Source: Paracoccus sp. MC1862
GTDB lineage: Bacteria; Pseudomonadota; Alphaproteobacteria; Rhodobacterales; Rhodobacteraceae
Reading direction: 5' to 3'
Length of the DNA stretch: 64,000 bases
Assembly: GCF_016617715.1 (NCBI RefSeq)
Contig: NZ_CP067225.1
Location: 558,001 to 622,000 of the forward strand
The translations under genes were made by a program, and so were the position numbers. Shown here piece by piece: positions 1 through 64,000 of the stretch; within the stretch, counting starts at the first letter, position 1, and each line of letters starts with the position of its first letter. The notes under the pieces are model-generated. The model searched no databases, had not been told where the DNA came from, and worked only from the letters and a program-made list of their open reading frames with translations.

Positions 1-161
1 CGCGCCACGCGGTCAGCGACCTCAAGCGCGGCGAATCGACCGAAATTGCAGACGAAGCCGCGCTGCAGAACGAATACACCGGCGAGGTCGAGCGCGATGG
101 CATCCCGGCCAACGGCACCCAGCCGACCGAGGCCCGCGGCCCCGACGATGTCGGCGCCTGA
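1..161 (+). CDS. C-terminal end of an unidentified protein (partial)
   Basis: The frame beginning at base 3 is open from the window edge and stops with TGA at 159-161, giving 52 visible residues. The stretch is acidic and polar (ends GPDDVGA) with no recognisable domain. It is followed 18 bases later by another small protein on the same strand, with a purine-rich AAAAGGAGAA ribosome site between them, so the two are probably co-transcribed. The start lies outside the window and I do not recognise the family. Confidence 0.5.
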   Translation, partial: RHAVSDLKRGESTEIADEAALQNEYTGEVERDGIPANGTQPTEARGPDDVGA

Positions 162-179
162 CCCGAAAAGGAGAATGAA

Positions 180-350
180 ATGGGCAACCTGACCTCTGAA
201 ACCGTTCGCTATGAACGCACCGAGGACGTGCGGTCGGACAACGCCGAGCGCGCCAAGCGCCAGCAGTCCGAGCAGGAAGCCGCAATCCAGGATCCGAAGA
301 CGAAAGAGGGCAACGTGCCCCCGGCGAACCCCGGCAAGGCCACGGGGTAA
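180..350 (+). CDS. small hydrophilic hypothetical protein, 56 aa
   Basis: ATG at 180 is preceded by AAAAGGAGAATGAA, a good ribosome binding site, and the frame stops at TAA 348-350. The 56-residue product is highly charged and rich in Gln, Glu and Arg in the middle (ERAKRQQSEQEAA), with a Pro/Gly-rich tail. It has no signal peptide or membrane segment. A strong terminator follows directly, which supports a real transcript end here. The family is not recognised. Confidence 0.55.
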   Translation: MGNLTSETVRYERTEDVRSDNAERAKRQQSEQEAAIQDPKTKEGNVPPANPGKATG

Positions 351-355
351 TGCAG

Positions 356-380
356 AAGGCCGGGGAAATCCCCGGCCTTT
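356..380 (+). terminator. rho-independent terminator, probably bidirectional
   Basis: GGCCGGGG and CCCCGGCC pair perfectly around an AAAT loop. The stem is flanked by AA on the left and TTT on the right, so it can end transcription from the small gene on the left and from gpt coming the other way. Confidence 0.8.
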
Positions 381-383
381 CGC

Positions 384-908
384 CTAGTCGCTGCCCCGGT
401 AGGGCTCGACATATTGCAGCGCCAGGTCCCAGGGGAAGAAGATCCATGTGTCCTGGGTGACCTCGGTGATATAGGTCTGCACCATCGGCTGGCCCTTGGG
501 CTTGGCGTAGACCGTGGCGAAATGCGCTTTGGGATACATCTTCCGCACCAGTTCCAGCGTTCGGCCGCTGTCCACGAGGTCATCGACGACCAGCACGCCC
601 TCGCCGTCGCCCATCATCTCGGGGTCGGGGGCCTTGAGCACCTGCAACTCGCCCTGTTCGCCCTTGCGATAGGATTTCACGCTGATCGTATCGATGGTGC
701 GGATGTCCAGTTCCCGCGCGACGATCATCGCCGGGACCATGCCGCCGCGCGTGATCGCCACCACCGCGCGCCAGTCGCCGCCGCCCAACGGGGCCTTGTC
801 CTGCAGCCGCCAGGCCAAGGCGCGGGCATCGCGGTGCATCTGGTCCCAGCTGACATGGAAGCCACGTTCATGCGGCAGGCGATCCGGGCGACCCTCGGAA
901 GGGGACAT
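384..908 (-). CDS. gpt: xanthine phosphoribosyltransferase
   Basis: This type I phosphoribosyltransferase transfers phosphoribose from PRPP to xanthine or guanine (purine salvage, cytoplasmic). The 174-residue protein carries the PRPP-binding motif [13 protein letters not shown] at residues 105-117 and the upstream ITRGGMVPA loop at about 52-60. The C-terminal PWD motif at about 159-161 is typical of bacterial Gpt. Start chosen at 908 because AAGGAG lies about 9 bases upstream on the minus strand; a much longer frame upstream only shadows the next gene. Length fits the family. Confidence 0.9.
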
Positions 909-922
909 GGGCGAACTCCTTT

Positions 923-1534
923 TCAGTGGCGGAGGATCAGCGTCAGGCCGAGCGCCCCGATCAGCGTGCCGGCGACGCGGTCGATTGCCGTCTTGGCGGC
1001 ACGATAGCCCCGCCGCATCGGGCCTGTCGCCATCAGAACCGTCACGGCCGCGTAAAAGCAGACCTCGACGGTCAGCGCCACCAGATAGATGATCGCCGCC
1101 CCCGCCGTGGACAGGACCGGGAAGATCGTCATGATGACACCGGCGTAAAACAGCGCGGGCTTGGGGTTCGACAGGTTCAGCGCAAGACCCTGCAGGAAGC
1201 CGGGGCCGGTGACGGATTCGCCTTCCATCGCCAGCGGGTCGGCGGCGTGGCGCCACATCTGCACGGCGATCCAGATCAGATAAGCGCCGCCCAAGAACCG
1301 CAGCACCGTATAGGACTGTGGCAGCACCCGGAACAGCACCGTCAGGCCGAAGAGCGCAAACAGGCACCAGAAGGACGCCCCGATCGCCAGCCCCATCGCA
1401 TAGGGCATCGACGCCTGCCGCCCGCGGGCGGCGGCCGACCGGCTGGCCGCGATGATCGCGGGGCCGGGCGACAGGATCGCCAGCGCCAGAGTCGCGACGA
1501 ACAGGCCCAGAGCGGGCAGGGTGATCGCGCCCAT
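923..1534 (-). CDS. LysE/RhtB-family amino acid exporter
   Basis: A 203-residue integral membrane protein with about six hydrophobic segments and the LysE-family N-terminal signature SPGPA at about residue 22. The family feature [13 protein letters not shown] lies near residue 120. Members export amino acids such as lysine, threonine or homoserine lactones through the inner membrane; the substrate cannot be read from sequence. It lies 14 bases upstream of gpt and 10 bases downstream of fabI, all on the minus strand, so the three may share a transcript. Confidence 0.85.
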
Positions 1535-1544
1535 CAGCGGCAGG

Positions 1545-2387
1545 TCATTCCGCGGCCTTGCGCCCCGTCACCGCGTCGATGTCAGGCGCATCCACCGCCT
1601 TCATGCCGACGACATGATAGCCCGCATCGACGTGGTGAGTCTCGCCTGTGACGCCCGACCCGAGGTCCGACAGCAGATACAGCGCCGACTTGCCCACGTC
1701 CTCGGTCGTGACGTTGCGGCGCAGGGGCGAGTTCAATTCGTTCCATTTCAGGATGTAGCGGAAGTCCCCGATCCCCGAGGCCGCCAGCGTCTTGATCGGC
1801 CCCGCCGAGATCGCGTTGACCCGGATGCCGTCCTTGCCCAGATCCTCGGCCAGATAGCGCACCGATGCCTCAAGCGCCGCCTTCGCGACGCCCATGACGT
1901 TGTAATGCGGCATCACCCGTTCGGCCCCGTAATAGGTCATGGTCAGGACCGAGCCGCCTGCCGGCATCATCGCCACCGCGCGCTGCGTCACGGCGGTAAA
2001 GGAATAGACCGAAATATCCATCGTTGTCAAGAAGTTGTCGCGTGTGGTGTCCACATAGCGGCCTCGCAGCTCCTCCTTGTCGGAAAAGCCGATGGCATGG
2101 ACGAGGAAATCCAACTGCCCCCAACGCTCGCCCAGCGACGCAAATAGCGCGTCCACCGAGTCCATGTCCGCCACGTCGCAGGGCAGGACGATATCGGACC
2201 CAAGCTGGGCGGCCAGCGGCTCGACCCGCTTTTTCAGCGCCTCGCCCTGATAGGAAAAGGCCAGTTCCGCCCCCTGGTCCGCCAGCGCGCGGGCAATGCC
2301 CCACGCGATCGACTTGTCATTCGCAAGGCCCATGACAAGGCCCCGCTTTCCCGTCATCAGACCTGCAACCGGGCGCTCGCTTGACAT
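1545..2387 (-). CDS. fabI: enoyl-[acyl-carrier-protein] reductase (NADH), FabI
   Basis: FabI performs the last step of each fatty acid elongation round, reducing trans-2-enoyl-ACP with NADH. The 280-residue protein has the FabI-type nucleotide motif GLANDKSIAWGIA at residues 20-32 instead of the classical TGxxxGxG. The catalytic pair Y162/K169 has the Tyr-x6-Lys spacing specific to FabI, and SAGPIKTLAASGI (194-206) forms the substrate-loop region. Length is slightly above the usual 260 because of a C-terminal tail. Divergent from pdxH with 62 bases between the two starts. Confidence 0.95.
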   Translation of the reverse strand: MSSERPVAGLMTGKRGLVMGLANDKSIAWGIARALADQGAELAFSYQGEALKKRVEPLAAQLGSDIVLPCDVADMDSVDALFASLGERWGQLDFLVHAIGFSDKEELRGRYVDTTRDNFLTTMDISVYSFTAVTQRAVAMMPAGGSVLTMTYYGAERVMPHYNVMGVAKAALEASVRYLAEDLGKDGIRVNAISAGPIKTLAASGIGDFRYILKWNELNSPLRRNVTTEDVGKSALYLLSDLGSGVTGETHHVDAGYHVVGMKAVDAPDIDAVTGRKAAE

Positions 2388-2449
2388 GGATCGTTCCTCA
2401 CGATTTCAACCTTTGGTGAGGATTAGGGCAAAGCATAAGGGGCATCAAG

Positions 2450-3058
2450 ATGAGCGACCGCAGCGGCATTTTCGCGGGCGACGATCCCTTTGCGATCGCC
2501 CGGCGCTGGCTGGACGAGGCCGCGCGGACCGAGCCGAACGACCCCAATGCCATCGCCCTGGCAACGGTCGATGCCGAGGGCCTGCCCGACGCCCGCATGG
2601 TGCTGCTGAAGGAGATCGAGACGGGGCCGGACGGCGCCTTTGTCTTCTACACCAATTACGGCAGCGCCAAGGGCCGCCAGATCGCCGAAACCGGCAAGGC
2701 GGCCTTCGTCATGCACTGGAAATCCCTGCGCCGTCAGGTCCGCGTTCGCGGCGCCGTCACCCGCGAGGAAGGACCGCAGGCCGACACCTATTACGCCAGC
2801 CGGTCACTTGAATCCCGCATCGGCGCCTGGTCCAGCCGGCAGAGCCAGCCGCTGGAGAGCCGAAGCGCCCTGATGGCCGAGGTCGCCCGCCAGGGCCTGC
2901 GCCACGGGCTGTCGCCGAAGCGCCCGCCCTTCTGGGGGGGCTTCCGCATTTCCCCTGTCCAGATCGAGTTCTGGGCCGACGGCGCCTTCCGCCTGCACGA
3001 CCGCTTCCGGTGGACGCGCGGGCAGGGCGGCTGGGACGTGATGCGCCTGCACCCCTGA
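2450..3058 (+). CDS. pdxH: pyridoxamine 5'-phosphate oxidase
   Basis: This FMN enzyme oxidises pyridoxine or pyridoxamine 5'-phosphate to pyridoxal 5'-phosphate. The 202 residues match the family length. Visible landmarks are DARMVLLKE (FMN contact, about 45-53), [17 protein letters not shown] (63-79) and the C-terminal dimer region with [14 protein letters not shown]. The start at 2450 follows an AAGGGG ribosome site. It ends just before a hairpin and is transcribed alone, divergent from fabI. Confidence 0.95.
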
Positions 3059-3075
3059 AGAAGTTGCAACTTCAG
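3055..3075 (+). other. hairpin directly downstream of pdxH
   Basis: CTGAAG and CTTCAG pair across nine bases, and within them GAAGTTGCAACTTC is a perfect 14-base palindrome overlapping the pdxH stop codon. No T-run follows, so it is a weak terminator at best; it may also bind a dimeric protein. Confidence 0.35.
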
Positions 3076-3239
3076 GGCGATTGAACCTTGCGGCTGGCTG
3101 CGAAGTCCTTGATCCTGCAAATGTGAGAATGGTTTCCCTTGTGGTGATTTTATATTAACCCTTCTGGCGTTCACTGTCGGATCTTCCTTAAGCCATATCT
3201 GATGATTCCATCAGCAAAGAGTTAATTTTAACGAGATTT

Positions 3240-3881
3240 ATGATGCGGGATGACAAGACACTGCCTGCCCGGCCAATCAAGGGCCGCGTGAAGTGGTTTG
3301 ACCCCGCCAAGGGATTCGGTTTCATCGCCGACGCCGAGGGGGGCCCTGACGTCCTTCTGCATGGCAATGTGCTTCGCAGCTTCGGGCAAAGCTCGATCAT
3401 CGAGGGTTCAGAGGTCGAGGTGCTGGCGGTCCAGACCGCGCGCGGGCGCCAGGCGATCGAGGTGTGTGCCTTGGCGCCGCCGCCGTCGGACGCGCCGCCG
3501 CCGATCGCCGAACTCGCGGACATGGATGAGGCCGAGGTCAGGGCGCTGCCGCTGCTGCCGGCGCGCGTCAAGTGGTTCGACCGCAGCAAGGGCTTCGGCT
3601 TTGCCAATGTCTTCGGCCGCAAGGGTGACGTCTTCCTGCACATCGAGGTGTTGCGCCGCTTCGGCTTTGCCGATCTCGTTGGTGGCGAGGCGGTCTGCCT
3701 GCGGGTCTTCGCCGCCGAGCGCGGCATGGTCGCGGCCGAGGTCGCGGCATGGGAAAAGGCCGTGACCGAGGGCCAGCCCCTCGCCGAATTCCAGGCGGAT
3801 GCCGAGATGCTGGAAAAGATGCGCAGGCTTTCGGCACCGCCCGCCGATCCGCCGGACCTGCCCAGAAAGGTTCTTCCATGA
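3240..3881 (+). CDS. protein with two cold-shock domains
   Basis: The 213-residue protein contains two cold-shock (OB-fold) domains joined by a Pro/Ala-rich linker. Domain 1 (about 14-80) has VKWFDPAKGFGFI and VLLH as its RNP1 and RNP2 motifs. Domain 2 (about 104-170) has VKWFDRSKGFGFA and VFLH. Such proteins bind single-stranded RNA or DNA and often act as RNA chaperones. Double-domain versions are common in alphaproteobacteria. Two ATGs in a row (3240, 3243) make the exact start uncertain by one codon. The stop overlaps the start of the following gene (ATGA), so translation is coupled. Confidence 0.9.
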   Translation: MMRDDKTLPARPIKGRVKWFDPAKGFGFIADAEGGPDVLLHGNVLRSFGQSSIIEGSEVEVLAVQTARGRQAIEVCALAPPPSDAPPPIAELADMDEAEVRALPLLPARVKWFDRSKGFGFANVFGRKGDVFLHIEVLRRFGFADLVGGEAVCLRVFAAERGMVAAEVAAWEKAVTEGQPLAEFQADAEMLEKMRRLSAPPADPPDLPRKVLP

Positions 3882-4378
3882 ACCTTGCCCGGACCGCGGC
3901 GCTTGCCGTGATGGCGGCCCTCGCCGGCATCGTTGCCGCGCAGGCGGCCGACTGTTCCCCCGGAACCGCGGTCCTGACGACGCCGCAAGGGACCGAAATC
4001 CGTGTCGCCGTCGAGATCGCCGACGATCCGGCCGAGCGGGCGCAGGGCCTGATGTGGCGCAAGGATCTGCCCGCCGGACAAGGGATGCTCTTCGTCTACG
4101 AAGCCCCGCAGCCGGTCAGCTTCTGGATGAAGAACACGCTGATTCCGCTGGACATCCTGTTCTTCGACGCCCGCGGCGTGCTGCGGCATGTGCATCCGCA
4201 GGCCCGTCCCCTGGACCTCGGCTCGATCCCCGGCGCCATGCCGGGCGATCCCGCCCCCGACCGGCTGCTGGTGCTGGAGATCGGCGGGGCGGAAGCTGCG
4301 CGCCGGGGGCTGGTTCCCGGCACGGTGCTGAGCCACCCTGCGGTGCCGCAATCCGGCGCTTCCATCCCCTGCGACTGA
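3878..4378 (+). CDS. secreted DUF192 protein
   Basis: A 166-residue protein with a clear Sec signal peptide ([17 protein letters not shown], cleavage near AQA-AD, about residue 24) and a full DUF192 domain. Family landmarks are ERAQGLMWR near 53 and [16 protein letters not shown] near 82-97. The molecular role of DUF192 is not settled. The ATG overlaps the stop of the double cold-shock gene by four bases, an arrangement that suggests a common transcript. Start chosen for the overlap and the signal peptide; a longer in-frame extension upstream only reads the cold-shock gene. Confidence 0.85.
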
Positions 4379-4426
4379 GCTTTCCGCTTTCGTCCCCCGC
4401 GCACCCGGTCTAGAAGACCCTTGGTC

Positions 4427-4503
4427 CGGGGCGTGGCGCAGCCTGGTAGCGCGACGGTTTTGGGTACCGTAGGCCGGAGGTTCGAATCCTCTCGCCCCGA
4501 CCA
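4427..4503 (+). tRNA. tRNA-Pro, anticodon TGG
   Basis: Acceptor arms CGGGGCG (4427-4433) and CGCCCCG (4493-4499) pair fully, followed by discriminator A and an encoded CCA. The anticodon stem ACGGT/ACCGT encloses loop TTTGGGT with anticodon TGG, and the T-loop reads TTCGAAT. The tRNA is intact and marks the left edge of the IS-rich accessory region. Confidence 0.95.
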
Positions 4504-4879
4504 GCACCTGGCTTGTTCCGAAGTGGACCGTTTCGCAGTTTCGTTCCTCGAACGGCCTTTTTGGCGGGTCTTAGCGTCCTTCACCGGCGAGTCATCAGAC
4601 ATGTGCTGAACGCCCGACAGTAGCTTCAAGGATGTGAGAGCGGGAAAGCGCCATGCTTGATTCGCAGGTCATGGTGGTGCCGCAGCGGCAGGCGGCAATA
4701 CCACGGCCTAAATCAATCTGCTGCAGAGATCCTTCATCTGACGCCGAAGGATCTCAGGATCAGGACGAAACTCGGGGTGCGCTGTCAGGCTAGCGCGAGA
4801 CGTGCCAGTGTTGCAGGAAGCTCGAGACCGGGCGGATGGATCAGCACTTCGCCAGCAACGCGCTTTGTCTGATCGGAAT
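4504..4879. other. gene-free stretch between tRNA-Pro and the first IS relic
   Basis: No convincing gene is seen. A perfect 10-base inverted repeat, GAGATCCTTC (4726-4735) and GAAGGATCTC (4746-4755), is the only clear structure. It lacks a T-tail. I saw no second copy of the tRNA 3' end here or elsewhere in the window, so no attachment site can be named. Confidence 0.5.
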
Positions 4880-5613
4880 AAGACCACCTGAGAAAGGCTT
4901 CTGATCTGGTTGAGGCAGATGAGGGCACAGCCGAGGAGGACGAAGGCCTCGTGGATGTCGGCGCGGCGTTCGTAACGGATGGTCAGACGCCGGAAGCGGT
5001 TGAGCCAGGCAGGCGTTTGTTCGGCGACTCATCGGTGGCGGCCCAGTTTTCGCTGCTGTCCACTGTCTGCCGAGCGATGCGCGGTGGGGTCGCGCAGGCC
5101 GGGAATTCGGATCGGCAGCGGCGATTGTCGCAAGCCATGTCGGCGTGAAGCTTGTCGGGGCGCCTTTGCGGTCGACCGCAAGGTGGCGTTTCGTGCCCGG
5201 TTTGGCCCGCGATCCCTCGGGCTTGTCCCGTTCCCGGCAGCCACCTTTTCGCCGGCACGGCGGGGCTGTCGAGGGAGGCCCGGCTCCCGTCCGGCTGTCC
5301 ATCATCCGGCAGGCGCTCCGGCAGCATGCGATGGAGCCCGGCCCGGATGCCGACCGTCGGCCGGTCCTGCAGCCTGCGCCAGCAGGCCATGCCGGAGCAG
5401 CCGAACTCGCCGGCAGCATCTGTCCGGGAATGCCGGAGCGGAGCACGAAGATGATGCCCGACAAGGCCAGGCGCCCATCGCAACCGCGCCCGGCCGCCCC
5501 CGGGCTGGTCCCGCCGCTTCGGCAGCAGCGGCGCAATCGCCGATCCCAGATCATCGGATACAAGATGCCTGCTCATACCCCCGCAACGCACAAGAGACGG
5601 TCTCCAGGTGCTC
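4880..5613 (-). mobile_element. degenerate IS5-family element, copy 1
   Basis: Minus-strand frames read as an IS5-family DDE transposase broken by frameshifts. The N-terminus MSRHLVSDDLG (start near 5574) and a SRASLDSPAVPAKR segment are in one frame. FVLRSGIPGQMLP lies in a second frame, and the C-terminal CLNQIR-like end falls near 4885. The left inverted repeat (GAGCACCTGGAGACC on the minus strand) ends at 5613, directly next to copy 2. No functional transposase can be made. The same IS type recurs at 5617-6043 and 46135-46262. Confidence 0.75.
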
Positions 5614-5616
5614 TAA

Positions 5617-6043
5617 GAGCATCTAACAAAACCTTCTGATCTGGTTGAGGCAGATGAGGGCGCAGCCGAGGATTACGAAGGCCTCGTGAATGTCGGCGCG
5701 TCGCTCATAGCGGATAGTCAGACGGCGGAAGCGGTTGAGCCAGGCAAGCGTTCGTTCGACGACCCAGCGGTGGCAGCCCAACCTCTCGCTGCTGTCCACT
5801 GTCCGCCGAGCAATGCGGGGCATGATCGCGCGGGCGCGGCATTCGGACCGGCAACGATGGTTATCGTAAGCCTTGTCGGCGTGGAGCTTGTCGGGGCGCT
5901 TGCGCGGGCGGCCGCGACCGTGGCGCACGCCCGGCACGGCGTCGAGGGTGGGCGCCAGCATCAGGCTGTCATGCCGGTTGGCTGGACTCAGGCGCACCCC
6001 GAGCGGGGTGCCTCTCCGGTCGACCACAAGATGGCGCTTCGTG
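5617..6043 (-). mobile_element. IS5-family element, copy 2, truncated by IS21
   Basis: The C-terminal half of an IS5-family transposase is open on the minus strand from the IS21 boundary to a stop near 5623. It contains VDRRGTPLGVRLSPANRHDS and the WVVERTLAWLNRFRRL block that carries the catalytic Glu of the DDE triad. The terminal repeat GAGCATCTAACAAAACC starts at 5617. The N-terminal half is missing because the element is cut by the IS21 copy at 6044. Only three bases (TAA) separate its end from the end of copy 1. Confidence 0.8.
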
Positions 6044-6093
6044 TGTTGATTTCCACTCGGAACTGACCCGGGTTTTCCATCGAGAACTGACCC
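6044..6093 (+). repeat. left end of IS21 with two transposase-binding repeats
   Basis: The outer copy (6044-6069) ends in GGAACTGACCC and an inner copy ends in GAGAACTGACCC at 6093. They mirror the right end. Confidence 0.8.
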
Positions 6094-6116
6094 ACCCTCA
6101 GGTTATGTTTCGTGGG

Positions 6117-6910
6117 TTAGGCTTGGGTCAAGGCATGGCCGGCCTCCTTGGTTTTCCTGGCTGCTGCGGCTGAGCTTGCCTTGAAGCGGAAGCTGTCGTT
6201 TCCGGTCTCCAGGATGTGGCAGCGGTGGGTGAGGCGATCGAGCAGCGCGGTGGTCATTTTGGCATCGCCGAAGACGGTGGCCCATTCGCTGAAGCTCAGG
6301 TTGGTGGTGATGACAACGCTGGTGCGCTCATAGAGCTTGCTCAGAAGGTGGAAGAGCAGCGCACCGCCTGAAGCGCTGAACGGCAAGTAGCCCAGTTCGT
6401 CCAGGATCACGAGATCGAGCCGGGTCAATCCCTCCGCGATCTGGCCCGCCTTGCCCTTGGTTTTCTCCTGCTCGAGGGCATTGACGAGTTCGATGGTGGA
6501 GAAGAAGCGGACCTTCCGGCGGTGGTGTTCGATGGCCTGGATGCCCAGGGCGGTTGCGACATGGGTCTTGCCGGTGCCCGGCCCGCCGATCAGCACGACA
6601 TTCTGCGCGCCGTCGATGAACTCGCAGCGGTGGAGCTGGCGCACCGTGACCTCGTTGATCTCGCTGGCAGCGAAGTCGAAGCCCGAGAGATCCTTGTAGG
6701 CCGGGAAGCGCGCGGCCTTCATGTGATAGGCAATGGAGCGCACTTCGCGTTCCGCCAGTTCGGCCTTCAGCAGCTGGGACAGGATCGGCACGGCTGTCTC
6801 GAATGCCGGCGCCCCTGTTCGATCAGGTCGGTGACGGCCTGGGCCATGCCGTGCATCTTCAGGCTGCGGAGCATGATGACGATGGCGCCGCTGGCGGGAT
6901 CATGACGCAT
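6117..6910 (-). pseudogene. istB: IstB-like ATPase of IS21, one frameshift
   Basis: IstB is the AAA+ helper ATPase of IS21 transposition. The intact part has Walker [12 protein letters not shown], Walker [13 protein letters not shown] and the family C-terminus. The true start is ATG 6910 (MRHDPASG), which overlaps the istA stop. The frame breaks near 6812-6815, where four C stand in the plus strand and five are needed to join IEQG to [14 protein letters not shown] later internal ATG leaves a shortened, still partly open frame. Either a real mutation or a homopolymer base-calling error is possible. Confidence 0.85.
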
Positions 6911-8439
6911 GGCGGTCTCCGATCTGCGCCCGCAGGTCGTCATAGCGTTCGACATTGGCCTTCGGCTCATGGCGCAGGATCAGCGCCTCCGGTGTGTCGA
7001 TGTTCGGGCCGCCGGTCGTCTTGCCATCGATCAGCCTGTGCAGGAGATTCAACACATGGGTCTTGGTCGCGACGCCTTCGGCCAGGGCCATTTCCACAGC
7101 AACCAGCACAGCCTGTTCATCATGCTGCAGGACCAGCGCCAGGATATCGACCATCTCGCGATCGCCACCGGGTCGTCGCAGCATCTGGTCCTGCAACTGT
7201 CGGAAGGCCGCGGGCAGTTCCGCGAAGGGCGCACCGTTCCTGAGGGCACCCGGCTTGCGCTGGATGACGGCCAGATAATGCCGCCAGTCATAGATCGTGC
7301 GAGGCGGCAGGTGATGGGACCGCTGGATCACCCGCCCATGTTCGCACAGGATCTGTCCCTCGGCGGCAACCACCAGCCGATCCGGGTAGACCCTGAGGCT
7401 GACAGGACGGTTGGCAAAGGACGCCGGCACGCTGTAGCGGTTGCGCTCGAAGCTGATCAGGCAGGTGGGGTGAGACACGCTTGCTCCGCTCGACGAAGCC
7501 GTCGAAGGCAGGCGGCAGCGGCATCAGCGCGGCCTGTTCTTCGGCCCAGGCGTCGGCGACGGTTCCGGGCAGAACCCCGTGCGGGATCTCGCGCCACAAC
7601 TCCAGGCAGCGCCGTTCCAGCCAGGCGTTCAGCGCCGCCAGGTCAGGAAAGTTCGGCATCGGCTGCCACAAACGAGGCCGGGCATCCTGAACGTTCTTCT
7701 CGACCTGTCCCTTCTCCCATCCCGCGGCAGGATTGCAGAACTCCGGCTCGAAGACATAGTGGTTGGTCATGGCGAGGAAGCGGATGTTGACCTGCCGTTC
7801 CTTGCCGCGGCCAACGCGGTCAACCGCTGTCTTCATGTTATCGTAGATGCCGCGACCCGGCACGCCGCCAAAGACGCGGAACCCGTGCCAATGGGCATCG
7901 AACAGCATCTCGTGGGTTTGCAGCAGATAGGCCCGAACCAGGAAGGCCCGGCTGTGTGCCAGCTTGATGTGGGCGACCTGAAGCTTCGTGCGCTCCCCGC
8001 CCAGAACCGCGTAGTCCTCGCTCCAATCGAACTGGAACGCCTCGCCCGGACGAAAGACCAAGGGGACGAAGGTGCCGCGGCCCGTCGTCTGCTGCTCGCG
8101 CTGCCGGTCCATCCGCCATTGCCGGGCGAAGGCCGCGACCCGGCCGTAGGAGCCGGTGAAGCCGAGCGCCACGAGGTCGGCATGGAGTTGCTTCAGCGTC
8201 CGGCGCTGCTTGCGTGACTTGCCGGCTTCCGTCTTCAGCCACGCCGCCAGCTTCTCGGAAAACGGATCGAGCTTGCTCGGCCGATCAGGCGTCGCGAACC
8301 TCGGCTCGATGGTCCCAGCGCTCAGATACTTCCTGATGGTGTTGCGCGACAGGCCGGTCCGCCGTGCGATCTCCCGGATCGGCAGCTTCTCCCGCAACGC
8401 CATGCGTCGGATGATGTTCAAAAGTCCCATGTGGATCAC
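6900..8439 (-). pseudogene. istA: IstA-like transposase of IS21, one frameshift
   Basis: IstA is the DDE recombinase of IS21. The N-terminal helix-turn-helix (LPIREIARRTGLSRNTIRKYL) and catalytic core (FQFDWSEDYAVLGG; GIYDNMKTAVD) are in one frame from 8439. The C-terminal part (FERNRYSVPASFANRPVSLRVY) is in another. The break is near 7467-7470, a run of four G on the plus strand where three would restore KRVSPTCLISFERN. It ends at 6900 and overlaps the istB start. Full length would be about 510 residues, normal for the family. Confidence 0.85.
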
Positions 8440-8481
8440 TCCATTACCCCCGCCGCGCTCCGCTTTGGGGAAGGTTCACAT

Positions 8482-8541
8482 GGGTCAGTTCTCAGTGGAA
8501 ATTACGCCCCTACCCGGGTCAGTTCCGGGTGGAAATCAACA
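8482..8541 (-). repeat. right end of IS21 with two transposase-binding repeats
   Basis: GGGTCAGTTC begins an inner copy at 8482 and an outer copy at 8516 that ends with AAATCAACA at 8541. These are the inverted counterparts of the left end. Confidence 0.8.
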
Positions 8542-9051
8542 ATCCGCCAGCGCAACGAGATCGAGAGTCGGGCAGTTGAACTGCTCAGTGATCACCCCCA
8601 CTACCAGCTTCTCACGTCAGTGCCTGGCATCGGCCCGATCAATGCGCTAACCATCCTGGCCGAGGCGGGAGACCTGCGCCGCTTCAATCATCACCGGCAA
8701 TTCCTGAAGTTCTGCGGCATGGATCTGGCCACGGTGCAATCCGGTCTGTTCCGCGGCAGAAGCAGGATCTCGAAGTATGGCAATGCCAGATTGCGGCGGA
8801 CGCTCTGGATGGCTGGACAGACCGCCGTGCTCCAGCGGGCCAACAGCTTCCGCGACAAGTTCGAGCGCTACATTGCGCAAGACCGCCATAATCCGGACCT
8901 CCGTCGCAAGGCCTACACCGCCATCGCCGCGAAGATGGCCCGCACCATTCACGCCGTGATCAAATCCGGCGAACCCTATCGTCCCTTCTTCGAGGGGGCG
9001 AGCCCGAGCGGAAGGACCTCTCTCTGGCGAGCCGTGGAGGCAGCGTGCTGA
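8542..9051 (+). pseudogene. C-terminal half of an IS110-family transposase
   Basis: Starting exactly at the IS21 right boundary, an open frame reads the transposase C-terminal domain of IS110 elements: LLTSVPGIGPINALTILAEAG, then FLKFCGMDLATVQSG and YGNARLRRTLWMAGQTAV. The N-terminal DEDD catalytic domain is absent and is not found on the other side of IS21. It is therefore a fragment left by rearrangement, not a gene simply split by IS21. Confidence 0.85.
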
Positions 9052-9254
9052 CCTCGTAGATAATGTTCGGGCCTTCCGCTTGGGAATTCGGATCTCGTCT
9101 TGAGGACGGTGAGGGCGGCGACCGGGCCGACCCTGTGTTTGCTATGGGAGAGACCACTTCTTGACGGCGGAGCCCGCTCGGGCGAACATCTTAAGGGTAT
9201 CCGGTCGCTCGGATGCCCCGCGATCTGACGCCTCAAGCGGCGATTTGCTCCTGA

Positions 9255-9869
9255 CATAGGACGTTGTCGGTCAGCACCCGGTTGATCCGCATCGGCGCGG
9301 CGCGTTCCAGGTCGCGTGAGACAAGCGCCGCGCGTTCGCAGCCGTCTTCGCCGGGTAGACGCGCACGAACACCCAACGGGTGGCGCGGTCGATGGCCACG
9401 AACAGGTAGCGCCGCCGGTCCTCGTCGGCCATCTGCGGCAGATGTTTCACGTCGATGTGGAGGTAGCCCGCCGCATAGTCCTTGAAGGGCTTGTGGGCGG
9501 GCCTGGGCGCGGCCGGTTTCAGATCGCGCAAGTTGCCGGCGCTATGCCGCCGCAGGCAGCGGTCGAGGCCGGAACGCAAGACATTCGGATTGAGGAACTC
9601 GCGCACCACCGAGAGCAGATCGTCGAGCGGCAGCAGCAAGGACTTGCGCAGCGCAACCGCCACCGCCTGCCTCGGGCCGGCGTCAGCGTGGTCTGCAACC
9701 GGTGCGGCGTGTGGCTCCGGTCATGGACGCCGTCGCGCTTGCACCATTTCCAGACGGTCTGCCCGGAGATGCCGTAGCGCTCGGCCGCCATCCAAGCCGG
9801 CTCCGTGCCCGCCTGGATGGCGGCCCGGATCTTCGGTGTCGTGGTTGCCTGCCTGTGCAGAGAGATCAA
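9255..9869 (-). pseudogene. truncated and frameshifted IS481-family transposase
   Basis: From 9869 the minus strand reads the N-terminal helix-turn-helix (AWMAAERYGISGQTVWKWCKRDG). After a frameshift near 9670-9680 it reads the DDE core (YLHIDVKHLPQMADEDRRRYLFVAIDRATRWVFV). A second break near 9300 precedes RINRVLTDN, and the reading ends soon after the second catalytic Asp at about 9255. The last third of the gene is missing. Confidence 0.8.
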
Positions 9870-10070
9870 CAGGCCCGACTCCCGTCCCGGACCTCACCCA
9901 GGATCGATCTTGCCATGAACAAGGCGGCCCGGCGACCGTCTATGTGATCATCCGGGATGGAACAGCTACCCGTGAACAGCTACACTGACGGCTGCGAGGC
10001 GGCCGTTCTCGATCACCTCTCCGCAACCCGGGCATCAGTACCTAGGCTCCAGCCCCATTGTTTCTGATCC

Positions 10071-10940
10071 GTGAGCAACCTTTTCTGGCTGTCCGGGGAG
10101 GGGCAGGTCAGAGCGCCTGAGGCCTTTCTTTCCGAAGAGCCATGGCAACCCCGGGTCGATGATCGGCGCGTGCTCAGCGGCATGATCTTCGTCAACCGCA
10201 ATGGCTTGCGATAGTGTGCCGCACCCAAGGGATAGGGTCCGGCGAAGACGCTCTGCAACCGTTGGAAGCGCTGGCGCGACAACCGGGTGTTTGCCCGGAT
10301 CATTATGGGCCTGGCCACGCAAGGCACCGCGCGCAAGACAATCATGATCGATGCAACCCCTCTGAAGGCGCACCGCACGGCTTCCAGCCTGCGCGCCAAG
10401 AAGAGGGGGCGCGGACGCCCGATCGGGCGCAGTTTGAGGGTCGGAAAACGATCCACGAGATCGTTTTCCCGAGAACGGGGGCATGAACACCAGGCTGCCC
10501 GCCGTCCCCGACGCCAGGGACCGGCCGATCCGTTTCTTGCTGTCGGCCGGACAGGTGAGCGACTGCATCGGCGCGGCGGCGCTGCTGGGCAGCCTGCCCG
10601 AGGCCGGCTGGCTGCCGGCAGATCGAGGACATGATGCAAACTGGCTGAGAGAAGCCTTGAATGGCAAGGGGAGAAAGGTCTGCATCCCCGCTTGGAAGTC
10701 CCGAAAGACGACCGTGAAAGACGACAAGCGGCGTTACAAGCGGCGCAACCGGATCGAGATCATGGGCGGCGGCTCAAGGACTGGCCAATCGTCGGGGAAA
10801 CAGTCCCTCCGACTGTTTCCTGATCCTCCTCATATGCCGCAACTCGATACGACGGCTGCCCGGACACCTTCTTCCCTGCCGTCGACGCATGCGGCGACTT
10901 CTGGCCGCAACCCTCCTCTTCTGGCTTTGAAGATCAATGG
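10071..10940 (+). pseudogene. degenerate IS5-family (IS427-like) transposase
   Basis: The coding strand starts at GTG 10071 (SNLFWLS) and can be followed through FARIIMGLATQGTARKTIMIDATPLKAHRTASSLRAKK, then IRFLLSAGQVSDCIGAAALLGSLPEA, then DKRRYKRRNRIEIM. It ends in the FFPAVDA/DFW tail near 10925. A TAG at about 10217 replaces an expected Trp codon, and several frameshifts follow. A short palindromic element is inserted at 10786-10832, between RIEIM and the C-terminal RYDGCP region. Confidence 0.8.
10786..10832 (+). repeat. palindromic insert, copy A (in an IS5 relic)
   Basis: Arms GGAAACAGTC (10796-10805) and GACTGTTTCC (10811-10820) pair perfectly. The left side is CAATCGTCGG and the right side TGATCCTCC. 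It interrupts transposase sequence that resumes on the other side. The same unit occurs at 13331-13377 and, decayed and inverted, at 49998-50040. Confidence 0.8.
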
Positions 10941-10984
10941 GGCTGGAGCGGAGATGCAGGATGTCGGCCGCAGCCGCGACAGGC

Positions 10985-11185
10985 AACAAGGAGGTGATCG
11001 CCTTCTGCCAGACCCATCCAAGCGCGGGGGCTGACGAGGATACCCTGCGCGCCCATGCGGCGGTGCGGCTCAGCGCCTACAGGGTGCCTTCGCACATTGT
11101 GATCTGCGCCCGGCTACCGGCGGCACCTTCGGGCAAGATCCTCAAGCACAGGCTGTTGGACCATTTCACGGACCAGCCTGACTGA
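10985..11185 (+). pseudogene. C-terminal fragment of an AMP-forming acyl-CoA synthetase
   Basis: The frame reads EVIAFCQTHPSAG, then EDTLRAHAAVRLSAYRVPSHI and LPAAPSGKILKHRLLDHF. These are the hinge and the catalytic PxxxSGKxxK lysine motif of the AMP-binding C-terminal domain. The main N-terminal domain is absent; the fragment begins right after the IS5 relic. It suggests a former acyl-CoA activating gene destroyed by the insertion. Confidence 0.75.
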
Positions 11186-11219
11186 ATGCCCCTTAACCCG
11201 CCGTCTGTCAAGATCCGAA

Positions 11220-12543
11220 ATCCCGGATCGCCGCGGCCTGCGTCGCGCTGGTCGTTGCCGTGGCGCTGGACTACACCGGCGGGGCGATCCCCGACCTCTG
11301 TTGGTGCTGGCCCGGGCGGCGCTGGGAGTGTATTCCCTGCTTAACAGGCGGTGGCTCAACGTCTCAGCCCGTGTCACCTTGACACTGGCCGCCGCTTGCG
11401 GGGTCGCGGTACTGGTCCAGGGCATGGGAGTTGGTGTCTGGACGCAGACGCTGGGGCCGGATGGTGTTTCTTGCCGCGCTGCTCGGGCTGCTGGGCGTGT
11501 TGCACGCGGTAGCGGCGAACTCTCTGGCGGTGATCGTCGCCGGGCGGTTCCTGACGCGTCAGTCGCCGGCACGCCGCTACGCTGCGCTGACGACGGGCAT
11601 ACCCTCGGCGTCCTGATCAATTTCGGGGCACTGACGATCCTGCTGCACATGGCGCACCGCGCCGCCGAGGAGGCTTCGGGCTACCTTCCCCCCGCGTTTG
11701 CGCGATTTGCGGCTGCGGCGGATGATGACGGCGGTCTTGCCCGGGTTCAGCCTGATCGTCTTCTGGTCGCCTTTCGGTCTTGCCGTGAACCCTGCTGCTG
11801 CTGGCGCTGCCGGGCTGGCGGATTGGGGTGGTGGCCGTGCCGGATTTCGGCATCACCGGCTGACTGCTGGACCGCCGCCTGCAACCGGCGCGGCCATCCT
11901 TGCCGAGCCCTGCGCCCGCGCCGGAAGGCGACGGCGCTGCAGCTTCTGGGACATATCTTCGGCTTGCCGGGGCTGGTCTTCGGACTGAGTTAGGCCAGCC
12001 CTCTGAGCGTGCAGGCCGCGCTGGTGGTGATGCTACCGCTTTATGCCACCCTCTGGATGGCGCTGGGCGCGGTCCGGCAGTCGCGCAACCTCGCCAGCGC
12101 GCTGGTGGAATACGGCAGCGATGTCGGCCGGGCCTTGGCGGGGATGGCCTCTGAACTGACGGTCTTCGCCTCGGCCGGCATCATGGTCGTGCTGATTCAC
12201 CAGCTTTTGCCCGGCGGCTCGCAGATGGTCGCCGCCATGGGGTGGGGGCCAGATGCAGTTGCGGCGGTGCCGCTGATGATGGCGGCGCTGTTTCTGTTGT
12301 CCTGCGTGGGCATCAATCCCATCATCGTGACCGCGATTCTCGCCTCGACCATGGCTGGGCTGGCAATCCCGGATCTCAGCCAGACCGCCATTGCGCTGTC
12401 GCTGGCTGGCGCTTGGGCATCGGTGATGATCTTCTCGCCCTCCCTGACCTTGGTGGCGCTGGCCTCGGGGCTGCCGGCTGTCCGCTGACCATCGTGGGTC
12501 CGCGCTGGAACTGGGCCTTCTACCTGCTGGTCTTTGCGATCTG
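11220..12543 (+). pseudogene. broken multi-pass membrane protein (transporter-like)
   Basis: Hydrophobic segments run in order across all three frames, so a single large membrane protein has been broken by several frameshifts and stops. The last intact piece (12009-12488) has four or five membrane spans and a GINPIIVTAILASTMAG motif, reminiscent of hairpin regions in secondary transporters. I cannot assign the family. It lies between acyl-CoA ligase and thiolase relics, so it may have been the uptake gene of that lost pathway. Confidence 0.6.
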
Positions 12544-12576
12544 AGCGGCGGCGATGACGGCGATGGGCGCGGCCGG

Positions 12577-13020
12577 GTGGGTATGACGGGCGGTCATGTG
12601 ATCCCGCGTATCATGCGTGGGCTGGAGGCGGTCGCCGTCGCCGCCCGCGCCATCCAGGCGGGCGACATCGAGCTTGCGATCGCCTCGGGCGTCGAAAGCA
12701 TGACCCGCGCGCCTTTCGTGATGCCCAAGGCGGGGGCGGCTTGGTCTCGCGGGAACGAGGTCTTCGACACCACCATCGGCTGGCGCTTCGTAAACCCGAG
12801 GATGGCCGCGGACTATGGCACCGGGTCGATGCCCAAGACGGCGCAGAACCTCGCCGACGACTATGGCCTCAGCCGCGCCGACTAGGACGCCGTTGCCCTG
12901 CGCTCGCAGGAACGGGCAGCGGCGGCGAAGGCGAATGGGCGGCTCGCGGCGGGGATTCTGCCAGTGACAGTGCAGCTCGGACGCGGCAAGACGGCCGAGG
13001 TCGCGCAGACCGGACGTGGC
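12577..13020 (+). pseudogene. thiolase (acetyl-CoA acyltransferase) remnant
   Basis: The frame matches thiolase region EAVAVAARAIQAGDIELAIASGVESMTRAPFVMPKA, followed by DTTIGWRFVN and SMPKTAQNLADDYGLSRAD. It is closest to beta-ketoadipyl-CoA-type thiolases. The segment that should carry the catalytic Cys is altered (VIPRIMRGLEAV). A TAG at 12883-12885 replaces the expected CAG, after which DAVALRSQERAAAAKANGRL continues in frame. Sequence ends at the IS3 relic near 13020-13060. It cannot be functional. Confidence 0.8.
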
Positions 13021-13059
13021 GCGGGAATTTCCGCAGCGCGGGTGCGATCTTCAGCAATA

Positions 13060-14390
13060 AGGGTGGCCTGCTCCACTGAGGTGGTCCATTTCCAATCCTG
13101 GTGCATGACGGGTCTCGGCGCTGTGGTGGGGGGAGCTGGCGAAGCGGTTCGGGGTGGCGGAGCCGGTCCCTGCTGGACCTCGGGGGCCGGCGGCCCAGGG
13201 ATGGATGCGGGCGTTTCGTGTTGTAATGGCGCCGCCGCGCCTCAATGACGATCCTTGCTTCGGCGCGGCGGGAGAAGATCTTCCCATCGAGCCGCTGGTC
13301 GCGGCGTTTCGCGTTGAAGCTCTCGCAGCAGCCAATCGTCCGGGAAACAGTCCCCCGGACTGTTTCCTGATCCTCCGCCATCCCGAGGTGACCCCGGCTC
13401 GATGCAGGCCGTGCCGGTGCCGACCGCGGCGATCCCGTCGCGCACCGCCCTGGCCACGAACTCCGGGCCCTTGTCGGACCTGATGTGATCGGGCACGCCG
13501 CGTGAGGCATGAACCGGTCCGACAGCACGTCGATGACATCCATCGACCGGCGCCTGCGGCTGATCCGGATGGCCAAGGCATTCCCGGGTGAAATCGTCGA
13601 TCAGGTCGCGCATGCGGAACCTCCTGCCGTCCCGGGTCCGGGACCCCGGCGAAGTCGCAAGACCAGCCGTGCTCTGGCCGCTCTGGCCGCAGACGAGGCA
13701 CGATCCGTCGTTGAGCCACAGGCGCGCCCTCCTCGGTTGCCTGTGCGGGACCTTCAGCCCCTCCCGCCGCCGTCGACGCAGGCGTCGACCCTTCCCCCCC
13801 CGCTTCACGTCCATCGCCCAGCCCGCGCTGCGGAGCAACGCCGTGATCCGGCGGCAGCCGGAGCGGCCCTGCCGGCGCGTGCGATGATGTCAGCAGTCAG
13901 CGCCTCTTCATCGGCCTGCCCGCGCGGCACCTTCCGGCTCGGGTCGAGCGATGCTGCCCGGGCACGCGGCAGGCAAGGCGCTCCGACACCTGGAACGTCT
14001 GCCGAACATGCGCGATGCAAGCACGGCGGCGGGCGGGACCTGGAAGTTTCCCGAGGCGTTCGGCCACAGGCCCCACCTCTCAAGATCAGCTTCTCCAGCG
14101 TCAGTTCCGACACCGCCTTGCGCAGCCGCCCATTCTCCCTCTCCGGCTCCTTCGCTTGAGCTGGTCGCCCTTCCGCCCGCCGAACTCCTTGCGCCGCCGG
14201 GAGCAGGTGAACTGCGTCACCCTGATCGACCGCACCGCCTCGGCCACCGACCGGCCCTGCGACACCAACAGGTCGACCTGCCGGATCTGCGCGCGGCAAG
14301 CTCCTCCGGCTTGTGCTTCTTCTGCGCCATCCCTCCGTCATCCAGCTGGCTCGAAAACATGCTTCAGAAAAGGACAACTTTCGGAGGGGC
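13060..14390 (-). mobile_element. degenerate IS3-family element, copy 1
   Basis: Minus-strand pieces give OrfA (RLRKAVSELTLEKLILRGGA, with its start near 14330) and OrfB. The OrfB pieces include TRDGRRFRMRDLIDDFTRECL, DHIRSDKGPEFVA and CIEPGSP, then CCESFNAKRRDQRLDGKI and RRHYNTKRPHPSLG. Several frameshifts split it. A palindromic unit interrupts OrfB at 13331-13377. The same IS occurs inverted at 48985-50300 with the insert at the same place. Terminal sequences near 14385 (CCGAAAGTTGTCC on the minus strand) resemble the other copy's start. Confidence 0.8.
13331..13377 (+). repeat. palindromic insert, copy B (in an IS3 relic)
   Basis: Arms GGAAACAGTCC (13343-13353) and GGACTGTTTCC (13357-13367) form a perfect 11-base stem with loop CCC. 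Flanks CAATCGTC and TGATCCTCC match copy A. Read on the coding strand it falls between IEPGSP and CESFNAK of the transposase and shifts the reading frame. Confidence 0.8.
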
Positions 14391-14504
14391 AGGCCAAGCA
14401 CTGCAGCGCGATCTCGCGCACCGGCGCCTCAACGCCGCTTCTTCAAATCGGATGTTTCCCCGAGCTTTCAATCCCGCAGGCAAGTGCATTCGGAACCGGG
14501 CGCC

Positions 14505-15475
14505 GGGGCAAGCAAGTGGCCACCCTTCTCCCGCCTGTCCACGCGGACCGCCGTCGTCGGCCTCACTGCTGTCGGCCTGTCACCGTGGCGGTTGCCGATC
14601 ATCTTCTCGCCCGGAAGGCCGAGCGCGACAATCTTCCCGCTGAGAACTTCCTGAACGTGACTGGCGTCTGTCTCCACTATATGGAGCGCGGTACAAGAGC
14701 GCCTGTGGTCCTGCTGCATGGCAACGGCAGCATGATCTGGGACTTGGCGACAAGCGGCATCATCGAGCTTGCGGCCCGGAAGCATCGGGTGATCGTTCTC
14801 GACCGGCCGGGCTACGGGCACAGCGAGCGCCCGCGGAACAGGATCCGGACAGCCGAGGCGCAGGCCGACCTGATCCATGACGCGCCTGCGCAACTCGGCA
14901 TCGAGCGTGCGACGGTTCTCGGCCATTCCTGGAGGTTGCCTGGCCGCGTTGCCCTTGCCCTCAAATATCCCGATCTGGTTGGAGGGCTCGTGCTGGCGTC
15001 AGGCTGCTACTGGCTCTGCGTGGCGGCTCCGGCGGTGGGCGACGTCATCCGCCATACGATCTCGCGGTCCCGAGCCGACTGACAAGGCCACTCCTGATGC
15101 GGAAGATCTTCGGGCCCCGGCCGGTGCCGACGAAGTTCGCGGGGTTTCCGGAGGCCATGGCCATCCGTCCCTCACAACTCTGGGCAAGCACCGCGGAGTC
15201 GGCCCTGATGGTTCCGGATGCTCTTGCGGCCCAGGACACCTGCGCCCTGCTCAAGATGCCGGTCGCCATCGTGGCAGGCGCTGAGGACCGTCCTGTCGAT
15301 GCGGAAGATCAGTCAGTCCGGCTGCACGAGGATACCCCGCACAGCAGCGTTCATTGTGTCCCCGGCGCGGGCCACATGATCCATCAGACAAAAGCCGCAG
15401 CAGTCATGTCCGTGATCGGGAAGGTGACTTCGCCGGTCGGTCAAGCCGCCCGGGCAAAGGCTCTCTGTGCAGGGA
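14505..15475 (+). pseudogene. broken alpha/beta hydrolase
   Basis: Pieces in different frames read GVCLHYMERGTRAPVVLLHGNGSMIWD, then RVIVLDRPGYGHSERP and ATVLGHSW, and after a break near 15060-15090 a second part with PVAIVAGAEDRPVDAE and HCVPGAGHMIHQT. These are the oxyanion HG motif, the nucleophile elbow and the Asp/His region of the fold. The elbow is damaged (GHSWR instead of GHSxG). An N-terminal membrane anchor seems present near 14530 in another frame. Confidence 0.75.
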
Positions 15476-15486
15476 GGAAGGACGAC

Positions 15487-15882
15487 CTACTTCTGCCGTG
15501 CCTTGCGATCGGCATAGCGCCGGTCGCGGTCGGCCTTGCGTGCATCCTCGTCCTTGATGACCTGGGCGATCAGGCTGTCAGCCTTCTCACGCGCGGCAAT
15601 CCTGGCCCGGGCGGCGACAGCGGCGGCTTCCTGATAAGCGGCCGCCTCGGCCTCGACGCGCGTTTGCTCCTCCTGCTGCGCACGGGCCTCTGTCTTCAGC
15701 CGATCCCGCTCTTCACGCCGTTCGTCCCGCGCAGCAGCGATCGCGAGAAGCTCCTCTTGCCTCGCGATGCGTGTGGGTTCGGCGGCCTCCCTCGTGGCCC
15801 GATAGGCCCGAAGGAGCGCGGCCTTCGCATCGGCAGCAGCACTGCGACGGTCGGCGAGATCGTTGGTCTTGGTGGTTCTCAA
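15487..15882 (-). CDS. alanine/glutamate-rich coiled-coil protein, DUF6481-like
   Basis: The 131-residue protein is almost entirely charged helix, rich in Ala, Arg, Glu and Lys, with no signal peptide. The N-terminal part (DLADRRSAAADAKAALLRAYRA) and the repeated RxARxEEL/ARDERREERDR pattern resemble the DUF6481 family as I remember it; that assignment is tentative. It lies 47 bases downstream of another small charged protein on the same strand. The cold-shock gene further up shares the strand, so it may belong to a stress-induced set. Confidence 0.6.
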   Translation of the reverse strand: MRTTKTNDLADRRSAAADAKAALLRAYRATREAAEPTRIARQEELLAIAAARDERREERDRLKTEARAQQEEQTRVEAEAAAYQEAAAVAARARIAAREKADSLIAQVIKDEDARKADRDRRYADRKARQK

Positions 15883-15929
15883 ACTTGTATCCTGTCTGAA
15901 GTGTTGTCGGCCTGAAAGTCAGGCCGCTG

Positions 15930-16139
15930 TCATGGCTTCTGCGGCACGGAAGCTGCCCGGGCGCGGTCTTCGAATTCCCTGGCGAGGCGCGCCGTCCTGA
16001 GCCGCAGGGTCTTCTCTCGGCGAGCCTCGGCCACAGCGTCGAGTTCATCGACAGCGCGCTCCCTTGCCCGGAAATGCGACTGGGTCTTGGCAAAGGCGAT
16101 CTCGGCCTGCTGGCGCGGTCGGCTGTGGGTCGGTGTCAT
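15930..16139 (-). CDS. small charged hypothetical protein, 69 aa
   Basis: ATG at 16139 is preceded on the minus strand by CCAGGAGTTGAACTGCA, giving an AGGAG ribosome site. The product is a mostly helical, Arg/Ala/Glu-rich protein (RERAVDELDAVAEARREKTLRLR) with a Pro-Gln-Lys-Pro end. It precedes the DUF6481-like gene and is probably in the same operon. The family is not recognised. Confidence 0.55.
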   Translation of the reverse strand: MTPTHSRPRQQAEIAFAKTQSHFRARERAVDELDAVAEARREKTLRLRTARLAREFEDRARAASVPQKP

Positions 16140-16732
16140 TGCAGTTCAACTCCCAGGAGTGACGTCATGACGCAGCGCGGCACGGTTCCGGCAGAAGAGG
16201 GCGTCGGCGCCGAGATCACCCAAGACTAACCTGCAGGACCGACTTGCGCCGATTTTCAAGGCAACGCTCCACCATCCCTTGGGCAGCCTGCTGCGTCTCA
16301 CCCATTTGATGGCAATTGTACAGGATCAACTGCGCAACTTCCTCGTCCGTTCTGCCAAGGTCTTTTCGCACGGATATTCCTTTCAGGATCTGGGGGCGGC
16401 GTGCAGGGCCAAGCGCCTCTGGATTGCACGCCGTCGGCTTCAAGGGAACAGGCTCGCCATCCAGACCAACATAGCCAATCCGGCAAGCGCCTACGTTTAT
16501 GACCTCAGTCAGCAAGTCTCTTGGAATGCAAGCTGAATCTGAGCGTCGTTCGCCTGATCTGCTCTTGTTCTGAGGGATTCCTGAGAGGAGCAACAAACAT
16601 TCAGATAAGGCTTGTCGGATCACGCATGTCGTCTTCACAAACCTGCGCATAAAAGATTGAAATGGGGGAATATCGCTTCCCTTACGGCAAGGCAGTCCGG
16701 GAATGTCGTCCAGTTCGGATCTGGGTGCCCCA
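16140..16732. other. no supported gene
   Basis: A long minus-strand open frame crosses this stretch, but its residue composition changes abruptly and no family is recognised. Its last 55 residues (RTDEEVAQLILYNCHQMGET and following) could be a relic. I see no IS ends or RNA gene here. Confidence 0.4.
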
Positions 16733-17011
16733 TCACGCAGCGATGGCTCGCGCAGTCTGACCCACATGGGTTGCGGGCACGAACCCCGCCGTCCTTGCCG
16801 CCGAGATGAAGGCCCGGCGCGCGGTGCCGACAGATGCCATGCAGTCCATGGCCGCTTCCACTTGGTGGAGCGCACGATCACGGGCGTGGTCGGCGACCGG
16901 CCATTTCTTCAGCAACCAGTATTGGGCCTGTTCGGCCGTGGTGATGTCCTGGATGTCGCCGTGGGGCGACATGACAAAGGACAGGGGCTTGCCCCAGTTA
17001 ATTTCGATCAA
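16733..17011 (-). CDS. DUF982 protein
   Basis: A protein of about 92 residues with the DUF982 pattern: an N-terminal strand region (INWGKPLSFVM), then ITTAEQAQYWLLKKWP, a conserved helix with the central C (MDCMASV) and RRAFISAARTAGF at the end. DUF982 proteins are small soluble proteins of unknown function, common in Rhizobiales and Rhodobacteraceae. No ATG fits the domain start. TTG at 17011 is chosen for length; another TTG at 17059 would add 16 residues. Confidence 0.7.
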   Translation of the reverse strand: MIEINWGKPLSFVMSPHGDIQDITTAEQAQYWLLKKWPVADHARDRALHQVEAAMDCMASVGTARRAFISAARTAGFVPATHVGQTARAIAA

Positions 17012-17126
17012 CGTCGTGTTCTTTCGTGGAGAGGCGAATACCGGCGCACCGCAATGCAAGCCGGTTCGTGGGGAAGGAGGGCCTGCCCGAGAGCGGCCCA
17101 GCCTTCATGATTTCGCAGATTGTCGC

Positions 17127-17333
17127 TCAGGCGAGAACGAGGTTCGTCGCCGACTCGCGCCCGTTGCGGTCTCGCTCCAGGTCGAACGAAAGCGCCTGGC
17201 CGTCATCCAGCTGGTGAATGCCGGCACGTTCGAGCGCGGAGACGTGGACGAAGACATCCTTCGAGCCGCTTTCGGGCTGGATGAAGCCGAAGCCCTTGGT
17301 GGAGTTGAACCATTTTACGGTGCCATTGGCCAT
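17127..17333 (-). CDS. cold-shock protein, CspA family
   Basis: A 68-residue single cold-shock domain with both RNA-binding motifs, KGFGFI (13-18) and VFVHVS (27-32), and the N-terminal GTVKWFN. The ribosome site AAGGAA lies about 8 bases before ATG 17333; an upstream in-frame ATG would add ten unlikely residues. It binds single-stranded nucleic acid as an RNA chaperone. It stands near DUF982 and DUF6481-like genes, all on the minus strand. Confidence 0.92.
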   Translation of the reverse strand: MANGTVKWFNSTKGFGFIQPESGSKDVFVHVSALERAGIHQLDDGQALSFDLERDRNGRESATNLVLA

Positions 17334-17515
17334 CGTGATATTCCTTTTATCTGTGCCGCTCACATGATGCAGCGTCCCGGCAAAGCTGAAGATCGAGAGC
17401 TGAGCCGGAAGGAACAGGTTCGAAAAAGAGTATTGCTGAACTCATATGAGGGTGCGCCGCCTATCTTGCAAGTGGCAGCACGGATTTCATTGCATCCCAC
17501 TCCATGCAAGAGGCA

Positions 17516-17870
17516 GGCGTTCCCGTCCGACTGGTGTTGATGCTGCACGGCTGCACCCAAGGTCCGGACCACTTCTCCTACAGGACCGACATGAACCGCG
17601 ACGCCGAAGGCCATGGACTGATCCCTGGTTTATCCCCATCCGGTGTAGGCCCCATAACCCCAAGGATGCTGGAACTCTGACCTTGGCCCGAGGGCCAGCA
17701 TGCCGAGACAGCGAAGCTGCACTGCCGGCAGTGCTGACCCGCGCAGTCGCGACCGGGTTCACGGTTTGCCCGGATACAATCTTCGCCGCCGGCCTGTCGG
17801 CCGAAGGCGCGATGACCGCGACCCACCCGAGCCTGCTTGCGGTGGCCATCCGATCGCGGGGAGGTCGGAG
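17516..17870 (+). pseudogene. PHB depolymerase-family esterase remnant
   Basis: The plus strand reads VPVRLVLMLHGCTQGPDHF and RTDMNRDAEGHGL, the oxyanion-hole region of PHB depolymerase family esterases. After a stop and frameshift it reads VCPDTIFAAGLSAEGAMTATHPSLLAVAIRSRG, matching the lipase box region. The usual GLSAGG is GLSAEG here, and the middle and C-terminal parts are missing. It is a clear relic. Confidence 0.75.
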
Positions 17871-18297
17871 ATGGCACAACCGGATGAAGAAAGACGGAAC
17901 GAGCTTCTCGGCCGCGTGCTTGCGCCAAAGCAAGGCACGGCTAGTCGAGATACACCGTCATCCTGTTTGCCGACCAGATCGGGAAGGGTGCTTGCGTCGT
18001 CCTCGCCGTGGGCCGGCGCTGGCCCTTACTGCAGTCAATACAGGAAGACGCAGATCATCTCGGCGCAGGCTTCCGGTGGAGGGAATCTCGCGCTGCCGCG
18101 CCGTATCCTGGTGAAGGAGAGCAAAAACAACCTCGACGAGCCATGCCGGGCACTCCCATGATGCATTGCCCGCGCCCAGAGCCCGCTTGTGCCGCACTCG
18201 TGCCTTGCCGGGGCGAGAGGCTCGCCTTAGAGGATGCGGCACAGGAAAAACGCCGTGCGGGCCTATGGTCATTCGTGGCTCAAGCTCGAGGGCGTTG
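17871..18297. other. no supported gene upstream of the desaturase
   Basis: Open frames exist on both strands but none shows a family, a signal peptide or a convincing start. The stretch presumably carries the desaturase promoter, though no clear -35/-10 pair could be chosen. Confidence 0.4.
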
Positions 18298-19338
18298 ATG
18301 ATGACATCTTCCGACGACACGCCGACCATGCAGGTCCGCTCGGCCAAGGACTGGGTCCGGGTCCTGGCGAAGTATCGCGAGCCCTCCACGCGCCGCAGCA
18401 TCCTTGAACTCCTTGTCACTCTGGTGCCATTTGCCCTGCTCTGGGGTCTGGCCTGGGCGTCGATGTCGATCAGCTACTGGCTGACGCTCGGCCTCTCGAT
18501 CCTGAACGGATTGTTCCTTGTGCGGATATTCTGCATCCAGCATGACTGCGGCCATGCCTCGTTCTTTCACAGCCGCAAGGTTCAGGATTGGGTGGGCCGG
18601 TGCCTGGGGGTGCTGACACTGACGCCCTACGACGTCTGGCGCCGGACCCATGCCCTTCACCACGCGCAGCACGGCAATCTCGACCAGCGCGGCATTGGTG
18701 ATGTGCTGACGTTGACGGTGGCCGAATACCAGGCGCGGAGCCGCCTCGGCAGGCTGATGTATCGCCTTTACCGTCACCCGATCGTGCTGTTCGGGCTGGG
18801 GCCGAGTTACCTGTTCCTGCTGCAGAACCGCTTGCCGCTTGGCCTGATGACGGCCGGCCGGCGCTACTGGATGTCGGCCATGGGCACGAATGCCATGCTC
18901 GCGCTCATTCTTGCGGCGATGATCTGGCTGGGCGGGCTGGCGCCGGTGGTCCTGATCTATCTTCCCACGGTTGTCGTCGCCGCCACGATCGGGATGTGGC
19001 TGTTCTACGTCCAGCACCAGTTCGAGGAGACCCACTGGGCTGGAAACGACGACTGGCAACTGCACGAGGCGGCGCTGGCAGGGTCCTCGCATTACGTGCT
19101 GCCTGCGCCGTTGCGCTGGGTATCGGCAAATATCGGCATTCACCATGTCCACCATCTCTACAGCCGCATTCCCTTCTATCGGCTGCCGGAGATCCTGCGC
19201 GACCATGCCGAACTTGCGGCAGCCCAGCGGTTGACGCCCCGGGAAAGCCTGCGCTCGGTGAACCTGCATCTGTGGGACGAGAAGCTGAAGCGCCTGACGT
19301 CGTTCCGAGAGGCACGCCAGCGCTACGGCGCTGCATAG
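18298..19338 (+). CDS. membrane fatty acid desaturase
   Basis: The 346-residue integral membrane protein has the three histidine boxes that bind the di-iron centre: HDCGH (82-86), HALHH (118-122) and HHVHH near 276. Four or more hydrophobic spans lie between them. Such enzymes insert double bonds into acyl chains of membrane lipids, using O2 and an electron carrier. The start is ATG 18298 or 18301 (two in a row) after a weak GAGGG site. It is a single-gene unit surrounded by relics, with no obvious damage. Confidence 0.88.
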   Translation: MMTSSDDTPTMQVRSAKDWVRVLAKYREPSTRRSILELLVTLVPFALLWGLAWASMSISYWLTLGLSILNGLFLVRIFCIQHDCGHASFFHSRKVQDWVGRCLGVLTLTPYDVWRRTHALHHAQHGNLDQRGIGDVLTLTVAEYQARSRLGRLMYRLYRHPIVLFGLGPSYLFLLQNRLPLGLMTAGRRYWMSAMGTNAMLALILAAMIWLGGLAPVVLIYLPTVVVAATIGMWLFYVQHQFEETHWAGNDDWQLHEAALAGSSHYVLPAPLRWVSANIGIHHVHHLYSRIPFYRLPEILRDHAELAAAQRLTPRESLRSVNLHLWDEKLKRLTSFREARQRYGAA

Positions 19339-19450
19339 GGTTCGGCTGCTTCAAGGGCCTCCAATAGCCGCGATCCTGATGGGACGTGGTCCGGGCGGCT
19401 GGTCGGGATAAGCAACGGCAGCCTGCTTGCCCTGACGCCATGCTCCGTTC

Positions 19451-20131
19451 TCAGTTTCCGTCCCGCACCCCGATCCAGATCGTGTGGCGGTTGCCGCGCT
19501 TGCCCCTGCTGGCGCGAACCGTATGCGTCGCCACCTCGAACCCGCAGCGCGAAAGCCGCTGCGAGAAGACCGGGGCCGGTGCGGCGGACCAGACCGCGAG
19601 CACGCCCTTGGGCCCCAGCGCCCGGTGCGCCGCTTTCAGCCCGCCTTCGCTGTAAAGGGCATCATTGCCGGGGCGGGTCAGGCCGTCGGGCCCATTGTCG
19701 ACGTCCAGCAAGGTGGCGTCGAAGCTGCTCGCGGCCTCGCGGATGATGGCGCCGACATCCCGTGTCTCGACCTCGACCCGCGGGTCCGACAGACACTCTC
19801 CGAAGACGGCTCCCATGTGCTGCCCTGCCCAGCCGACGAGTTCAGGCACGATCTCCGAAACGACTAGCCGGGCACCGGGCGGCGAGACTGATAAAGCCGC
19901 TCGCAGGGTGAAGCCCATACCCAGCCCGCCGATCAGCACGCGCGGCGCGGGCCGGCCGGCCAAGCGTTCCAGCGCCAGCGTCGCCAGCGCCTCCTCCGAG
20001 TGGCCGAGCCGGCTGTTCATCAACTCGTTGCCACCCTGCAGCCGGATCGAGAACTCGTCGCCCCGACGCAGCAGCCGGAGCCTGTCTCCGCCAGGCGCAG
20101 TTGCCGTCGCCAGTTCTATCCAGGGAAGCAT
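19451..20131 (-). CDS. spermidine-synthase-like methyltransferase-fold protein
   Basis: A 226-residue protein with a Rossmann-type fold resembling spermidine/spermine synthases: LRRGDEFSIRL and ELMNSRLGHSEEALATLALE near the N-terminus, then RVLIGGLGMGFTLRAAL (about 66-82) as the nucleotide/aminopropyl-donor loop. FDATLLDVDNGPDGL (about 140) holds the acidic catalytic region. This compact class is often annotated as spermidine synthase, but its substrate is unproven. Start at 20131 chosen because the domain begins immediately; the upstream extension looks non-coding. Confidence 0.75.
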   Translation of the reverse strand: MLPWIELATATAPGGDRLRLLRRGDEFSIRLQGGNELMNSRLGHSEEALATLALERLAGRPAPRVLIGGLGMGFTLRAALSVSPPGARLVVSEIVPELVGWAGQHMGAVFGECLSDPRVEVETRDVGAIIREAASSFDATLLDVDNGPDGLTRPGNDALYSEGGLKAAHRALGPKGVLAVWSAAPAPVFSQRLSRCGFEVATHTVRASRGKRGNRHTIWIGVRDGN

Positions 20132-20438
20132 GCGGACAATCCTGTTCCTTGAGCCGCCCTGCGGCCTGTCTGCTTGAGGCAGGCAGTTGAAGGGCCATGT
20201 GCCTCTGGCATATTCCGAACTCCCTCTCAGTCCCTTTCTGCAGCGACCGAGGTCTTCCCAAACTTCGGCAAACGCCCAGCGTGTTGATCCGGTCCGGTAT
20301 AGAAGGCGCAAGAGTTCAGGACCGCAAGTCGCTGCATCCACGAACGTCCGGTTCCGGGAAGCTGCATTGCGGCAAACTCTTGAGAGCAGGTGGCGGCTCT
20401 GGGCCGACCAGCACGCAAGGCGCCCCTCGGCGGAGCGG

Positions 20439-20642
20439 CTACAGGTCGATCCCCTCCGAGAGGGTCAGCGCATCCTCAATGTCGATGCCAAGGTAGCGGA
20501 CCGTGCTGTCCATCTTCGTATGTTCCAGCAGCAACTGGACTGCGCGGAGGTTCCCTGTCTTGTAAATCTGCACCACCTTGGTCCGGCGCATGGAATGCGT
20601 ACCGCAGGCGCGAACCGGGGCCTTCCAACGCGGCACAAGCAA
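20439..20642 (-). pseudogene. tyrosine recombinase (integrase) C-terminal fragment
   Basis: The frame reads GTHSMRRTKVVQIYKTGNLRAVQLLLEHTKMDSTVRYLGIDIEDAL. This holds the HxxR (HSMR), the second His (EHTK) and the nucleophilic Tyr (RYLG) of phage-type integrases. About 65 residues remain; the rest of the catalytic domain and the arm-binding domain are missing. It is a relic of a former integrative element, 16 kb from tRNA-Pro. Confidence 0.8.
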
Positions 20643-21123
20643 GTGCCACGCCCCGCGTCTGGGGCAGTCGTCACGCGGGACGCTGGCGACAACGGGGCCG
20701 GAGGCAGCGGGATGTTGCTTCCGGCCCCGATCTGCTTTCTTCCGCAGCGTTTCAGCGTGGGCGGGTATCTGGGCTGGCAGCCGAAAATCCGGCTTGCTGA
20801 CTCGCTGTTTTCAAACTCTGAAATGGCGGAGGGGAGAGGCCTGACGTCGAACCTTCTCTTGTGGATGCCGCCCTCATTTGCAAGGAATTTCTGAACCTTA
20901 GACATGTGATCGAGTGCGGACTCTTGTCAGGCCTGTTAGCGCGGCCTGATAGATGCCGCTGGCCGAGATGGAGATGCGCGGACCGGGGCCAAATCTCCAA
21001 CAGCGAGCTCGAAGCTCTGAGAAGGTTTCTGGTTTGCCCAACCCGGATCATGTCGATCATTTGCCCATTCGGATCATGCCTTCCTCACAACTCTGCGTTC
21101 CGTTTTCGCGTTTTGATGCCGGA
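20643..21123. other. no supported gene between integrase relic and IS110
   Basis: Short open frames on both strands have no recognisable content. The end next to 21124 may include the IS110 terminal region, but IS110 elements usually lack clear terminal inverted repeats, so no boundary is drawn. Confidence 0.4.
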
Positions 21124-22155
21124 TCAGGCAGCGCTGGCGATCACCGGATCGCGATAGTCTTCACCGCGCGTGAGCATCGCCCAGAGGCCGCGCGCCATCT
21201 TGTTGGCCAGTGCGAAGGCCGCGACCATCGGCGGCTTGCGTTCCAACATGCGCTCAAGCCAGGGGTTTTGCGGTGCGCCACGGCGCAGGGCCCAGCGGAT
21301 CACGGCCATCGCGCCGGTGATCAGCAGACGGCGAATGTCGCGCTGGCCCATCTTCGAGGTTTTTCCAAGCCGCTGCTTGCCGCCGGTCGACGCCTGTCGT
21401 GGCACGAGCCCAAGCCAAGCTGCAAAGTCGCGGCCGCGTTTGAACTGCGCCATCGGCGGCGCGAAGGTCTCGACGGCCAAGGCGCTGATCGGACCCACAC
21501 CCGGCATGGTCTGCAGGCGGCGAGATGTCTCGCCTTCCCTGGCAATCGCGTCGATCCTCTTTTTCATGACATTTATCCGGGCGGTCAGATGCGCGACCTG
21601 GTCCAGCAGTTCACTACAGATTTCCCGGGCGAGCGGCGGCAAATCGGAGTTTGCGTCCTTGATGAGGGCGTCGAGGCGCGGAAGATAGCCGATCCCCTCG
21701 GGCGCGATGAAGCCGAACTCGTACAGGTGCGACCGCAGCGCATTGACCGCTTCCGTGCGCTGTTTCACGAACTGCTCGCGGGTGCGGAACAGGATAGAGC
21801 GCGATTGCTGGTCGCTGGTCTTCGGCTCGACATAGCGCATGGTCGGGCGCAGCGCCGCTTCCACGATCGCCTCCGCGTCCGCCGCGTCGTTTTTCTGCCG
21901 TTTGATGAACGGCTTGACATAGCGCGGTGCGATCAGTTTCACCTCATGGCCGACCCGCACCAGTTCCCGCGCCCAGTGATGCGCACCACCGCAGGCCTCC
22001 ATCACCACGAGGCATTGCGGATGCTCCGCCATGAAGCGCTGGAATTGCGGGCGCGACAGCTTCTTGCGAAACATGACCGAACCATCCGCGGCCGCGCCGT
22101 GCAGCTGGAACACGTTCTTTGCAAGGTCGACGCCGATGATGCTAATTTCCTTCAT
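21124..22155 (-). CDS. IS110-family transposase, intact
   Basis: The 343-residue transposase has the N-terminal DEDD domain: Asp in IIGVDLAKNVFQLH (about 9), Glu in CLVVMEACGGAHHW (about 53) and Asp pairs in KNDAADAEAI (about 88-94). The C-terminal transposase_20 domain has LQTMPGVGPISALAVETF and WLGLVPRQASTGGKQRLG. No frameshift is seen, so the element may still be active. It is related to, but clearly different from, the copy at 33221-34249. Confidence 0.92.
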   Translation of the reverse strand: MKEISIIGVDLAKNVFQLHGAAADGSVMFRKKLSRPQFQRFMAEHPQCLVVMEACGGAHHWARELVRVGHEVKLIAPRYVKPFIKRQKNDAADAEAIVEAALRPTMRYVEPKTSDQQSRSILFRTREQFVKQRTEAVNALRSHLYEFGFIAPEGIGYLPRLDALIKDANSDLPPLAREICSELLDQVAHLTARINVMKKRIDAIAREGETSRRLQTMPGVGPISALAVETFAPPMAQFKRGRDFAAWLGLVPRQASTGGKQRLGKTSKMGQRDIRRLLITGAMAVIRWALRRGAPQNPWLERMLERKPPMVAAFALANKMARGLWAMLTRGEDYRDPVIASAA

Positions 22156-22414
22156 GGATGCCCTCTTGTTTCTCTTGTGACTTCAGCATCACAAGCTTGG
22201 CGCATTGCGACGCCGTAGGGGAGAGAGCGGCATCCACCCCATCTCCACTGATCAGCGGCATGTGCAAGCGAGGCCAGACACGGTGGTGAACGGATCATCG
22301 TGATGTCCGCGGACCTGCCACGCTATCGCGAAGCAGGATCAATTCAGCAGTGGCGGCGTTGATGTCCACAAGCCTAGTGCATCAGGGCCAACACCGCAGA
22401 GGAGGGACCCTCGC

Positions 22415-22624
22415 ATTGCGAAGTTTTTCATCGGTGATCATGTCAGCTGGAACTCCGAGGCTGGCCGGGTCAGCGGTCGGATCGTCAGGGTCCATCACGA
22501 GGATTTCGACTGCAAGGGGCACTGCCACCGCGCCTCGAAGGACGATCCCCAATACGAGATCGCGAGCGACAGGACTGACCACGTCGCGGCCCACAAGGAA
22601 GGCGCGTTGACGAAGATCGGCTGA
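22415..22624 (+). CDS. DUF2945 (HVA1/tudor-like) protein, possible ATT start
   Basis: The 69-residue frame reads AKFFIGDHVSWNSEAGRVSG, then IVRVHHEDFDCKGHCHRASKDDPQYEI and SDRTDHVAAHKEGALTKIG, a complete DUF2945 (hypervirulence-associated, tudor-like) domain. No ATG, GTG or TTG fits. An AGGAGG box lies about 9 bases before ATT at 22415, exactly where family members have their Met. Either ATT serves as a rare start or ATG mutated to ATT. The stop overlaps the next gene's ATG by one base (TGATG), so translation is coupled. Function unknown. Confidence 0.75.
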   Translation: MAKFFIGDHVSWNSEAGRVSGRIVRVHHEDFDCKGHCHRASKDDPQYEIASDRTDHVAAHKEGALTKIG

Positions 22625-23166
22625 TGGTCGCGCAGTTCACCACAATCGGGCATTCCGACCGCAGCCTCGCGGAATTCCTGAGCATGCTGCGCTCTGCCGG
22701 GGTCCGCCTGCTCGTCGATGTGCGGGCGTTTCCCCGGTCGCGGCGCAATCCCGAATACAACATCGACCGGCTTCCAGACGATCTCGCGCGGGTGCAGATC
22801 GGCTATTGCCACTGTCCCGCCTTGGGCGGGCGGCGGCCGAAGCAGCCTGAGGTGGACCCCGGTCTCAATGCCTTGTGGCGTGTGCAGAGTTTCCACAACT
22901 ACGCCGATTACGCGCTGGGGCCGGAGTTCGCCGGAGCCTTCGAGGAACTCGTGCGCTTGGGACGAGAGCAGCGGCTGGCGCTGATGTGTTCGGAGGCGGT
23001 CTGGTGGCGATGTCATCGCCGCATCATCGCCGACCATCTGCTGCTGAACGGCCATGCCGTGGACCACCTGATGGGACCGGGCCAGATCGTCTCCGCCACG
23101 CTCACGCCCGGCACGCAAAGGACCGCAGCAGGAAAAGCGGTCTATCCCCCCGAACCGGCCGGCTGA
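22624..23166 (+). CDS. DUF488 domain protein
   Basis: A 180-residue soluble protein with DUF488 features: TIGHSDRSLAEFLSML at the start, LLVDVRAFPRSRRNPEYN near 30-47, CPALGGRR near 60 and the Cys motif LALMCSEAVWWRCHRRIIADHL near 118-139. The family is uncharacterised biochemically. Its ATG shares a base with the stop of the DUF2945 gene, and this pairing is the main context. No damage is visible. Confidence 0.85.
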   Translation: MVAQFTTIGHSDRSLAEFLSMLRSAGVRLLVDVRAFPRSRRNPEYNIDRLPDDLARVQIGYCHCPALGGRRPKQPEVDPGLNALWRVQSFHNYADYALGPEFAGAFEELVRLGREQRLALMCSEAVWWRCHRRIIADHLLLNGHAVDHLMGPGQIVSATLTPGTQRTAAGKAVYPPEPAG

Positions 23167-23313
23167 GGTTGTCTGCACCTTCGCGCCTCGGTGGTGATGC
23201 ACGGCAAGTTCACGTGCACAGGCTGCGCGGGTCAGACCGCCGCGGGCGATTCACGCCTGCCTGCGGTTCTGCGCACGCTCGATCAGCTGGCGTGAGGCGG
23301 TGAAATCATGGGG

Positions 23314-24042
23314 CTATACGACGAGCGGGCAGATGGCACGAGCGAGGTGGACCCTCACGCCTTCCGGCATTGTCTCAATCTCGTGTCGCAGTTGCGAGGC
23401 GATCAGCAGCGTCACGGCATGCAGCATCCGTGCGATCCCGCCGCATAGCGGCTCGGTCAGGGCGCAGGCATAGCCGGTGGGAAGCACGATGATCTGCGCG
23501 GCGTCCAGCCCGGCGGTAACACGCAGCGGCGTGTTCCCGGCGATCGCTCCGTCCGTCAGCTGGAGGCCATCGATGGTGACCGGCGGAAATATTCCGGGCA
23601 TGGCTGAACCGGCGAGGATTGCCTCCACTGCCGGCCCTGCGAAAAGCCGCACGCTCGCGCCTTGCTGATCGGTCGCCATGACACGCAACGGCAGCAGGGC
23701 CTCCCTTGATCCGGAGAAAGGGGAGATAGGCTTTCAGCACGTGCCGCAGATGGGCCGGATCGACAATGCTGCCCGACTGGCGCAAGCTCCCGAGCAGGCC
23801 CGAGGGCGACAGCGGGAAGATGTCGGATCGGCGCAACCCGCACCAGATTCGTGCCAGCCGCTCCACGTCGGCGAGGAGTGGCGCCCCCGCGAAATAGGCG
23901 GCATTAAGCGCGCCCACGGAGGAGCCGAGGACGAAATCGGGCCTCAGCCCTGCTTCCGTCAGCGCCAGAAGCATCCCGACCTGGATGGCCCGAGGCTGCC
24001 GCCACCAGCCAGGACAAAGGCGGTTCTCGGCCGCTCGCTCAT
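23314..24042 (-). pseudogene. patatin-like phospholipase, two frameshifts
   Basis: The start MSERPRTAFVLAGGGSLG at 24042 gives the oxyanion-hole glycines. A missing base near 23990 moves the frame before AIQVGMLLALTEAGLRPDFVLGSSVGALNAA, which has the nucleophile GSSVG. A second break near 23700 precedes RVMATDQQGASVRLFAGPAVEAILAGSAMPGIFPPV and LTDGAIAGNTP, where the DGA motif carries the catalytic Asp. All functional motifs are present but in three frames, so this is a recent pseudogene or a sequence with two indel errors. Confidence 0.8.
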
Positions 24043-24175
24043 CAGCAGGAGCAGCCAGCAGGACGCCACCCCGGTTCAAGGACCCCGAAATCGCGACCGA
24101 TGAGGGTTCCATCGACAACTGTGCAATGCTTGCGATGGCTGCCGCTGCCGCGGCGTCTGACAGTGTCACTGTCGT

Positions 24176-24931
24176 TCATCGCTCCTCCTTCGCAGCGTCT
24201 CGTTGCACAGGCCCAGACAGGGGGGCGGACCAGCACGGTCGTGCTTTCAGCATGGCCACCACGCGGTCCGCCATGTGGGCGCAACGGTCACCGGCGAATG
24301 GAAAGATCGTCTCGAACCCGCCCTTGATCCGGTCGGCGATAATCCGCCGCAGACGGTGGCGGGCACGCATCAGCCGCGTCTTGACAGTGCCGAGCGGCAG
24401 CGACAGGTCGCGGGCGATGTCGCCCAGGCTCAGCCCGACCGCCTCGTGCATCAGGAACACCAGCCGGAGGTCGGGCGGCAGCTCGCCCACGGCAGCCTCG
24501 ATCAGGGCGCGGGTCTGCATCCGGCCGAGGATCGCTTCTATCGGCTGGGGGTCGGTGCCGGGAAACAGCAGCACCTCGGCACTGCGGACCACGGGTTCGT
24601 TCACCGTGTCGTATTCCTGCCGTGCCTGCTGTTTGCGCAGCCGCATAGCCGCGCAGTTCAGCGTGATGCGGGTGATCCAGGTCGAGAACCGGGCCGCGTC
24701 GCGGAAGCCGTCCAGGTGGGTGAAGGCGGCCAGCCAGGCATCCTGCACGACCTCCTCGGCCTCGGCGTCGCTGGGCATCAGCCCACGCGCGATGCGGAAC
24801 AGGCGCCCGTTCAGTCGCCGGATCAGTTCCCGCACGGCGGCCTCGTCGTGCAGCCGGGCAGCCGCCACCAGAGCAGCCTCGGACGATTGCCGCTCGGCAC
24901 GGAGGGACACCGACCTCTCAGGTTCGCTCAT
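24176..24931 (-). CDS. ECF-type RNA polymerase sigma factor
   Basis: The 251-residue protein has sigma region 2 (LFRIARGLMPSDAEAEEVVQDAWLAAFTHLDGFRDAARFSTWITRI, about 44-90) and region 4 (ELPPDLRLVFLMHEAVGLSLGDIARDLSLPLGTVKTRLMRARHRLRR, about 150-197). About 50 further residues form a C-terminal tail with FPFAGDRCAHMADRVVAML. The start overlaps the cupredoxin stop (ATGA) and has an AAGAGG ribosome site. It is the third gene of a coupled operon. No adjacent anti-sigma factor is seen; the Cys-containing tail may sense something itself. The operon promoter suggests autoregulation. Confidence 0.88.
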   Translation of the reverse strand: MSEPERSVSLRAERQSSEAALVAAARLHDEAAVRELIRRLNGRLFRIARGLMPSDAEAEEVVQDAWLAAFTHLDGFRDAARFSTWITRITLNCAAMRLRKQQARQEYDTVNEPVVRSAEVLLFPGTDPQPIEAILGRMQTRALIEAAVGELPPDLRLVFLMHEAVGLSLGDIARDLSLPLGTVKTRLMRARHRLRRIIADRIKGGFETIFPFAGDRCAHMADRVVAMLKARPCWSAPLSGPVQRDAAKEER

Positions 24932-25470
24932 GTCCAGCCTCTTTCTGGGGGCATCACTGCCCCACGCTCGAGAATAACGCCGACCGGCGGGAAGCCGGCC
25001 AGCGCCGCTTTGGGAAGATCGCCCGCGTCGAGCGCCGGACCCTGCCACCGGGGATCGCGGTCCGGCCGCCCGACCACGATCCGCGCCACCATGCCGGCAT
25101 GTTCATGCGGCTGGCAGTAGAGATCATAAACCCCCGGCGCGGTCAGCGTGACCTCGAACTCCTCGCCGGGCAGCAGCAGGTCGCTGTCCCAGGGCCGGGC
25201 GGCATCGGGGATGCGCCGCGGCCGGTCCAGGATGTCGGGGTGATAGGCCGTCGCGGTGTGGCTGTTGCCCGCATCTCGGTTCACGAAACGGATCGTCGCG
25301 CCCGGCGTGACGGCAAGGCCCACCGGCACGAACCAGACCTGCTCGCCCCGCGGAGTACCCTTCATCTCGACCGGCAGCGGCCCTGCCGCGATGGCCAGGC
25401 GGGGCCGCACCTGGGCGGCCAACAACATGGCCGCCCCCCCGATGATCAGCTTTCGGCGGTTCATGGTCAT
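24928..25470 (-). CDS. exported cupredoxin (blue copper) domain protein
   Basis: A 180-residue protein with a twin-Arg-like/Sec leader (MNRRKLIIGGAAMLLAAQVRP). Its plastocyanin-like domain has the type 1 copper ligands: His in GNSHTATAYH (about 69), then Cys, His and Met in YCQPHEHAGM (about 118-127). It is probably periplasmic and carries electrons or binds copper. The start at 25470 overlaps the preceding stop, and its own stop overlaps the sigma factor start, so all three genes are translationally coupled. Confidence 0.85.
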   Translation of the reverse strand: MTMNRRKLIIGGAAMLLAAQVRPRLAIAAGPLPVEMKGTPRGEQVWFVPVGLAVTPGATIRFVNRDAGNSHTATAYHPDILDRPRRIPDAARPWDSDLLLPGEEFEVTLTAPGVYDLYCQPHEHAGMVARIVVGRPDRDPRWQGPALDAGDLPKAALAGFPPVGVILERGAVMPPERGWT

Positions 25471-25886
25471 TCCGCCAGCCGCGCCTTGGCATCCTTGTCG
25501 TGGTAGAGCACGACATGGGCATGCGGCTTTTCCACACCGGGATGGCCGGCGTTGTAATAGATATCGACCGAAGTGACGGTGCCGCTGCCGACCGCGAGGT
25601 CGTTGAAGGCAGTGCCGCCTTCCAGATCCTCAATGGGAACCATGTAGATCGTGGCCGACAGCTTGCCGTCATGATCATAGCCGAGGAAGGGTCCGGCAGG
25701 CAGATTGGTAGGGTCTACATAGAGGGTTCCGAGACCAGGCAGGAAATCCGGCAGCGTGACGAGGTCGCTGACCTTCTGGAAGGGGGCGGCAGGGGGCGCG
25801 GTTCCGCTGGCCGTCTGGGCGGCTGCCGGAAGTGGCAGGGTGCCGAGAATCATGGACGCTGCGAGAGCGGGGAGGGACCGGAACAT
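25467..25886 (-). CDS. secreted protein, possibly TTHB210-like (first gene of ECF operon)
   Basis: A 139-residue protein with a clear signal peptide (MFRSLPALAASMILGTLPLPAAAQ). The mature domain contains LPDFLPGLGTLYVDPTNLPAGPFLGYDHDGKLSATIYMVP and HPGVEKPHAHVVLYH. The DHDGKLxxTIYM and final PHAHVxxYH patterns recall TTHB210-like/DUF5602 proteins from memory; treat that as tentative. It is first in the coupled operon with a cupredoxin and an ECF sigma factor and has a promoter-like element about 45 bases upstream. Confidence 0.75.
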   Translation of the reverse strand: MFRSLPALAASMILGTLPLPAAAQTASGTAPPAAPFQKVSDLVTLPDFLPGLGTLYVDPTNLPAGPFLGYDHDGKLSATIYMVPIEDLEGGTAFNDLAVGSGTVTSVDIYYNAGHPGVEKPHAHVVLYHDKDAKARLAE

Positions 25887-25932
25887 GGGATGACCTTTCG
25901 GTTTGCGGGCCGGATCAGCCCGGCCTCATTCC

Positions 25933-25960
25933 ATTGGATGCAGCCTCGCCGGAAAGGTTC
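25933..25960 (-). promoter_or_regulatory. putative ECF promoter of the cupredoxin-sigma operon
   Basis: On the minus strand GAAC (25957-25960) is followed after 16 bases by CATCCAAT (25933-25940). GAAC is the usual -35 core of ECF sigma promoters. The same element with the same 16-base spacer stands upstream of the AhpD-like gene. Predicted 5' leader is about 40 bases. Confidence 0.6.
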
Positions 25961-26043
25961 GCATCGGCATGGCTCGTGCGCTCAGATCCACGCGTTCAGG
26001 CGTCAGTCCAAGACCCGCGCAAGCCCGATCCTGCTCCTCCCGG

Positions 26044-26382
26044 TCATCCGCCGTCGATTTCATCCAGAAGCGCCAGCGTCTTGTTGGCGTGGGCATAAGC
26101 GGCGCCGGCCCGCATCTCGGCCGCGACCCAGATCGCCTCCATGATCTGCTCATTGGTTGCGCCCTCACGCTTGGCGCCCTTGGTGTGGCCTTCGATGCAC
26201 CACGGGCATTGGGTCACATGCGCCACCGCAAGCGCGATCAACTGCTTGGTGCGCTTGTCCAGCGCGCCGTCGGCAAGCACGGCCTTTGACCAGGCTGCGA
26301 AGGCATCGTCGATGTCGGGTGCCAAGGCATGCCGCCTGGCCGCAAGCGCGGCACTGGCCTTGGGCAGGGTGATGTCGGACAT
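26044..26382 (-). CDS. AhpD-like carboxymuconolactone decarboxylase-family protein
   Basis: A 112-residue all-helical CMD-domain protein with the redox motif CPWC followed by IEGH (QCPWCIEGHTKGAKREGAT, about 60-78) as in AhpD-type peroxidase partners. Start at 26382 (MSDITLPKAS) is preferred over an upstream ATG because GGAG sits about 7 bases before it. It stands upstream of the ECF operon on the same strand and shares its promoter-like element. This points to a role in peroxide or electrophile detoxification within the sigma regulon. Confidence 0.85.
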   Translation of the reverse strand: MSDITLPKASAALAARRHALAPDIDDAFAAWSKAVLADGALDKRTKQLIALAVAHVTQCPWCIEGHTKGAKREGATNEQIMEAIWVAAEMRAGAAYAHANKTLALLDEIDGG

Positions 26383-26463
26383 GATCTCCTCCGTTTCAGG
26401 CATCACTCGCAATGGTTGTCGTTCGCGTAGTCATGAGCGCAGGTCAGGCGGCCGCTTCACTCG

Positions 26464-26491
26464 ATTAGATGCGATACGCCGGAAAAAGTTC
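26464..26491 (-). promoter_or_regulatory. putative ECF promoter of the AhpD-like gene
   Basis: Minus-strand GAAC (26488-26491), a 16-base spacer and CATCTAAT (26464-26471) repeat the element at 25933-25960. The interior also shares TTTCCGGCG. The leader to the start codon would be about 75-80 bases. Confidence 0.6.
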
Positions 26492-26515
26492 CCCTGCATT
26501 TGCGGGCCGTCGTTC

Positions 26516-27291
26516 TCACGCAGCCTGCGTCCGTTCCTGCCGTCTGTCTTCCCCCCGGGCCGCTTTCGCAGCGCGTCCGCAACGGTTCGGATTCACCACC
26601 ACCGTCCTCGTAGCCTCGGCCTTAAGCGTCGAGAACCCCTCCTTGCGCTCAGCGTCCGCCTGAATCGAAGCCGCAGACGTCATCAGATCAGCTCACGGAT
26701 TTCCCTCAGACGCCGGTACCTGCGAGAGCAAGGAGGGTAAGCCAACCTCTCGGTAAGTAGCTCTCTGGCAAATTGTGCCCGGCACGCGCAACTCTGAGGA
26801 CTGTCCGGTACCAAGCCGTCAAGTCACGATCCTGACTGACTCCAGAAGTCGGATCACATGATCGGGTCCGACCGGGACGATACTCAGAGCATGTCATCGG
26901 GTTCCCAGGTCAACTCTCAGGGACCTTCGGGGCCATTGGCCAGCACCCGGCCCGAGAAGGTTTCGAGCGAAAGGGTGTCGCCGTCCTAGGGCGGCTGTCC
27001 CGCTTCTTGGGTCAGGACCATGGGGGTGGACAGTGCCGATCCCGGCAGAATGCCAGAAATGGTTGGCGCCATTGCAATCTCTCTGAAGCATGGCGCGCAA
27101 CGTCACGATGGCGTTGCGGCGGAGACCTCCTCCTGCGCCATGCCGGGAAACGGGCGCGGGCTGGCAAAGTTCCTGCGACCAAGGCACACTCGACCCGAGA
27201 CGGAAGGCCGGAATTGCCGTAGCCTGAGTGGCAGTGCGGAAGGTCTTCCTGCTGCAGAATGCGCGCAGGACCCCTAGATACGGAGGATGAG
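26516..27291. other. gene-poor stretch
   Basis: No recognised gene in about 780 bases. A 55-residue minus-strand frame (ATG 26683, stop 26516-26518; starts MTSAASIQADAERKEGF, charged tail) is open but has no good ribosome site. Other frames around 26900-27200 look like decayed coding sequence without an identifiable family. Confidence 0.4.
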
Positions 27292-27864
27292 ATGTCGGAC
27301 TTCACTGTCGGTTACTTCGTGGGCAGTCTCGCGAAAGGCTCGATCAACCGCAAGCTCGCCAGGGCGCTCGTGCGGCTGGCGCCGGCCGGGCTGGAGATGC
27401 GCGAGATCCCCTTCGGGGACCTTCCGCTTTACAGCTATGACTATGACAGCGACTACCCGCAGGTCGCGCGGGACTTCAAGGCGGCGATCGCAGACGTGGA
27501 CGCCGTGCTGTTCGTCACGCCGGAATACAACCGCTCGATCCCCGGCGCGCTGAAGAACGCCATCGACTGGGCCAGCCGGCCCTACGGGCAGAACGCGTTC
27601 ACCCGCAAGCCCTCGGCGATCATCGGCACCTCGCCCGGCGCGATCGGCACCGCCGTCGGCCAGCAGCACCTCAAGAGCATCCTGGGCTTCTGCAACTCGC
27701 CGATGATGAACGCGGTCGAGGCCTATATCCAGTTCACGCCGAACCTGATCTCTGACGCAGGCGAGGTCAGCGTGCCGGGAACCGAGGACTTCCTGCGCAA
27801 CTACATGCAGGAGTTCAGCGACTTCATCGGGCGCGTGCTGAGCGTCTATCCGCGCGCGAGCTGA
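27292..27864 (+). CDS. NADPH-dependent FMN reductase
   Basis: A 190-residue flavodoxin-fold reductase. The FMN phosphate loop GSLAKGSINRKLA lies at residues 10-22, and the conserved VLFVTPEYNRSIPGALKNAIDWASRP at about 73-98 is typical of the family, followed by GTSPGAIGTAVGQQHL. It reduces FMN or quinones with NADPH. ATG 27292 is preceded by GGAGGATGAG, which fixes the start within a longer frame. Its neighbour downstream is a cysteine-synthase-like gene 98 bases away; co-transcription is possible but not shown. Confidence 0.9.
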   Translation: MSDFTVGYFVGSLAKGSINRKLARALVRLAPAGLEMREIPFGDLPLYSYDYDSDYPQVARDFKAAIADVDAVLFVTPEYNRSIPGALKNAIDWASRPYGQNAFTRKPSAIIGTSPGAIGTAVGQQHLKSILGFCNSPMMNAVEAYIQFTPNLISDAGEVSVPGTEDFLRNYMQEFSDFIGRVLSVYPRAS

Positions 27865-27962
27865 CGCGGGAAGCGCCGATTAAGCAATGCGGAGCCGCTC
27901 ACAGGTCACGGTGCACCGGTTGGCTTGCCTCTGCGCAAACAAATCAACTCGGGAGTGAGACC

Positions 27963-29042
27963 ATGATCGGGAAGTCGATCCGTAGAACGAAGGGGCGGGG
28001 ACGCCTATTCGACTCCATCCTCGACACTGTCGGCGACACCCCGGTGATCCGGGTGAAGAATCTCGCGCCCAACGGTGTGCGCCTCTACGTCAAGGCCGAG
28101 TTCTTCAACCCGGCAGGCTCCGTCAAGGACCGCCTCGCGCTGAACATCATCGAGGCGGCGGAACGCGCCGGCACCTTGCAGCCCGGCCAGACCGTGATCG
28201 AGGCGACCAGCGGCAACACTGGCATCGGGCTGGCCATGGTCTGTGCGCAGAAGGGCTATCCGCTGGTTGTGACGATGGCCGAAAGCTTCTCGGTCGAACG
28301 GCGGCGGGTGATGCGGATGCTTGGCGCCAAGGTGGTGCTGACCCCCCGCGCGCAGAAGGGAACCGGCATGTACATGAAGGCCGTGGAGCTGGCCAACGAA
28401 CACGGCTGGTTCCTGGCTCGGCAGTTCGAGACACCCGCGAATGCCGATATCCACGAGGCAACCACGGCGTGCGAGATCATCGGCGATTTTGCTGGCGACA
28501 GACTGGATTACGTGGTCACGGGCTACGGCACCGGCGGCACGGTGACTGGCCTCTCCCGCGTATTGCGCCGTGAACGACCCGAGACGAAGATCATCCTGTC
28601 AGAGCCGACGAATGCCGCTCTGGTGTCCAGCGGCCTCGCGCAGGAGCGCGGGCCAGACGAAGCGCCCGCAGCCAGTCATCCTGCATTCGAGCCTCATCCG
28701 ATCCAGGGCTGGACGCCGGACTTCATCCCCTTCGTGCTGCAGGAGGCGCTGGACAACGGCGGTTATGACGAGTTGATCCCGGTCTCTGGGGCTGACGGCA
28801 TCGCATGGGCCAGGAAGCTTGCAAGCCGGGAGGGCATCATGACGGGGATCTCGGGCGGGGCGAGCTTTGCGGTCGCCATGCAGATCGCCGAGCGTGCAAC
28901 TGAAGGCTCCGTGATTCTGGCCATGCTGCCCGACACCGGCGAGCGGTACCTGACCACGCCGCTGTTCGAGGCGATCCACGAGGACATGGACGATGAGGAG
29001 CGTGCACTGTCGCTCTCCACGCCCGGTTATCGAATGGGGTGA
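27963..29042 (+). CDS. cysteine synthase-family PLP enzyme
   Basis: A 359-residue fold-type II PLP enzyme. The PLP lysine is in PAGSVKDRLALN (about 45), the substrate loop is EATSGNTGIGLAM (about 80-92), the phosphate glycine loop is TGYGTGGTVTGL (about 180) and a final SGGASF (about 296) completes the site. These fit O-acetylserine sulfhydrylase or cystathionine beta-synthase-like enzymes; the protein is longer than CysK (about 310). Ribosome site GGGAGTGAG precedes ATG 27963. The next two small genes follow closely, so it heads a likely operon. Confidence 0.85.
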   Translation: MIGKSIRRTKGRGRLFDSILDTVGDTPVIRVKNLAPNGVRLYVKAEFFNPAGSVKDRLALNIIEAAERAGTLQPGQTVIEATSGNTGIGLAMVCAQKGYPLVVTMAESFSVERRRVMRMLGAKVVLTPRAQKGTGMYMKAVELANEHGWFLARQFETPANADIHEATTACEIIGDFAGDRLDYVVTGYGTGGTVTGLSRVLRRERPETKIILSEPTNAALVSSGLAQERGPDEAPAASHPAFEPHPIQGWTPDFIPFVLQEALDNGGYDELIPVSGADGIAWARKLASREGIMTGISGGASFAVAMQIAERATEGSVILAMLPDTGERYLTTPLFEAIHEDMDDEERALSLSTPGYRMG

Positions 29043-29064
29043 AGCGGACCAACAGGAAGGAAAA

Positions 29065-29271
29065 ATGGGGATGCCCGCTGAAATCGACGCCGTCCCACCC
29101 TGGCCCGCCAAGGCGGAACCTCTATGCGCGAGGCCTATGGCCCACGACAGTCGCCAGGATGACGCAACGCCAGAGCACTCGTCCACTGGCGCAGAGATTG
29201 GGAAACCTGTCTACTGGAACGAGGCCCCGCCACTGGTGCGCCGCCTGGTCAGCGAGGCGGTTGGTACATGA
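29065..29271 (+). CDS. small hypothetical protein, 68 aa
   Basis: ATG 29065 has a strong AGGAAGGAAAA ribosome site. It starts 22 bases after the cysteine-synthase-like gene, and its stop overlaps the start of the next gene (ATGA), so translation appears coupled. The product is Pro/Ala/Glu-rich, without a membrane segment or signal peptide, ending in [18 protein letters not shown]. The family is not recognised, but the coupling argues it is real. Confidence 0.6.
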   Translation: MGMPAEIDAVPPWPAKAEPLCARPMAHDSRQDDATPEHSSTGAEIGKPVYWNEAPPLVRRLVSEAVGT

Positions 29272-29633
29272 CCGGCCCTGCGGACAGTACTGTGGCGCTC
29301 GCGGCGCTGGTGCGAGCCCTGTTGTCGAGCCAGGTGGCCGGTGCGTCCTGCCTCACTTATCAGGAGCTCGCGAAAGCGCTTGGACTGGTGCCCCCCGGCA
29401 CCATCTCCCAAATCGCCGCCGCGCTCGAGCAAACGATGCGAGAGGATGTCGAAGCGGGGCGGCCCATGGTTGCGGCTCTGGTCGTCAGCCGCATGAATGG
29501 TCTGCCGAGGCGCGGTTTCTTCGATCTTGCGGTCGAACTGGGTCGCTTTCCGGCCGATGCGGAACGTCATTATGCGGCATGGCAGTCGGAATGCACCGCA
29601 GGTTTCAAGAAGGTCCACGGCAACGGCGCCTGA
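29268..29633 (+). CDS. conserved hypothetical protein, 121 aa
   Basis: A soluble, mostly helical protein with a winged-helix-like start ([47 protein letters not shown]). It ends in a conserved-looking [17 protein letters not shown] block. I have seen this pattern in uncharacterised bacterial proteins, but no function is established. It overlaps the previous 68-residue protein by four bases and is third in the cysteine-synthase-like operon. Confidence 0.7.
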
Positions 29634-29772
29634 CGTAGCTGCGCGAAGGAGAACGCCTTGGATGACCCGACCTCGAACCAGCGCATCGAGGTTTGTAGCA
29701 AGACGGCGGATTGGGTCACTGAACCGAGTCAGGTTTGCCGGAGGCTCCAATTCCCGAGTAGGCTGGAGCATC

Positions 29773-29970
29773 ATGAGCAAGACGACGAACAAGTTTTCCC
29801 CTGAAGTGCGCGAGCGCGCGGTGCGGCTGGTTTCTGATAACGAGGGTCAGCATGGCTCTCGCTGGCAGGCGATTGTGTCAATCGCGGCGAAGATTGGCTG
29901 TTCAGCACCCTGAACGAATGGGTGAAGAAGGCCGAGATCGACAGTGGTAGGCGAGCAGACATCCCCCGTG
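29773..29970 (+). pseudogene. IS3-family OrfA fragment
   Basis: The plus strand reads [20 protein letters not shown], then [22 protein letters not shown], and after a one-frame slip near 29905 NEWVKKAEIDSGRRADIP. This is the helix-turn-helix OrfA of IS3-type elements. The leucine-zipper part and all of OrfB are missing; an IS66 relic follows. It differs from the other IS3 types in the window. Confidence 0.8.
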
Positions 29971-30036
29971 GTTCTGGAGTTGAGATGCTTGTCCTGGTGA
30001 CCTGCGAGGTGATGACACTGGACCGGGAAAAAGCGC

Positions 30037-30957
30037 TTGCGTCATGCGCGCCCATCTGCGCGGCGCGGAACGGATCTTCGTCGACGAGACCCCCGCGCCG
30101 ATGCTGGACCCGGGCCGGAAGGCCACGAAGAGCGGCCACTTCCGGGCCGCCGGGTCCGACGACCGCGGCCATGGCGGTGCGGGCCCGCCCCTCGTCCTGT
30201 TCCACTATGCTTCCGGCCGGGGAGGGGAGCATCCGCTGAAGTTCCTCGACGGATACCGCGGCCGCTTGCCTCGCAATGCGATGCCTGCCAGTCTTGCAAC
30301 GCGCTCACCGGGCGTGCGCGAGGGTGGCCCGTGGCAACTGGCTGTTGCTGGACCCATGTCCGCCGCCGCTTCGTCAATCGCTTCAAGAACGTGCACTCGC
30401 CGACCGCTGAGAAGATGCTGCGTCAGATCGCGCTGCTCTATCAGATCGAGAAGGCCGTGCGTGGCAACGGCGCGGCCATCCGTCTAGTCGTTCGGCGCGA
30501 GCATGCGGCACCCGTCGTTGCCGCGCCCGGACCATGTCTCGAGGCCCAGCTCTCGCGCATCCCGCAGAAATCCCAATTGGCCGAGGACATCCGCTATACC
30601 CTCGCGCACTGGCCCGGCCTGATCGTTCGGCAAAGCCTTGTCCTCGACGACGGCATCCTTGAGTTGGACACCAACCCGGTCGAGAACCAGATCCGTCCGA
30701 TCGCCCTGACCAGGAAAAACGCCCTCTTCGCGGGCAAAGAGGTCGGCGCCGAGAACGGGGCGATGCTGGCCTCGCTGGCCGCCACCTGCAAGATGTCCGG
30801 CGTCAACCCGGTCGGCTGCATCGCCGATACTCTCCGTGCCATCCCCGACGGCCACCCGAAATCCCGCATCGAAAAATTCATGCCTGGGGGCCGCACACTG
30901 CTGTCAGGCCTCACCGCACAGGGACCCGCCGCCACGCTTACGGACGAGTCAGTCTAG
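30037..30957 (+). pseudogene. IS66-family TnpC transposase, degenerate
   Basis: The first part (IFVDETPAPMLDPGRKATKSGHF) is in one frame. The second (CCWTHVRRRFVNRF, then EKMLRQIALLYQIEKAVRG, then LDDGILELDTNPVENQIRPIALTRKNALFAG) is in another. These are the DDE core of IS66 TnpC, including the ELDTNPVEN/IRPIAL region. The N-terminal third and the accessory genes tnpA and tnpB are absent. Frameshifts make it nonfunctional. Confidence 0.85.
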
Positions 30958-31038
30958 AGACAGCCAGCTTTTCGATCGGTAGCAGGTCTCACGCACCGCC
31001 CTGAGCCTTCCCTTATCCCGGTCGGCCGGAAGCAGGCG

Positions 31039-31063
31039 GGATGCCGCGATTACTGCGGCATCC
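31039..31063 (-). terminator. hairpin downstream of the small secreted protein
   Basis: GGATGCCGC and GCGGCATCC pair over nine bases with a seven-base loop, 16 bases beyond the stop of the minus-strand gene at 31079. There is no long T-run, so termination is likely but not certain. Confidence 0.5.
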
Positions 31064-31078
31064 TTCAATCTGTGAGAC

Positions 31079-31333
31079 TCACTGCCCGGTGTCGATCACG
31101 CCGCTGGATGGGATAAGAGTCACCCTCACCAGTTCGCTGGCAGGCAGGTTCTCGTTCACCAAGTCCTCGCTGCTGTGGATCGTGCCGGCAGGCACCTCAA
31201 CGGTGTATTCCGCCTGGACCACAACAGAGCCGTCGTCCCGGTCCCCGTGGTCACTCGGATCCACGAGCTTATCGGCTTGCGCCGCGGTGGCGGCCAGGCC
31301 GAGGACGGCCAAGGCAACTGCAAACGTCTTCAT
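31079..31333 (-). CDS. small secreted protein, 84 aa
   Basis: ATG 31333 has the ribosome site AGAAAGGAAAT seven bases upstream. The signal peptide MKTFAVALAVLGLAATAAQA is clear, leaving a mature acidic protein of about 64 residues (DPSDHGDRDDGSVVVQAEYTVEVPAG). A hairpin follows the gene. No family is recognised; it may be a small periplasmic stress protein, which is only a guess. Confidence 0.7.
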   Translation of the reverse strand: MKTFAVALAVLGLAATAAQADKLVDPSDHGDRDDGSVVVQAEYTVEVPAGTIHSSEDLVNENLPASELVRVTLIPSSGVIDTGQ

Positions 31334-31865
31334 GGCGATTTCCTTTCTCTGCATGAGTTGGCGCTTCGCCATGCCGCCATGAGGCAGAAAGGAGGAAAGG
31401 AAGGTGAAGACCGAACAGGAAGTTTCCACGGTCCTTTCGTCGATACATGAGCCAGACAGTACGTTTGATCTGCACTGGCAGGGCGCGCATGGTCTTCAGG
31501 ACCACGACCCAGGTACCCGTTGCCGCGCTGCAGGCCCTCATCGCTCCCGTTGTCTGGTGTTATCTGAGCGGGTTCGGTGATCTGGCTCACTTGCTGGCCA
31601 TCACCCGGCATCTTGTCATCGGCACCCATCGTTGGGTCCTCCAAGAGACCCCGCGGGAAGTGTTCACGGAGTCGTCGCATATATAGGAAGCGCAGAACCT
31701 TTTTTCATCACTTCGTCGAAAATAATCATGACCGGTTTCTCGTCTGCGCGATGAGCAGGCGGAATGCCAAGACGCCGCCGCTAGAGCTAGTTCGGGCAAT
31801 CTGCATAGGGGGGTGAGTGGATCATCCGGGCGTCCTCGGCATGATGCCGGGGGCGGGGAGAGGCC
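31334..31865. other. no supported gene
   Basis: The stretch carries the leader of the secreted protein gene on its left. Short open frames elsewhere lack recognisable content. The right end (about 31790-31865) is probably the terminal region of the following IS3 relic. Confidence 0.4.
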
Positions 31866-32966
31866 ATGAGCAGACGACCGGGCCGGAACCACCGCCCGGC
31901 TTTCAAGGCGCAGGCAGCGCTGGCCGCCATCAGGGGCAGGAAGACGCTGGCCGGACTGGCCGGGCAGTTCGACGTGCATCCGGACCCAGGCCACGCAGTA
32001 GCGCAGGCAGCGCCTGGACGGCGCCTCCGGGGTGTCCGGGGCGCGGGGGGGCGGCCGCGGTGGATCCGGCATCGGCGGTGGAGGTGAGCACGCTGCACGC
32101 GAAGAGCGGCGAGCTGACGCCGGGGAAGGATTTCTTGTCCGGCGCGCTCGGGCCGGGGCCGGTCTGCTGCCGGGCGCAGGACGATGATCGACCGCGACCA
32201 TGGGCTGGGCGTCAGCCGCAAGGCGAAGGTGCCCGGGATCAGCGGGGGCCGCGCCTGCTACCTGCCGCGGCCTGCCTCGGCCGCCGATCCCGCGCTCATG
32301 CGCCGGATCGACGCACTTCATCCTGAGCATCCCTTCGCGGGCAGCCGGATGCTGAAGGGCCTGTTGCGGGCGGAGGAACACGAACCGGGCCGGCTTCACG
32401 TCTGCCCGCTGAGGAAGGGGATGGCGAGCCCGGCGCTCTGCCGCCCGAACACGTCAAAGCCGGTGCCGGGCCACAAGATCTCTCCTTGTCTGGTGCGCCA
32501 TCCGGCAGTGACGGGGCCAGGCCAGGCCTGGGCAATGGACAATCACCTCCATTCCGATGGCGAGGGCTTTGTCCACCTGACCGCCGTCCTCGGCTGGTTC
32601 AGCCGCAAGGTCCTCGCCCGGCGGCTGGCGATCACGCGGTCACCGGACTTCTGCATCGAGACCCTGAAGGACGCGCTCGGCCGCTCCGGCCGACCGGAGA
32701 TCTTCAACAGCGACCAGGGCTCGCAGTTCACCGGTGTGGCGTTCATCACGGCGCTGAAGAACGCCAGGGTCGCCATCAGCATGGACGGCAGGGGGTCGGC
32801 CCATACGCCGAGGGCGCGGCAACGCCTTCGTCGAGCGGCGCTGGCGGACGGTGAACCGAAGGACCGCGCAGCGAAATACAGAGGAGGTGTCCCGGCGCCC
32901 CTGCGGCAGCGTCTCCGGGACCGGGGCCTCGATCGGCCGCTATGTGGGCTTCTGCAACATGTGTAA
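31866..32966 (+). pseudogene. IS3-family transposase (OrfA and OrfB), degenerate and 3'-truncated
   Basis: OrfA starts MSRRPGRNHRPAFKAQAALAAIRGRKTLAGLAGQFDVHP. OrfB is readable from IDRDHGLGVSRKAK through MRRIDALHPEHPFAGSRMLKGLLR, AWAMDNHLHSDGEGFVHLTAVLGWFSRKVLA and the DDE block EIFNSDQGSQFTGVAF. It stops in GRYVGFCNM, where intact relatives continue with RRPHSSL. The first catalytic Asp region is altered (AMDNHLH for the usual MDITYI). Missing end and frameshifts make it dead. Confidence 0.8.
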
Positions 32967-33220
32967 CCGCCCCGTGCGCAAGAGGGATCTTCGGAGCTGA
33001 TCTTGACGCGGTGTCGGGTGCTGACATGTGTCCGGCCTCTGATGCGGCCTTGCTACACGCCGCGGGCCCGTATGGTGTTCGCGGATCAGGCCCCAAATCA
33101 ACGCCGCGTGCTCGATGGCACTTTGTTGCAGGCTGGTTCCTCTGACCCCGTCTCACGACCGTTGCGCCAAACTGCTCCTTGCCCTCTTCCGCTCCGACGT
33201 CCTCGCGACCGACGGGCGGC

Positions 33221-34249
33221 TTACGCCGCTACGGCCGGAGCCCGGTAGACACCACCCCTGCGCATCAGCGCCCAGACGATGCGCGCCATCTTGTTGGCCA
33301 GTGCCACCCGCACCAGCATTGGCGGCTTGCGCATCAGCATCCCCGCCAGCCAGGTGCCTGGCCGGGCTGCAGCGTGGACATGGCGCTTGATGATGATGCT
33401 GTTGGCGCCGAGGATCAGCAATCGCCTGAGGGACCGTTCGCCCATCTTCGTCGTCGCCCCGAGCCGCTGCTTGCCGCCCGTCGAATGCTGCCGCGGCGTG
33501 AGGCCGAGCCAGGCCGCAAAGTCCCGTGCCCGGCGGAATGTCTCGGGCGGCGGAGCCAGGACCGCGATGGCTGTGGCGATCAGCGGCCCGATGCCGGGCA
33601 CCGTCATCAGACGCCGGGCGACCTCGTTCTCTTTCGCGTGACGGGCGATCTCGACATCGAGCTGTCCGATCTCCGTCTGGAGGTGCCTGAGGGCCGCAAC
33701 CAGCACCGTCAGCGTGGCGATGGCGTCTGCTGGCAGGCCGCTTTCCGGATCCTCGACGATGGCAATCAGCCGCGCGGTGTTGGCCGCACCCTGGGGCACG
33801 ATCTGCCCGAACTCGCCCAGATGCCCGCGCAGGGCATTGATCGCCTGTGTCCGCTGCCGGATCAGAAGCTCGCGCACGCGGAAGACCATCGCGGCTCCCT
33901 GCGTCTCTTCGCTCTTCACGGGCACGAAGCGCATCGTCGGGCGCTGTGCGGCTTCGCAGATCGCCTCTGCATCAGCAGCATCATTCTTCTGGCGCTTCAC
34001 GAAAGGCTTCACGTAGGCAGGAGGGATCAGGCGCACCTCATGGCCCAGCTTGCTGATCTCTCGGCCCCAGAAATGAGCGCCGCCACAGGCTTCCATTGCC
34101 ACGACGCATGGCGGCAGCTGGCTGAAAAACTCCAGCACGTGATCCCGCCGCAACTTCTTGCGCAGCACCGCCTGGCCAAACGCGTCGGCCCCGTGCGCCT
34201 GAAACACATGCTTCGCCAGATCGAGCCCGATCGTAGTAATCTTCGACAT
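33221..34249 (-). CDS. IS110-family transposase, intact, second type
   Basis: A 342-residue transposase with the DEDD domain (TIGLDLAKHVFQAHG; VVAMEACGGAHFWGRE; KNDAADAEAICEAA) and the C-terminal LMTVPGIGPLIATAIAVL/WLGLTPRQHSTGGKQRLG domain. ATG 34249 (MSKITT) is preferred to an upstream ATG because the family start aligns there. No damage is visible. The upstream region resembles that of the other IS110 copy (TTGGC-CAT--GATGCCGT pattern), suggesting related ends. Confidence 0.9.
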   Translation of the reverse strand: MSKITTIGLDLAKHVFQAHGADAFGQAVLRKKLRRDHVLEFFSQLPPCVVAMEACGGAHFWGREISKLGHEVRLIPPAYVKPFVKRQKNDAADAEAICEAAQRPTMRFVPVKSEETQGAAMVFRVRELLIRQRTQAINALRGHLGEFGQIVPQGAANTARLIAIVEDPESGLPADAIATLTVLVAALRHLQTEIGQLDVEIARHAKENEVARRLMTVPGIGPLIATAIAVLAPPPETFRRARDFAAWLGLTPRQHSTGGKQRLGATTKMGERSLRRLLILGANSIIIKRHVHAAARPGTWLAGMLMRKPPMLVRVALANKMARIVWALMRRGGVYRAPAVAA

Positions 34250-34547
34250 GACCGCTCCCCTGTGTGGATCGTCGCAGACCCACCTTGGCACATCGATGCC
34301 GTCGGGGGGCGGTCACATCATCAGCACCAGGCCGCATTCGTCGCCCGGCGGGCAGACGCCTGATCAGCCTGTCTCAGCCAGCCGATGCCAATCCCGGCGG
34401 CGGCGCTACCAGGACGGAGATCCACTTGGCAGCACACCCGACACTGGTCAGACGAAGCAAGCCAGCTCTCCTGAGATTCGGACCTCTTTGACGGGAGCGA
34501 CACTGAAGGGTGCGGGAGATTGCACGCTCCCCTCGCGCGTTAAGATG
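34250..34547. other. spacer between IS110 and the aldehyde dehydrogenase
   Basis: No gene. GGGAG and CTCCC flank eight bases near 34512-34529 and could form a weak terminator hairpin for the dehydrogenase operon arriving on the minus strand. Confidence 0.4.
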
Positions 34548-36080
34548 TCAGGCGGGCGAGTAGCTGAAGCTCATCGTCGGCGTTGCGGATGTCTCGACCC
34601 AGACGCTTTTCGTCACCGAATAGGCTTTCAGGGCCTCGCGACCCGAAGACCTGCCGTAGCCGCTCTTGCGGAAGCCGCCGAAGGGCGACATGACATTGAT
34701 CGTCTTGTAGGAGTTGATCCAGAATGTCCCGGCCCGAACCTTGCCGGCGATCCGGTGGGCGCGGCCCACATCCTGGGTCCAGACTGCGCCGGCCAAACCG
34801 TAGTTCGTAGCATTGGCGATCGCCACGGCTTCGTCCTCGTCCCCGAACGAAGTGACGCCGACCACCGGGCCGAAGACCTCCTCGTTGGCGATCTCCATGT
34901 CTCGCCTGACCTCGTCTATCACGGTCGGTGCGTAGAAATACCCCTCGGGGAACGCCTCCGGGCGCTCTCCTCCGGTGATGATCCGGCCTCCCTCGGCCGC
35001 GGCGCGACGCACCATCAAGCTGACCTTCTCGAACTGGCGCAGGTTGTTGATTGGCCCCATCAGGGCCGTGCGGTCAAGCGGCATGCCGACCGGAATGCGG
35101 GTGGTCGCCTCCGCATAGCGGCGCATGAACTCGGCGTGGATGTTCCGGTGCACCAGCAGACGCGAGCCGGCGACGCAGCTCTGCCCGGCGCCGCCGAAGA
35201 TCGCGGCCTGAGAGCCGACGATCGCGCGGTTCAGATCGGCGTCGTCGAAGATGATGTTGGCCGACTTGCCGCCGAGTTCGAGGATGCAGGGCACGATGTT
35301 GCGAGCGGCTGTCTCGGCGATCTTCGCGCCTGCCGCGGCCGAACCCACGAAGACCACCAGCCGCGTCTCGGGATGACTGATCGCATACTGGCCCGCGGTC
35401 GGACCCGCGCCGGCGATGACGTTCACCAGGCCGCGCGGCGCGCCGGCCTTCTCACAAAGGACCCCGATGACCAGCGAGCTGTGCGGCGTCAGCTCGGACG
35501 GCTTGAGGATCACGCCGTTGCCCGCACAGATCGCGGGGGCGACCTGCCAGCCGGCCGTGAAAAGCGGCGCGTTCCACGGCGTGATCTGGACCACGACGCC
35601 ATAAGGCTCAGGTCGGGTGTAATTCAGATGTGTGGTCGGGACCGGAATCACTTCGCCATGCAGCTTGTCGCACCAGCCCGCGTAATATTCGAACATCTCG
35701 GCCACCCGGATGACCTCGCCAGAGATGTCGCGGATCAGCCGTCCGGCAGAAATTGCCTCCAGTTCGGCAATCGCCTCCGCGTTTTCGCGCAGAAGTTGGC
35801 CGATGCGGAACATGATCCGCCCACGCTCAGAGGCGGTCTTGGCCCACCATTCGGCCTGGGCCTGGACGGCAGCCGCGGCTGCCGCATCGATGACGTTGGC
35901 GCCCGCATCGGCATAGGTATCCGCCAACTTGCCGGTGGCGGGATCGTAGAGCTCGATCGAATCGCCGTCGCCCTTCTGTGCCTCGCCGCCGACAAAGCTT
36001 GCGAGTCCATCGAAGCCGCAAAGCTGCTTCATCAACTGTGCGACGCGGGCGGCAGTGTCGAATTCGGGAACGGTGTTCAT
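34548..36080 (-). CDS. aldehyde dehydrogenase family protein
   Basis: A 510-residue NAD(P)-dependent aldehyde dehydrogenase. It has the nucleotide-binding ITPWNAPLF and KPSELTPHSS (about 170-200), catalytic Glu in LELGGKSANII and catalytic Cys in FGGAGQSCVAGSRL (about 305), plus the C-terminal PFGGFRKSGYGR. It oxidises an aldehyde to an acid in the cytoplasm; the substrate is unknown. ATG 36080 lies one base after the stop of the upstream dehydrogenase, so the two are one operon. That operon sits downstream of a LysR regulator. Confidence 0.92.
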   Translation of the reverse strand: MNTVPEFDTAARVAQLMKQLCGFDGLASFVGGEAQKGDGDSIELYDPATGKLADTYADAGANVIDAAAAAAVQAQAEWWAKTASERGRIMFRIGQLLRENAEAIAELEAISAGRLIRDISGEVIRVAEMFEYYAGWCDKLHGEVIPVPTTHLNYTRPEPYGVVVQITPWNAPLFTAGWQVAPAICAGNGVILKPSELTPHSSLVIGVLCEKAGAPRGLVNVIAGAGPTAGQYAISHPETRLVVFVGSAAAGAKIAETAARNIVPCILELGGKSANIIFDDADLNRAIVGSQAAIFGGAGQSCVAGSRLLVHRNIHAEFMRRYAEATTRIPVGMPLDRTALMGPINNLRQFEKVSLMVRRAAAEGGRIITGGERPEAFPEGYFYAPTVIDEVRRDMEIANEEVFGPVVGVTSFGDEDEAVAIANATNYGLAGAVWTQDVGRAHRIAGKVRAGTFWINSYKTINVMSPFGGFRKSGYGRSSGREALKAYSVTKSVWVETSATPTMSFSYSPA

Positions 36081-36081
36081 G

Positions 36082-36984
36082 TCAGTGCGTCTCCGCCTTG
36101 GTGCGCTGGCCGAGTGCGGGATCGCCCAGCCTGGTGAAATCCTCGTCATTGGCGATGCCGGATGCGTCCTCGGCCCAGATCTCCTGAGCCAGCTTCGCCA
36201 TCGGCAGGTCGGCTCCGACCTTGCCGGCCAGGTCGAGGGCCAGACGCACGTCCTTGCGCATCAATCCCGCCGAGAAGCCACTGCAGAACGACCCGGAGAG
36301 AACCCAATTCGGGAAATGCACCTCGGACAGCATCGAGCGTCCAGACGCCGCATTGACCACTCGCAGCGCATCGGCGGCGCCGACGCCGCTCGCCTCGGCC
36401 AGGCGCAGCCCCTCGGCAGTGGTCAGCATGTGGCAGGCAACCAGCATGTTGTTCACGAGCTTGGCGACATTCCCCGCGCCACTGCCACCGACATGGAGGA
36501 TCTTCGTCCCCATAGCCTCGAAATGGGGCAGCGCCTCGCGGAAATGTGCCTCGTCTCCCCCGACCATGAACGACAGTTGGCCGCTTGCAGAGCCGCTCGG
36601 ACCGCCGCTGACGGGCGCGTCCAGAAATCCGTGTCCACGCGCGCCCAGCGCCTCAGCCAGATCGCGGCTGACCTGCGGCTCTGAAGTGGAGGTGTCGATG
36701 ATGATCCTGAAAGCCATGTCGTCGGTCAGGAGCCCGGAGTTGTCGATCACGCTTCGCACGTGCTGCGCGGCAGGCAACGAGAAGATGATGACCCGGCTAT
36801 TGCGGAACACCTCGGCCGGGGACTCTACCACCGTTAGTCCGGCTTTGGCCGCCTTGGCGCGACGGGCGGGATCGAGATCGAAGCCGATGACGTCAAAGCC
36901 CTTGCCAATCAAGGTCTTGCCCATGGGCAGACCCATTGCACCAAGTCCGATCATGCCGGTGCGCAATGCGTCATGTGTGGTCAT
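36082..36984 (-). CDS. 3-hydroxyisobutyrate dehydrogenase-family oxidoreductase
   Basis: A 300-residue beta-hydroxyacid dehydrogenase. It has the N-terminal Rossmann motif GMIGLGAMGLPMGKTLIGKG (about 9-28), the substrate loop DAPVSGGPSGSASGQLSFMVGG (about 119-140) and the catalytic Lys in GSGAGNVAKLVNNML (about 170). It would oxidise a beta-hydroxyacid to a semialdehyde, which the adjacent aldehyde dehydrogenase could take further. ATG 36984 lies 114 bases from the LysR stop; a dyad identical in core to one before the divergent transporter operon lies in that gap. Confidence 0.9.
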   Translation of the reverse strand: MTTHDALRTGMIGLGAMGLPMGKTLIGKGFDVIGFDLDPARRAKAAKAGLTVVESPAEVFRNSRVIIFSLPAAQHVRSVIDNSGLLTDDMAFRIIIDTSTSEPQVSRDLAEALGARGHGFLDAPVSGGPSGSASGQLSFMVGGDEAHFREALPHFEAMGTKILHVGGSGAGNVAKLVNNMLVACHMLTTAEGLRLAEASGVGAADALRVVNAASGRSMLSEVHFPNWVLSGSFCSGFSAGLMRKDVRLALDLAGKVGADLPMAKLAQEIWAEDASGIANDEDFTRLGDPALGQRTKAETH

Positions 36985-37089
36985 GCGTGCTTCCCTGCGG
37001 TTCGTGGCGGCCGCAGCATGCGCAGCCGCCTGTCGTGCCATCCTATCCTTAAGGATCACGCGGCGTGCAGAACACGAGCCGCGCACGCC

Positions 37090-37110
37090 GCGTTGCCCTC
37101 AGGGCAACGC
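37090..37110. promoter_or_regulatory. LysR-type operator candidate upstream of the dehydrogenase operon
   Basis: GCGTTGCCC, spacer TCA, GGGCAACGC is a perfect dyad with nine-base arms. The core contains T-N11-A, the general LysR-box rule. It overlaps the stop codon of the LysR gene and lies about 106 bases before the dehydrogenase start. The six-base core arms recur at 38214-38228. Confidence 0.65.
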
Positions 37111-38019
37111 CGCCGGCGAGAAGGCCGACATGCGGGCAGCAAGCAGCGTGGCCACGGCGTCAACTGATCTCGGCAGCCGCCGCCGCGCACGTACGATCGC
37201 ATGGGCGCTTGCACTGAGCAGCAGCGGCTCATCGACATCGAGGATCTTCAGCTCGCCCCGCGCCTCTTGGATGGTGGCCGAGAAGCGAGGCAGGAACGTC
37301 ACGCCGAGGCCGGCCGAAACGAAGCGGATCAAGAGGGCAATCGACTCGGTCTCTACAACCGGGTGCAGTGACAAGCCATGATCGCTGGCTGCCCGGGCCA
37401 GCAGCTGATGGATCCCATGACTTTCGTTCAGCAGCGCGAGCGGTTGCTCGAGCACGTCTGCAAGCCACAGTCTGGAGCGGCCGATCAGCGAGGAGGAGAC
37501 CGGTACGATCGCGCAAAGCGGCTGCCGCCCGATCGCCAGCGATCGCGTCCCCGGAAGCAGGATGGGGTTATAAGCGAGAGCGATGTCCACCTGGTCCTGG
37601 ATGACGAGTTCGACCAGCCTGTCGGTGCCAGCAGTGGTGATCTGGTAGCGCAGGTTCGGGTTGGTGCTCATCAGCGCCGCCAGTCCGTTCTGCATCAGAT
37701 CGGCCGCAAATCCTTCGCCGACGCCCAGCCGGATCACCCGCCGCGTGTCGTTGCGATACTGGCCGATCAGTTCACGGACATAGTCCTGCTCGTTGTGCAG
37801 GTGGTTGGCGTGGTCGAGCAGCAGCTTGCCCGCCTCGGTCAAAAGCATCCCCTGCGAATGTCGTTCGAAAAGCTTCACGCCAAGTCGGATCTCCGCGTCC
37901 GAGATCTTGCGGCTGATCGAGGAGGTCACGACGTTCAGCCGCTCGGAGGCGCGCCGGATAGATCCTTCCTGCGCCACCACGGCGAATTCGCGCAGGAACC
38001 GGTGGTCGAAAGCGTCCAT
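37099..38019 (-). CDS. LysR-family transcriptional regulator
   Basis: A 306-residue regulator. The winged helix-turn-helix occupies residues 1-62 (FLREFAVVAQEGSIRRASERLNVVTSSISRKISDAEIRLGVKLFERH), followed by the linker helix and a periplasmic-binding-like effector domain. ATG 38019 is chosen because the DNA-binding domain starts there; 55 upstream residues in frame look non-coding. It stands between a dehydrogenase operon (same strand) and a divergent membrane operon, and both carry a matching dyad. It probably controls both in response to their substrate. Confidence 0.9.
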   Translation of the reverse strand: MDAFDHRFLREFAVVAQEGSIRRASERLNVVTSSISRKISDAEIRLGVKLFERHSQGMLLTEAGKLLLDHANHLHNEQDYVRELIGQYRNDTRRVIRLGVGEGFAADLMQNGLAALMSTNPNLRYQITTAGTDRLVELVIQDQVDIALAYNPILLPGTRSLAIGRQPLCAIVPVSSSLIGRSRLWLADVLEQPLALLNESHGIHQLLARAASDHGLSLHPVVETESIALLIRFVSAGLGVTFLPRFSATIQEARGELKILDVDEPLLLSASAHAIVRARRRLPRSVDAVATLLAARMSAFSPAALP

Positions 38020-38213
38020 GATCGTCTTGTTCCTCAATTCCCGAACGCGTCCAGACGCTGCCGTTCCTGCAGCAGTGACGCGTGGCGGAAAAGATCTGCG
38101 GCGGCTTCGATGAGCGTTCCGTTGGACATGACTTTGATCCGGTTCGGCGCGACGCGGCAATGATGCGTGCGGCACACGGAGCAAGTCCAGCCGGTCCTAT
38201 AGGTGCGCGAGGA

Positions 38214-38241
38214 TTGCCCGAGGGGCAACACCGCGTTGCCC
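38214..38241. promoter_or_regulatory. LysR-type operator candidate upstream of the DUF3100 operon
   Basis: TTGCCC, spacer GAG, GGGCAA (38214-38228) is a perfect dyad, followed by a third half-site within CCGCGTTGCCC ending at 38241. That eleven-base string also forms the left arm region of the other site. It is about 87 bases before the DUF3100 start. Confidence 0.65.
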
Positions 38242-38314
38242 AGCAGCGTGCTGCCGGGTCATGTGCGAAGCGGGTTAGCCTTCGGCACTTGCATCGATCC
38301 ACGGGAGGGGCTTG

Positions 38315-39142
38315 ATGACCAATGTTTTCTCGCGCGACGCGTTGCCACTGCATCTGCTGGTGCTGGTCATCGTTGTGATTTCCGAATTGATCGGCATCAT
38401 CCGGCTGCCGATCGGGATTGCCACGGTGATCCTCCTGCCGATCCTTTATGCCTTTGCAATCGGGATCGCACTCAATCCGGTCATCAACAAGGCGACACGA
38501 CAGGTTCTCACGGCGCGCTCCAGCAAGATCGCGGGGGCGATGATCATCGTCGCGATCATGCCCTTCATCGCGCGTTTCGGCACCACCGTCGGACCAGCGA
38601 TGGGGGACATCATCGCCGCCGGCCCGGCTCTCATCCTTCAGGAGATCGGCAACCTCGGCACGATCGCTGTCGCATTCCCTGTGGCCGTCTACCTGCTCGG
38701 CATGGGACGGGAAGCGATCGGCGCGTCCTATTCGATCGACCGTGAGCCGAACCTTGCCCTGATCGCCGAGAAATACGGGCTGAACAGCCCCGAAGGCGCC
38801 GGCGCCATGGGTGTCTATGCCACCGGCACGCTGATCGCCACCTTTGTCTTTGCGATCATGCCGCCTCTCATCCATGCACTCGACATCTTCGACGTCCGCG
38901 CGCTGGCGATGGCCTGCGGCGTCGGCTCGGGCTCGATGCTGGCTGCCTGCACCGGCGGCCTCGTCGCAGTGATCCCCGAACAGGAGGAAATCATCCTTGC
39001 GCTGGCCGCGGCCAGCAACATCCTGACCTATGCCACCGGGCTTTATGTCGCCGTATTCGTGGCCTTGCCGCTGACCGAGTGGCTTTACCAGCGCGCCCGT
39101 CCCAACGATCCGGCCAATCCGACCAAGGGAGAGAAAGCATGA
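38315..39142 (+). CDS. DUF3100 multi-pass membrane protein
   Basis: A 275-residue inner-membrane protein with about eight hydrophobic segments (for example LLVLVIVVISELIGIIRLPIG, and VAFPVAVYLLGMG). Its glycine-rich GVGSGSMLAACTGGLVAV loop near 210 fits a transporter. It matches DUF3100 as I know it; the family is uncharacterised. ATG 38315 follows GGGAGGGGC; a TTG one codon earlier is also possible. The stop overlaps the next gene's start, and the operon is divergent from the LysR regulator. Transport of the dehydrogenase substrate is inferred. Confidence 0.8.
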   Translation: MTNVFSRDALPLHLLVLVIVVISELIGIIRLPIGIATVILLPILYAFAIGIALNPVINKATRQVLTARSSKIAGAMIIVAIMPFIARFGTTVGPAMGDIIAAGPALILQEIGNLGTIAVAFPVAVYLLGMGREAIGASYSIDREPNLALIAEKYGLNSPEGAGAMGVYATGTLIATFVFAIMPPLIHALDIFDVRALAMACGVGSGSMLAACTGGLVAVIPEQEEIILALAAASNILTYATGLYVAVFVALPLTEWLYQRARPNDPANPTKGEKA

Positions 39143-39645
39143 CCCAGGCGACCGAGATGCATGACCTAGCGGATGCCATCGCAGATGATGAACGGTCGGA
39201 CATCCCCGTTGGCGACAAGATGGCGATGCTGCTTGTCGCCGGGGTTATCGGGCTGGTGGCGAACTGGGTTGCAACCGGGACCTTACCCGGAGGGGCACTG
39301 CCGGGAATGTTGTTCCTTCTGGTCGGCTCGGCGATCGGGCTGATGCTTGCGCAGGTCATCCGGATCGGCCTTCCGGCAGTGGCTTGGGTGTCGCTGATTG
39401 CGGTGCTCGCAACCATTCCGGGGGTTCCCGGCTCGGCCTGGGTGACGGAAGCCGTCGGAAAGCTGAACTTCCTCGCGCTGGCGACTCCGGCGCTGGCCTA
39501 TGGCGGTCTGGCCCTGACTGCACAGGAGTTCCACATCGCCCGGACCTCTGGCTGGAAGATCGTGATTGTCGCGCTCTGCGTGATGTTCGGGACTTATATC
39601 GGCTCGGTCATCATCGCCCATCTGACCTTGGGGCTGACGGGCTGA
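39139..39645 (+). CDS. membrane protein, partner of DUF3100
   Basis: A 168-residue protein with a polar N-terminus and about five membrane spans. ATG 39139 overlaps the DUF3100 stop (ATGA) after a GGGAGAGAAAG ribosome site, so the two are made in fixed ratio and probably form one complex. The spans are Leu/Ala/Gly-rich, with KLNFLALATPALAYGGLAL near 110-128. I recognise no named domain. An ISNCY element begins about 65 bases downstream. Confidence 0.75.
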   Translation: MTQATEMHDLADAIADDERSDIPVGDKMAMLLVAGVIGLVANWVATGTLPGGALPGMLFLLVGSAIGLMLAQVIRIGLPAVAWVSLIAVLATIPGVPGSAWVTEAVGKLNFLALATPALAYGGLALTAQEFHIARTSGWKIVIVALCVMFGTYIGSVIIAHLTLGLTG

Positions 39646-39709
39646 CGGTCTCCAGATCAAGGCATCCATAAAACCAAGTATTCAAGCCGGCGGTATACGC
39701 GCAAAGCTA

Positions 39710-41270
39710 AAATGTCACCGCTGAGCAAAGCAGGAATGTCACTCTCCCCCGGTTGAAGCATGATCCTCGGGGGACGAACATGGGATGGCTGGTGATGAGC
39801 GAACGCGAGCTGAACCGGATCGAGGTGCTGTCGGAGGTTGGGACTGGCCGGTTGCGGGTTGAAGACGCCGCCGGCCTGCTCGGCCTGACCCGGCGGCAGG
39901 TATTTCGGCTGCTGGCGCGGTTTCGGGCGGATGGCCCGGCCGGGCTGGCCCACCGTGCGCGCGGACGTGCGCCGAACAACGCCCTGTCTGCCCTTCATCG
40001 GGAGCAGGTGCTGGCACTCGTTCGGACGCAGTATGCCGATTTCGGTCCGACGCTTGCGGCCGAGAAGCTGGCCGAGCTGCATGACATCCATATCTCGCAC
40101 GAGACCTTGCGCAAATGGATGATCGAAGACGGTTTATGGGTCTCGCGCAAGCAGCAGCGGGTGCTGCACCAGCCGCGGCTGCGGCGCGAGGCCCTGGGTG
40201 AGCTGGTCCAGATCGACGGCTCGGAGCATCGCTGGTTCGAGGATCGGGGCCCCGCCTGCACGTTGCTGGTGTTCATCGACGATGCGACCGGCCGGCTCAT
40301 GCATCTCCGGTTTGTCGCCTCCGAGAGCACCTTCAGCTATTTCAATGCGCTGGAGGGCTACCTTCAGGAGCACGGCCGGCCCGTGGCCTTCTATTCGGAC
40401 AAGCACAGCGTGTTTCGGGTGAACCGCACCGAGGCGCGCAGCGGCCATGGCATGACGCAATTCGGCCGGGCGCTGAACGAGCTGAACATCGAGATCCTCT
40501 GCGCCAATTCCTCGCAGGCCAAGGGCCGGGTCGAGCGCGCCAATCGCACCCTGCAGGACCGTCTGGTCAAGGAACTGCGGCTTGCCGGGATCGCGGACAT
40601 GGCAGCCGGCAATACGTTCCTGCCCGGCTTCATCGCGGCCTTCAATACCCGCTTCGCCCGCATCCCGCGCCGGTCGGACGATCTGCACCGTCCCCTGAAC
40701 GTCGAGCCGGAGCGGCTCCGCGACATCTTCTGCCTGCGCGACGAACGCCATGTCGGCCAGCAGCTGGCGCTGTCCTACGACAGGAAGCGCATCATCCTCG
40801 AACCGAACCACCTGACGCTCGGCCTGGTCGGCACATACGTCGACACCTACGAGTTCCCGGACGGCCGGCTGGAGATCCGGGCCAGGGGCGTGTCCCTGCC
40901 CTGCCGGATGTTCGACAAGGAGCAGCGCGTCACCCACGCCGCGATCACCGAGAACAAGCGCCTGACCGAGGTGCTGGCCTTCATCCAGACCCAGCAGGAC
41001 CAGGACCCGCCCAGGGCGCGGCGCGTCGGCAAGCAGCGCACCCGCTATGAGCCCAAGGGCACCGTCGGACCTGGTCGCACACCTCTGCTGGTCAAGGCAC
41101 GTCGAGCGCAGGTCGAAGCCAGAACGAACTGAACGCCAGACGGAGCACTGGATCCGACGGCCGCTCAAGGCAGCCGGTCAGGGCTGCGATGGCGGAGGTC
41201 TCCGCCCTGCCCGGCTGCCGGCATCGTGGCGCCCGGTGACATTCCTGAATTGCCAGCAAGGGTGACATTT
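39710..41270 (+). mobile_element. ISNCY-type insertion sequence, apparently intact
   Basis: Both ends carry two spaced copies of the AATGTCAC box in inverted orientation: AAATGTCACC at 39710 and AATGTCAC near 39734 on the left, and GGTGACATTT ending at 41270 with GGTGACATTC near 41235 on the right. One long transposase gene fills the interior. The exact outer base is uncertain by a few positions, and no target duplication could be fixed. Confidence 0.75.
39780..41132 (+). CDS. ISNCY-family transposase
   Basis: A 450-residue DDE transposase. The N-terminal helix-turn-helix is LRVEDAAGLLGLTRRQVFRLLARFRADG (about 21-48). The integrase core begins LVQIDGSEHRWFEDRG with first Asp, then VAFYSDKHSVFRVN with second Asp and SSQAKGRVERANRTLQDRLVKEL with the Glu. 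No frameshift is present. ATG 39780 is chosen for its GGGGGACG ribosome site; ATG 39753 would add nine residues. Confidence 0.9.
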   Translation: MGWLVMSERELNRIEVLSEVGTGRLRVEDAAGLLGLTRRQVFRLLARFRADGPAGLAHRARGRAPNNALSALHREQVLALVRTQYADFGPTLAAEKLAELHDIHISHETLRKWMIEDGLWVSRKQQRVLHQPRLRREALGELVQIDGSEHRWFEDRGPACTLLVFIDDATGRLMHLRFVASESTFSYFNALEGYLQEHGRPVAFYSDKHSVFRVNRTEARSGHGMTQFGRALNELNIEILCANSSQAKGRVERANRTLQDRLVKELRLAGIADMAAGNTFLPGFIAAFNTRFARIPRRSDDLHRPLNVEPERLRDIFCLRDERHVGQQLALSYDRKRIILEPNHLTLGLVGTYVDTYEFPDGRLEIRARGVSLPCRMFDKEQRVTHAAITENKRLTEVLAFIQTQQDQDPPRARRVGKQRTRYEPKGTVGPGRTPLLVKARRAQVEARTN

Positions 41271-41321
41271 CTGGATGGTTGCAACAGACTGTGGTGCCCG
41301 CCGGCTGGCGCGTTATAGGCT

Positions 41322-41480
41322 CTAGTCTCCTACGTGCATGGCGTATTGCTGGCCCTGATGCTCACGCTCCTGCGCAAGCGCGGCTATGCGCCCTGCCGCG
41401 CGCGCATCGGAAAGCGCCTTTTGGTGAGCAAAAGGAATTCCCGCGGCTGCGCCGACGCCCTTGAGGGACAAACTCCTAAC
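41322..41480 (-). pseudogene. possible DEDDh exonuclease C-terminal remnant
   Basis: The minus strand reads LSLKGVGAAAGIPFAHQKALSDARAAGRIAALAQE before a stop at 41322. The His-x-ALxDARAAGRI pattern resembles the third motif of DnaQ-type 3'-5' exonucleases. The rest of the domain is absent, and the frame upstream is not recognisable. It is weak evidence and lies right beside the ISNCY element. Confidence 0.35.
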
Positions 41481-41630
41481 TCGGATGCTTTCTCTGATAA
41501 GACCGAGCGAATTCTTGCCGGAGCCTGTGCGCATGAAGCTGAAAGCTGAGCGCTCTACCGCCCTGCAAGGACGGGCGCTGGGCTTGTCCCTGAACCGCTG
41601 CGACGGTCTGCCGATCCTCCACATTCACGC

Positions 41631-42050
41631 CTACGGCTGCTCGTCCTCGCCGGAGAACAGTTCGCGCAGCCCCGTTACCAAGATGTCGCGGCAGGCAGCT
41701 TCATCCTGACCTGCCAGGGCACGCGCCTCATCAACTATGGCCCGCAGTTGCTGCACTTTATCGCCTGCCTCGGCGACCGGCGCATGGCCGGGCGCCTGTG
41801 TCGGCTGGGGCTCATCAGGTGGAATGTTGGTTGCCGTCTCGTCATTCCCCGGCGCGTCAGTACCGGTCATGGCACGTGCCTCGCGTGCGCCTGCTACCGC
41901 TTGCCCGCCGGAGGATGCAGCAATGGATTCCCGTGACGCCTGGTCCAGCACCTCGTCCATGAACGCAAGATGGTCGGCGCAATCGGCTGCGGCCGAGGTG
42001 GTTAACACGGCGATGAAAGCGGCACTCAGGGCAAGACGGAAGCGGATCAT
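41631..42050 (-). CDS. secreted hypothetical protein in the molybdenum hydroxylase operon
   Basis: A 139-residue protein with signal peptide MIRFRLALSAAFIAVLTTSAAA, a Cys soon after cleavage (DCADHL) and one near the end (AACRDIL). A Pro/Asp/Glu-rich low-complexity middle (TNIPPDEPQPTQAPGHAP) separates two helical parts. It starts nine bases after the stop of the large hydroxylase subunit, so it is the third gene of that operon. No CxxCH heme motif is present, so it is not the usual cytochrome partner. Family unknown. Confidence 0.7.
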   Translation of the reverse strand: MIRFRLALSAAFIAVLTTSAAADCADHLAFMDEVLDQASRESIAASSGGQAVAGAREARAMTGTDAPGNDETATNIPPDEPQPTQAPGHAPVAEAGDKVQQLRAIVDEARALAGQDEAACRDILVTGLRELFSGEDEQP

Positions 42051-42059
42051 GTCACTCTC

Positions 42060-44345
42060 CTAGCTGCTCAGCTGGTTGCCGACCGGCAGGCGGCGGATCC
42101 GCTGGCCCGTGGCGGCGAAGATGGCGTTGGTGATGGCAGGCGTCACGGGGGGCAGGCCGGGCTCGCCTACGCCGCCGAGCGGCTGACCATAATCCTCGCC
42201 GCCGACCAGATGAACGTGGATCTCACGCGGGGCGGTATCCATGCGCGGGACCAGGTAGGTGTCGAAGTTGTCCTGCTGTGCCCGTCCTTGCGCGAAGGTG
42301 ATCTGCGAGGTCAGCGCCTGGCCCGAGCCCATGATCACCGCGCCTTCCATCTGGGAACGGATCCGATCGGGATTCACGTGGGGGCCGCAGTCGATGGCGA
42401 GATGGGCAGCGGGGATGCGCACGTTGCCGGCCTCGTCGACCTCGACCTCGACCACCACGGCGACGTAGCTGACGAAGCTGTAATGCGCCGCAAGCCCAAG
42501 TCCGCGCCTCGCGGGCATCTCTCGACCCCAGCCGGCGGCCTCGGTCGCGGTCTCGATCACCCGGCGCAGGCGGCCGGTATCCACCGGATAGCGTGCCGGG
42601 TCCTCTCCATAGTTCCAGACGTCGCCAAGCTCGGTCGGGTCGATCTTCCGCGCGGGGCCGATCACCTCCAGCAGATAGTCGCGGTGGTCGCGGCCCGCCT
42701 CGTGGGCCAGTTCGGCGATGAAGGACTGAATCGCGAAGGCATGCGGGATGTTCGAGACCGAGCGATACCAGCCGATCCGCGTGTGCGCCTGAGCCTTGGG
42801 ATTTTCAGCGCGCACGTTGGGGATGTCGAGCGGCATGTTCGTCAGCCCCATGCCCAACTCGAACGGCAGCTTCTGCATGGGGTCGGGGGCGAAGATCGAC
42901 CCGATGGTCGGCGCCGCCGTGCGGTGAAGCCAAGCGACCGGACGGCCGCTGTCGTCCAGCCCTGCCTCCAGCCGCTCGACGGATACGGTATGGTAGAAGC
43001 TGTGATGCAGGTCGTCGTCGCGCGTCCAGACCACCTTGACCGGCGCCCCGTCCATTTCACGGCTGAGGATCGCGGCCTCGATGGCGAAGTCGGGCTTGGA
43101 CTTGCGGCCGAAACCGCCGCCCAGCAGGGTGACGTTCACGGTGACATTCTCGGGGGGAAGGCCCAGCTTCTCGGCAATGCGCACGCGTGTCACCTGCGGC
43201 GCCTGCACGCAGGCCCAGACCTCGCAGCGGCCGTCCCGGATCATCGCCAGCGCGGCCGGAGGCTCCATCGGCGCCTGCGCCAGATGGGGGATGTAGTATT
43301 CGGCCTCGACCTTGCGCGGCGCCTCTTGCAGCGCTGTCAGGGCGTCACCCTGGTTGCGCACGACCGCGCCGTCGCTGCTGCGCGCGGCCTGTTCCAGTTC
43401 GGCCTTGAAGACCTCGCTGTCATAGGCGCCGTGGGGGCCGTCCTCCCACCGGATATTCAGCACATCGCGCCCACGCATGGCAGCCCAGGTGTTCGTCGCG
43501 ATCACCGCCACGCCACCCAGCGGCTGGAACTCGGAAGGCTGGGGCGGCGGATCGATCATCACGACGCGCTGCACGCCGGGCACCTTCAGCGCGGCCTCGG
43601 CATCATGGCTGACAGCGCGACCGCCGATGACAGGCGGGCGCGCGACCACCGCGAACAGCATGCCCTCGGCCTTTGCATCCATGCCATAGACCGCGGCGCC
43701 GGTGACGATGCCGGGATTGTCGATCAGCCCCACATCGTCGCGGCCAATGTAGCGGAACTTGTCCGGTGACTTCAGCGCCAGCGACTCGCGGACGGGGATC
43801 TCGCCCTCGGCCGCACGCGAGGCCATGTCGCCGTAACCGGCCTGCCGGCCGGAGGCAGCATGGCTGAGAGCATGGTTCTCGGCCGTGACCTCCTCCACCG
43901 GAACGCCCCATTCCGCGGCGGCGGCTTCTCGCAGCATCTGGCGCGCGGCGGCACCGGCACGCCGCATCGGCTCGAAGAAATGCCGCAGGCTGCGCGAACC
44001 GTCAGTATCCTGGTTGCCGAAGGTCGGCTCGTCTGCCGGTGCCTGGGCAACGCGCACCCGGCTCCAGTCCGCCTCCAGTTCATCCGCGACGGCCATGGCG
44101 ATCGAGGTGCGGACCCCCTGTCCCATTTCCGCACGGTGGACCGTGACCGTCACCGTTCCGTCGGGATCGATGGCGACGAAGATGCGCGGATCGTCCCGCC
44201 AGCCATGCGGCATCGCGTCAGCGCCGAACTTCAGCGGCTCCTCCTGCTCCTGCGCCAGGGAAGGCAGGCCCAGCGAGATCACCAGCGCGCCTGCCCCCAG
44301 TCCCAGCAGGACTGCACGCCGGCTGACATTTTCCAGAGCGGCCAT
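42060..44345 (-). CDS. molybdenum hydroxylase large subunit (isoquinoline 1-oxidoreductase/aldehyde oxidase type)
   Basis: A 761-residue molybdopterin-binding subunit of the xanthine-dehydrogenase family, closest in layout to IorB-type periplasmic enzymes. It begins with a twin-arginine leader ([24 protein letters not shown]) and has [23 protein letters not shown] near 75. Cofactor loops [35 protein letters not shown] and a final GLPPV-type end follow. It would hydroxylate an aldehyde or N-heterocycle with water as oxygen source. The small 2Fe-2S subunit lies two bases upstream. No FAD subunit or XdhC-like chaperone is seen nearby. Confidence 0.9.
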
Positions 44346-44347
44346 GG

Positions 44348-44800
44348 TCAAGCTCCCTGCTCGGCTGCACGTTTGATCGCGGCGCGGATGCGGGGATAGG
44401 TGCCGCAGCGGCAGATGTTCTGGCTCATCGCGGAGTCGATGTCGGCATCGGTCGGCTCCGGCGTTTTGGCCAGAAGCGCCGCGGCCTGCATGATCTGCCC
44501 GGCTTGGCAGTAGCCGCATTGCGCGACGTTCAGTTCCTGCCATGCCGCCTGCACCGGATGGGTCCCGTCAGGGGACAGGCCTTCGATGGTGATCACTTGA
44601 GCCCCCTCGGCAACGTTCATCGGGGTGACGCAGGAAAAGCTGGCAACCCCGTCGATATGGACGACGCAGGCGCCGCACAGCCCGGCACCACAGCCGTATT
44701 TCGCGCCGGTGAGCCCCAGCTCGTCGCGCAGATACCACAGAAGCGGCATTTCGGGGTCGCCGTCGAAACTGCGCGCCTGCCCGTTTACAATAAAATCCAT
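44348..44800 (-). CDS. 2Fe-2S subunit of the molybdenum hydroxylase
   Basis: A 150-residue ferredoxin-type subunit (IorA/CoxS type). The first cluster ligands are in [17 protein letters not shown] (about 35-51) with a further Cys in FSCVTP. The second cluster is in [11 protein letters not shown] (about 94-104) and [15 protein letters not shown] (about 127-141). Start 44800 (MDFIVNG) fits the family; ATG 44821 would add seven residues. It carries electrons from the molybdenum centre and is likely co-exported with the Tat-dependent large subunit. Confidence 0.93.
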
Positions 44801-45107
44801 GACGTTTTCTCTTTCCGGCACGTGTGGCTGGCTGAGCCCGCCTGTCAGTCCACGCTGGGCGTCCTGCCATGGCCTTGCCTGCCAAGAGCATCGAGCAACC
44901 TAGTGAAACGCAGGAGACTACAGGATGTTCCCGGGTCGGGGTCCAGAATTGATACCTCCTGAGCAGCGTACCTCATCCGGCGAACTGCTCCGCGCCAAGG
45001 GCAAGCTCTCGGTTATTCATCGCTCTCCAAGCAGGCGAGCAACGGGATCAAAATGATCGTGTCGGAGGAAGCGTTTTCCATTTAACGCGGCCTGCACGAG
45101 GACGTGA
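44801..45107. other. upstream region of the hydroxylase operon; no gene
   Basis: No gene is recognised. The left half presumably holds the hydroxylase promoter. From about 45090 the sequence becomes recognisable as DnaE2 coding. Confidence 0.4.
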
Positions 45108-45305
45108 AGCGGATTTCCTTCGCAAGTCCATGGCCACCTTCAAGTTCACCGGGGGCGTCAGCGCCTTCAAGGGCAAGCTTGTCTCCAGCATGGTCGTCCG
45201 CGGTTATGCCCCGGACTTCGCCGCGCGCACTTCCCGCCAGCTCGAAGGCTTCGGCTCCTACGGCCTTCCCGAAAGCCATGCCGCGAGCTTCGCGCTGTTC
45301 CCCTA
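45108..45305 (+). pseudogene. DnaE2/ImuC error-prone polymerase fragment
   Basis: The plus strand reads [61 protein letters not shown]. This is a short conserved stretch from the middle of the error-prone alpha subunit DnaE2. Only about 65 of more than 1,000 residues remain; the frame then runs into unrelated sequence. It is a relic of a damage-inducible mutagenesis gene. Confidence 0.8.
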
Positions 45306-45425
45306 TGCCTCGCCGCCTGGCAGGAATCCCGAAGCCGTTCATCCGAACCGAGCCACTTCTGCTTGACCTGTGGACATGCGGGCGCGTTTTTCGACGCAGC
45401 ACCCGTAACGGAGGATTGACCCACG

Positions 45426-46106
45426 ATGGCCGCCAAACGCCAGTCAACGGATTTGCAGGAGTTCAGCGCAGCCGAAATCACTGCGCTGGCCCACCTCTAC
45501 CGAGGCGAGGTTTACCGTTCCACCATCTGGCGCACCCGCCTCGACACCACGACCAACTGGTCGGTAGTGACCCTCGGGGTGGCGCTGTCAATCACCTTCT
45601 CCACGCCTGACGCCTCGCCGTTGCCTCTGATGCTGGTAGGCATTCTCATCATGCTGTTTCTCACGCTTGAAGCGCGGCGGTATCGCTACTTCAATGTCTG
45701 GCGGGCACGGGCGCGCTGGATCGAAAGGCACCTCTTTGTACCGATCCTGCGGGACGGCGACCTGCGCACCGAGAAAGGCTGGCATGAGATCCTGGCCACG
45801 GACTACGACAGGCCCGAATATCATGTGAGCTACCTCACGGCGGTCGCGCGACGCGTGCGCAACAACTATCTCTGGATCCTGCTCATCCAGACAATTGCCT
45901 TTGCCGGGAAGCTCATCGTTCATCCGACCCCGGTCACGTCAGTCGAAGCCTTCGTGAACCGGGCCGACGTCGGGCCAATCCCCGGCTTGGTCGTCCTGGC
46001 TCTGGGAGCGCTCTATCTGCTCTCGTGGGTGGCGCTCGCGCTCTGGATCACGCGCGCGGACCGGAAGCGGGCGAAGCGGCGAGGGGTTGCGGCAGCAATG
46101 GGATGA
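45426..46106 (+). CDS. DUF2270 membrane protein
   Basis: A 226-residue protein with an N-terminal soluble part (EITALAHLYRGEVYRSTIWRTRLDTTTNWSV) typical of DUF2270. Two close membrane spans follow near 45-80, then a polar middle with RRYRYFNVWRARARWIE, and two more spans toward the C-terminus ending in a basic tail. The family's function is unknown. ATG 45426 follows GGAGGATTGACCC. The gene is intact, between a DnaE2 relic and IS5 relics. Confidence 0.85.
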   Translation: MAAKRQSTDLQEFSAAEITALAHLYRGEVYRSTIWRTRLDTTTNWSVVTLGVALSITFSTPDASPLPLMLVGILIMLFLTLEARRYRYFNVWRARARWIERHLFVPILRDGDLRTEKGWHEILATDYDRPEYHVSYLTAVARRVRNNYLWILLIQTIAFAGKLIVHPTPVTSVEAFVNRADVGPIPGLVVLALGALYLLSWVALALWITRADRKRAKRRGVAAAMG

Positions 46107-46134
46107 GTTCCCTGTGCCCTCACTCTCGCACTCA

Positions 46135-46696
46135 GAGCACCTGACATAACCGTCTGATCTGGTTAAGACACATGAGGGCGCAGCCGAGGATCATGAAGGC
46201 CTCGCGGATGTCGGGCCGCCGTTCGTAGCGGATTGCCGGCCCGCGAAAGCGGTTGAGCCATGCCAGCGTTCGCATCAAGGGGCGCAAGCGTCACATCATG
46301 ATCGATACGTTCGGCTTGCTGCTGTTTGCCGTCATCCATCCGGTGGGCATCCAGGACCGCGATGGCGCCCCGGACGTCTTCCGCTCCATCCGGCACCGAT
46401 TCCCCTGGCTGCGCCATGTGTTCGCCAATGGCGGCTATGCCGGGGATAAGCTGAAGGCAACGCCCAGAGGCCGCGGCGACTGGACGCTCGAGCTCATCAA
46501 GCGTTTCGACGCCATGAAAGGGTTCGAGGTTCCGCCGCGTCGACGGGTCCTCGAGCGAACATTCGCATGGCTCGGGCGATGCCGCAGGTTGGCAAAGGAT
46601 GGGGAGCGATCAGTGGAAAGCTCAACGGCTTGGACCCTGATCGCAAGCATCAGGCTCATGACATTGCGCCTCGCAAGATATTGCGATTTCGCATGA
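46135..46696. mobile_element. chimera of two IS5-type relics
   Basis: From 46135 the terminal repeat GAGCACCTGACATAACC is followed by the minus-strand 3' end of the IS5 type seen at 5617-6043, up to about 46262. There it joins, in the AWLNRF-like region, a second IS5-type transposase on the plus strand. That part reads IKGRKRHIMIDTFGLLLFAVIHPVGIQDRDGAP, then GFEVPPRRRVLERTFAWLGRCRRLAKD, and ends at 46696. Neither part is functional. Confidence 0.8.
46616..46690 (+). repeat. IS5 3'-end direct repeat, left copy
   Basis: GAAAGCTCAACG begins a stretch of about 75 bases that recurs at 47674-47748 in the same orientation with scattered mismatches. The two copies bracket the outer-membrane gene at 46746-47399. 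Confidence 0.75.
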
Positions 46697-46745
46697 ACTT
46701 TTGAATCCGGCTTTCAGGCAGGCTGGGCGTGTCCGTCAGTTTTCG

Positions 46746-47399
46746 TCAGAAGTCATAGCGCATGCCGACAAGCAGATCGAAGGTCTCGAACTTGCCGTTG
46801 AAGCTCTCCCGGTCGGGGCCGTCGAACTTGTCCGACTCGGTCTGGAACCAGCGTCCCTCGGCATAGAGGTTAACATTTGGGTTCAGCTCGTAGCCGATGC
46901 CGCCGATCAACTGGTAGGCAAGCAACGTCTCGGCTTCGAAATCCTGGCCGCCGGCACTCACCTCCACGTTGGCCCCGCCGATGCCAGCGCCGAGATAAGG
47001 CCGGACCGTCCCGGTCGCGCCCATGCTGTCGAACATGTAAAGCGCGTTGAACATGAAGGCGTTGGCAGAGGTGTCGCCGTCGGCCCGGTCGCCTTCGTCA
47101 CGGTCTGTGACGGTGAAGTCGGCGTTGCGGTAGGCGTATTCGACCTCCACCGAGATGTTCGGCGTGACGGCCGCGCCGACCGCGACGCCCAGGGTATACC
47201 CGGTGTCATGATCGAAGCTGGGGAGGGCGATTTGCGTCCCGTCCTCCGTAAGGGTGGTGTCGAAGTCCCGGGGCCAGGTCGCGCCTCCGAAACTCTTGAC
47301 GTAGACCTCTTCCAGCGAGAACGCCTGAGCGGCCGCCGTTCCCGTGCCCCCCGCCAGCGCGGCGAATGCCACTGCTGCGGCCAAAGGTGCCTTTTTCAT
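46746..47399 (-). CDS. outer membrane beta-barrel protein
   Basis: A 217-residue protein with signal peptide MKKAPLAAAVAFAALAGGTGTAAAQ. Alternating hydrophobic strands follow: YTLGVAVGAAVTPNISVEVEYAYRN, GTVRPYLGAGIGGANVEV and LIGGIGYELNPNVNLYAEGRWF. The C-terminal aromatic MRYDF is typical of barrels inserted by BamA. It resembles small OmpA-barrel/OmpW-like proteins; the role is unknown. Start 47399 has GGAG eight bases upstream. The gene lies between IS5-end direct repeats. Confidence 0.85.
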   Translation of the reverse strand: MKKAPLAAAVAFAALAGGTGTAAAQAFSLEEVYVKSFGGATWPRDFDTTLTEDGTQIALPSFDHDTGYTLGVAVGAAVTPNISVEVEYAYRNADFTVTDRDEGDRADGDTSANAFMFNALYMFDSMGATGTVRPYLGAGIGGANVEVSAGGQDFEAETLLAYQLIGGIGYELNPNVNLYAEGRWFQTESDKFDGPDRESFNGKFETFDLLVGMRYDF

Positions 47400-47904
47400 G
47401 GTTCGCTCCATTCTCTGTCCCGCGCCCGACACGATTTTACACCACTCGGATCGATGTGTATTCGATTCGCTGTCCTCGGCGGGTTGAAGCAAGGCGAGAC
47501 TTCGGCTTGGGTGCCACTTGATCGCCGCAGCGACAGCCCGCATCCTCCACGCGGCGGCCGCTAAGCCGGGAAGAAGGACGGCTGCGGGCATGGACGAATA
47601 CACGGTCGACGGCGCCGGGCCGGGTTGAAGGCGAACCATCAACGGCCTGATTGCGGCGACCATGATATCGCTTGAAAGCTCAACGCCCTGGACCCTGATC
47701 GCAAGCATCCGGCTCATGACACGGCGTATCGCTAGATACTGCGATTGGATGATTTGGGGGCCGGGATGCTCGTGCACCTTGTGCACGGCCGGGAAGTGCA
47801 GGTTCAGCCGTTCTGGCCTGCACCCTGCACCGCAAGATCGTTGATCCGAGGGGCTGGTTCTTGCTAGTCTTTCATGTAGATCCTGCCACGCTGGTGGAAC
47901 TGCC
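47400..47904. other. spacer holding a solitary IS5 3' end
   Basis: Apart from the IS5 end at 47674-47748, nothing is recognised. The left end carries the outer-membrane gene's promoter region, and the right end leads into the RTX gene. Confidence 0.45.
47674..47748 (+). repeat. IS5 3'-end direct repeat, right copy
   Basis: The stretch reads STPWTLIASIRLM and RIARYCDW, matching the end of the transposase at 46616-46690. No further IS5 sequence is attached. Confidence 0.75.
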
Positions 47905-48921
47905 ATGACCGGACAGATCTTCATCGAGGCGAATGATGTCGAGCTCTTCGGCCTGCCCTCGGGCGCGACGCATCTCTACCTCGTTTTGCGCGACAGCAAT
48001 GGCGAGGAGTACGTGATCCGCTCTGGGCCGGAGCGTCCGTACTTGCCGTGGTTCGGTGACATGAAGGTCGAGACCAACATCCCCATTGTCGACTCTGCCG
48101 ATGACCGCGACGGCGACACGCCGGCCGAGCGCTTGAGCACACCGCTCGACTTCCCTGGGCTGACCGACGATCAGGCTTGGGCGATCATGGTCAAGTACGC
48201 GCGCATGATCGACAGGGCTGATAATGGCTACGAGGTTTTCGGTGAAAACTCCAACGCCTTCATAGGCGCGATGCTGGCTGCAGCCGGTGGCGACCCCTCG
48301 GCGATGCTGCCGACTGGCGTAAGCCGCGGGGAGGCGCTGGGGATCGCGAACTATCGCGACATCATGAACGATGTGCCGCCTCCCGCCGACGGCATCGTGC
48401 GTGGCACGTCGGGGGCCGACCGGATCAACGGCATCCAGATCGACGAGGTGATCGCCGTCGGGGCGGGGAACGACATCGTCCATGGCGGGCGCGGCGACGA
48501 CCGCATCAATGGCGGCGCGGATAGCGACTGGCTTTTCGGCGAGACGGGCGACGACACGCTGAATGGCGAGACAGGGGCCGACAGGCTTTACGGGATGATC
48601 GGCAACGACATCCTGCGGGGCGGGGGTGGAGCCGACCTTCTCGACGGTGGGTCGGGCATAAACACGCTTCTCGGCGGGGCGGACGCCGATGTGTTCCAGT
48701 TCACCCAAGGCTCCGCTGGCCGTATCGGTGACTTCGAGGATGGGGTGGACCAGCTTCGCATCCGAACCGGGGCCGCCGTCGCCTATGAGGATCTTGTCAT
48801 CACCAGCTTCGGAACCTCGGACCAGCATACCCGCATCACATGCGAAAACATCGTGATTGAATTGTTGAACGTCGAGCGCGCCCTGATCGATGCGCGCGAC
48901 ATGGACCTGCTGTTGGTCTGA
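47905..48921 (+). CDS. RTX-repeat (hemolysin-type calcium-binding) protein
   Basis: A 338-residue protein. About 190 residues have no recognised domain but are acidic and hydrophilic. Then come five or six nonapeptide RTX repeats of the GGxGxDxxx type (GGRGDDRIN, GETGDDTLN, GETGADRLY, GGGGADLLD, about 193-255), and a C-terminal region with FQFTQGSAGRIGDFEDGVDQLRIR. This is the usual layout of calcium-binding proteins exported by type I secretion, whose signal is at the C-terminus. No protease HExxH or lipase motif is seen. No secretion genes are in the window. Confidence 0.85.
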   Translation: MTGQIFIEANDVELFGLPSGATHLYLVLRDSNGEEYVIRSGPERPYLPWFGDMKVETNIPIVDSADDRDGDTPAERLSTPLDFPGLTDDQAWAIMVKYARMIDRADNGYEVFGENSNAFIGAMLAAAGGDPSAMLPTGVSRGEALGIANYRDIMNDVPPPADGIVRGTSGADRINGIQIDEVIAVGAGNDIVHGGRGDDRINGGADSDWLFGETGDDTLNGETGADRLYGMIGNDILRGGGGADLLDGGSGINTLLGGADADVFQFTQGSAGRIGDFEDGVDQLRIRTGAAVAYEDLVITSFGTSDQHTRITCENIVIELLNVERALIDARDMDLLLV

Positions 48922-48984
48922 AGCTTGAGGCCCGTCAAGTTCTTGCGCGGGCGCTTTCGTTGAAAGGGAGGTCAGGCGCTGGTC

Positions 48985-50300
48985 CGCCCCCTGAAAGTGG
49001 TCCTCCCTGAAGCAGGCTTTCGAGCCGGATGGAGGCCGGCGGAATGTCGCGGAAGAAGCACGAACCCGAGGAGATCGTGGCCAGGCTCCGGCAGGTCGGC
49101 GTGTTGGTGTCGCGGGGCCGGTCGGTGGCCGGGGCGGTGCGCTCGATCGGCGTGGCGCAGTTGACCTGCTCCCGGTGGCGCAAGGAGTTCGGCGGGCTGC
49201 AGAGCGATCGGGTCAAACGCCTGAAGGAGCGGGAGAAGGAGAACGGGCGGCTGCGGAAGGCCGTCTCCGGCCTGACGCCGGAGAAGCTGATCCTGCGTGG
49301 TGAGGCCTGTGGCCGAACGCCTCGGGCAACTTCCAGGCCCCGCGCGTCGCCGTGCCTGCATCGGGCAGGTCCGGCAGGAGTTCCGTGTCTCGGCGCGCCT
49401 CGCCTGCCGCGTGCCCGGCCCGCCTCGCTCGACCCGAGCCGGAAGGTGCCGCGCGGACGGGCCGATGAAGAGGCGCTGACTGCCGGCATCGTTGCGCTTG
49501 CCGCCCGGCAGGGGCGCTGCGGCCAGCGGCGGATCCCGGCCCTGCTCGGGCATGCCGGCCGGACGGGGAACGTGACGCGCGGCGCGGGGGCGAGGCCTGC
49601 GTCGCCGGCGGCGGGAGGGGCTGACGGCGCCTGCGCCGCAACCGGGGAAGGCGCGGCTCCGGCGCGACGACGGATCGTGCCTCCGTCTGCGGCCAGCGCG
49701 TCCAGACCACGTCCGGTCTTGCGACTTCGTCGCGGCCCGGACCCGTGACGGCGGGAAGTTCCGCATGCGCGACCTGATCGGCGGGTTCGCCCGGGAATCC
49801 CTGGCGCTCCGGCTCAGCCGCAAGCCGAACGCGCCGGCTGTCATCGACGTGCTGCCGGACCGGTTCCTCCTCCGCGGCGTGCCCGGCCCTGTCCGGCCGG
49901 ACAACGGCCCGGCGTTCGTGGCCACCGCGCTGCGCGACCGGATCGCCGCGGCCGGCGCCGGAACGGCCTCTGTCGAGCCTGGATCCCCCGGGGAGGGAGG
50001 AGGATCAGGAAACGGTCCGGGGGACTGTGTGCCCGACGACGGGCCGCTGCGAGAGCTTCACCGCCAAGCTGCGCGACGAGCGGCTCACCGGCGACATCCT
50101 CTGCAGCCTCGCCGCGGCGAAGATCGTCCTCGCGGCGGGGCGCCGCCCTTGCACCACAAAGCGCCCGCATTCCTCCCCGGGCGAGCGGCCCCCCGCTCCC
50201 GAGGTCCCGCAGGGACCGCCTTCGCCACCCCAAGCATGGCGCCAGCACCCGTCATGCACCAAGATCGGAAAGGGACCACCCCAGCGGGGCTGGCTAGGCA
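48985..50300 (+). mobile_element. degenerate IS3-family element, copy 2
   Basis: Starting with CCCCTGAAAGTGGTCC, the element encodes OrfA (MSRKKHEPEEIVARLRQVGVLVSRGRSVAGAVRSIGVAQLTCSRWRKEFGG; RLRKAVSGLTPEKLILRGEA) and broken OrfB pieces (FRMRDLIGGFARESLAL; VRPDNGPAFVATALRDRI; SVEPGSP; LRELHRQ in a shifted frame). It is the inverted partner of the copy at 13060-14390, with a palindromic insert at the same site. The end GGGACCACCCCAGCGGGGCTGG lies near 50295. Confidence 0.8.
49998..50040 (-). repeat. palindromic insert, copy C, decayed (in an IS3 relic)
   Basis: GGAGGATCAGGAAACGGTCC and GGACTGTGTGCC form an imperfect stem (50008-50018 and 50022-50032) with two changes from copies A and B. It interrupts OrfB between EPGSP and CESF-like sequence, the same point as copy B. 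Confidence 0.75.
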
Positions 50301-50557
50301 GGACCGGCCCCTTTGATAGTGACGCGGTGCGCTTGAACGGCTCGTGCAAGAACTTTCGCCTGCGCTTTTGGGGACCTGGATGCTATGGCCGCCCTGTTGT
50401 TAGGTGCTGGACTGCGGAGTTCGCGGAACTGGACTGCGAGATAATGCGGCGGGGGCAGGCGAAAGACTGGCCGAAGTATAAGGCCAGGATATTTCAACAA
50501 GGAAGGCAACAACAGTGGCGAGCAGGAGTGGAAAGCCTCCGCTTCGCCATCGCCGTG

Positions 50558-51778
50558 TCAGCCTCGCCGGGCGCTGTCGAACCAGGCCCGCAGGGCGGCA
50601 CGCTCCTCGGGCTCGATGAAGCTGACGTTGCCGGGGGGCATGGCGTCGGTCAGGCCGGCCTGCAGGAAGATCTCCCGCGCGTGGCGGGCGATCTGGGCGT
50701 CGGTTTCCAGAACGACGCGCTTGGGGGCAGTGGCAAGGCCATCCCAGTTCGGCTCGGCCGCGTGGCACATGGAACAGCGGCCCAGAACGATGTCGCGGAC
50801 CTGATCGAAGTGGGGATCGGCGGTCAGGCGGGCCTCGCGGGCGGTCAGGGCGGCTTCGCCTTCCAGCCGCTGGGTGCCCAGCGAGGACAGCCAGACGATC
50901 CCGAGGAACAGCGCCACGGTCGCGGCCCAGGTCCACCAGGGCTTGGGCTTGCCGGCGTGCGAGCTGTTGAAGAAATGCCGGATGGTCACGCCCATCAGGA
51001 ACACCAGCGCGGCGATCAGCCAGTTCCAGCGGCTCGCGAAGGCCAGCGGATAGTGGTTCGACAGCATCAGGAACACGACCGGCAGGGTCAGGTAGTTGTT
51101 GTGCGTGGACCTCAGCTTGGCGACCTTGCCGTATTTCGGGTCGGGCGTGCGGCCCGCCTTGAGGTCGGCCACGACGATCCGCTGGTTCGGGATGATGATC
51201 ATGGCGACGTTCGCGGTCATGATCGTCGCCGTGAAAGCGCCGAGGTGCAGCAGCGCCGCACGGCCGGTGAAGACCTGATCATAGCCCCAGGCCATGACGA
51301 CCAGCAGCGCGAAGAGCAGCAGCATCAGCGTGGTCGGGTTCTCGCCCAGCCGGCTTTTGCACAGCCGGTCGTAGATCACCCAGCCGATCCCCAGCGACAG
51401 GGCCGAGATCAGGATGGCGGCCCATGTGGAGAGTTCGACCTTGGTCGGGTCGATCAGGTAAAGCTCGGCCTGCGCCCAGTAGAGGACCATCAGCATGGCC
51501 GCGCCCGACAGCCAGGTGGAATAGCTTTCCCACTTGAACCAGGTCAGGTGCTCGGGCAGCCGCTCGGGCGCGACGAGATATTTGGTGATGTGGTAGAAGC
51601 CGCCGCCGTGGACCTGCCATTCCTCGCCATGCGCCTTGTCTGGCAGGCCGGGGGCCTTCCGCAGGCTGAGATCCAAGGCGATGAAGTAGAAGCTGGACCC
51701 GATCCAGGCGATGGCGGTGATGACATGGACCCAGCGGATGGCGAAGGACGCCCAGTCGTGCAGGATGACGCCGTTCAT
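50558..51778 (-). CDS. puuD: urate hydroxylase PuuD (membrane, cytochrome c-fused)
   Basis: PuuD oxidises urate to 5-hydroxyisourate. The 406-residue protein has about eight membrane spans with conserved histidines (WVHVITAIAWIGSSFYFI, VHGGGFYHITKYL, STHNNYLTLPVVFLMLSNHYPL). A C-terminal cytochrome c domain with heme motif CSMCH (GRCSMCHAAEPNW, about 340) passes electrons to the respiratory chain. Start 51778 is just after the stop of uraH, making an operon with the next pathway step. Length is usual. Confidence 0.95.
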   Translation of the reverse strand: MNGVILHDWASFAIRWVHVITAIAWIGSSFYFIALDLSLRKAPGLPDKAHGEEWQVHGGGFYHITKYLVAPERLPEHLTWFKWESYSTWLSGAAMLMVLYWAQAELYLIDPTKVELSTWAAILISALSLGIGWVIYDRLCKSRLGENPTTLMLLLFALLVVMAWGYDQVFTGRAALLHLGAFTATIMTANVAMIIIPNQRIVVADLKAGRTPDPKYGKVAKLRSTHNNYLTLPVVFLMLSNHYPLAFASRWNWLIAALVFLMGVTIRHFFNSSHAGKPKPWWTWAATVALFLGIVWLSSLGTQRLEGEAALTAREARLTADPHFDQVRDIVLGRCSMCHAAEPNWDGLATAPKRVVLETDAQIARHAREIFLQAGLTDAMPPGNVSFIEPEERAALRAWFDSARRG

Positions 51779-51779
51779 C

Positions 51780-52127
51780 TCAGCTTCCCCGATAGGTGGA
51801 ATAGCCGTAGGGTGAGACCAGCAGCGGGACGTGGTAATGGTCCTCCTCGGCCATCCCGAAGCGGATCGGCACCTCGTCAAGGAAGCGGGGCGAAGGGGTT
51901 TGATCGTGGCTGTCCAGCCACTCGCCGACATGGAAGACCAGTTCGTAGCGGCCGGTCTGGAACTCGCCCTGAGGCAGGATCGGGCCGTCGGTCCGGCCGT
52001 CGTCGTTCGTCACCACCTCGCGCAAGGCTCGCCGGTCGCCGTCCAGTGCGTAAAGCGTAATGCGCATCCCTGCGGCGGGCCGCCCTTGCGCGGTGTCCAG
52101 CACATGGGTCGTCAGAAATCCGGCCAT
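51780..52127 (-). CDS. uraH: 5-hydroxyisourate hydrolase
   Basis: A 115-residue transthyretin-fold enzyme with family signatures [16 protein letters not shown] (about 6-21), [18 protein letters not shown] and the C-terminal YRGS tetrapeptide that distinguishes the hydrolase from transthyretin. It hydrolyses the product of PuuD to OHCU. The stop ends two bases before puuD, so the two are one transcription unit. It diverges from allA across 110 bases that should contain both promoters. Confidence 0.95.
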
Positions 52128-52237
52128 CCATCCCCCCGTTCATCTTTGCTGTTGCCCTGATACTGCAGGTGCCCCGGCACTGGACAGTGGCCCAGACCAC
52201 ATTCAGCTTATCCTTTCGCAGAAGAATGAGGGAAGCG

Positions 52238-52723
52238 ATGAACGACCGCATCATCCGGACCGAGCCGCTGACGGCCGAAGCCTTCGCGCCCTGGGGCGAG
52301 GTGCTGGACACCACGGGCGAGCCCGACCGCATCATCAACGAGGGCCGCTGCGGCCGCTGGCACGACCGCGCCCGGCTGGATGTCGAGGGGCGGACGGGGA
52401 TCTCGGTCTTCCTGTCGCAGAAGGTCGCGCTGCCCCATGCCTTTCGTCTAGTCGAACGGCATCCGCTGGGGTCTCAGGCTTTCCTGCCGATGACCGAGCA
52501 TCCCTTTCTGGTGATCGTCGCACGGGACAACGGGGGAGAGCCGGGCCGCCCCCACGCTTTCGTCACGGCGCCGGGGCAGGGGATCAACCTTGCGCGCGGG
52601 GCGTGGCACGGGGTGCTGACTCCGCTGGCCGATCCGGGACTGTTCGCGGTGGTGGACCGCTGCGCCGAGGGGCCGAACCTTGAGGAATACCGCTGGGATC
52701 AGGACTGGACGGTGGTCGCCTGA
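52238..52723 (+). CDS. allA: ureidoglycolate lyase
   Basis: A 161-residue cupin-like enzyme (AllA) releasing urea and glyoxylate from ureidoglycolate, the late step of urate and allantoin breakdown. Visible features are TAEAFAPWGEVLD near the start, ISVFLSQK, the metal-proximal VERHPLGSQAFLPM and the NLARGAWHGVLTPL strand pair. ATG 52238 is preceded by GAGGGAAGC. The last 25 bases overlap the end of the convergent rbsK gene. Pathway neighbours puuD and uraH support the assignment. Confidence 0.92.
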   Translation: MNDRIIRTEPLTAEAFAPWGEVLDTTGEPDRIINEGRCGRWHDRARLDVEGRTGISVFLSQKVALPHAFRLVERHPLGSQAFLPMTEHPFLVIVARDNGGEPGRPHAFVTAPGQGINLARGAWHGVLTPLADPGLFAVVDRCAEGPNLEEYRWDQDWTVVA

Positions 52724-53631
52724 AACGCCGCGAACTCCTGCGCCGAGGCATATGACCCCTGTGCCCCCGGTTTCGTCACCGACAGCGCGGCGTAGCCCGC
52801 GGCTTGGGCCAACGCCTGCTCGGGCGCCGCGCCCGCCGCGAGGAAATGCGCGAAGGCGCCGATGAAGGCATCGCCTGCGCCCGTGGTGTCCACAGGCCGG
52901 ACGCGGATCGCGGGGATCGCGGTCACGCCCCCGGCCGTGACCAGCCGCGCGCCGCGTGCGCCCAGCGTCACCACCACGTTGCCGATGCCATGGACGAGCA
53001 GGCTTTGCGCGGCGGCAGCAATCTGGTCTTCGGTGGCGACGGGCAGGCCGGTCAGCATCGCAAGCTCGGTCTGGTTCGGGCAGAACCATGACAGGCCCTG
53101 CAAGGCCGCAAGATCCAGCCCCGGCGCGGCGGGCGCGGGGTTCAGGATCGCGGGAACGCCAAGCCGCGCGGCAAGCTTGATCGCGTGATAAACTGTCTCG
53201 AGCGGCACCTCGAGTTGCAGCAGGATCAGGTCGCAGCGGGTCAGGTCATCCGCCGCCGCCTCCACGTCGGCCGGCGTCAGCGTGCCGTTCGCCCCGGCCA
53301 CGATGACGATCACGTTCTCGCCCGAGGGGTCCACGAAGATCGAGGCCACGCCGTTCGCCGTCCCCTTTGCCACCCGCGCATGGGTCAGGTCGATCCCGTG
53401 GCCTTCAAGGTTGCGCAGCACGTCCTGCCCGAAGCCATCGTCGCCGACCCGCGTGACCATCATCACCGCCGATCCCAGCCGGGCCGCCGCGACCGCCTGG
53501 TTCGCGCCCTTGCCGCCGAAGCCGGTTGAAAAGCGCGTCCCCGCCAGTGTCTCGCCCGGCAAGGGCATCCGGGGCAGGTTGGTCACGAGATCGACGTTGT
53601 TCGACCCGATCACCGCAATGCGTCCAGCCAT
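52699..53631 (-). CDS. rbsK: ribokinase
   Basis: A 310-residue PfkB-family kinase phosphorylating ribose at O5. N-terminal IGSNNVDLVTNLPRMPLPGETL, GFGGKGANQAVAAARLG (39-55), anion-hole motif VDTTGAGDAFIGAFAHFL (about 247-264) with catalytic Asp, and VTLGARGA before it are all present. The C-terminal end overlaps allA by 25 bases in convergent orientation. Other PfkB sugars cannot be excluded, but the N-terminal signature favours ribose. Confidence 0.9.
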   Translation of the reverse strand: MAGRIAVIGSNNVDLVTNLPRMPLPGETLAGTRFSTGFGGKGANQAVAAARLGSAVMMVTRVGDDGFGQDVLRNLEGHGIDLTHARVAKGTANGVASIFVDPSGENVIVIVAGANGTLTPADVEAAADDLTRCDLILLQLEVPLETVYHAIKLAARLGVPAILNPAPAAPGLDLAALQGLSWFCPNQTELAMLTGLPVATEDQIAAAAQSLLVHGIGNVVVTLGARGARLVTAGGVTAIPAIRVRPVDTTGAGDAFIGAFAHFLAAGAAPEQALAQAAGYAALSVTKPGAQGSYASAQEFAAFQATTVQS

Positions 53632-53833
53632 CGGCGTCTCCCTGTCCAGCGCCGAAGGTCACGGATCGGCGGGGTCGAGGAAAGACCGGAACGTGCCCCC
53701 GCGCAAGCGCCTGCCGCCGCATCCCGCGGAATTGCCACCTGAATCCCGACGGACCGGCGGGTCTGAAGGCCGGTCCCGGACATCATTCCGGCACAACCGC
53801 GGCGCGGTCAGGCGGCTTTCCCCTGCCTTGTTC

Positions 53834-55321
53834 TCAGCCGACCGAATCCGCCTGCGGCTCGACGGTGGCGCGCTCCCGGCGGGCGCGCCTGGCGGCGGCC
53901 TTCCGTTTCCACGGCGCGTCCGCCTGCCAGTCGCCCGCCATGATCGAGCCATAAGGCGCGATCTCGTCCACCACGCGGGCCAGATCGAAGCGGGCCATGT
54001 CCGCCCGCACCGAATCCGCGTCCTTGTAGGCCGAGGGCAGTTCGGAAATATCCACCCGCCGGGAATGGAAGCGCACGTCAAGCCCCGCGGTCTCCTGCGC
54101 GAAGATCTCGGCATCTGTGCGTCCTGCCATGCGGCGGCGGTGCTGGGTCCGGCTCATGTTGCGCCCCGCGCCATGGGGCGCAAAGCCGAGGTTGCGGGCG
54201 TTGCGCTCGCCCCGCACCAGCAGCACCGGCTGGGCCATGTTCAGCGGCACGATCTGCATGCCGGTGGTGTCATGCTGCAGGGGATCGTGGATCGGCGTCG
54301 CGCCCTTGGCGTGCCAGAAGAGATCGCCCCGCGGGTCGCCGTCCGCCTCGCGGAAGACGAAGTTATGGGGGTTCCAGAGCCGGTCGGCCACCTTTGCGCG
54401 AAGAAGCCTGCTTGCCGCGTCATGCAGGGCTGCGTGGTTGAGCCGCGTCCATTCGCGCAGCAGCTCCAGCGCCTGCCAATACAGTTCGCCCTCGCGGCTG
54501 GACGCCGGAATCCATGCGTTGGCAGGCAGGGTGTCGGGGGCGATCTCGCGGCGGAATTGCTCGGCAATCTCTATCCCCATCTTGTAAAGCAGCGCTCCGA
54601 ACCCGCGCGAGCCGTGATGCGTGACCAGCGTTGTCCGCCCGGTCGCCTCTGAGCGGCCGACAAAGGCGAAGTGGTTGCCGTCGCCCTGTGTCCCGAAATG
54701 TGACTGCACCATCTGCTGCAGCCTGGCGTTGCCGCGCAGCAGATGGTGGTCGCGGATGGCCTGATGCAACTCCTTCGGAAGCGGCATCTCGTCGGCGCGG
54801 GGGCGGCCGCCGGGGCCGAAATGCGTGACCTCGTGGATGGCGTTCAGCAGCGCGCCGGGGGCCACGTCGTCGTAGAAGCTGGCGGTCAGCGAACAGCAGA
54901 TGTCGGCCGAATGCATCCCCGGATGGATGGCGTCCCGCGCGGCGACCACGCCGCCGACCGGGATCGTCCCCGGCGGCCCGGCGGGGCAGGCATCGGGCAT
55001 GATCGCGCCCGCCTCGATCGTGGGGGTCCGCATCAGTTCGTCGAAGCTCGCGCGGACGGCGGCGACGTTCTGTTCCTCGTCGGGGTGATCGGCGGTGATG
55101 TTGGACTGGTAAGGCAGGGGCGCGTCACGCAGCATCATGCGCCGTGACCGGGCCTGCGCCTCGGCGGCGGCGGCCTTCGCCAGCCGTTCCTGCGCCATCT
55201 TCAGCGCCTGGCTGCGGGACAGCTTGCGCTCGCGCGCTTCGCGCAGCACCTCCGAGAACACCGGCCCCGGCGTGTAGCCGAGGTCGATCAGGTCCTTGCC
55301 GGTGAGGATTTCGTCATCCAT
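53834..55321 (-). CDS. rtcB: RtcB-family RNA ligase
   Basis: RtcB joins RNA 2',3'-cyclic phosphate and 5'-OH ends using GTP and Mn. The 495-residue protein has the conserved Cys in GMHSADICCSLTASF (about 137-142), metal His residues in SHFGTQGDGNHFAFVG and VTHHGSRGFG, and the guanylate site GAGRNMSRTQHRR (about 410), with the usual C-terminal extension. No archease gene or RtcA is adjacent. It resembles the longer alphaproteobacterial class with an added N-terminal helix-turn-helix-like segment. Confidence 0.9.
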   Translation of the reverse strand: MDDEILTGKDLIDLGYTPGPVFSEVLREARERKLSRSQALKMAQERLAKAAAAEAQARSRRMMLRDAPLPYQSNITADHPDEEQNVAAVRASFDELMRTPTIEAGAIMPDACPAGPPGTIPVGGVVAARDAIHPGMHSADICCSLTASFYDDVAPGALLNAIHEVTHFGPGGRPRADEMPLPKELHQAIRDHHLLRGNARLQQMVQSHFGTQGDGNHFAFVGRSEATGRTTLVTHHGSRGFGALLYKMGIEIAEQFRREIAPDTLPANAWIPASSREGELYWQALELLREWTRLNHAALHDAASRLLRAKVADRLWNPHNFVFREADGDPRGDLFWHAKGATPIHDPLQHDTTGMQIVPLNMAQPVLLVRGERNARNLGFAPHGAGRNMSRTQHRRRMAGRTDAEIFAQETAGLDVRFHSRRVDISELPSAYKDADSVRADMARFDLARVVDEIAPYGSIMAGDWQADAPWKRKAAARRARRERATVEPQADSVG

Positions 55322-55386
55322 GCCATCCGCCTTTTTCCGTCACAATGTCCTACGCGCGGCGGGCGGTTCCGGTTGCAGGCCGGGCG

Positions 55387-56199
55387 TCAGCCCCCGCAGC
55401 CGAACCTCGCCTCGAGCCAGCCGACCCCGAAGGCCACGATGTCGCCTGCGTCGAACAGGTGGCAGCGCGCCCCGGCCACCATGCCCTCGCGGTGCCGGTC
55501 AAGGGCGGCATAGGCGCGGGCGATCGTCTCCACCCCGTCCGGCCCGCTTTCGGGGGCGAAGCAGTCGAGGATGCCGTTGCTGTCGAAATCCTCGCAATGC
55601 TGCCAGACGGTCCGGCCATCCGGGCGGCGCAGGGGCATCTCGTAGCTGACGCGCCGCTTGCCGGGAATGTCGGCCACCGCCTCGGCGTAATGCAGCGCCG
55701 TCACCGCATCCAGCGGCGCCCCCAGCATCAGGACCCTGCCGCCCATCCGGATGAAACGCTCGACCGGAGAGCCGGGGCCGAAGGCCTGCCCCAGCCGGTG
55801 CGGTGCGACCAGTTCCCGCGCCCCTGCGCCAAGGGCGACCATCGAGGCGTCGGGATGGGCGCTGCGCCGCGCGCCCGGCGTCTCGGCGATGAAGCGGTTC
55901 AGAAGCCCGAAACCCGGATAAACGCCCGCGGTCGCCGGATCGAAGGCCGGCCAGCCGCGGCGCGCGGCGGCGTCCATCCGCGCGCCGTTCAGCGTTTCTT
56001 CATAAGGCGAGCGGTCCCACGAGGCATAGCCCATGATCGTGCCCCCCGGCCCGACCGCATCCATCAGCGCCCCGACCACCGCAGCCGGGCCGCCCTCGAC
56101 CGGCCCGAGCGCCTTCAGCGAGGCATGGACCATCAGCACGTCGCCCTGCGCAACCCCCAGCGCGCCCAGTTCGCGGGCGACCGAGGCGCGATCCGCCAT
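55387..56199 (-). CDS. AAC(3)-family N-acetyltransferase
   Basis: A 270-residue protein of the antibiotic-NAT family. The acetyl-CoA region GDVLMVHASLKALGPVEGGPAAVVGALMDAVGPGGTIMGYAS is at 19-60. The active-site His and loop are in GFGLLNRFIAETPGARRSAHPDASMVALG (about 97-125), and GRVLMLGAPLDAVTALHYAE follows. Such proteins acetylate the 3-amino group of aminoglycosides, but many chromosomal members have unknown substrates and no resistance phenotype is implied. It follows a membrane-protein gene by two bases, so they share a transcript. Confidence 0.85.
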   Translation of the reverse strand: MADRASVARELGALGVAQGDVLMVHASLKALGPVEGGPAAVVGALMDAVGPGGTIMGYASWDRSPYEETLNGARMDAAARRGWPAFDPATAGVYPGFGLLNRFIAETPGARRSAHPDASMVALGAGARELVAPHRLGQAFGPGSPVERFIRMGGRVLMLGAPLDAVTALHYAEAVADIPGKRRVSYEMPLRRPDGRTVWQHCEDFDSNGILDCFAPESGPDGVETIARAYAALDRHREGMVAGARCHLFDAGDIVAFGVGWLEARFGCGG

Positions 56200-56201
56200 G
56201 G

Positions 56202-56957
56202 TCAGGTCGTCACCCGGACCAGCACCACCGCCAGGGCCGAGATGCCCAGCACGCAGGCGGTGGCGATGGTGATGCTGTAGCCCACCGTTCCGCCGGCCAG
56301 CCCGATCATCGCCCAGATCACCGCCAGCGAGAATGTCGGAAAGCTGTCGATCTTTAACTGCAGCCAGACGGCGGACAGCGCGGCGACCAGCAGCCCCAGA
56401 AGGATCGAGCGTTCCAGGCCGATGCCCATGTAGTGGATGAGCAGGCTCAGCGAGGAACAGGTCGTCATCAGCAGCCAGCCCGCCAGAAAGGCGATGGGGA
56501 ACAGCCCCATTCCCCGTGCCGGCGCCGGATGGGTGTCGATCCCGCGCACCACCAGAATGCAGGCAAGCCCCGCCAGCAGGATGCCCGCCAGTGGCAGGAG
56601 GTTGACGATCCAGGGCCAGGTTGCGGCGCAGAGCAGCCCGAGGTTGATCGCCCTGGGCAGCGGCGGGCCGAAGCGTTCCTGCAGCCGCCCCAGAACATGC
56701 AGGAACGCCGCCGCGACTGCGGCGATCATCAGCCCCCACAGGATCACGTTGGCCGGCTGCGACATGATCCCCAGCAGATTCATGCTGGCGTCCCCGCCCT
56801 GCAGCGCGACCCGGCCGGACATCGGACGGTCGAAGGACAGCGGATCGGTGTAAAGGTTGTCCCAGACCGTGACCGTCCGCAGCGAGGTCAGCACCGCCGA
56901 GATCGCGAACAATCCCGCGGTGAACGCCTCGATCATGGCTTGAAGATTGCGGCTCAT
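56202..56957 (-). CDS. multi-pass membrane protein of unknown function
   Basis: A 251-residue protein with about seven hydrophobic segments and a polar loop near 35-58 (NLYTDPLSFDRPMSGRVALQGGDASMN). No known domain is recognised. The stop ends two bases before the acetyltransferase start, suggesting joint expression and perhaps a linked role, such as export or modification of the same compound; that is only inferred. Confidence 0.75.
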   Translation of the reverse strand: MSRNLQAMIEAFTAGLFAISAVLTSLRTVTVWDNLYTDPLSFDRPMSGRVALQGGDASMNLLGIMSQPANVILWGLMIAAVAAAFLHVLGRLQERFGPPLPRAINLGLLCAATWPWIVNLLPLAGILLAGLACILVVRGIDTHPAPARGMGLFPIAFLAGWLLMTTCSSLSLLIHYMGIGLERSILLGLLVAALSAVWLQLKIDSFPTFSLAVIWAMIGLAGGTVGYSITIATACVLGISALAVVLVRVTT

Positions 56958-57030
56958 GCCGGGGAAACGCCGCAGGGTTGGGCGGGGTCCATGGCGGGTC
57001 GAGGATTTTCGTCGGGCACCTGCTTTCGCG

Positions 57031-58323
57031 TCAGGCGAGCGCGCCCTCGGCCGTCAGCCTTGTGGCGCCGCCCAGCCAGGGCCGTAGTGCCTCGGGCAGA
57101 TCGACCGAGCCGTCGGCCTGCTGGCCGTTTTCCAGCACCGCGATCAGCGCGCGCCCCACCGCCAGCCCCGAGCCGTTCAGGGTATGGACGAACTCGGGCC
57201 GCCCCCCGCCCGCGGGTCGATAGCGGGCATTCATCCGCCGCGCCTGAAAGTCGCCGCAATAGCTGACCGAGGAAATCTCGCGGTAGCGGTCTTGGCCCGG
57301 CAGCCAGACCTCGATGTCATGGGTGATGCGGGCGCCGAAGCCCATGTCGCCGGTGCAAAGGACGACCGTGCGATAGGGCAGGCCCAGCGCCTCCAGCACG
57401 GCTTCGGCGCATTTCGTCATGCGGTCGTGCTCGGCAAGGCCCGTCTCGGCGTCGGTGATCGACACCATCTCGACCTTCTCGAACTGGTGCTGGCGCAGCA
57501 TCCCGGTGGTGTCGCGGCCCGCGCTGCCGGCCTCCGACCGGAAGCACTGTGAATGCGCGACCAAGCGGCGGGGCAGGGTGGCGTGGTCCACCAGATCGCC
57601 ATGGACGGTGTTGGTCAGCGTGACCTCGGCGGTCGGGATCAGCCACCAGCCCTCGCGCGTCTGATAACTGTCCTCGCCGAACTTGGGCAGTTGGCCGGTG
57701 CCCTCCATCATCTCGGAAAGGACGAGGACCGGAGTCCAGGTTTCCTGCAAGCCATGCTTGTCGATGTGCAGGTCCAGCATGAACTGCGCCAGCGCCCGGT
57801 GGATGCGGGCGACGGCGCCCGACAGCAGGACGAAGCGCGCGCCCGACAGCTTGGCGGCGGTGGCGAAGTCCATGCCGCCCCTGACGCCTGCGATCTCGAA
57901 ATGCTCGGCGGGGGTGAAGTCCAGCGCCCGAGGCTCGCCCCAGCGGCGGATTTCCACGTTGTCGCCTTCATCCTTCCCCTCGGGCACGCTGTCCAGCGGC
58001 AGGTTCGGGATTGTCATCAGCAGATCGCGCAGCTTCGTATCCAGTCCCGAGGCCTCGGCCTGCATGGCCGCGACCTCGTCCTTCTTGGTGCCGACCAATG
58101 CGCGCAGGCGCTGGAACTCGTCCTCGTCGCCGCGGGCCTTGGCGGCGCCGACCTCCTTGCTGGCGCGGTTCTGTTCGGCCTGTGCCGTCTCGGCCGCGGC
58201 GATGCGGGCGCGGCGCTCGGCGTCCAGCGACAGGATCTCGGGCGACATTGGCGCTAGCCCCCGGCGCGCGAGGCTTGCGTCGAACGCCGCCGGGTCGTCG
58301 CGGATAACGCGGATGTCGTGCAT
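57031..58323 (-). CDS. serS: seryl-tRNA synthetase
   Basis: A 430-residue class II synthetase charging tRNA-Ser. The N-terminal coiled-coil arm spans about 28-105 ([46 protein letters not shown]). Motif 2 is [26 protein letters not shown] (about 258-283). Motif 3 is [34 protein letters not shown] near the end. Start 58323 follows AGGGACAGGCC. Essential core gene. Confidence 0.96.
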
Positions 58324-58380
58324 GGCCTGTCCCTCTTGCTGCCTGTCCGGGCTGGATTGAACCAGCTTCGCGGGTCTGCC

Positions 58381-58767
58381 TTAACGCAGGGCCGCGCGCG
58401 GCAAAAGGGGCGCCTGCGCCAGCAGCCCGCGCAGGGCGTGCCAGAAGGTTTCGGGACTGTCGTAGCCCTCGAAGCGCCCCACCTCCATCCGGTTGTCCAG
58501 CAGGATGAAGGTCGGCGAGGCATAGGGCGCGCCCGCCAGCGCCAGCCCGTCAGGCCAGGGCCCGTCGATGGGAACGGCGGTCAGCGGCGCGGCCTTTCCC
58601 AAGGGATGGGCGGCATAGCCCGGCAGGACCTCGCGCCGGAAGGCCGCGCAGAAGGGGCAGCGCGGGGCCTCGACCATCAGCAGCGCACGCCCGCGCCGGG
58701 CGGGCGCGGCCGCAGCCGGGAAGGCGGCGGCAAGGGCAAGCGTGGTCAGAACGGCGCGGCGGTGCAT
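58381..58767 (-). CDS. exported thioredoxin-fold protein, CPFC motif
   Basis: A 128-residue protein with a signal peptide (MHRRAVLTTLALAAAFPAAAA) and a short thioredoxin fold. MVEAPRCPFCAAFRREVLPGY (about 31-51) holds the redox pair CPFC, and YASPTFILLDNRMEVGRFEGY (about 83-103) holds the cis-Pro region. It resembles SoxS-type or other periplasmic thioredoxin-like proteins. ATG 58767 lies 18 bases from an eight-base tandem repeat that sits where the promoter or leader should be. The gene precedes serS on the same strand. Confidence 0.8.
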   Translation of the reverse strand: MHRRAVLTTLALAAAFPAAAAPARRGRALLMVEAPRCPFCAAFRREVLPGYAAHPLGKAAPLTAVPIDGPWPDGLALAGAPYASPTFILLDNRMEVGRFEGYDSPETFWHALRGLLAQAPLLPRAALR

Positions 58768-58785
58768 GAGGGAGCCTTGGCGGAA

Positions 58786-58821
58786 CAGGGGCACAGGGGC
58801 ACAGGGGCACAGGGGCACAGG
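58786..58821. repeat. tandem repeat of CAGGGGCA, four and a half copies
   Basis: Four perfect eight-base units run from 58786 to 58817, followed by CAGG. The array lies 19-54 bases upstream of the thioredoxin-like start codon, in the leader or promoter region on the minus strand. Eight is not a multiple of three, so copy changes would alter spacing. Confidence 0.9.
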
Positions 58822-59060
58822 CAATCTTGCCCCTGCCGGGTCACGGCGCAAGTCTCTCGGGGGACGCTCCCGGAAAGCAGCCCAGCGGCCCTCTGCACTG
58901 TCGCCTCGCAACCGGTGCAGGACAGAACCGCCCCCGCACAGACGTCTGTTGCCTCACTCAATACCGCGGCGAAGGGGGCTCCCGTCTTTCTTCATCGTAA
59001 AGATAACCCGGGATCGTCGTATACGACGATGGGGCAGAGCCCCGGTCCAGCCTTGCCGCC

Positions 59061-60140
59061 TCAACGACCGCCTGATTCCTGCTGCGCCAGCTTCCGCTCG
59101 ATTCCGATCAGCGCCTGCTTGCGCCACAAGCCCCCCGCGTAACCCGTCAGGCTTCCGTCCGCGCCGATGACCCGGTGGCAGGGGACCACGATGGCGATCT
59201 GGTTCGCGCCGACAGCCCTTGCGATCGCCCTCGCGCCCGTGGGGCGGCCCAGCCGCGCCGCAAGGCCGCCATAGCTGACCGTCGCGCCGGGGGGGATGCG
59301 CTGCAATTCGGTCCACACCTCGCGCAGGAAGGGCGTGCCGTGCAGCGTCAGGGGCAGGTCGAAATTGCCGCCTTCCCCGGCGAAATAGGCTGCAAGCTGC
59401 GCCTCGGCCCTGTCGGTGACGGCGCTGCGGCCCAAGCCGATCCGCCCGGCCGCCCTGGCCGAAAGCCGGCGCAACTCGGCCGCAAGCCCCTTGCGGTCGG
59501 GGAACTCCAGCAGATGCAGGCTGCGGTCGTCCGCGACGGCGATCATCCCGCCCAGCGGCGTGTCCAGCCACTCCGCCGCCAGCCCCGGCGCGCCGCGCGC
59601 CATTGCCGCCGGAGGATGGCCGAACAATCGCGCAAAGGCCTCGCGGAAGCCGCTGGCGCTGTCGAAGCCCGCGTCAAGCTGGGCTTCGATCACCGGGGCG
59701 CCACCGGAAAGGCCGCGCAGGCCCTGACGCAGCCGGGACTGGCGGGTGAAATCGAGAAAGCTCATGCCATAGTGCCTTTGAAAAGCGCGCCGCACGGTCG
59801 AGGGGTCAAGGCCGGCAGCCGCCACATCCGCCTCGGTCCAGCGCCGGGCGGGGTCGGCTGTCACTGCCGACAGCATCTGCCGGATCACCGGATCGCCCTC
59901 GGCCTCGGGCGCCGAGGGATGGCAGCGCAGGCAGGGCCGGAAGCCCGCGCCCAGCGCCGCGGCGGGGCTGTCGAACCATCGGCAGTTTTCCGGCCGCGGC
60001 TTGCGGGCGGGGCAGGACAGCCGGCAGAAGATGCCGGTCGTCCTGACCCCCACCCAGGCGCGGCCTTCATAGGCCGGGTCGCGGCTGGCCAACGCCCGGT
60101 AAAGAGTCGCGTCGTCGGGAAGGGTGAAGAAGCTGTCCAT
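59061..60140 (-). CDS. ada: bifunctional Ada: DNA methylation sensor and O6-methylguanine methyltransferase
   Basis: A 359-residue Ada protein with all three parts. The N-terminal zinc domain with the methyl-accepting Cys has TTGIFCRLSCPARKPRPENC and RPCLRCHPSA at about 34-76. The AraC-type helix-turn-helix (PARRWTEADVAAAGLDPSTVRRAFQRHYGMSFLDFTRQSRL) is at about 95-137. The C-terminal methyltransferase has AIVVPCHRVIGADGSLTGYAGG (about 316) with the acceptor Cys. It repairs alkylated DNA and activates the adaptive response when methylated. Transcribed singly. Confidence 0.95.
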   Translation of the reverse strand: MDSFFTLPDDATLYRALASRDPAYEGRAWVGVRTTGIFCRLSCPARKPRPENCRWFDSPAAALGAGFRPCLRCHPSAPEAEGDPVIRQMLSAVTADPARRWTEADVAAAGLDPSTVRRAFQRHYGMSFLDFTRQSRLRQGLRGLSGGAPVIEAQLDAGFDSASGFREAFARLFGHPPAAMARGAPGLAAEWLDTPLGGMIAVADDRSLHLLEFPDRKGLAAELRRLSARAAGRIGLGRSAVTDRAEAQLAAYFAGEGGNFDLPLTLHGTPFLREVWTELQRIPPGATVSYGGLAARLGRPTGARAIARAVGANQIAIVVPCHRVIGADGSLTGYAGGLWRKQALIGIERKLAQQESGGR

Positions 60141-60314
60141 GCCCGCATCTTATCCGATTCGCATTCCTGTGCAGCCGGGGATCGGGCGTCGCATCCGGGC
60201 AGATGGATTGTGTCCCGGGCCGGCGCGCGACCTGCCACAAAGGACAGGCTTCCGCCACCGGAACCCGCCTGTAAGCTGTCACGCATCTGACACATTCATT
60301 TTACAGGAGCCGAT

Positions 60315-61031
60315 ATGGTCACTTATTGGTCCGGCGACCCAGAGTCGACGCAGACCCCCCGATCCGCACGCTTTGGCAGCCAGCCCGCCCTGGTCATTAT
60401 TCTTGCGGCCTGGGCGGTGTTTCTGGGCGCAAGCGTCGTGCAAGACGTGCTCGGGCTGGATGCCGAGGCACGGACATGGCTGCTGGACGTGGGCAACGAG
60501 CGCAGCTTCTACACATGGTTTTCACAACTGCTTCTGGCGCTGGCCGGGCTGTTGCTTGTCGATACCGGGACCAAGACGGTCGGGCAGTCACGCTGGGTCG
60601 GGGTCCAGTTCATCGGCCTGGGAGCCTTGTTCTTCCTGCTTTCGGCCGATGAGGCGCTGGGCTTCCACGAGAAGGTTTCAGCCCGTCTCACGGGTCTCGG
60701 CGGCCTGCATTTTGCCTGGGTCATCCCGGCCGCCGCTGTCTGCGTTGCCGGGCTGGCCGCCGCCATCCCCTTCCTGCGCGCGCTCAGCCCGAGGGTGCGG
60801 GCGCTGATGCTGGCATCCGCAGGCGTGTTCCTGTTCGGCGCGCTGGGCATGGAGGCGATCGGAGGACAGGTCTTCCTGGCCATGGGCGAGGATGTGCTGG
60901 CGCGTCCTTACCGCGCGCTTGTCAACATCGAGGAAGGGGCCGAGGGTCTGGGCGTGATCCTGTTCCTCTTCGCCCTGACGCTGCACCGGCAGCAGGCGGG
61001 CCTGGTCCCCGGCATTTCACTGTTCCGCTGA
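60315..61031 (+). CDS. membrane protein of unknown function, 238 aa
   Basis: The protein has about six membrane spans (PALVIILAAWAVFLGASVVQ; TWFSQLLLALAGLLLVDTG; FIGLGALFFLLSADEALGFHEK; WVIPAAAVCVAGLAAAIPFL; ALMLASAGVFLFGALGMEAIGG; GLGVILFLFALTLH). The SADEALGFHEK motif after span 3 and the NIEEGAEGLG motif before the last span are acidic and conserved-looking. ATG 60315 follows ACAGGAGCCGAT, a good ribosome site. No domain name can be given. Confidence 0.8.
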   Translation: MVTYWSGDPESTQTPRSARFGSQPALVIILAAWAVFLGASVVQDVLGLDAEARTWLLDVGNERSFYTWFSQLLLALAGLLLVDTGTKTVGQSRWVGVQFIGLGALFFLLSADEALGFHEKVSARLTGLGGLHFAWVIPAAAVCVAGLAAAIPFLRALSPRVRALMLASAGVFLFGALGMEAIGGQVFLAMGEDVLARPYRALVNIEEGAEGLGVILFLFALTLHRQQAGLVPGISLFR

Positions 61032-61151
61032 ACCGCAATCCCCGGCCGCCTGTGTCGGCGGGCCATGACGATGCGGACCATGTCAGGAGTGAAAGCTCCT
61101 TCTTTCGCGGCATCCGACCTTGCCATCTGCGGCAGGCCCGTCGCCGGAAGG

Positions 61152-62162
61152 TCAGTCCAGCGTGGCCAGCATCTCTGCCGCAGCGGCCACGGGGTCGGCC
61201 CGGCCGGCGGCGACATCGGCGCCAAGGGCCGCCAGCCTGCCGGCCGCGGGGTTGCGCTGCAGCCGGCCCAGCAGGCCGGTGCGGACTTCGGACAGGAACC
61301 AGCTTTGCGCCTGCTCGGCCCGGCGGCGGGTGAAATGGCCGGTCTCGCGGCGCCATTCCGCCAGCGCCTGCATCTCGTCCCAGGCGCGGGCCAGCCCGTC
61401 ACCCTCCAGCGCCGAGACGGGCAGGGCCTTGGGAAAGCCCTCGGGATCCTGCGGGCGCTTGCGCAGCAGCCGCAGGGCGCCGGCGTAATCGGCGACCGTG
61501 CGGCTGGCCGTCGCCTTCAGTTCCCCGTCCGCCTTGTTGACGAGGATCAGGTCCGCGATCTCCATGATGCCGCGCTTGACGCCCTGCAACTCGTCCCCGC
61601 CAGCGGGGGCCAGCAGCAGCACGAAGAGATCGCTCATCTCGGCCACCAGCGTTTCCGACTGGCCGACGCCCACCGTCTCGATCAGCAACACGTCGAAGCC
61701 CGCAGCCTCGGCCAGCCGCACGACCTCGCGCGTGCGCCGGCCCACGCCGCCCAGTTCCGCCTGGCTGGGCGAGGGGCGGATGAAGGCCGAGGGGTCGCGC
61801 GACAGCCGCTCCATCCGCGTCTTGTCGCCGAGGATCGAGCCGCCTGACCGCGCCGAGGACGGGTCCACCGCCAGCACTGCCACCCGCAGGCCCTGTCCGG
61901 TCAGCATCAGCCCGAAAGCCTCGATGAACGAGGACTTGCCGACGCCCGGGGTCCCCGACAGCCCGATCCGCAGCGCCTGCCGCGGCGGCAGCACGGCCAG
62001 CAGCGCGATTGCCTGCGCGCGGTGGTCAGGGCGGGTGCTTTCCACCAGCGTGATGGCGCGGGCCAGCGCCCGGCGTTCGCCGGCGACCAGCCGCGCGGCA
62101 AGATCGGACAGATCGGGAGAGGAGGCTTGCGGGTCCGGCATCTTCGCCTCGCGTGCGGTCAT
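61152..62162 (-). CDS. meaB: MeaB-type G-protein chaperone of methylmalonyl-CoA mutase
   Basis: A 336-residue SIMIBI GTPase that loads and protects adenosylcobalamin in methylmalonyl-CoA mutase. It has Walker A GLSGTPGVGKSSFIEAFG (about 68-85), VDPSSARSGGSILGDKTRM (about 99-117), switch region LIETVGVGQSE (about 158) and base-specificity LVNKADG (about 212). A dimerising C-terminal helical arm follows. Start 62162 is chosen for the family N-terminus; ATG seven codons later is possible. No mutase gene is adjacent here. Confidence 0.92.
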   Translation of the reverse strand: MTAREAKMPDPQASSPDLSDLAARLVAGERRALARAITLVESTRPDHRAQAIALLAVLPPRQALRIGLSGTPGVGKSSFIEAFGLMLTGQGLRVAVLAVDPSSARSGGSILGDKTRMERLSRDPSAFIRPSPSQAELGGVGRRTREVVRLAEAAGFDVLLIETVGVGQSETLVAEMSDLFVLLLAPAGGDELQGVKRGIMEIADLILVNKADGELKATASRTVADYAGALRLLRKRPQDPEGFPKALPVSALEGDGLARAWDEMQALAEWRRETGHFTRRRAEQAQSWFLSEVRTGLLGRLQRNPAAGRLAALGADVAAGRADPVAAAAEMLATLD

Positions 62163-62348
62163 GGGTCCGGCCCGTGGTAGTAAGGCGCGGCGGGATTGCC
62201 AAGTCGGCATAACCTGCGATTCGGGCTTGACTTGCAGGGTCGCGGCCCCTATCCACACGCAACGGATTTCCGGGCGCTGCCAGTCGGCGCCCTTTCAATT
62301 TCCGGCGCCCGGCTGCGGGGCCGGACGCTGCAACGAAGGATCAACATC

Positions 62349-62624
62349 ATGTCGCGCGTCTGCGAACTGACCGGCAAGGGGCCGATGACCGGCAACAACG
62401 TCAGCCACGCCAACAACAAGACCCGTCGCCGGTTCCTGCCGAACCTGAACGACGTCACGCTGATCTCGGACAAGCTGGGCCAGTCCTATTCGCTGAAGAT
62501 CTCGGCGGCGGCGCTGCGCTCGGTGGACCACCGCGGCGGTCTGGACGCCTTCCTGTCCAAGGCCAAGGACGACGAACTGTCGGCACGCGCGCTGAAGATC
62601 AAGCGTGAGCTGACCAAGGCCTGA
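62349..62624 (+). CDS. rpmB: 50S ribosomal protein L28
   Basis: A 91-residue ribosomal protein with the L28 signature [33 protein letters not shown] at the N-terminus. The basic tail contains [12 protein letters not shown]. Start 62349 lies at CGAAGGATCAACATC-ATG, a good ribosome site. A strong terminator 22 bases after the stop shows a monocistronic transcript. Confidence 0.97.
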
Positions 62625-62645
62625 TTTCATTCAGCAGCGATTCGG

Positions 62646-62676
62646 AAAGGCCCTGCCCCACGCGGCGGGGCCTTTG
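62646..62676 (+). terminator. rho-independent terminator of rpmB
   Basis: AAAGGCCC (62646-62653) pairs with GGGCCTTT (62668-62675), and an inner CCCC/GGGG part can extend the stem. It sits just after the rpmB stop. Confidence 0.8.
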
Positions 62677-62725
62677 TCGTTCGGGCCTCTTGGCGAAAGG
62701 TTTCCGCCAGCCTAGGCTGACCGCC

Positions 62726-63058
62726 ATGCAGATGCTGCTTCGCCTCGGCCTTGTCTGGGTCATCGTCCTGACCAGCCTGTCGCTGGGGATGGCGCGCGGG
62801 CAGTTGCGGACGGGAACCGAGGTCATCCTGTGTTCGGGCAGCGCCGTCGTGATGGGCCTGGACGGCCCGCACACGGGCGCGCGCTATTGCCCGGACATGG
62901 CACAGGGGCTTCTGGCGGCCTACCACCCGCCGCCTCCGGCCATCGCCCCGCCGGAAAGCCGGGGACAGCGTGTCGGGATGCGGGGAAGGCCCGCGCCTGC
63001 GCCCATGCCGGTTCCCGCCCAGCAGGCCCGAGGCCCTCCGTCGCCGCGCGCCGCGTGA
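62726..63058 (+). CDS. small membrane-anchored or exported hypothetical protein
   Basis: A 110-residue protein with an N-terminal hydrophobic segment (LLRLGLVWVIVLTSLSLGMARG), two Cys in the middle (VILCSGSAVVMGLD and GARYCPDMAQG) and a Pro/Arg-rich disordered tail. The pattern resembles small proteins near copper genes, and a PCu(A)C chaperone follows 34 bases later, so a role in copper handling is plausible. No domain name is certain. Confidence 0.65.
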   Translation: MQMLLRLGLVWVIVLTSLSLGMARGQLRTGTEVILCSGSAVVMGLDGPHTGARYCPDMAQGLLAAYHPPPPAIAPPESRGQRVGMRGRPAPAPMPVPAQQARGPPSPRAA

Positions 63059-63092
63059 GACAGCCCCTTGCAACGCTTTCGAAGAGTTCCCG

Positions 63093-63608
63093 ATGAACCA
63101 AACCCTGATCCTTGCCGCCGCCGTGGCGGCCCTTCCCCTTGCCGCCCCGGCCCATGAGGGCCACGACCACGGCACCACCGTCGGCAACCTGACCGTGACC
63201 GGCGCCTATGCGCGCTCGACCAACCCCAAGGTGGGCGCGGCCTTCATGGTGATCGAGAACGCGGGCAGCACGGACTGCACCCTGACCGCCGTCAGCGCCC
63301 CCGAAGTCACCGAACGGGCCGAGATGCACACCCACCGCGAGGAAAACGGCGTCATGTCGATGGTGCAGGTCGAGTCCATCACCATCCCGGCGGGTGGCAG
63401 CCATGCCCTGGAACGCGGTGCCGACCATGTGATGCTGATGGACACCGCCACTCCGCTGGCCGAAGGGGACGAGGTGGCGATGACCCTCGACTTCGGCGAT
63501 TGCGGGCAGGTGCCCCTGACGGTGAAGGTGGACAATGCGGCCGGGATGCCGGCCTCGCATGGCGGCGCGGCTGACGCGCCCGAGGCAGGGAACGGCCATA
63601 GCAACTAG
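63093..63608 (+). CDS. PCu(A)C-type periplasmic copper chaperone
   Basis: A 171-residue protein with signal peptide MNQTLILAAAVAALPLAAPA and an immediate metal-binding HEGHDHG. The cupredoxin-like PCuAC domain has VTGAYARSTNPKVGAAFMVIENAG (about 36-59), EMHTHREENGVMSMVQVESI (about 77-96) and HALERGADHVMLMD (about 103-116), in which the His and Met residues bind Cu(I). These chaperones deliver copper to cytochrome oxidase. It is probably co-expressed with the small gene upstream. A C-terminal His end (HSN) is present. Confidence 0.92.
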   Translation: MNQTLILAAAVAALPLAAPAHEGHDHGTTVGNLTVTGAYARSTNPKVGAAFMVIENAGSTDCTLTAVSAPEVTERAEMHTHREENGVMSMVQVESITIPAGGSHALERGADHVMLMDTATPLAEGDEVAMTLDFGDCGQVPLTVKVDNAAGMPASHGGAADAPEAGNGHSN

Positions 63609-63745
63609 GGCCTGTTCCTCCTCGTGAAACCATCCTCCGGGCCTTGAGCCACCCGGCAAGGGTCCGGCGGACTGTTTTCAAGCGGGAAGGGATCGGCAGG
63701 CGCAGGGCGGGTGCGGAAAATCCTGATCCGGCGGCGCAGGAAGGA

Positions 63746-64000
63746 TCATGCGCCCGGACGAAGCGGCAGGCCGCTGTCCTGATGCAGCCGCTCGACCGCC
63801 GCCTCGATGCGTGCGGCGGCGGTGTCCAGCCCGGCGTGGCTAAGGTCCGCCACCGGGATCACGCCGCGCTCGTTCTCGCCATGCCGGGCGCGGCTTTTCT
63901 CGTAGCGGGGATCGTAGTGTTCGCGCATCAGCCCCTCGGCCAGTGCCGCCCACTGGCCGCGATCCGCCATGCCGCGCCATGCCTCGATCTGCTCGGCCGG
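63746..64000 (-). CDS. mnmH: tRNA 2-selenouridine synthase MnmH, C-terminal part (partial)
   Basis: The minus-strand frame is open from the window edge to a stop at 63746. It reads EQIEAWRGMADRGQWAALAEGLMREHYDPRYEKSRARHG and then a helical tail (TAAARIEAAVERLHQD). The AEGLMREHYDPxYxxSxxR pattern is the C-terminal end of MnmH (SelU), which replaces sulfur with selenium in wobble 2-thiouridine. The rhodanese and P-loop domains lie beyond the window. Identification rests on this end only. Confidence 0.75.
   Translation of the reverse strand, partial: PAEQIEAWRGMADRGQWAALAEGLMREHYDPRYEKSRARHGENERGVIPVADLSHAGLDTAAARIEAAVERLHQDSGLPLRPGA

Follow-up and report, generated by a model that had tools for sequence, protein, structure and literature searches.

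The window, the whole 64,000-nt stretch of Paracoccus sp. MC1862 DNA analyzed here, contains a lysR-type gene between two short gene runs that point away from each other, each headed by a copy of one inverted repeat (dyad). The features of the locus are as follows.

34548..36083, minus strand: aldehyde dehydrogenase (ALDH), 511 aa; Pfam Aldedh, 2.7e-161.
36082..36984, minus strand: beta-hydroxyacid dehydrogenase of the HIBADH family; NAD_binding_2 and NAD_binding_11; overlaps the ALDH start.
37082..37087, minus strand: putative third half-site of operator 1, CGTGCG (family form Y-GT-N-C-S), from aligned sites; HIBADH side.
37092..37108, minus strand: predicted operator 1, GTTGC-N7-GCAAC, from dyad search and locus comparison; arms reach 37090–37110.
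37099..38022, minus strand: LysR-type regulator, 307 aa; HTH_1, 4.2e-17, and LysR_substrate, 2.7e-37.
38213..38229, plus strand: predicted operator 2, ATTGC-N7-GCAAC, before DUF3100; one mismatch to the family consensus, core TTGCCC-N3-GGGCAA perfect.
38234..38240, plus strand: putative third half-site of operator 2, CGTTGCC; identical letters in the sister locus L006.
38315..39142, plus strand: DUF3100 membrane protein, 275 aa, predicted transporter subunit; PF11299, 1.8e-87.
39139..39645, plus strand: small partner membrane protein, 168 aa; overlaps DUF3100 by 4 bases.

HIBADH translation most likely starts at ATG 36984, with a Shine-Dalgarno-like AGGGAAG judged by eye. The protein scores 221.3 bits against the 3-hydroxyisobutyrate dehydrogenase equivalog TIGR01692, under its cut-off of 291.6; among its 12 NCBIfam matches there is no serine dehydrogenase model. 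Its best PDB matches are 3cky, 3w6u, 3w6z, and 3obb, headed by the 2-hydroxymethylglutarate dehydrogenase 3cky (162.4 bits). ALDH reaches no cut-off among the best 25 of 41 NCBIfam models; its gene is a member of the run, yet lies outside the range given in the original prediction (36082..39645). The regulator combines an N-terminal HTH_1 with a LysR_substrate domain, has relatives at 84% (a Paracoccus MAG) and 53–56% (Nitratireductor, Paracoccus), and finds no PDB match at 1e-15. DUF3100 matches PF11299 with 293.1 bits (curated cut-off, 27), and the small partner matches no Pfam or NCBIfam family.

The core dyad TTGCCC-N3-GGGCAA lies at 37093–37107 and 38214–38228, as originally predicted, and direct reading of the sequence confirms the predicted nine-base arms at 37090–37110 (GCGTTGCCC-TCA-GGGCAACGC). 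The 17-bp dyad stands 107 nt from ATG 36984 and operator 2 stands 85–86 nt from the DUF3100 start, ATG 38315, near the predicted distances of about 106 and 87. Operator 1 also overlaps the lysR stop codon (37099–37101), on which the prediction was silent, and therefore falls where lysR meets HIBADH, both read from the same strand. These two sites are the only exact copies in the 3.63-Mb genome (reversed control pattern, 0), so the motif is far from randomly frequent; 100 shuffles of the window yielded 0 copies. With two mismatches permitted, the window holds 5 matches against 5.3 expected, and only the exact form is thus informative. The looser family form GTTGC-N7-GCAAC, from which operator 2 deviates at its first base, occurs at four places genome-wide, one of them operator 1 (reversed control, 2).

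Across related loci, the dyad recurs at orthologous places. The exact GTTGC-N7-GCAAC form, with its T-N11-A core, lies within 300 nt upstream of HIBADH in 22 of 27 loci (shuffles, 2/4,023), and in 25 of 27 when at most one mismatch is allowed. Upstream of DUF3100 it is exact in 13/36 loci and within one mismatch in 16/36, mainly where DUF3100 heads its gene run. In thirteen of the 20 DUF3100 loci lacking an upstream dyad, the gene comes after ALDH within the run that the HIBADH dyad precedes; beside the other seven, a close member of this LysR group is missing. Control genes carry no dyad within 300 nt upstream (ALDH 0/27, partner 0/36, M20 0/29). The extra half-site reported originally for the second dyad proves general: at fixed spacing (GT at +23/+24), a putative third half-site accompanies 25/25 HIBADH sites and 10/16 DUF3100 sites, the remaining 6 of these 16 showing none, and a CTA trinucleotide also keeps a fixed distance from the dyad in the aligned sites. 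An extended motif returned 20 sites in 18 genomes, 19 of them within the HIBADH/ALDH/LysR/DUF3100 gene set (reversed control, 3); the exception, G315:C1:913487, borders an ORF that has no Pfam match and is taken as chance.

Because the loci used to generalize the motif also supplied the counts, and aligned sites were chosen at no more than one mismatch, conservation of the arms there involves some circularity; informative evidence comes instead from the control genes, shuffles, flanking half-site, and off-site rarity. Many of the compared loci are close relatives. The main counts omit L014 (unrelated), L049 (DUF3100 match below cut-off), L030, L032, and L034 (the same places as L006, L013, and L009), and short stretches covered by longer loci or by the window (L001–L005, L017–L029, L042, L044–L048); plasmid loci L066–L074 were counted separately. 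In one of the latter, L072, two of four exact dyads fall outside the expected places.

Presence of the dyad tracks the regulator. The recognition helix reads S-R in 28/28 aligned LysRs from dyad loci; of six aligned LysRs whose loci lack an exact dyad, four have a different recognition helix and two have degenerate sites. The Psychrobacter locus L059 has no dyad with 0–1 mismatches and shows, by eye, a degenerate GTTGC-N7-AGAAC before HIBADH. No dyad of this kind occurs at the gene heads of DUF3100 loci with another LysR or none nearby, among them those of E. coli, Salmonella, Hafnia, Bartonella, Haladaptatus, Leuconostoc, and Fusobacterium. The association of dyads with this LysR group across differing layouts also argues against the view that another regulator binds them and the LysR is a bystander, as do the altered helices and degenerate sites; we regard a bystander LysR as very unlikely.

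Alternatively, the 37090–37110 dyad could be an RNA hairpin that terminates or attenuates transcription where lysR ends. In its favor are the overlap with the lysR stop codon and good folding as RNA (−26.9 kcal/mol, z −2.77). However, no T-run follows it, the same dyad recurs beyond lysR in front of DUF3100, many relatives leave the inner N7 unpaired, and conservation of a third half-site is confined to the gene side; the fixed arm letters carry no weight in this argument because sites were selected at one mismatch or fewer. An Rfam scan of 33000–41500 found nothing. On this evidence, a hairpin in place of an operator is very improbable.

Gene order links the two halves of the locus. DUF3100 lies downstream of the dehydrogenases in 13 of 27 loci, where a single dyad precedes the joint run, and one genome (G628) has the two gene runs 7 kb apart with a dyad before each. 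The divergent two-dyad layout of the window is probably a rearrangement, in which the run looks to have been split and the moved half to have taken its own operator copy. That one LysR regulon covers both operons, as the original prediction held, is well supported by these comparative patterns: the sites recur beside orthologues and are rare elsewhere in the genome.

That the DUF3100 pair serves in transport, as was also proposed originally, is supported indirectly, by this gene linkage, by membrane helices, by fusions, and by a replacement. A simple scan gave 7 plus 4 hydrophobic segments, the seven being those of DUF3100. The partner lies beside or is fused to DUF3100 in 36/36 loci of the main set and in 9/9 of the plasmid loci; six loci of either set show the fusion (L054, L059, L062, L068, L072, and L073), and one genome without any DUF3100 has a LivK-type binding protein in its place. 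DUF3100 members match with confidence their own family and none of the known transporter families. Partner members have no confident family match; one of 17 gives a weak Pfam match to Cons_hypoth698 (E 0.041). Internal duplication between DUF3100 and the partner found no support, and a DUF3100 structure model built from nine sequences had a pLDDT of 44. A full-text literature search under the name DUF3100 found no paper.

Neighboring genes offer clues to the substrate. In the vicinity of DUF3100, 29/36 loci encode an M20-type amidase, amidohydrolases accompany it in distant phyla too, and serine- or threonine-degrading enzymes recur: L-serine ammonia-lyase is above cut-off in two loci and annotated in a third, and the Psychrobacter locus carries tdh and glycine C-acetyltransferase. 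The predicted sequence from hydroxyacid to aldehyde to acid has to be modified, a free hydroxyacid being less likely as the substrate and the wider neighborhood pointing to an N-acylated hydroxy-amino acid. The window and L006 have no M20 gene, although a 45% M20 homologue is encoded elsewhere in the window's genome. In the 13 co-directional loci, M20 precedes lysR and the dyad; with no dyad within 300 nt upstream of M20 in 29/29 loci, there is no sign that the dyad controls M20 there. A role in pantothenate catabolism (pantothenase, pantoate dehydrogenase, aldopantoate dehydrogenase) was set aside, since the serine/threonine neighbors fit better and the paper titles listed for pantothenase point to no such operon.

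Under the model we favor, both dyads would be operators of the LysR encoded between them, each combining a GTTGC-N7-GCAAC dyad with a third, weaker half-site nearer the gene, resembling LysR recognition and activation sites. With inducer bound, the LysR would activate both operons, HIBADH–ALDH to one side and DUF3100–partner to the other. The DUF3100 pair would act as a secondary importer; a LysR regulon with such an importer is probable from the sequence comparisons. The compound imported would, more tentatively, be an N-acyl-hydroxy-amino acid, the best candidate being a serine- or threonine-like conjugate such as N-acyl-serine. In relatives, the M20 aminoacylase would strip the acyl group; the HIBADH-family enzyme would then oxidize the beta-hydroxyl, taking serine to aminomalonate semialdehyde and, on loss of CO2, aminoacetaldehyde, which ALDH would oxidize to glycine. 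Because the window lacks a deacylase gene, another hydrolase (the 45% M20 homologue) or another substrate must be assumed there.

Known systems resemble parts of this scheme. LysR-type regulators use a recognition site, a T-N11-A dyad, together with an activation half-site near the promoter; the window's lysR likewise sits beside its putative targets, with a T-N11-A core and a third half-site toward the gene, but the protein reaches no cut-off among the best 25 of 52 NCBIfam models. TdcA is a LysR activator of threonine/serine degradation. A TdcA-equivalog regulator (NF007667, 447.3; cut-off, 308) stands beside DUF3100, partner, and M20 on an E. coli plasmid, and TdcA is annotated at such loci in Salmonella and Hafnia; these regulators, however, have another recognition helix and no dyad of this type at gene heads, and NF007667 is absent from the window LysR's best 25 models. 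In E. coli, AbgT imports p-aminobenzoyl-glutamate and is encoded beside the M20 hydrolases AbgA and AbgB. The pairing of membrane importer and M20 amidase is alike, and the L007 M20 matches 3io1, an aminobenzoyl-glutamate utilization protein, but DUF3100 and its partner differ from AbgT in their family matches. By sequence, HIBADH belongs to the same family as the PA0743-type NAD-dependent L-serine dehydrogenase (3obb/3q3c; 152.8 bits to 3obb), 3Q3C being PA0743 according to PMC3642240; 3cky scores higher, and the window's HIBADH is a candidate L-serine 3-dehydrogenase.

Two other substrates would leave the regulon intact. DUF3100 could import a free short hydroxyacid or diacid, of the 3-hydroxyisobutyrate or 2-hydroxymethylglutarate type, with no deacylation; the absence of M20 from the window and L006, the TIGR01692 score and top PDB match of HIBADH, and the position of M20 ahead of the dyad in co-directional loci are in keeping with this, but the amidases near DUF3100, extending to distant phyla, and the recurring serine/threonine enzymes make it rather unlikely. 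DoeB and DoeB2 are N-acetyl-diaminobutyrate deacetylases of ectoine use, and an N-acetyl compound of the ectoine/hydroxyectoine family is suggested by DoeB2, which ranks in the top three models of all three M20s tested, and by Sulfitobacter, where DoeB is the sole model matched by the amidase and a threonine-dehydratase-like protein has EutB among its matches. All these scores fall below equivalog cut-offs; the Sulfitobacter match allows an N-acetyl substrate other than the conjugate favored above. L-serine ammonia-lyase and the Psychrobacter tdh and glycine C-acetyltransferase argue against an ectoine compound, which we consider improbable.

Neither motif nor regulon was found in print in the literature searched. 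A speculative extension, put forward with considerable doubt, is that DUF3100 and its partner are new two-subunit importers for N-acyl-serine/threonine-type conjugates, distributed patchily in bacteria and archaea beside dedicated deacylases, and that alpha-proteobacteria have placed them in an undescribed LysR regulon where freed serine would be oxidized by serine 3-dehydrogenase and through aminoacetaldehyde to glycine, rather than by serine dehydratase. The conserved operator offers a concrete and cheap test, one regulator against two fragments. The regulon suggests a function for DUF3100, a membrane family patchy over several phyla, and the recurring amidase and serine/threonine enzymes yield a short list of candidate substrates, making the function of the family directly testable.

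The shared-dyad finding at this locus holds, and is stronger than the original prediction could show. The five central genes listed here were assigned from gene calls and profile search:

32184–32966: integrase-core ORF
33221–34291, minus strand: IS110-type (IS110-family) transposase, on one flank of the locus
34548–36083, minus strand: aldehyde dehydrogenase (ALDH)
36082–36984, minus strand: HIBADH-family (beta-hydroxyacid) dehydrogenase
37099–38022, minus strand: LysR
38315–39142, plus strand: DUF3100
39139–39645, plus strand: partner, a 168-aa membrane protein with no family assigned
39753–41132, plus strand: likely transposase, on the other flank (Pfam, HTH domains only)

Flanked by transposase genes, the set looks inserted or movable. 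By eye, window positions 42060–44821 (minus strand) hold putative two-subunit molybdenum hydroxylase ORFs (large and 2Fe-2S subunits).

A pattern scan of the window found exact TTGCCC-N3-GGGCAA dyads at 37093–37107 and 38214–38228, both where they had been predicted, with none in 100 window shuffles. These are the only two exact copies in the whole 3.63-Mb genome (reversed-arm control, 0), which is not the behavior of a motif at random frequency. The first covers the lysR stop codon, a detail absent from the original prediction. With up to two mismatches, the window holds 5 matches vs. 5.3 expected, so the perfect form carries the strength. A looser form, GTTGC-N7-GCAAC, occurs at four genome places vs. 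two for the control, and of these only the dyad at the lysR/HIBADH junction lies at the locus.

A LysR scan of a named genome collection returned nine loci: eight relatives (a Paracoccus MAG at 84% identity; five Nitratireductor, P. alkanivorans, and P. onchidii at 53–56%) and one Stenotrophomonas match at 29%. HIBADH, ALDH, DUF3100, and partner are present in all eight relatives, seven of them in the co-directional order M20-LysR-HIBADH-ALDH-DUF3100-partner (M20, an amidase); the Paracoccus MAG is divergent like the window and likewise lacks M20. The gene set is patchily distributed: LysR occurs in 13/125 Paracoccus genomes (1e-50) and 2/385 genomes of a class sample (1e-65), and DUF3100 in 3/248 family and 7/372 class genomes (6 above cut-off), the window's own genome counted each time. 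Among 27 loci with HIBADH (L numbers denote loci fetched from relatives or plasmid records), 13 have the co-directional order; eight place DUF3100-partner ahead of LysR-HIBADH-ALDH, with M20 between in seven and not in L016; three are divergent (window, L006, and L051); L057 reads DUF3100-partner-HIBADH-ALDH-LysR, L059 reads HIBADH-ALDH-M20-DUF3100-partner, and L043 lacks DUF3100. We take the window's divergent form as a rearrangement of the co-directional layout. Near the set, a Glyoxalase_3 protein is found repeatedly (L006, 4497–5396; L009, 3766–4860; L043, 2122–3042).

The dyad is conserved beside orthologues, taking the form GTTGC-N7-GCAAC in the relatives' intergenic regions. Counting one gene per family at 37 loci, with sites up to 300 nt upstream, we found it before HIBADH in 22/27 cases exactly and 25/27 when a single mismatch was allowed (letter shuffles, 2/4,023 and 54/4,023), and before DUF3100 in 13/36 and 16/36 (0/4,032 and 46/4,032). 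No dyad, one mismatch included, lies in that range before ALDH (0/27), partner (0/36), or M20 (0/29); LysR's own upstream region has it in 2/27 exactly and 3/27 with one mismatch (window, L043, and L051). The 25 HIBADH cases include a one-mismatch match at L057 taken as chance (246 nt away, with the gene inside a run), and leave out a one-mismatch site at L016, for which the count used an incorrect start. Of 20 DUF3100 misses, 13 follow ALDH (L007–L013, L015, L031, L033, and L035–L037) and seven have no close LysR of the group adjoining (L054, L058, L059, L060, and L063–L065; L059 has a 33% LysR 3 kb away).

The extra TTGCCC half-site originally noted beside the second dyad proved to be a third half-site, found on the gene side only. 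In 42 aligned sites (25 HIBADH, 16 DUF3100, and one M20/LysR; the L057 HIBADH match excluded), arm conservation stems partly from selection at one mismatch or fewer; the third half-site is not a product of that selection. HIBADH sites read GCAAC-R-C-N2-Y-GT-N-C-S, with GT kept in 25/25, vs. 10/16 at DUF3100 (deviating: L050–L053, L057, and L062). LysR regulators usually use a recognition site plus an activation site, and the dyad with its gene-side half-site matches this plan by sequence. A CTA trinucleotide (before HIBADH, C 24/25, T 25/25, A 20/25) lies ~12 bases past the third half-site, ~22 beyond the dyad; promoter element and further half-site are candidates.

The extended pattern TTGC-N7-GCAAC-R-C-N2-Y-GT gave 20 sites in 18 chosen genomes vs. 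3 for the reversed control, 19 within this gene set and one elsewhere; four genomes (G282, G344, G150, and G635) had no match, their sites departing from the pattern. G628 has two separate runs 7 kb apart, LysR-HIBADH-ALDH and DUF3100-partner-L-serine ammonia-lyase-M20, each with a dyad. Across 34 aligned LysR proteins, S-R in the recognition helix is common to every one of the 28 from dyad loci, among them L016 and L031, which have only one-mismatch sites. The other six come from loci not assigned to an exact dyad (for L050, a locus's second LysR); four differ there and two share S-R, at loci with degenerate sites (L059, two mismatches; L068, one). This regulator and the site co-occur across loci.

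M20 fits less simply. At the 13 co-directional loci it lies ahead of lysR and the dyad and lacks one itself, which speaks against a simple regulon picture. The window lacks the gene; one homologue (45%) lies elsewhere in the genome (contig C1, 654778–655920), distant from its GTTGC-N7-GCAAC places. Plasmid loci, 20 hand-chosen from 70 matching records (one without annotation), include an exact dyad ~720 nt upstream of where M20 is annotated to start, just past lysR (Klebsiella, L062), and one ~70 nt before M20, heading a run whose last gene encodes L-serine ammonia-lyase (A. leguminum, L072). L072 has two extra exact dyads, at 5994 and 6312, one within the partner part of a gene fusion, the other ahead of a gene of the SMP-30 family. 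Among nine later plasmid loci, L072 and L074 have exact dyads, a dyad with one mismatch separates LysR from HIBADH in L068, and gene heads lack the dyad in the other six (L066, L067, L069, L070, L071, and L073). On enteric plasmids L063, L066, and L067, DUF3100-partner-M20 adjoins a TdcA-type LysR, with no dyad at gene heads; such loci are a second regulatory solution for this core.

Neighboring enzymes bear on the substrate. By tblastn, M20 lies near DUF3100 in 29/36 loci and was not found there in seven: L016, L060, and L065, which carry another hydrolase (beta-aspartyl-peptidase-like, DoeB-like, and annotated amidohydrolase, respectively), and the window, L006, L054, and L057, where no substitute hydrolase was seen at the locus. 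Among the later nine, L068 showed no M20 or other amidase; an M14 protein is annotated in L073. M20 or amidohydrolase neighbors of DUF3100 extend to Fusobacterium, Leuconostoc, and Haladaptatus. L-serine ammonia-lyase neighbors occur in L050, L062, and L072, a threonine-dehydratase-like protein together with a Rid protein in Sulfitobacter L060, tdh with glycine C-acetyltransferase in Psychrobacter L059, and ACC deaminase in place of a serine/threonine enzyme in Variovorax L073; no amino-acid enzyme appears in the stretch shown for E. coli, Salmonella, Hafnia, Bartonella, Fusobacterium, Leuconostoc, or Haladaptatus. PDB neighbors of HIBADH are 3cky (2-hydroxymethylglutarate dehydrogenase), 3obb/3q3c, and 3w6u, a Pyrobaculum L-serine dehydrogenase. 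PA0743 (3obb/3q3c) is named an L-serine dehydrogenase in PMC3642240. Together, amidase, amino-acid-enzyme, and PDB neighbors point, with moderate to low confidence, to an N-acyl-serine/threonine-like substrate. Full-text searches, with most subscription journals beyond their reach, returned no paper for DUF3100, for the combination of serine dehydrogenase, aminoacylase, LysR, and operon, or for serine dehydrogenase together with aminoacetaldehyde and an aldehyde dehydrogenase; N-acetylserine combined with catabolism, transporter, and aminoacylase brought up two papers, both on human metabolites.

DUF3100 is a conserved multi-helix membrane protein, fused to its partner in L054, L059, L062, L068, L072, and L073. 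In L043 (genome G722), a LivK-type (branched-chain-amino-acid-type) periplasmic binding protein (7640–8857) takes DUF3100's place, beyond lysR and opposite HIBADH with a dyad between (exact dyads at 6448 and 7569), and the whole G722 genome has no DUF3100 match. Such a replacement is expected if DUF3100 is an importer. Judged from sequence, the regulon would be of a known kind; the new part is the predicted role of DUF3100.
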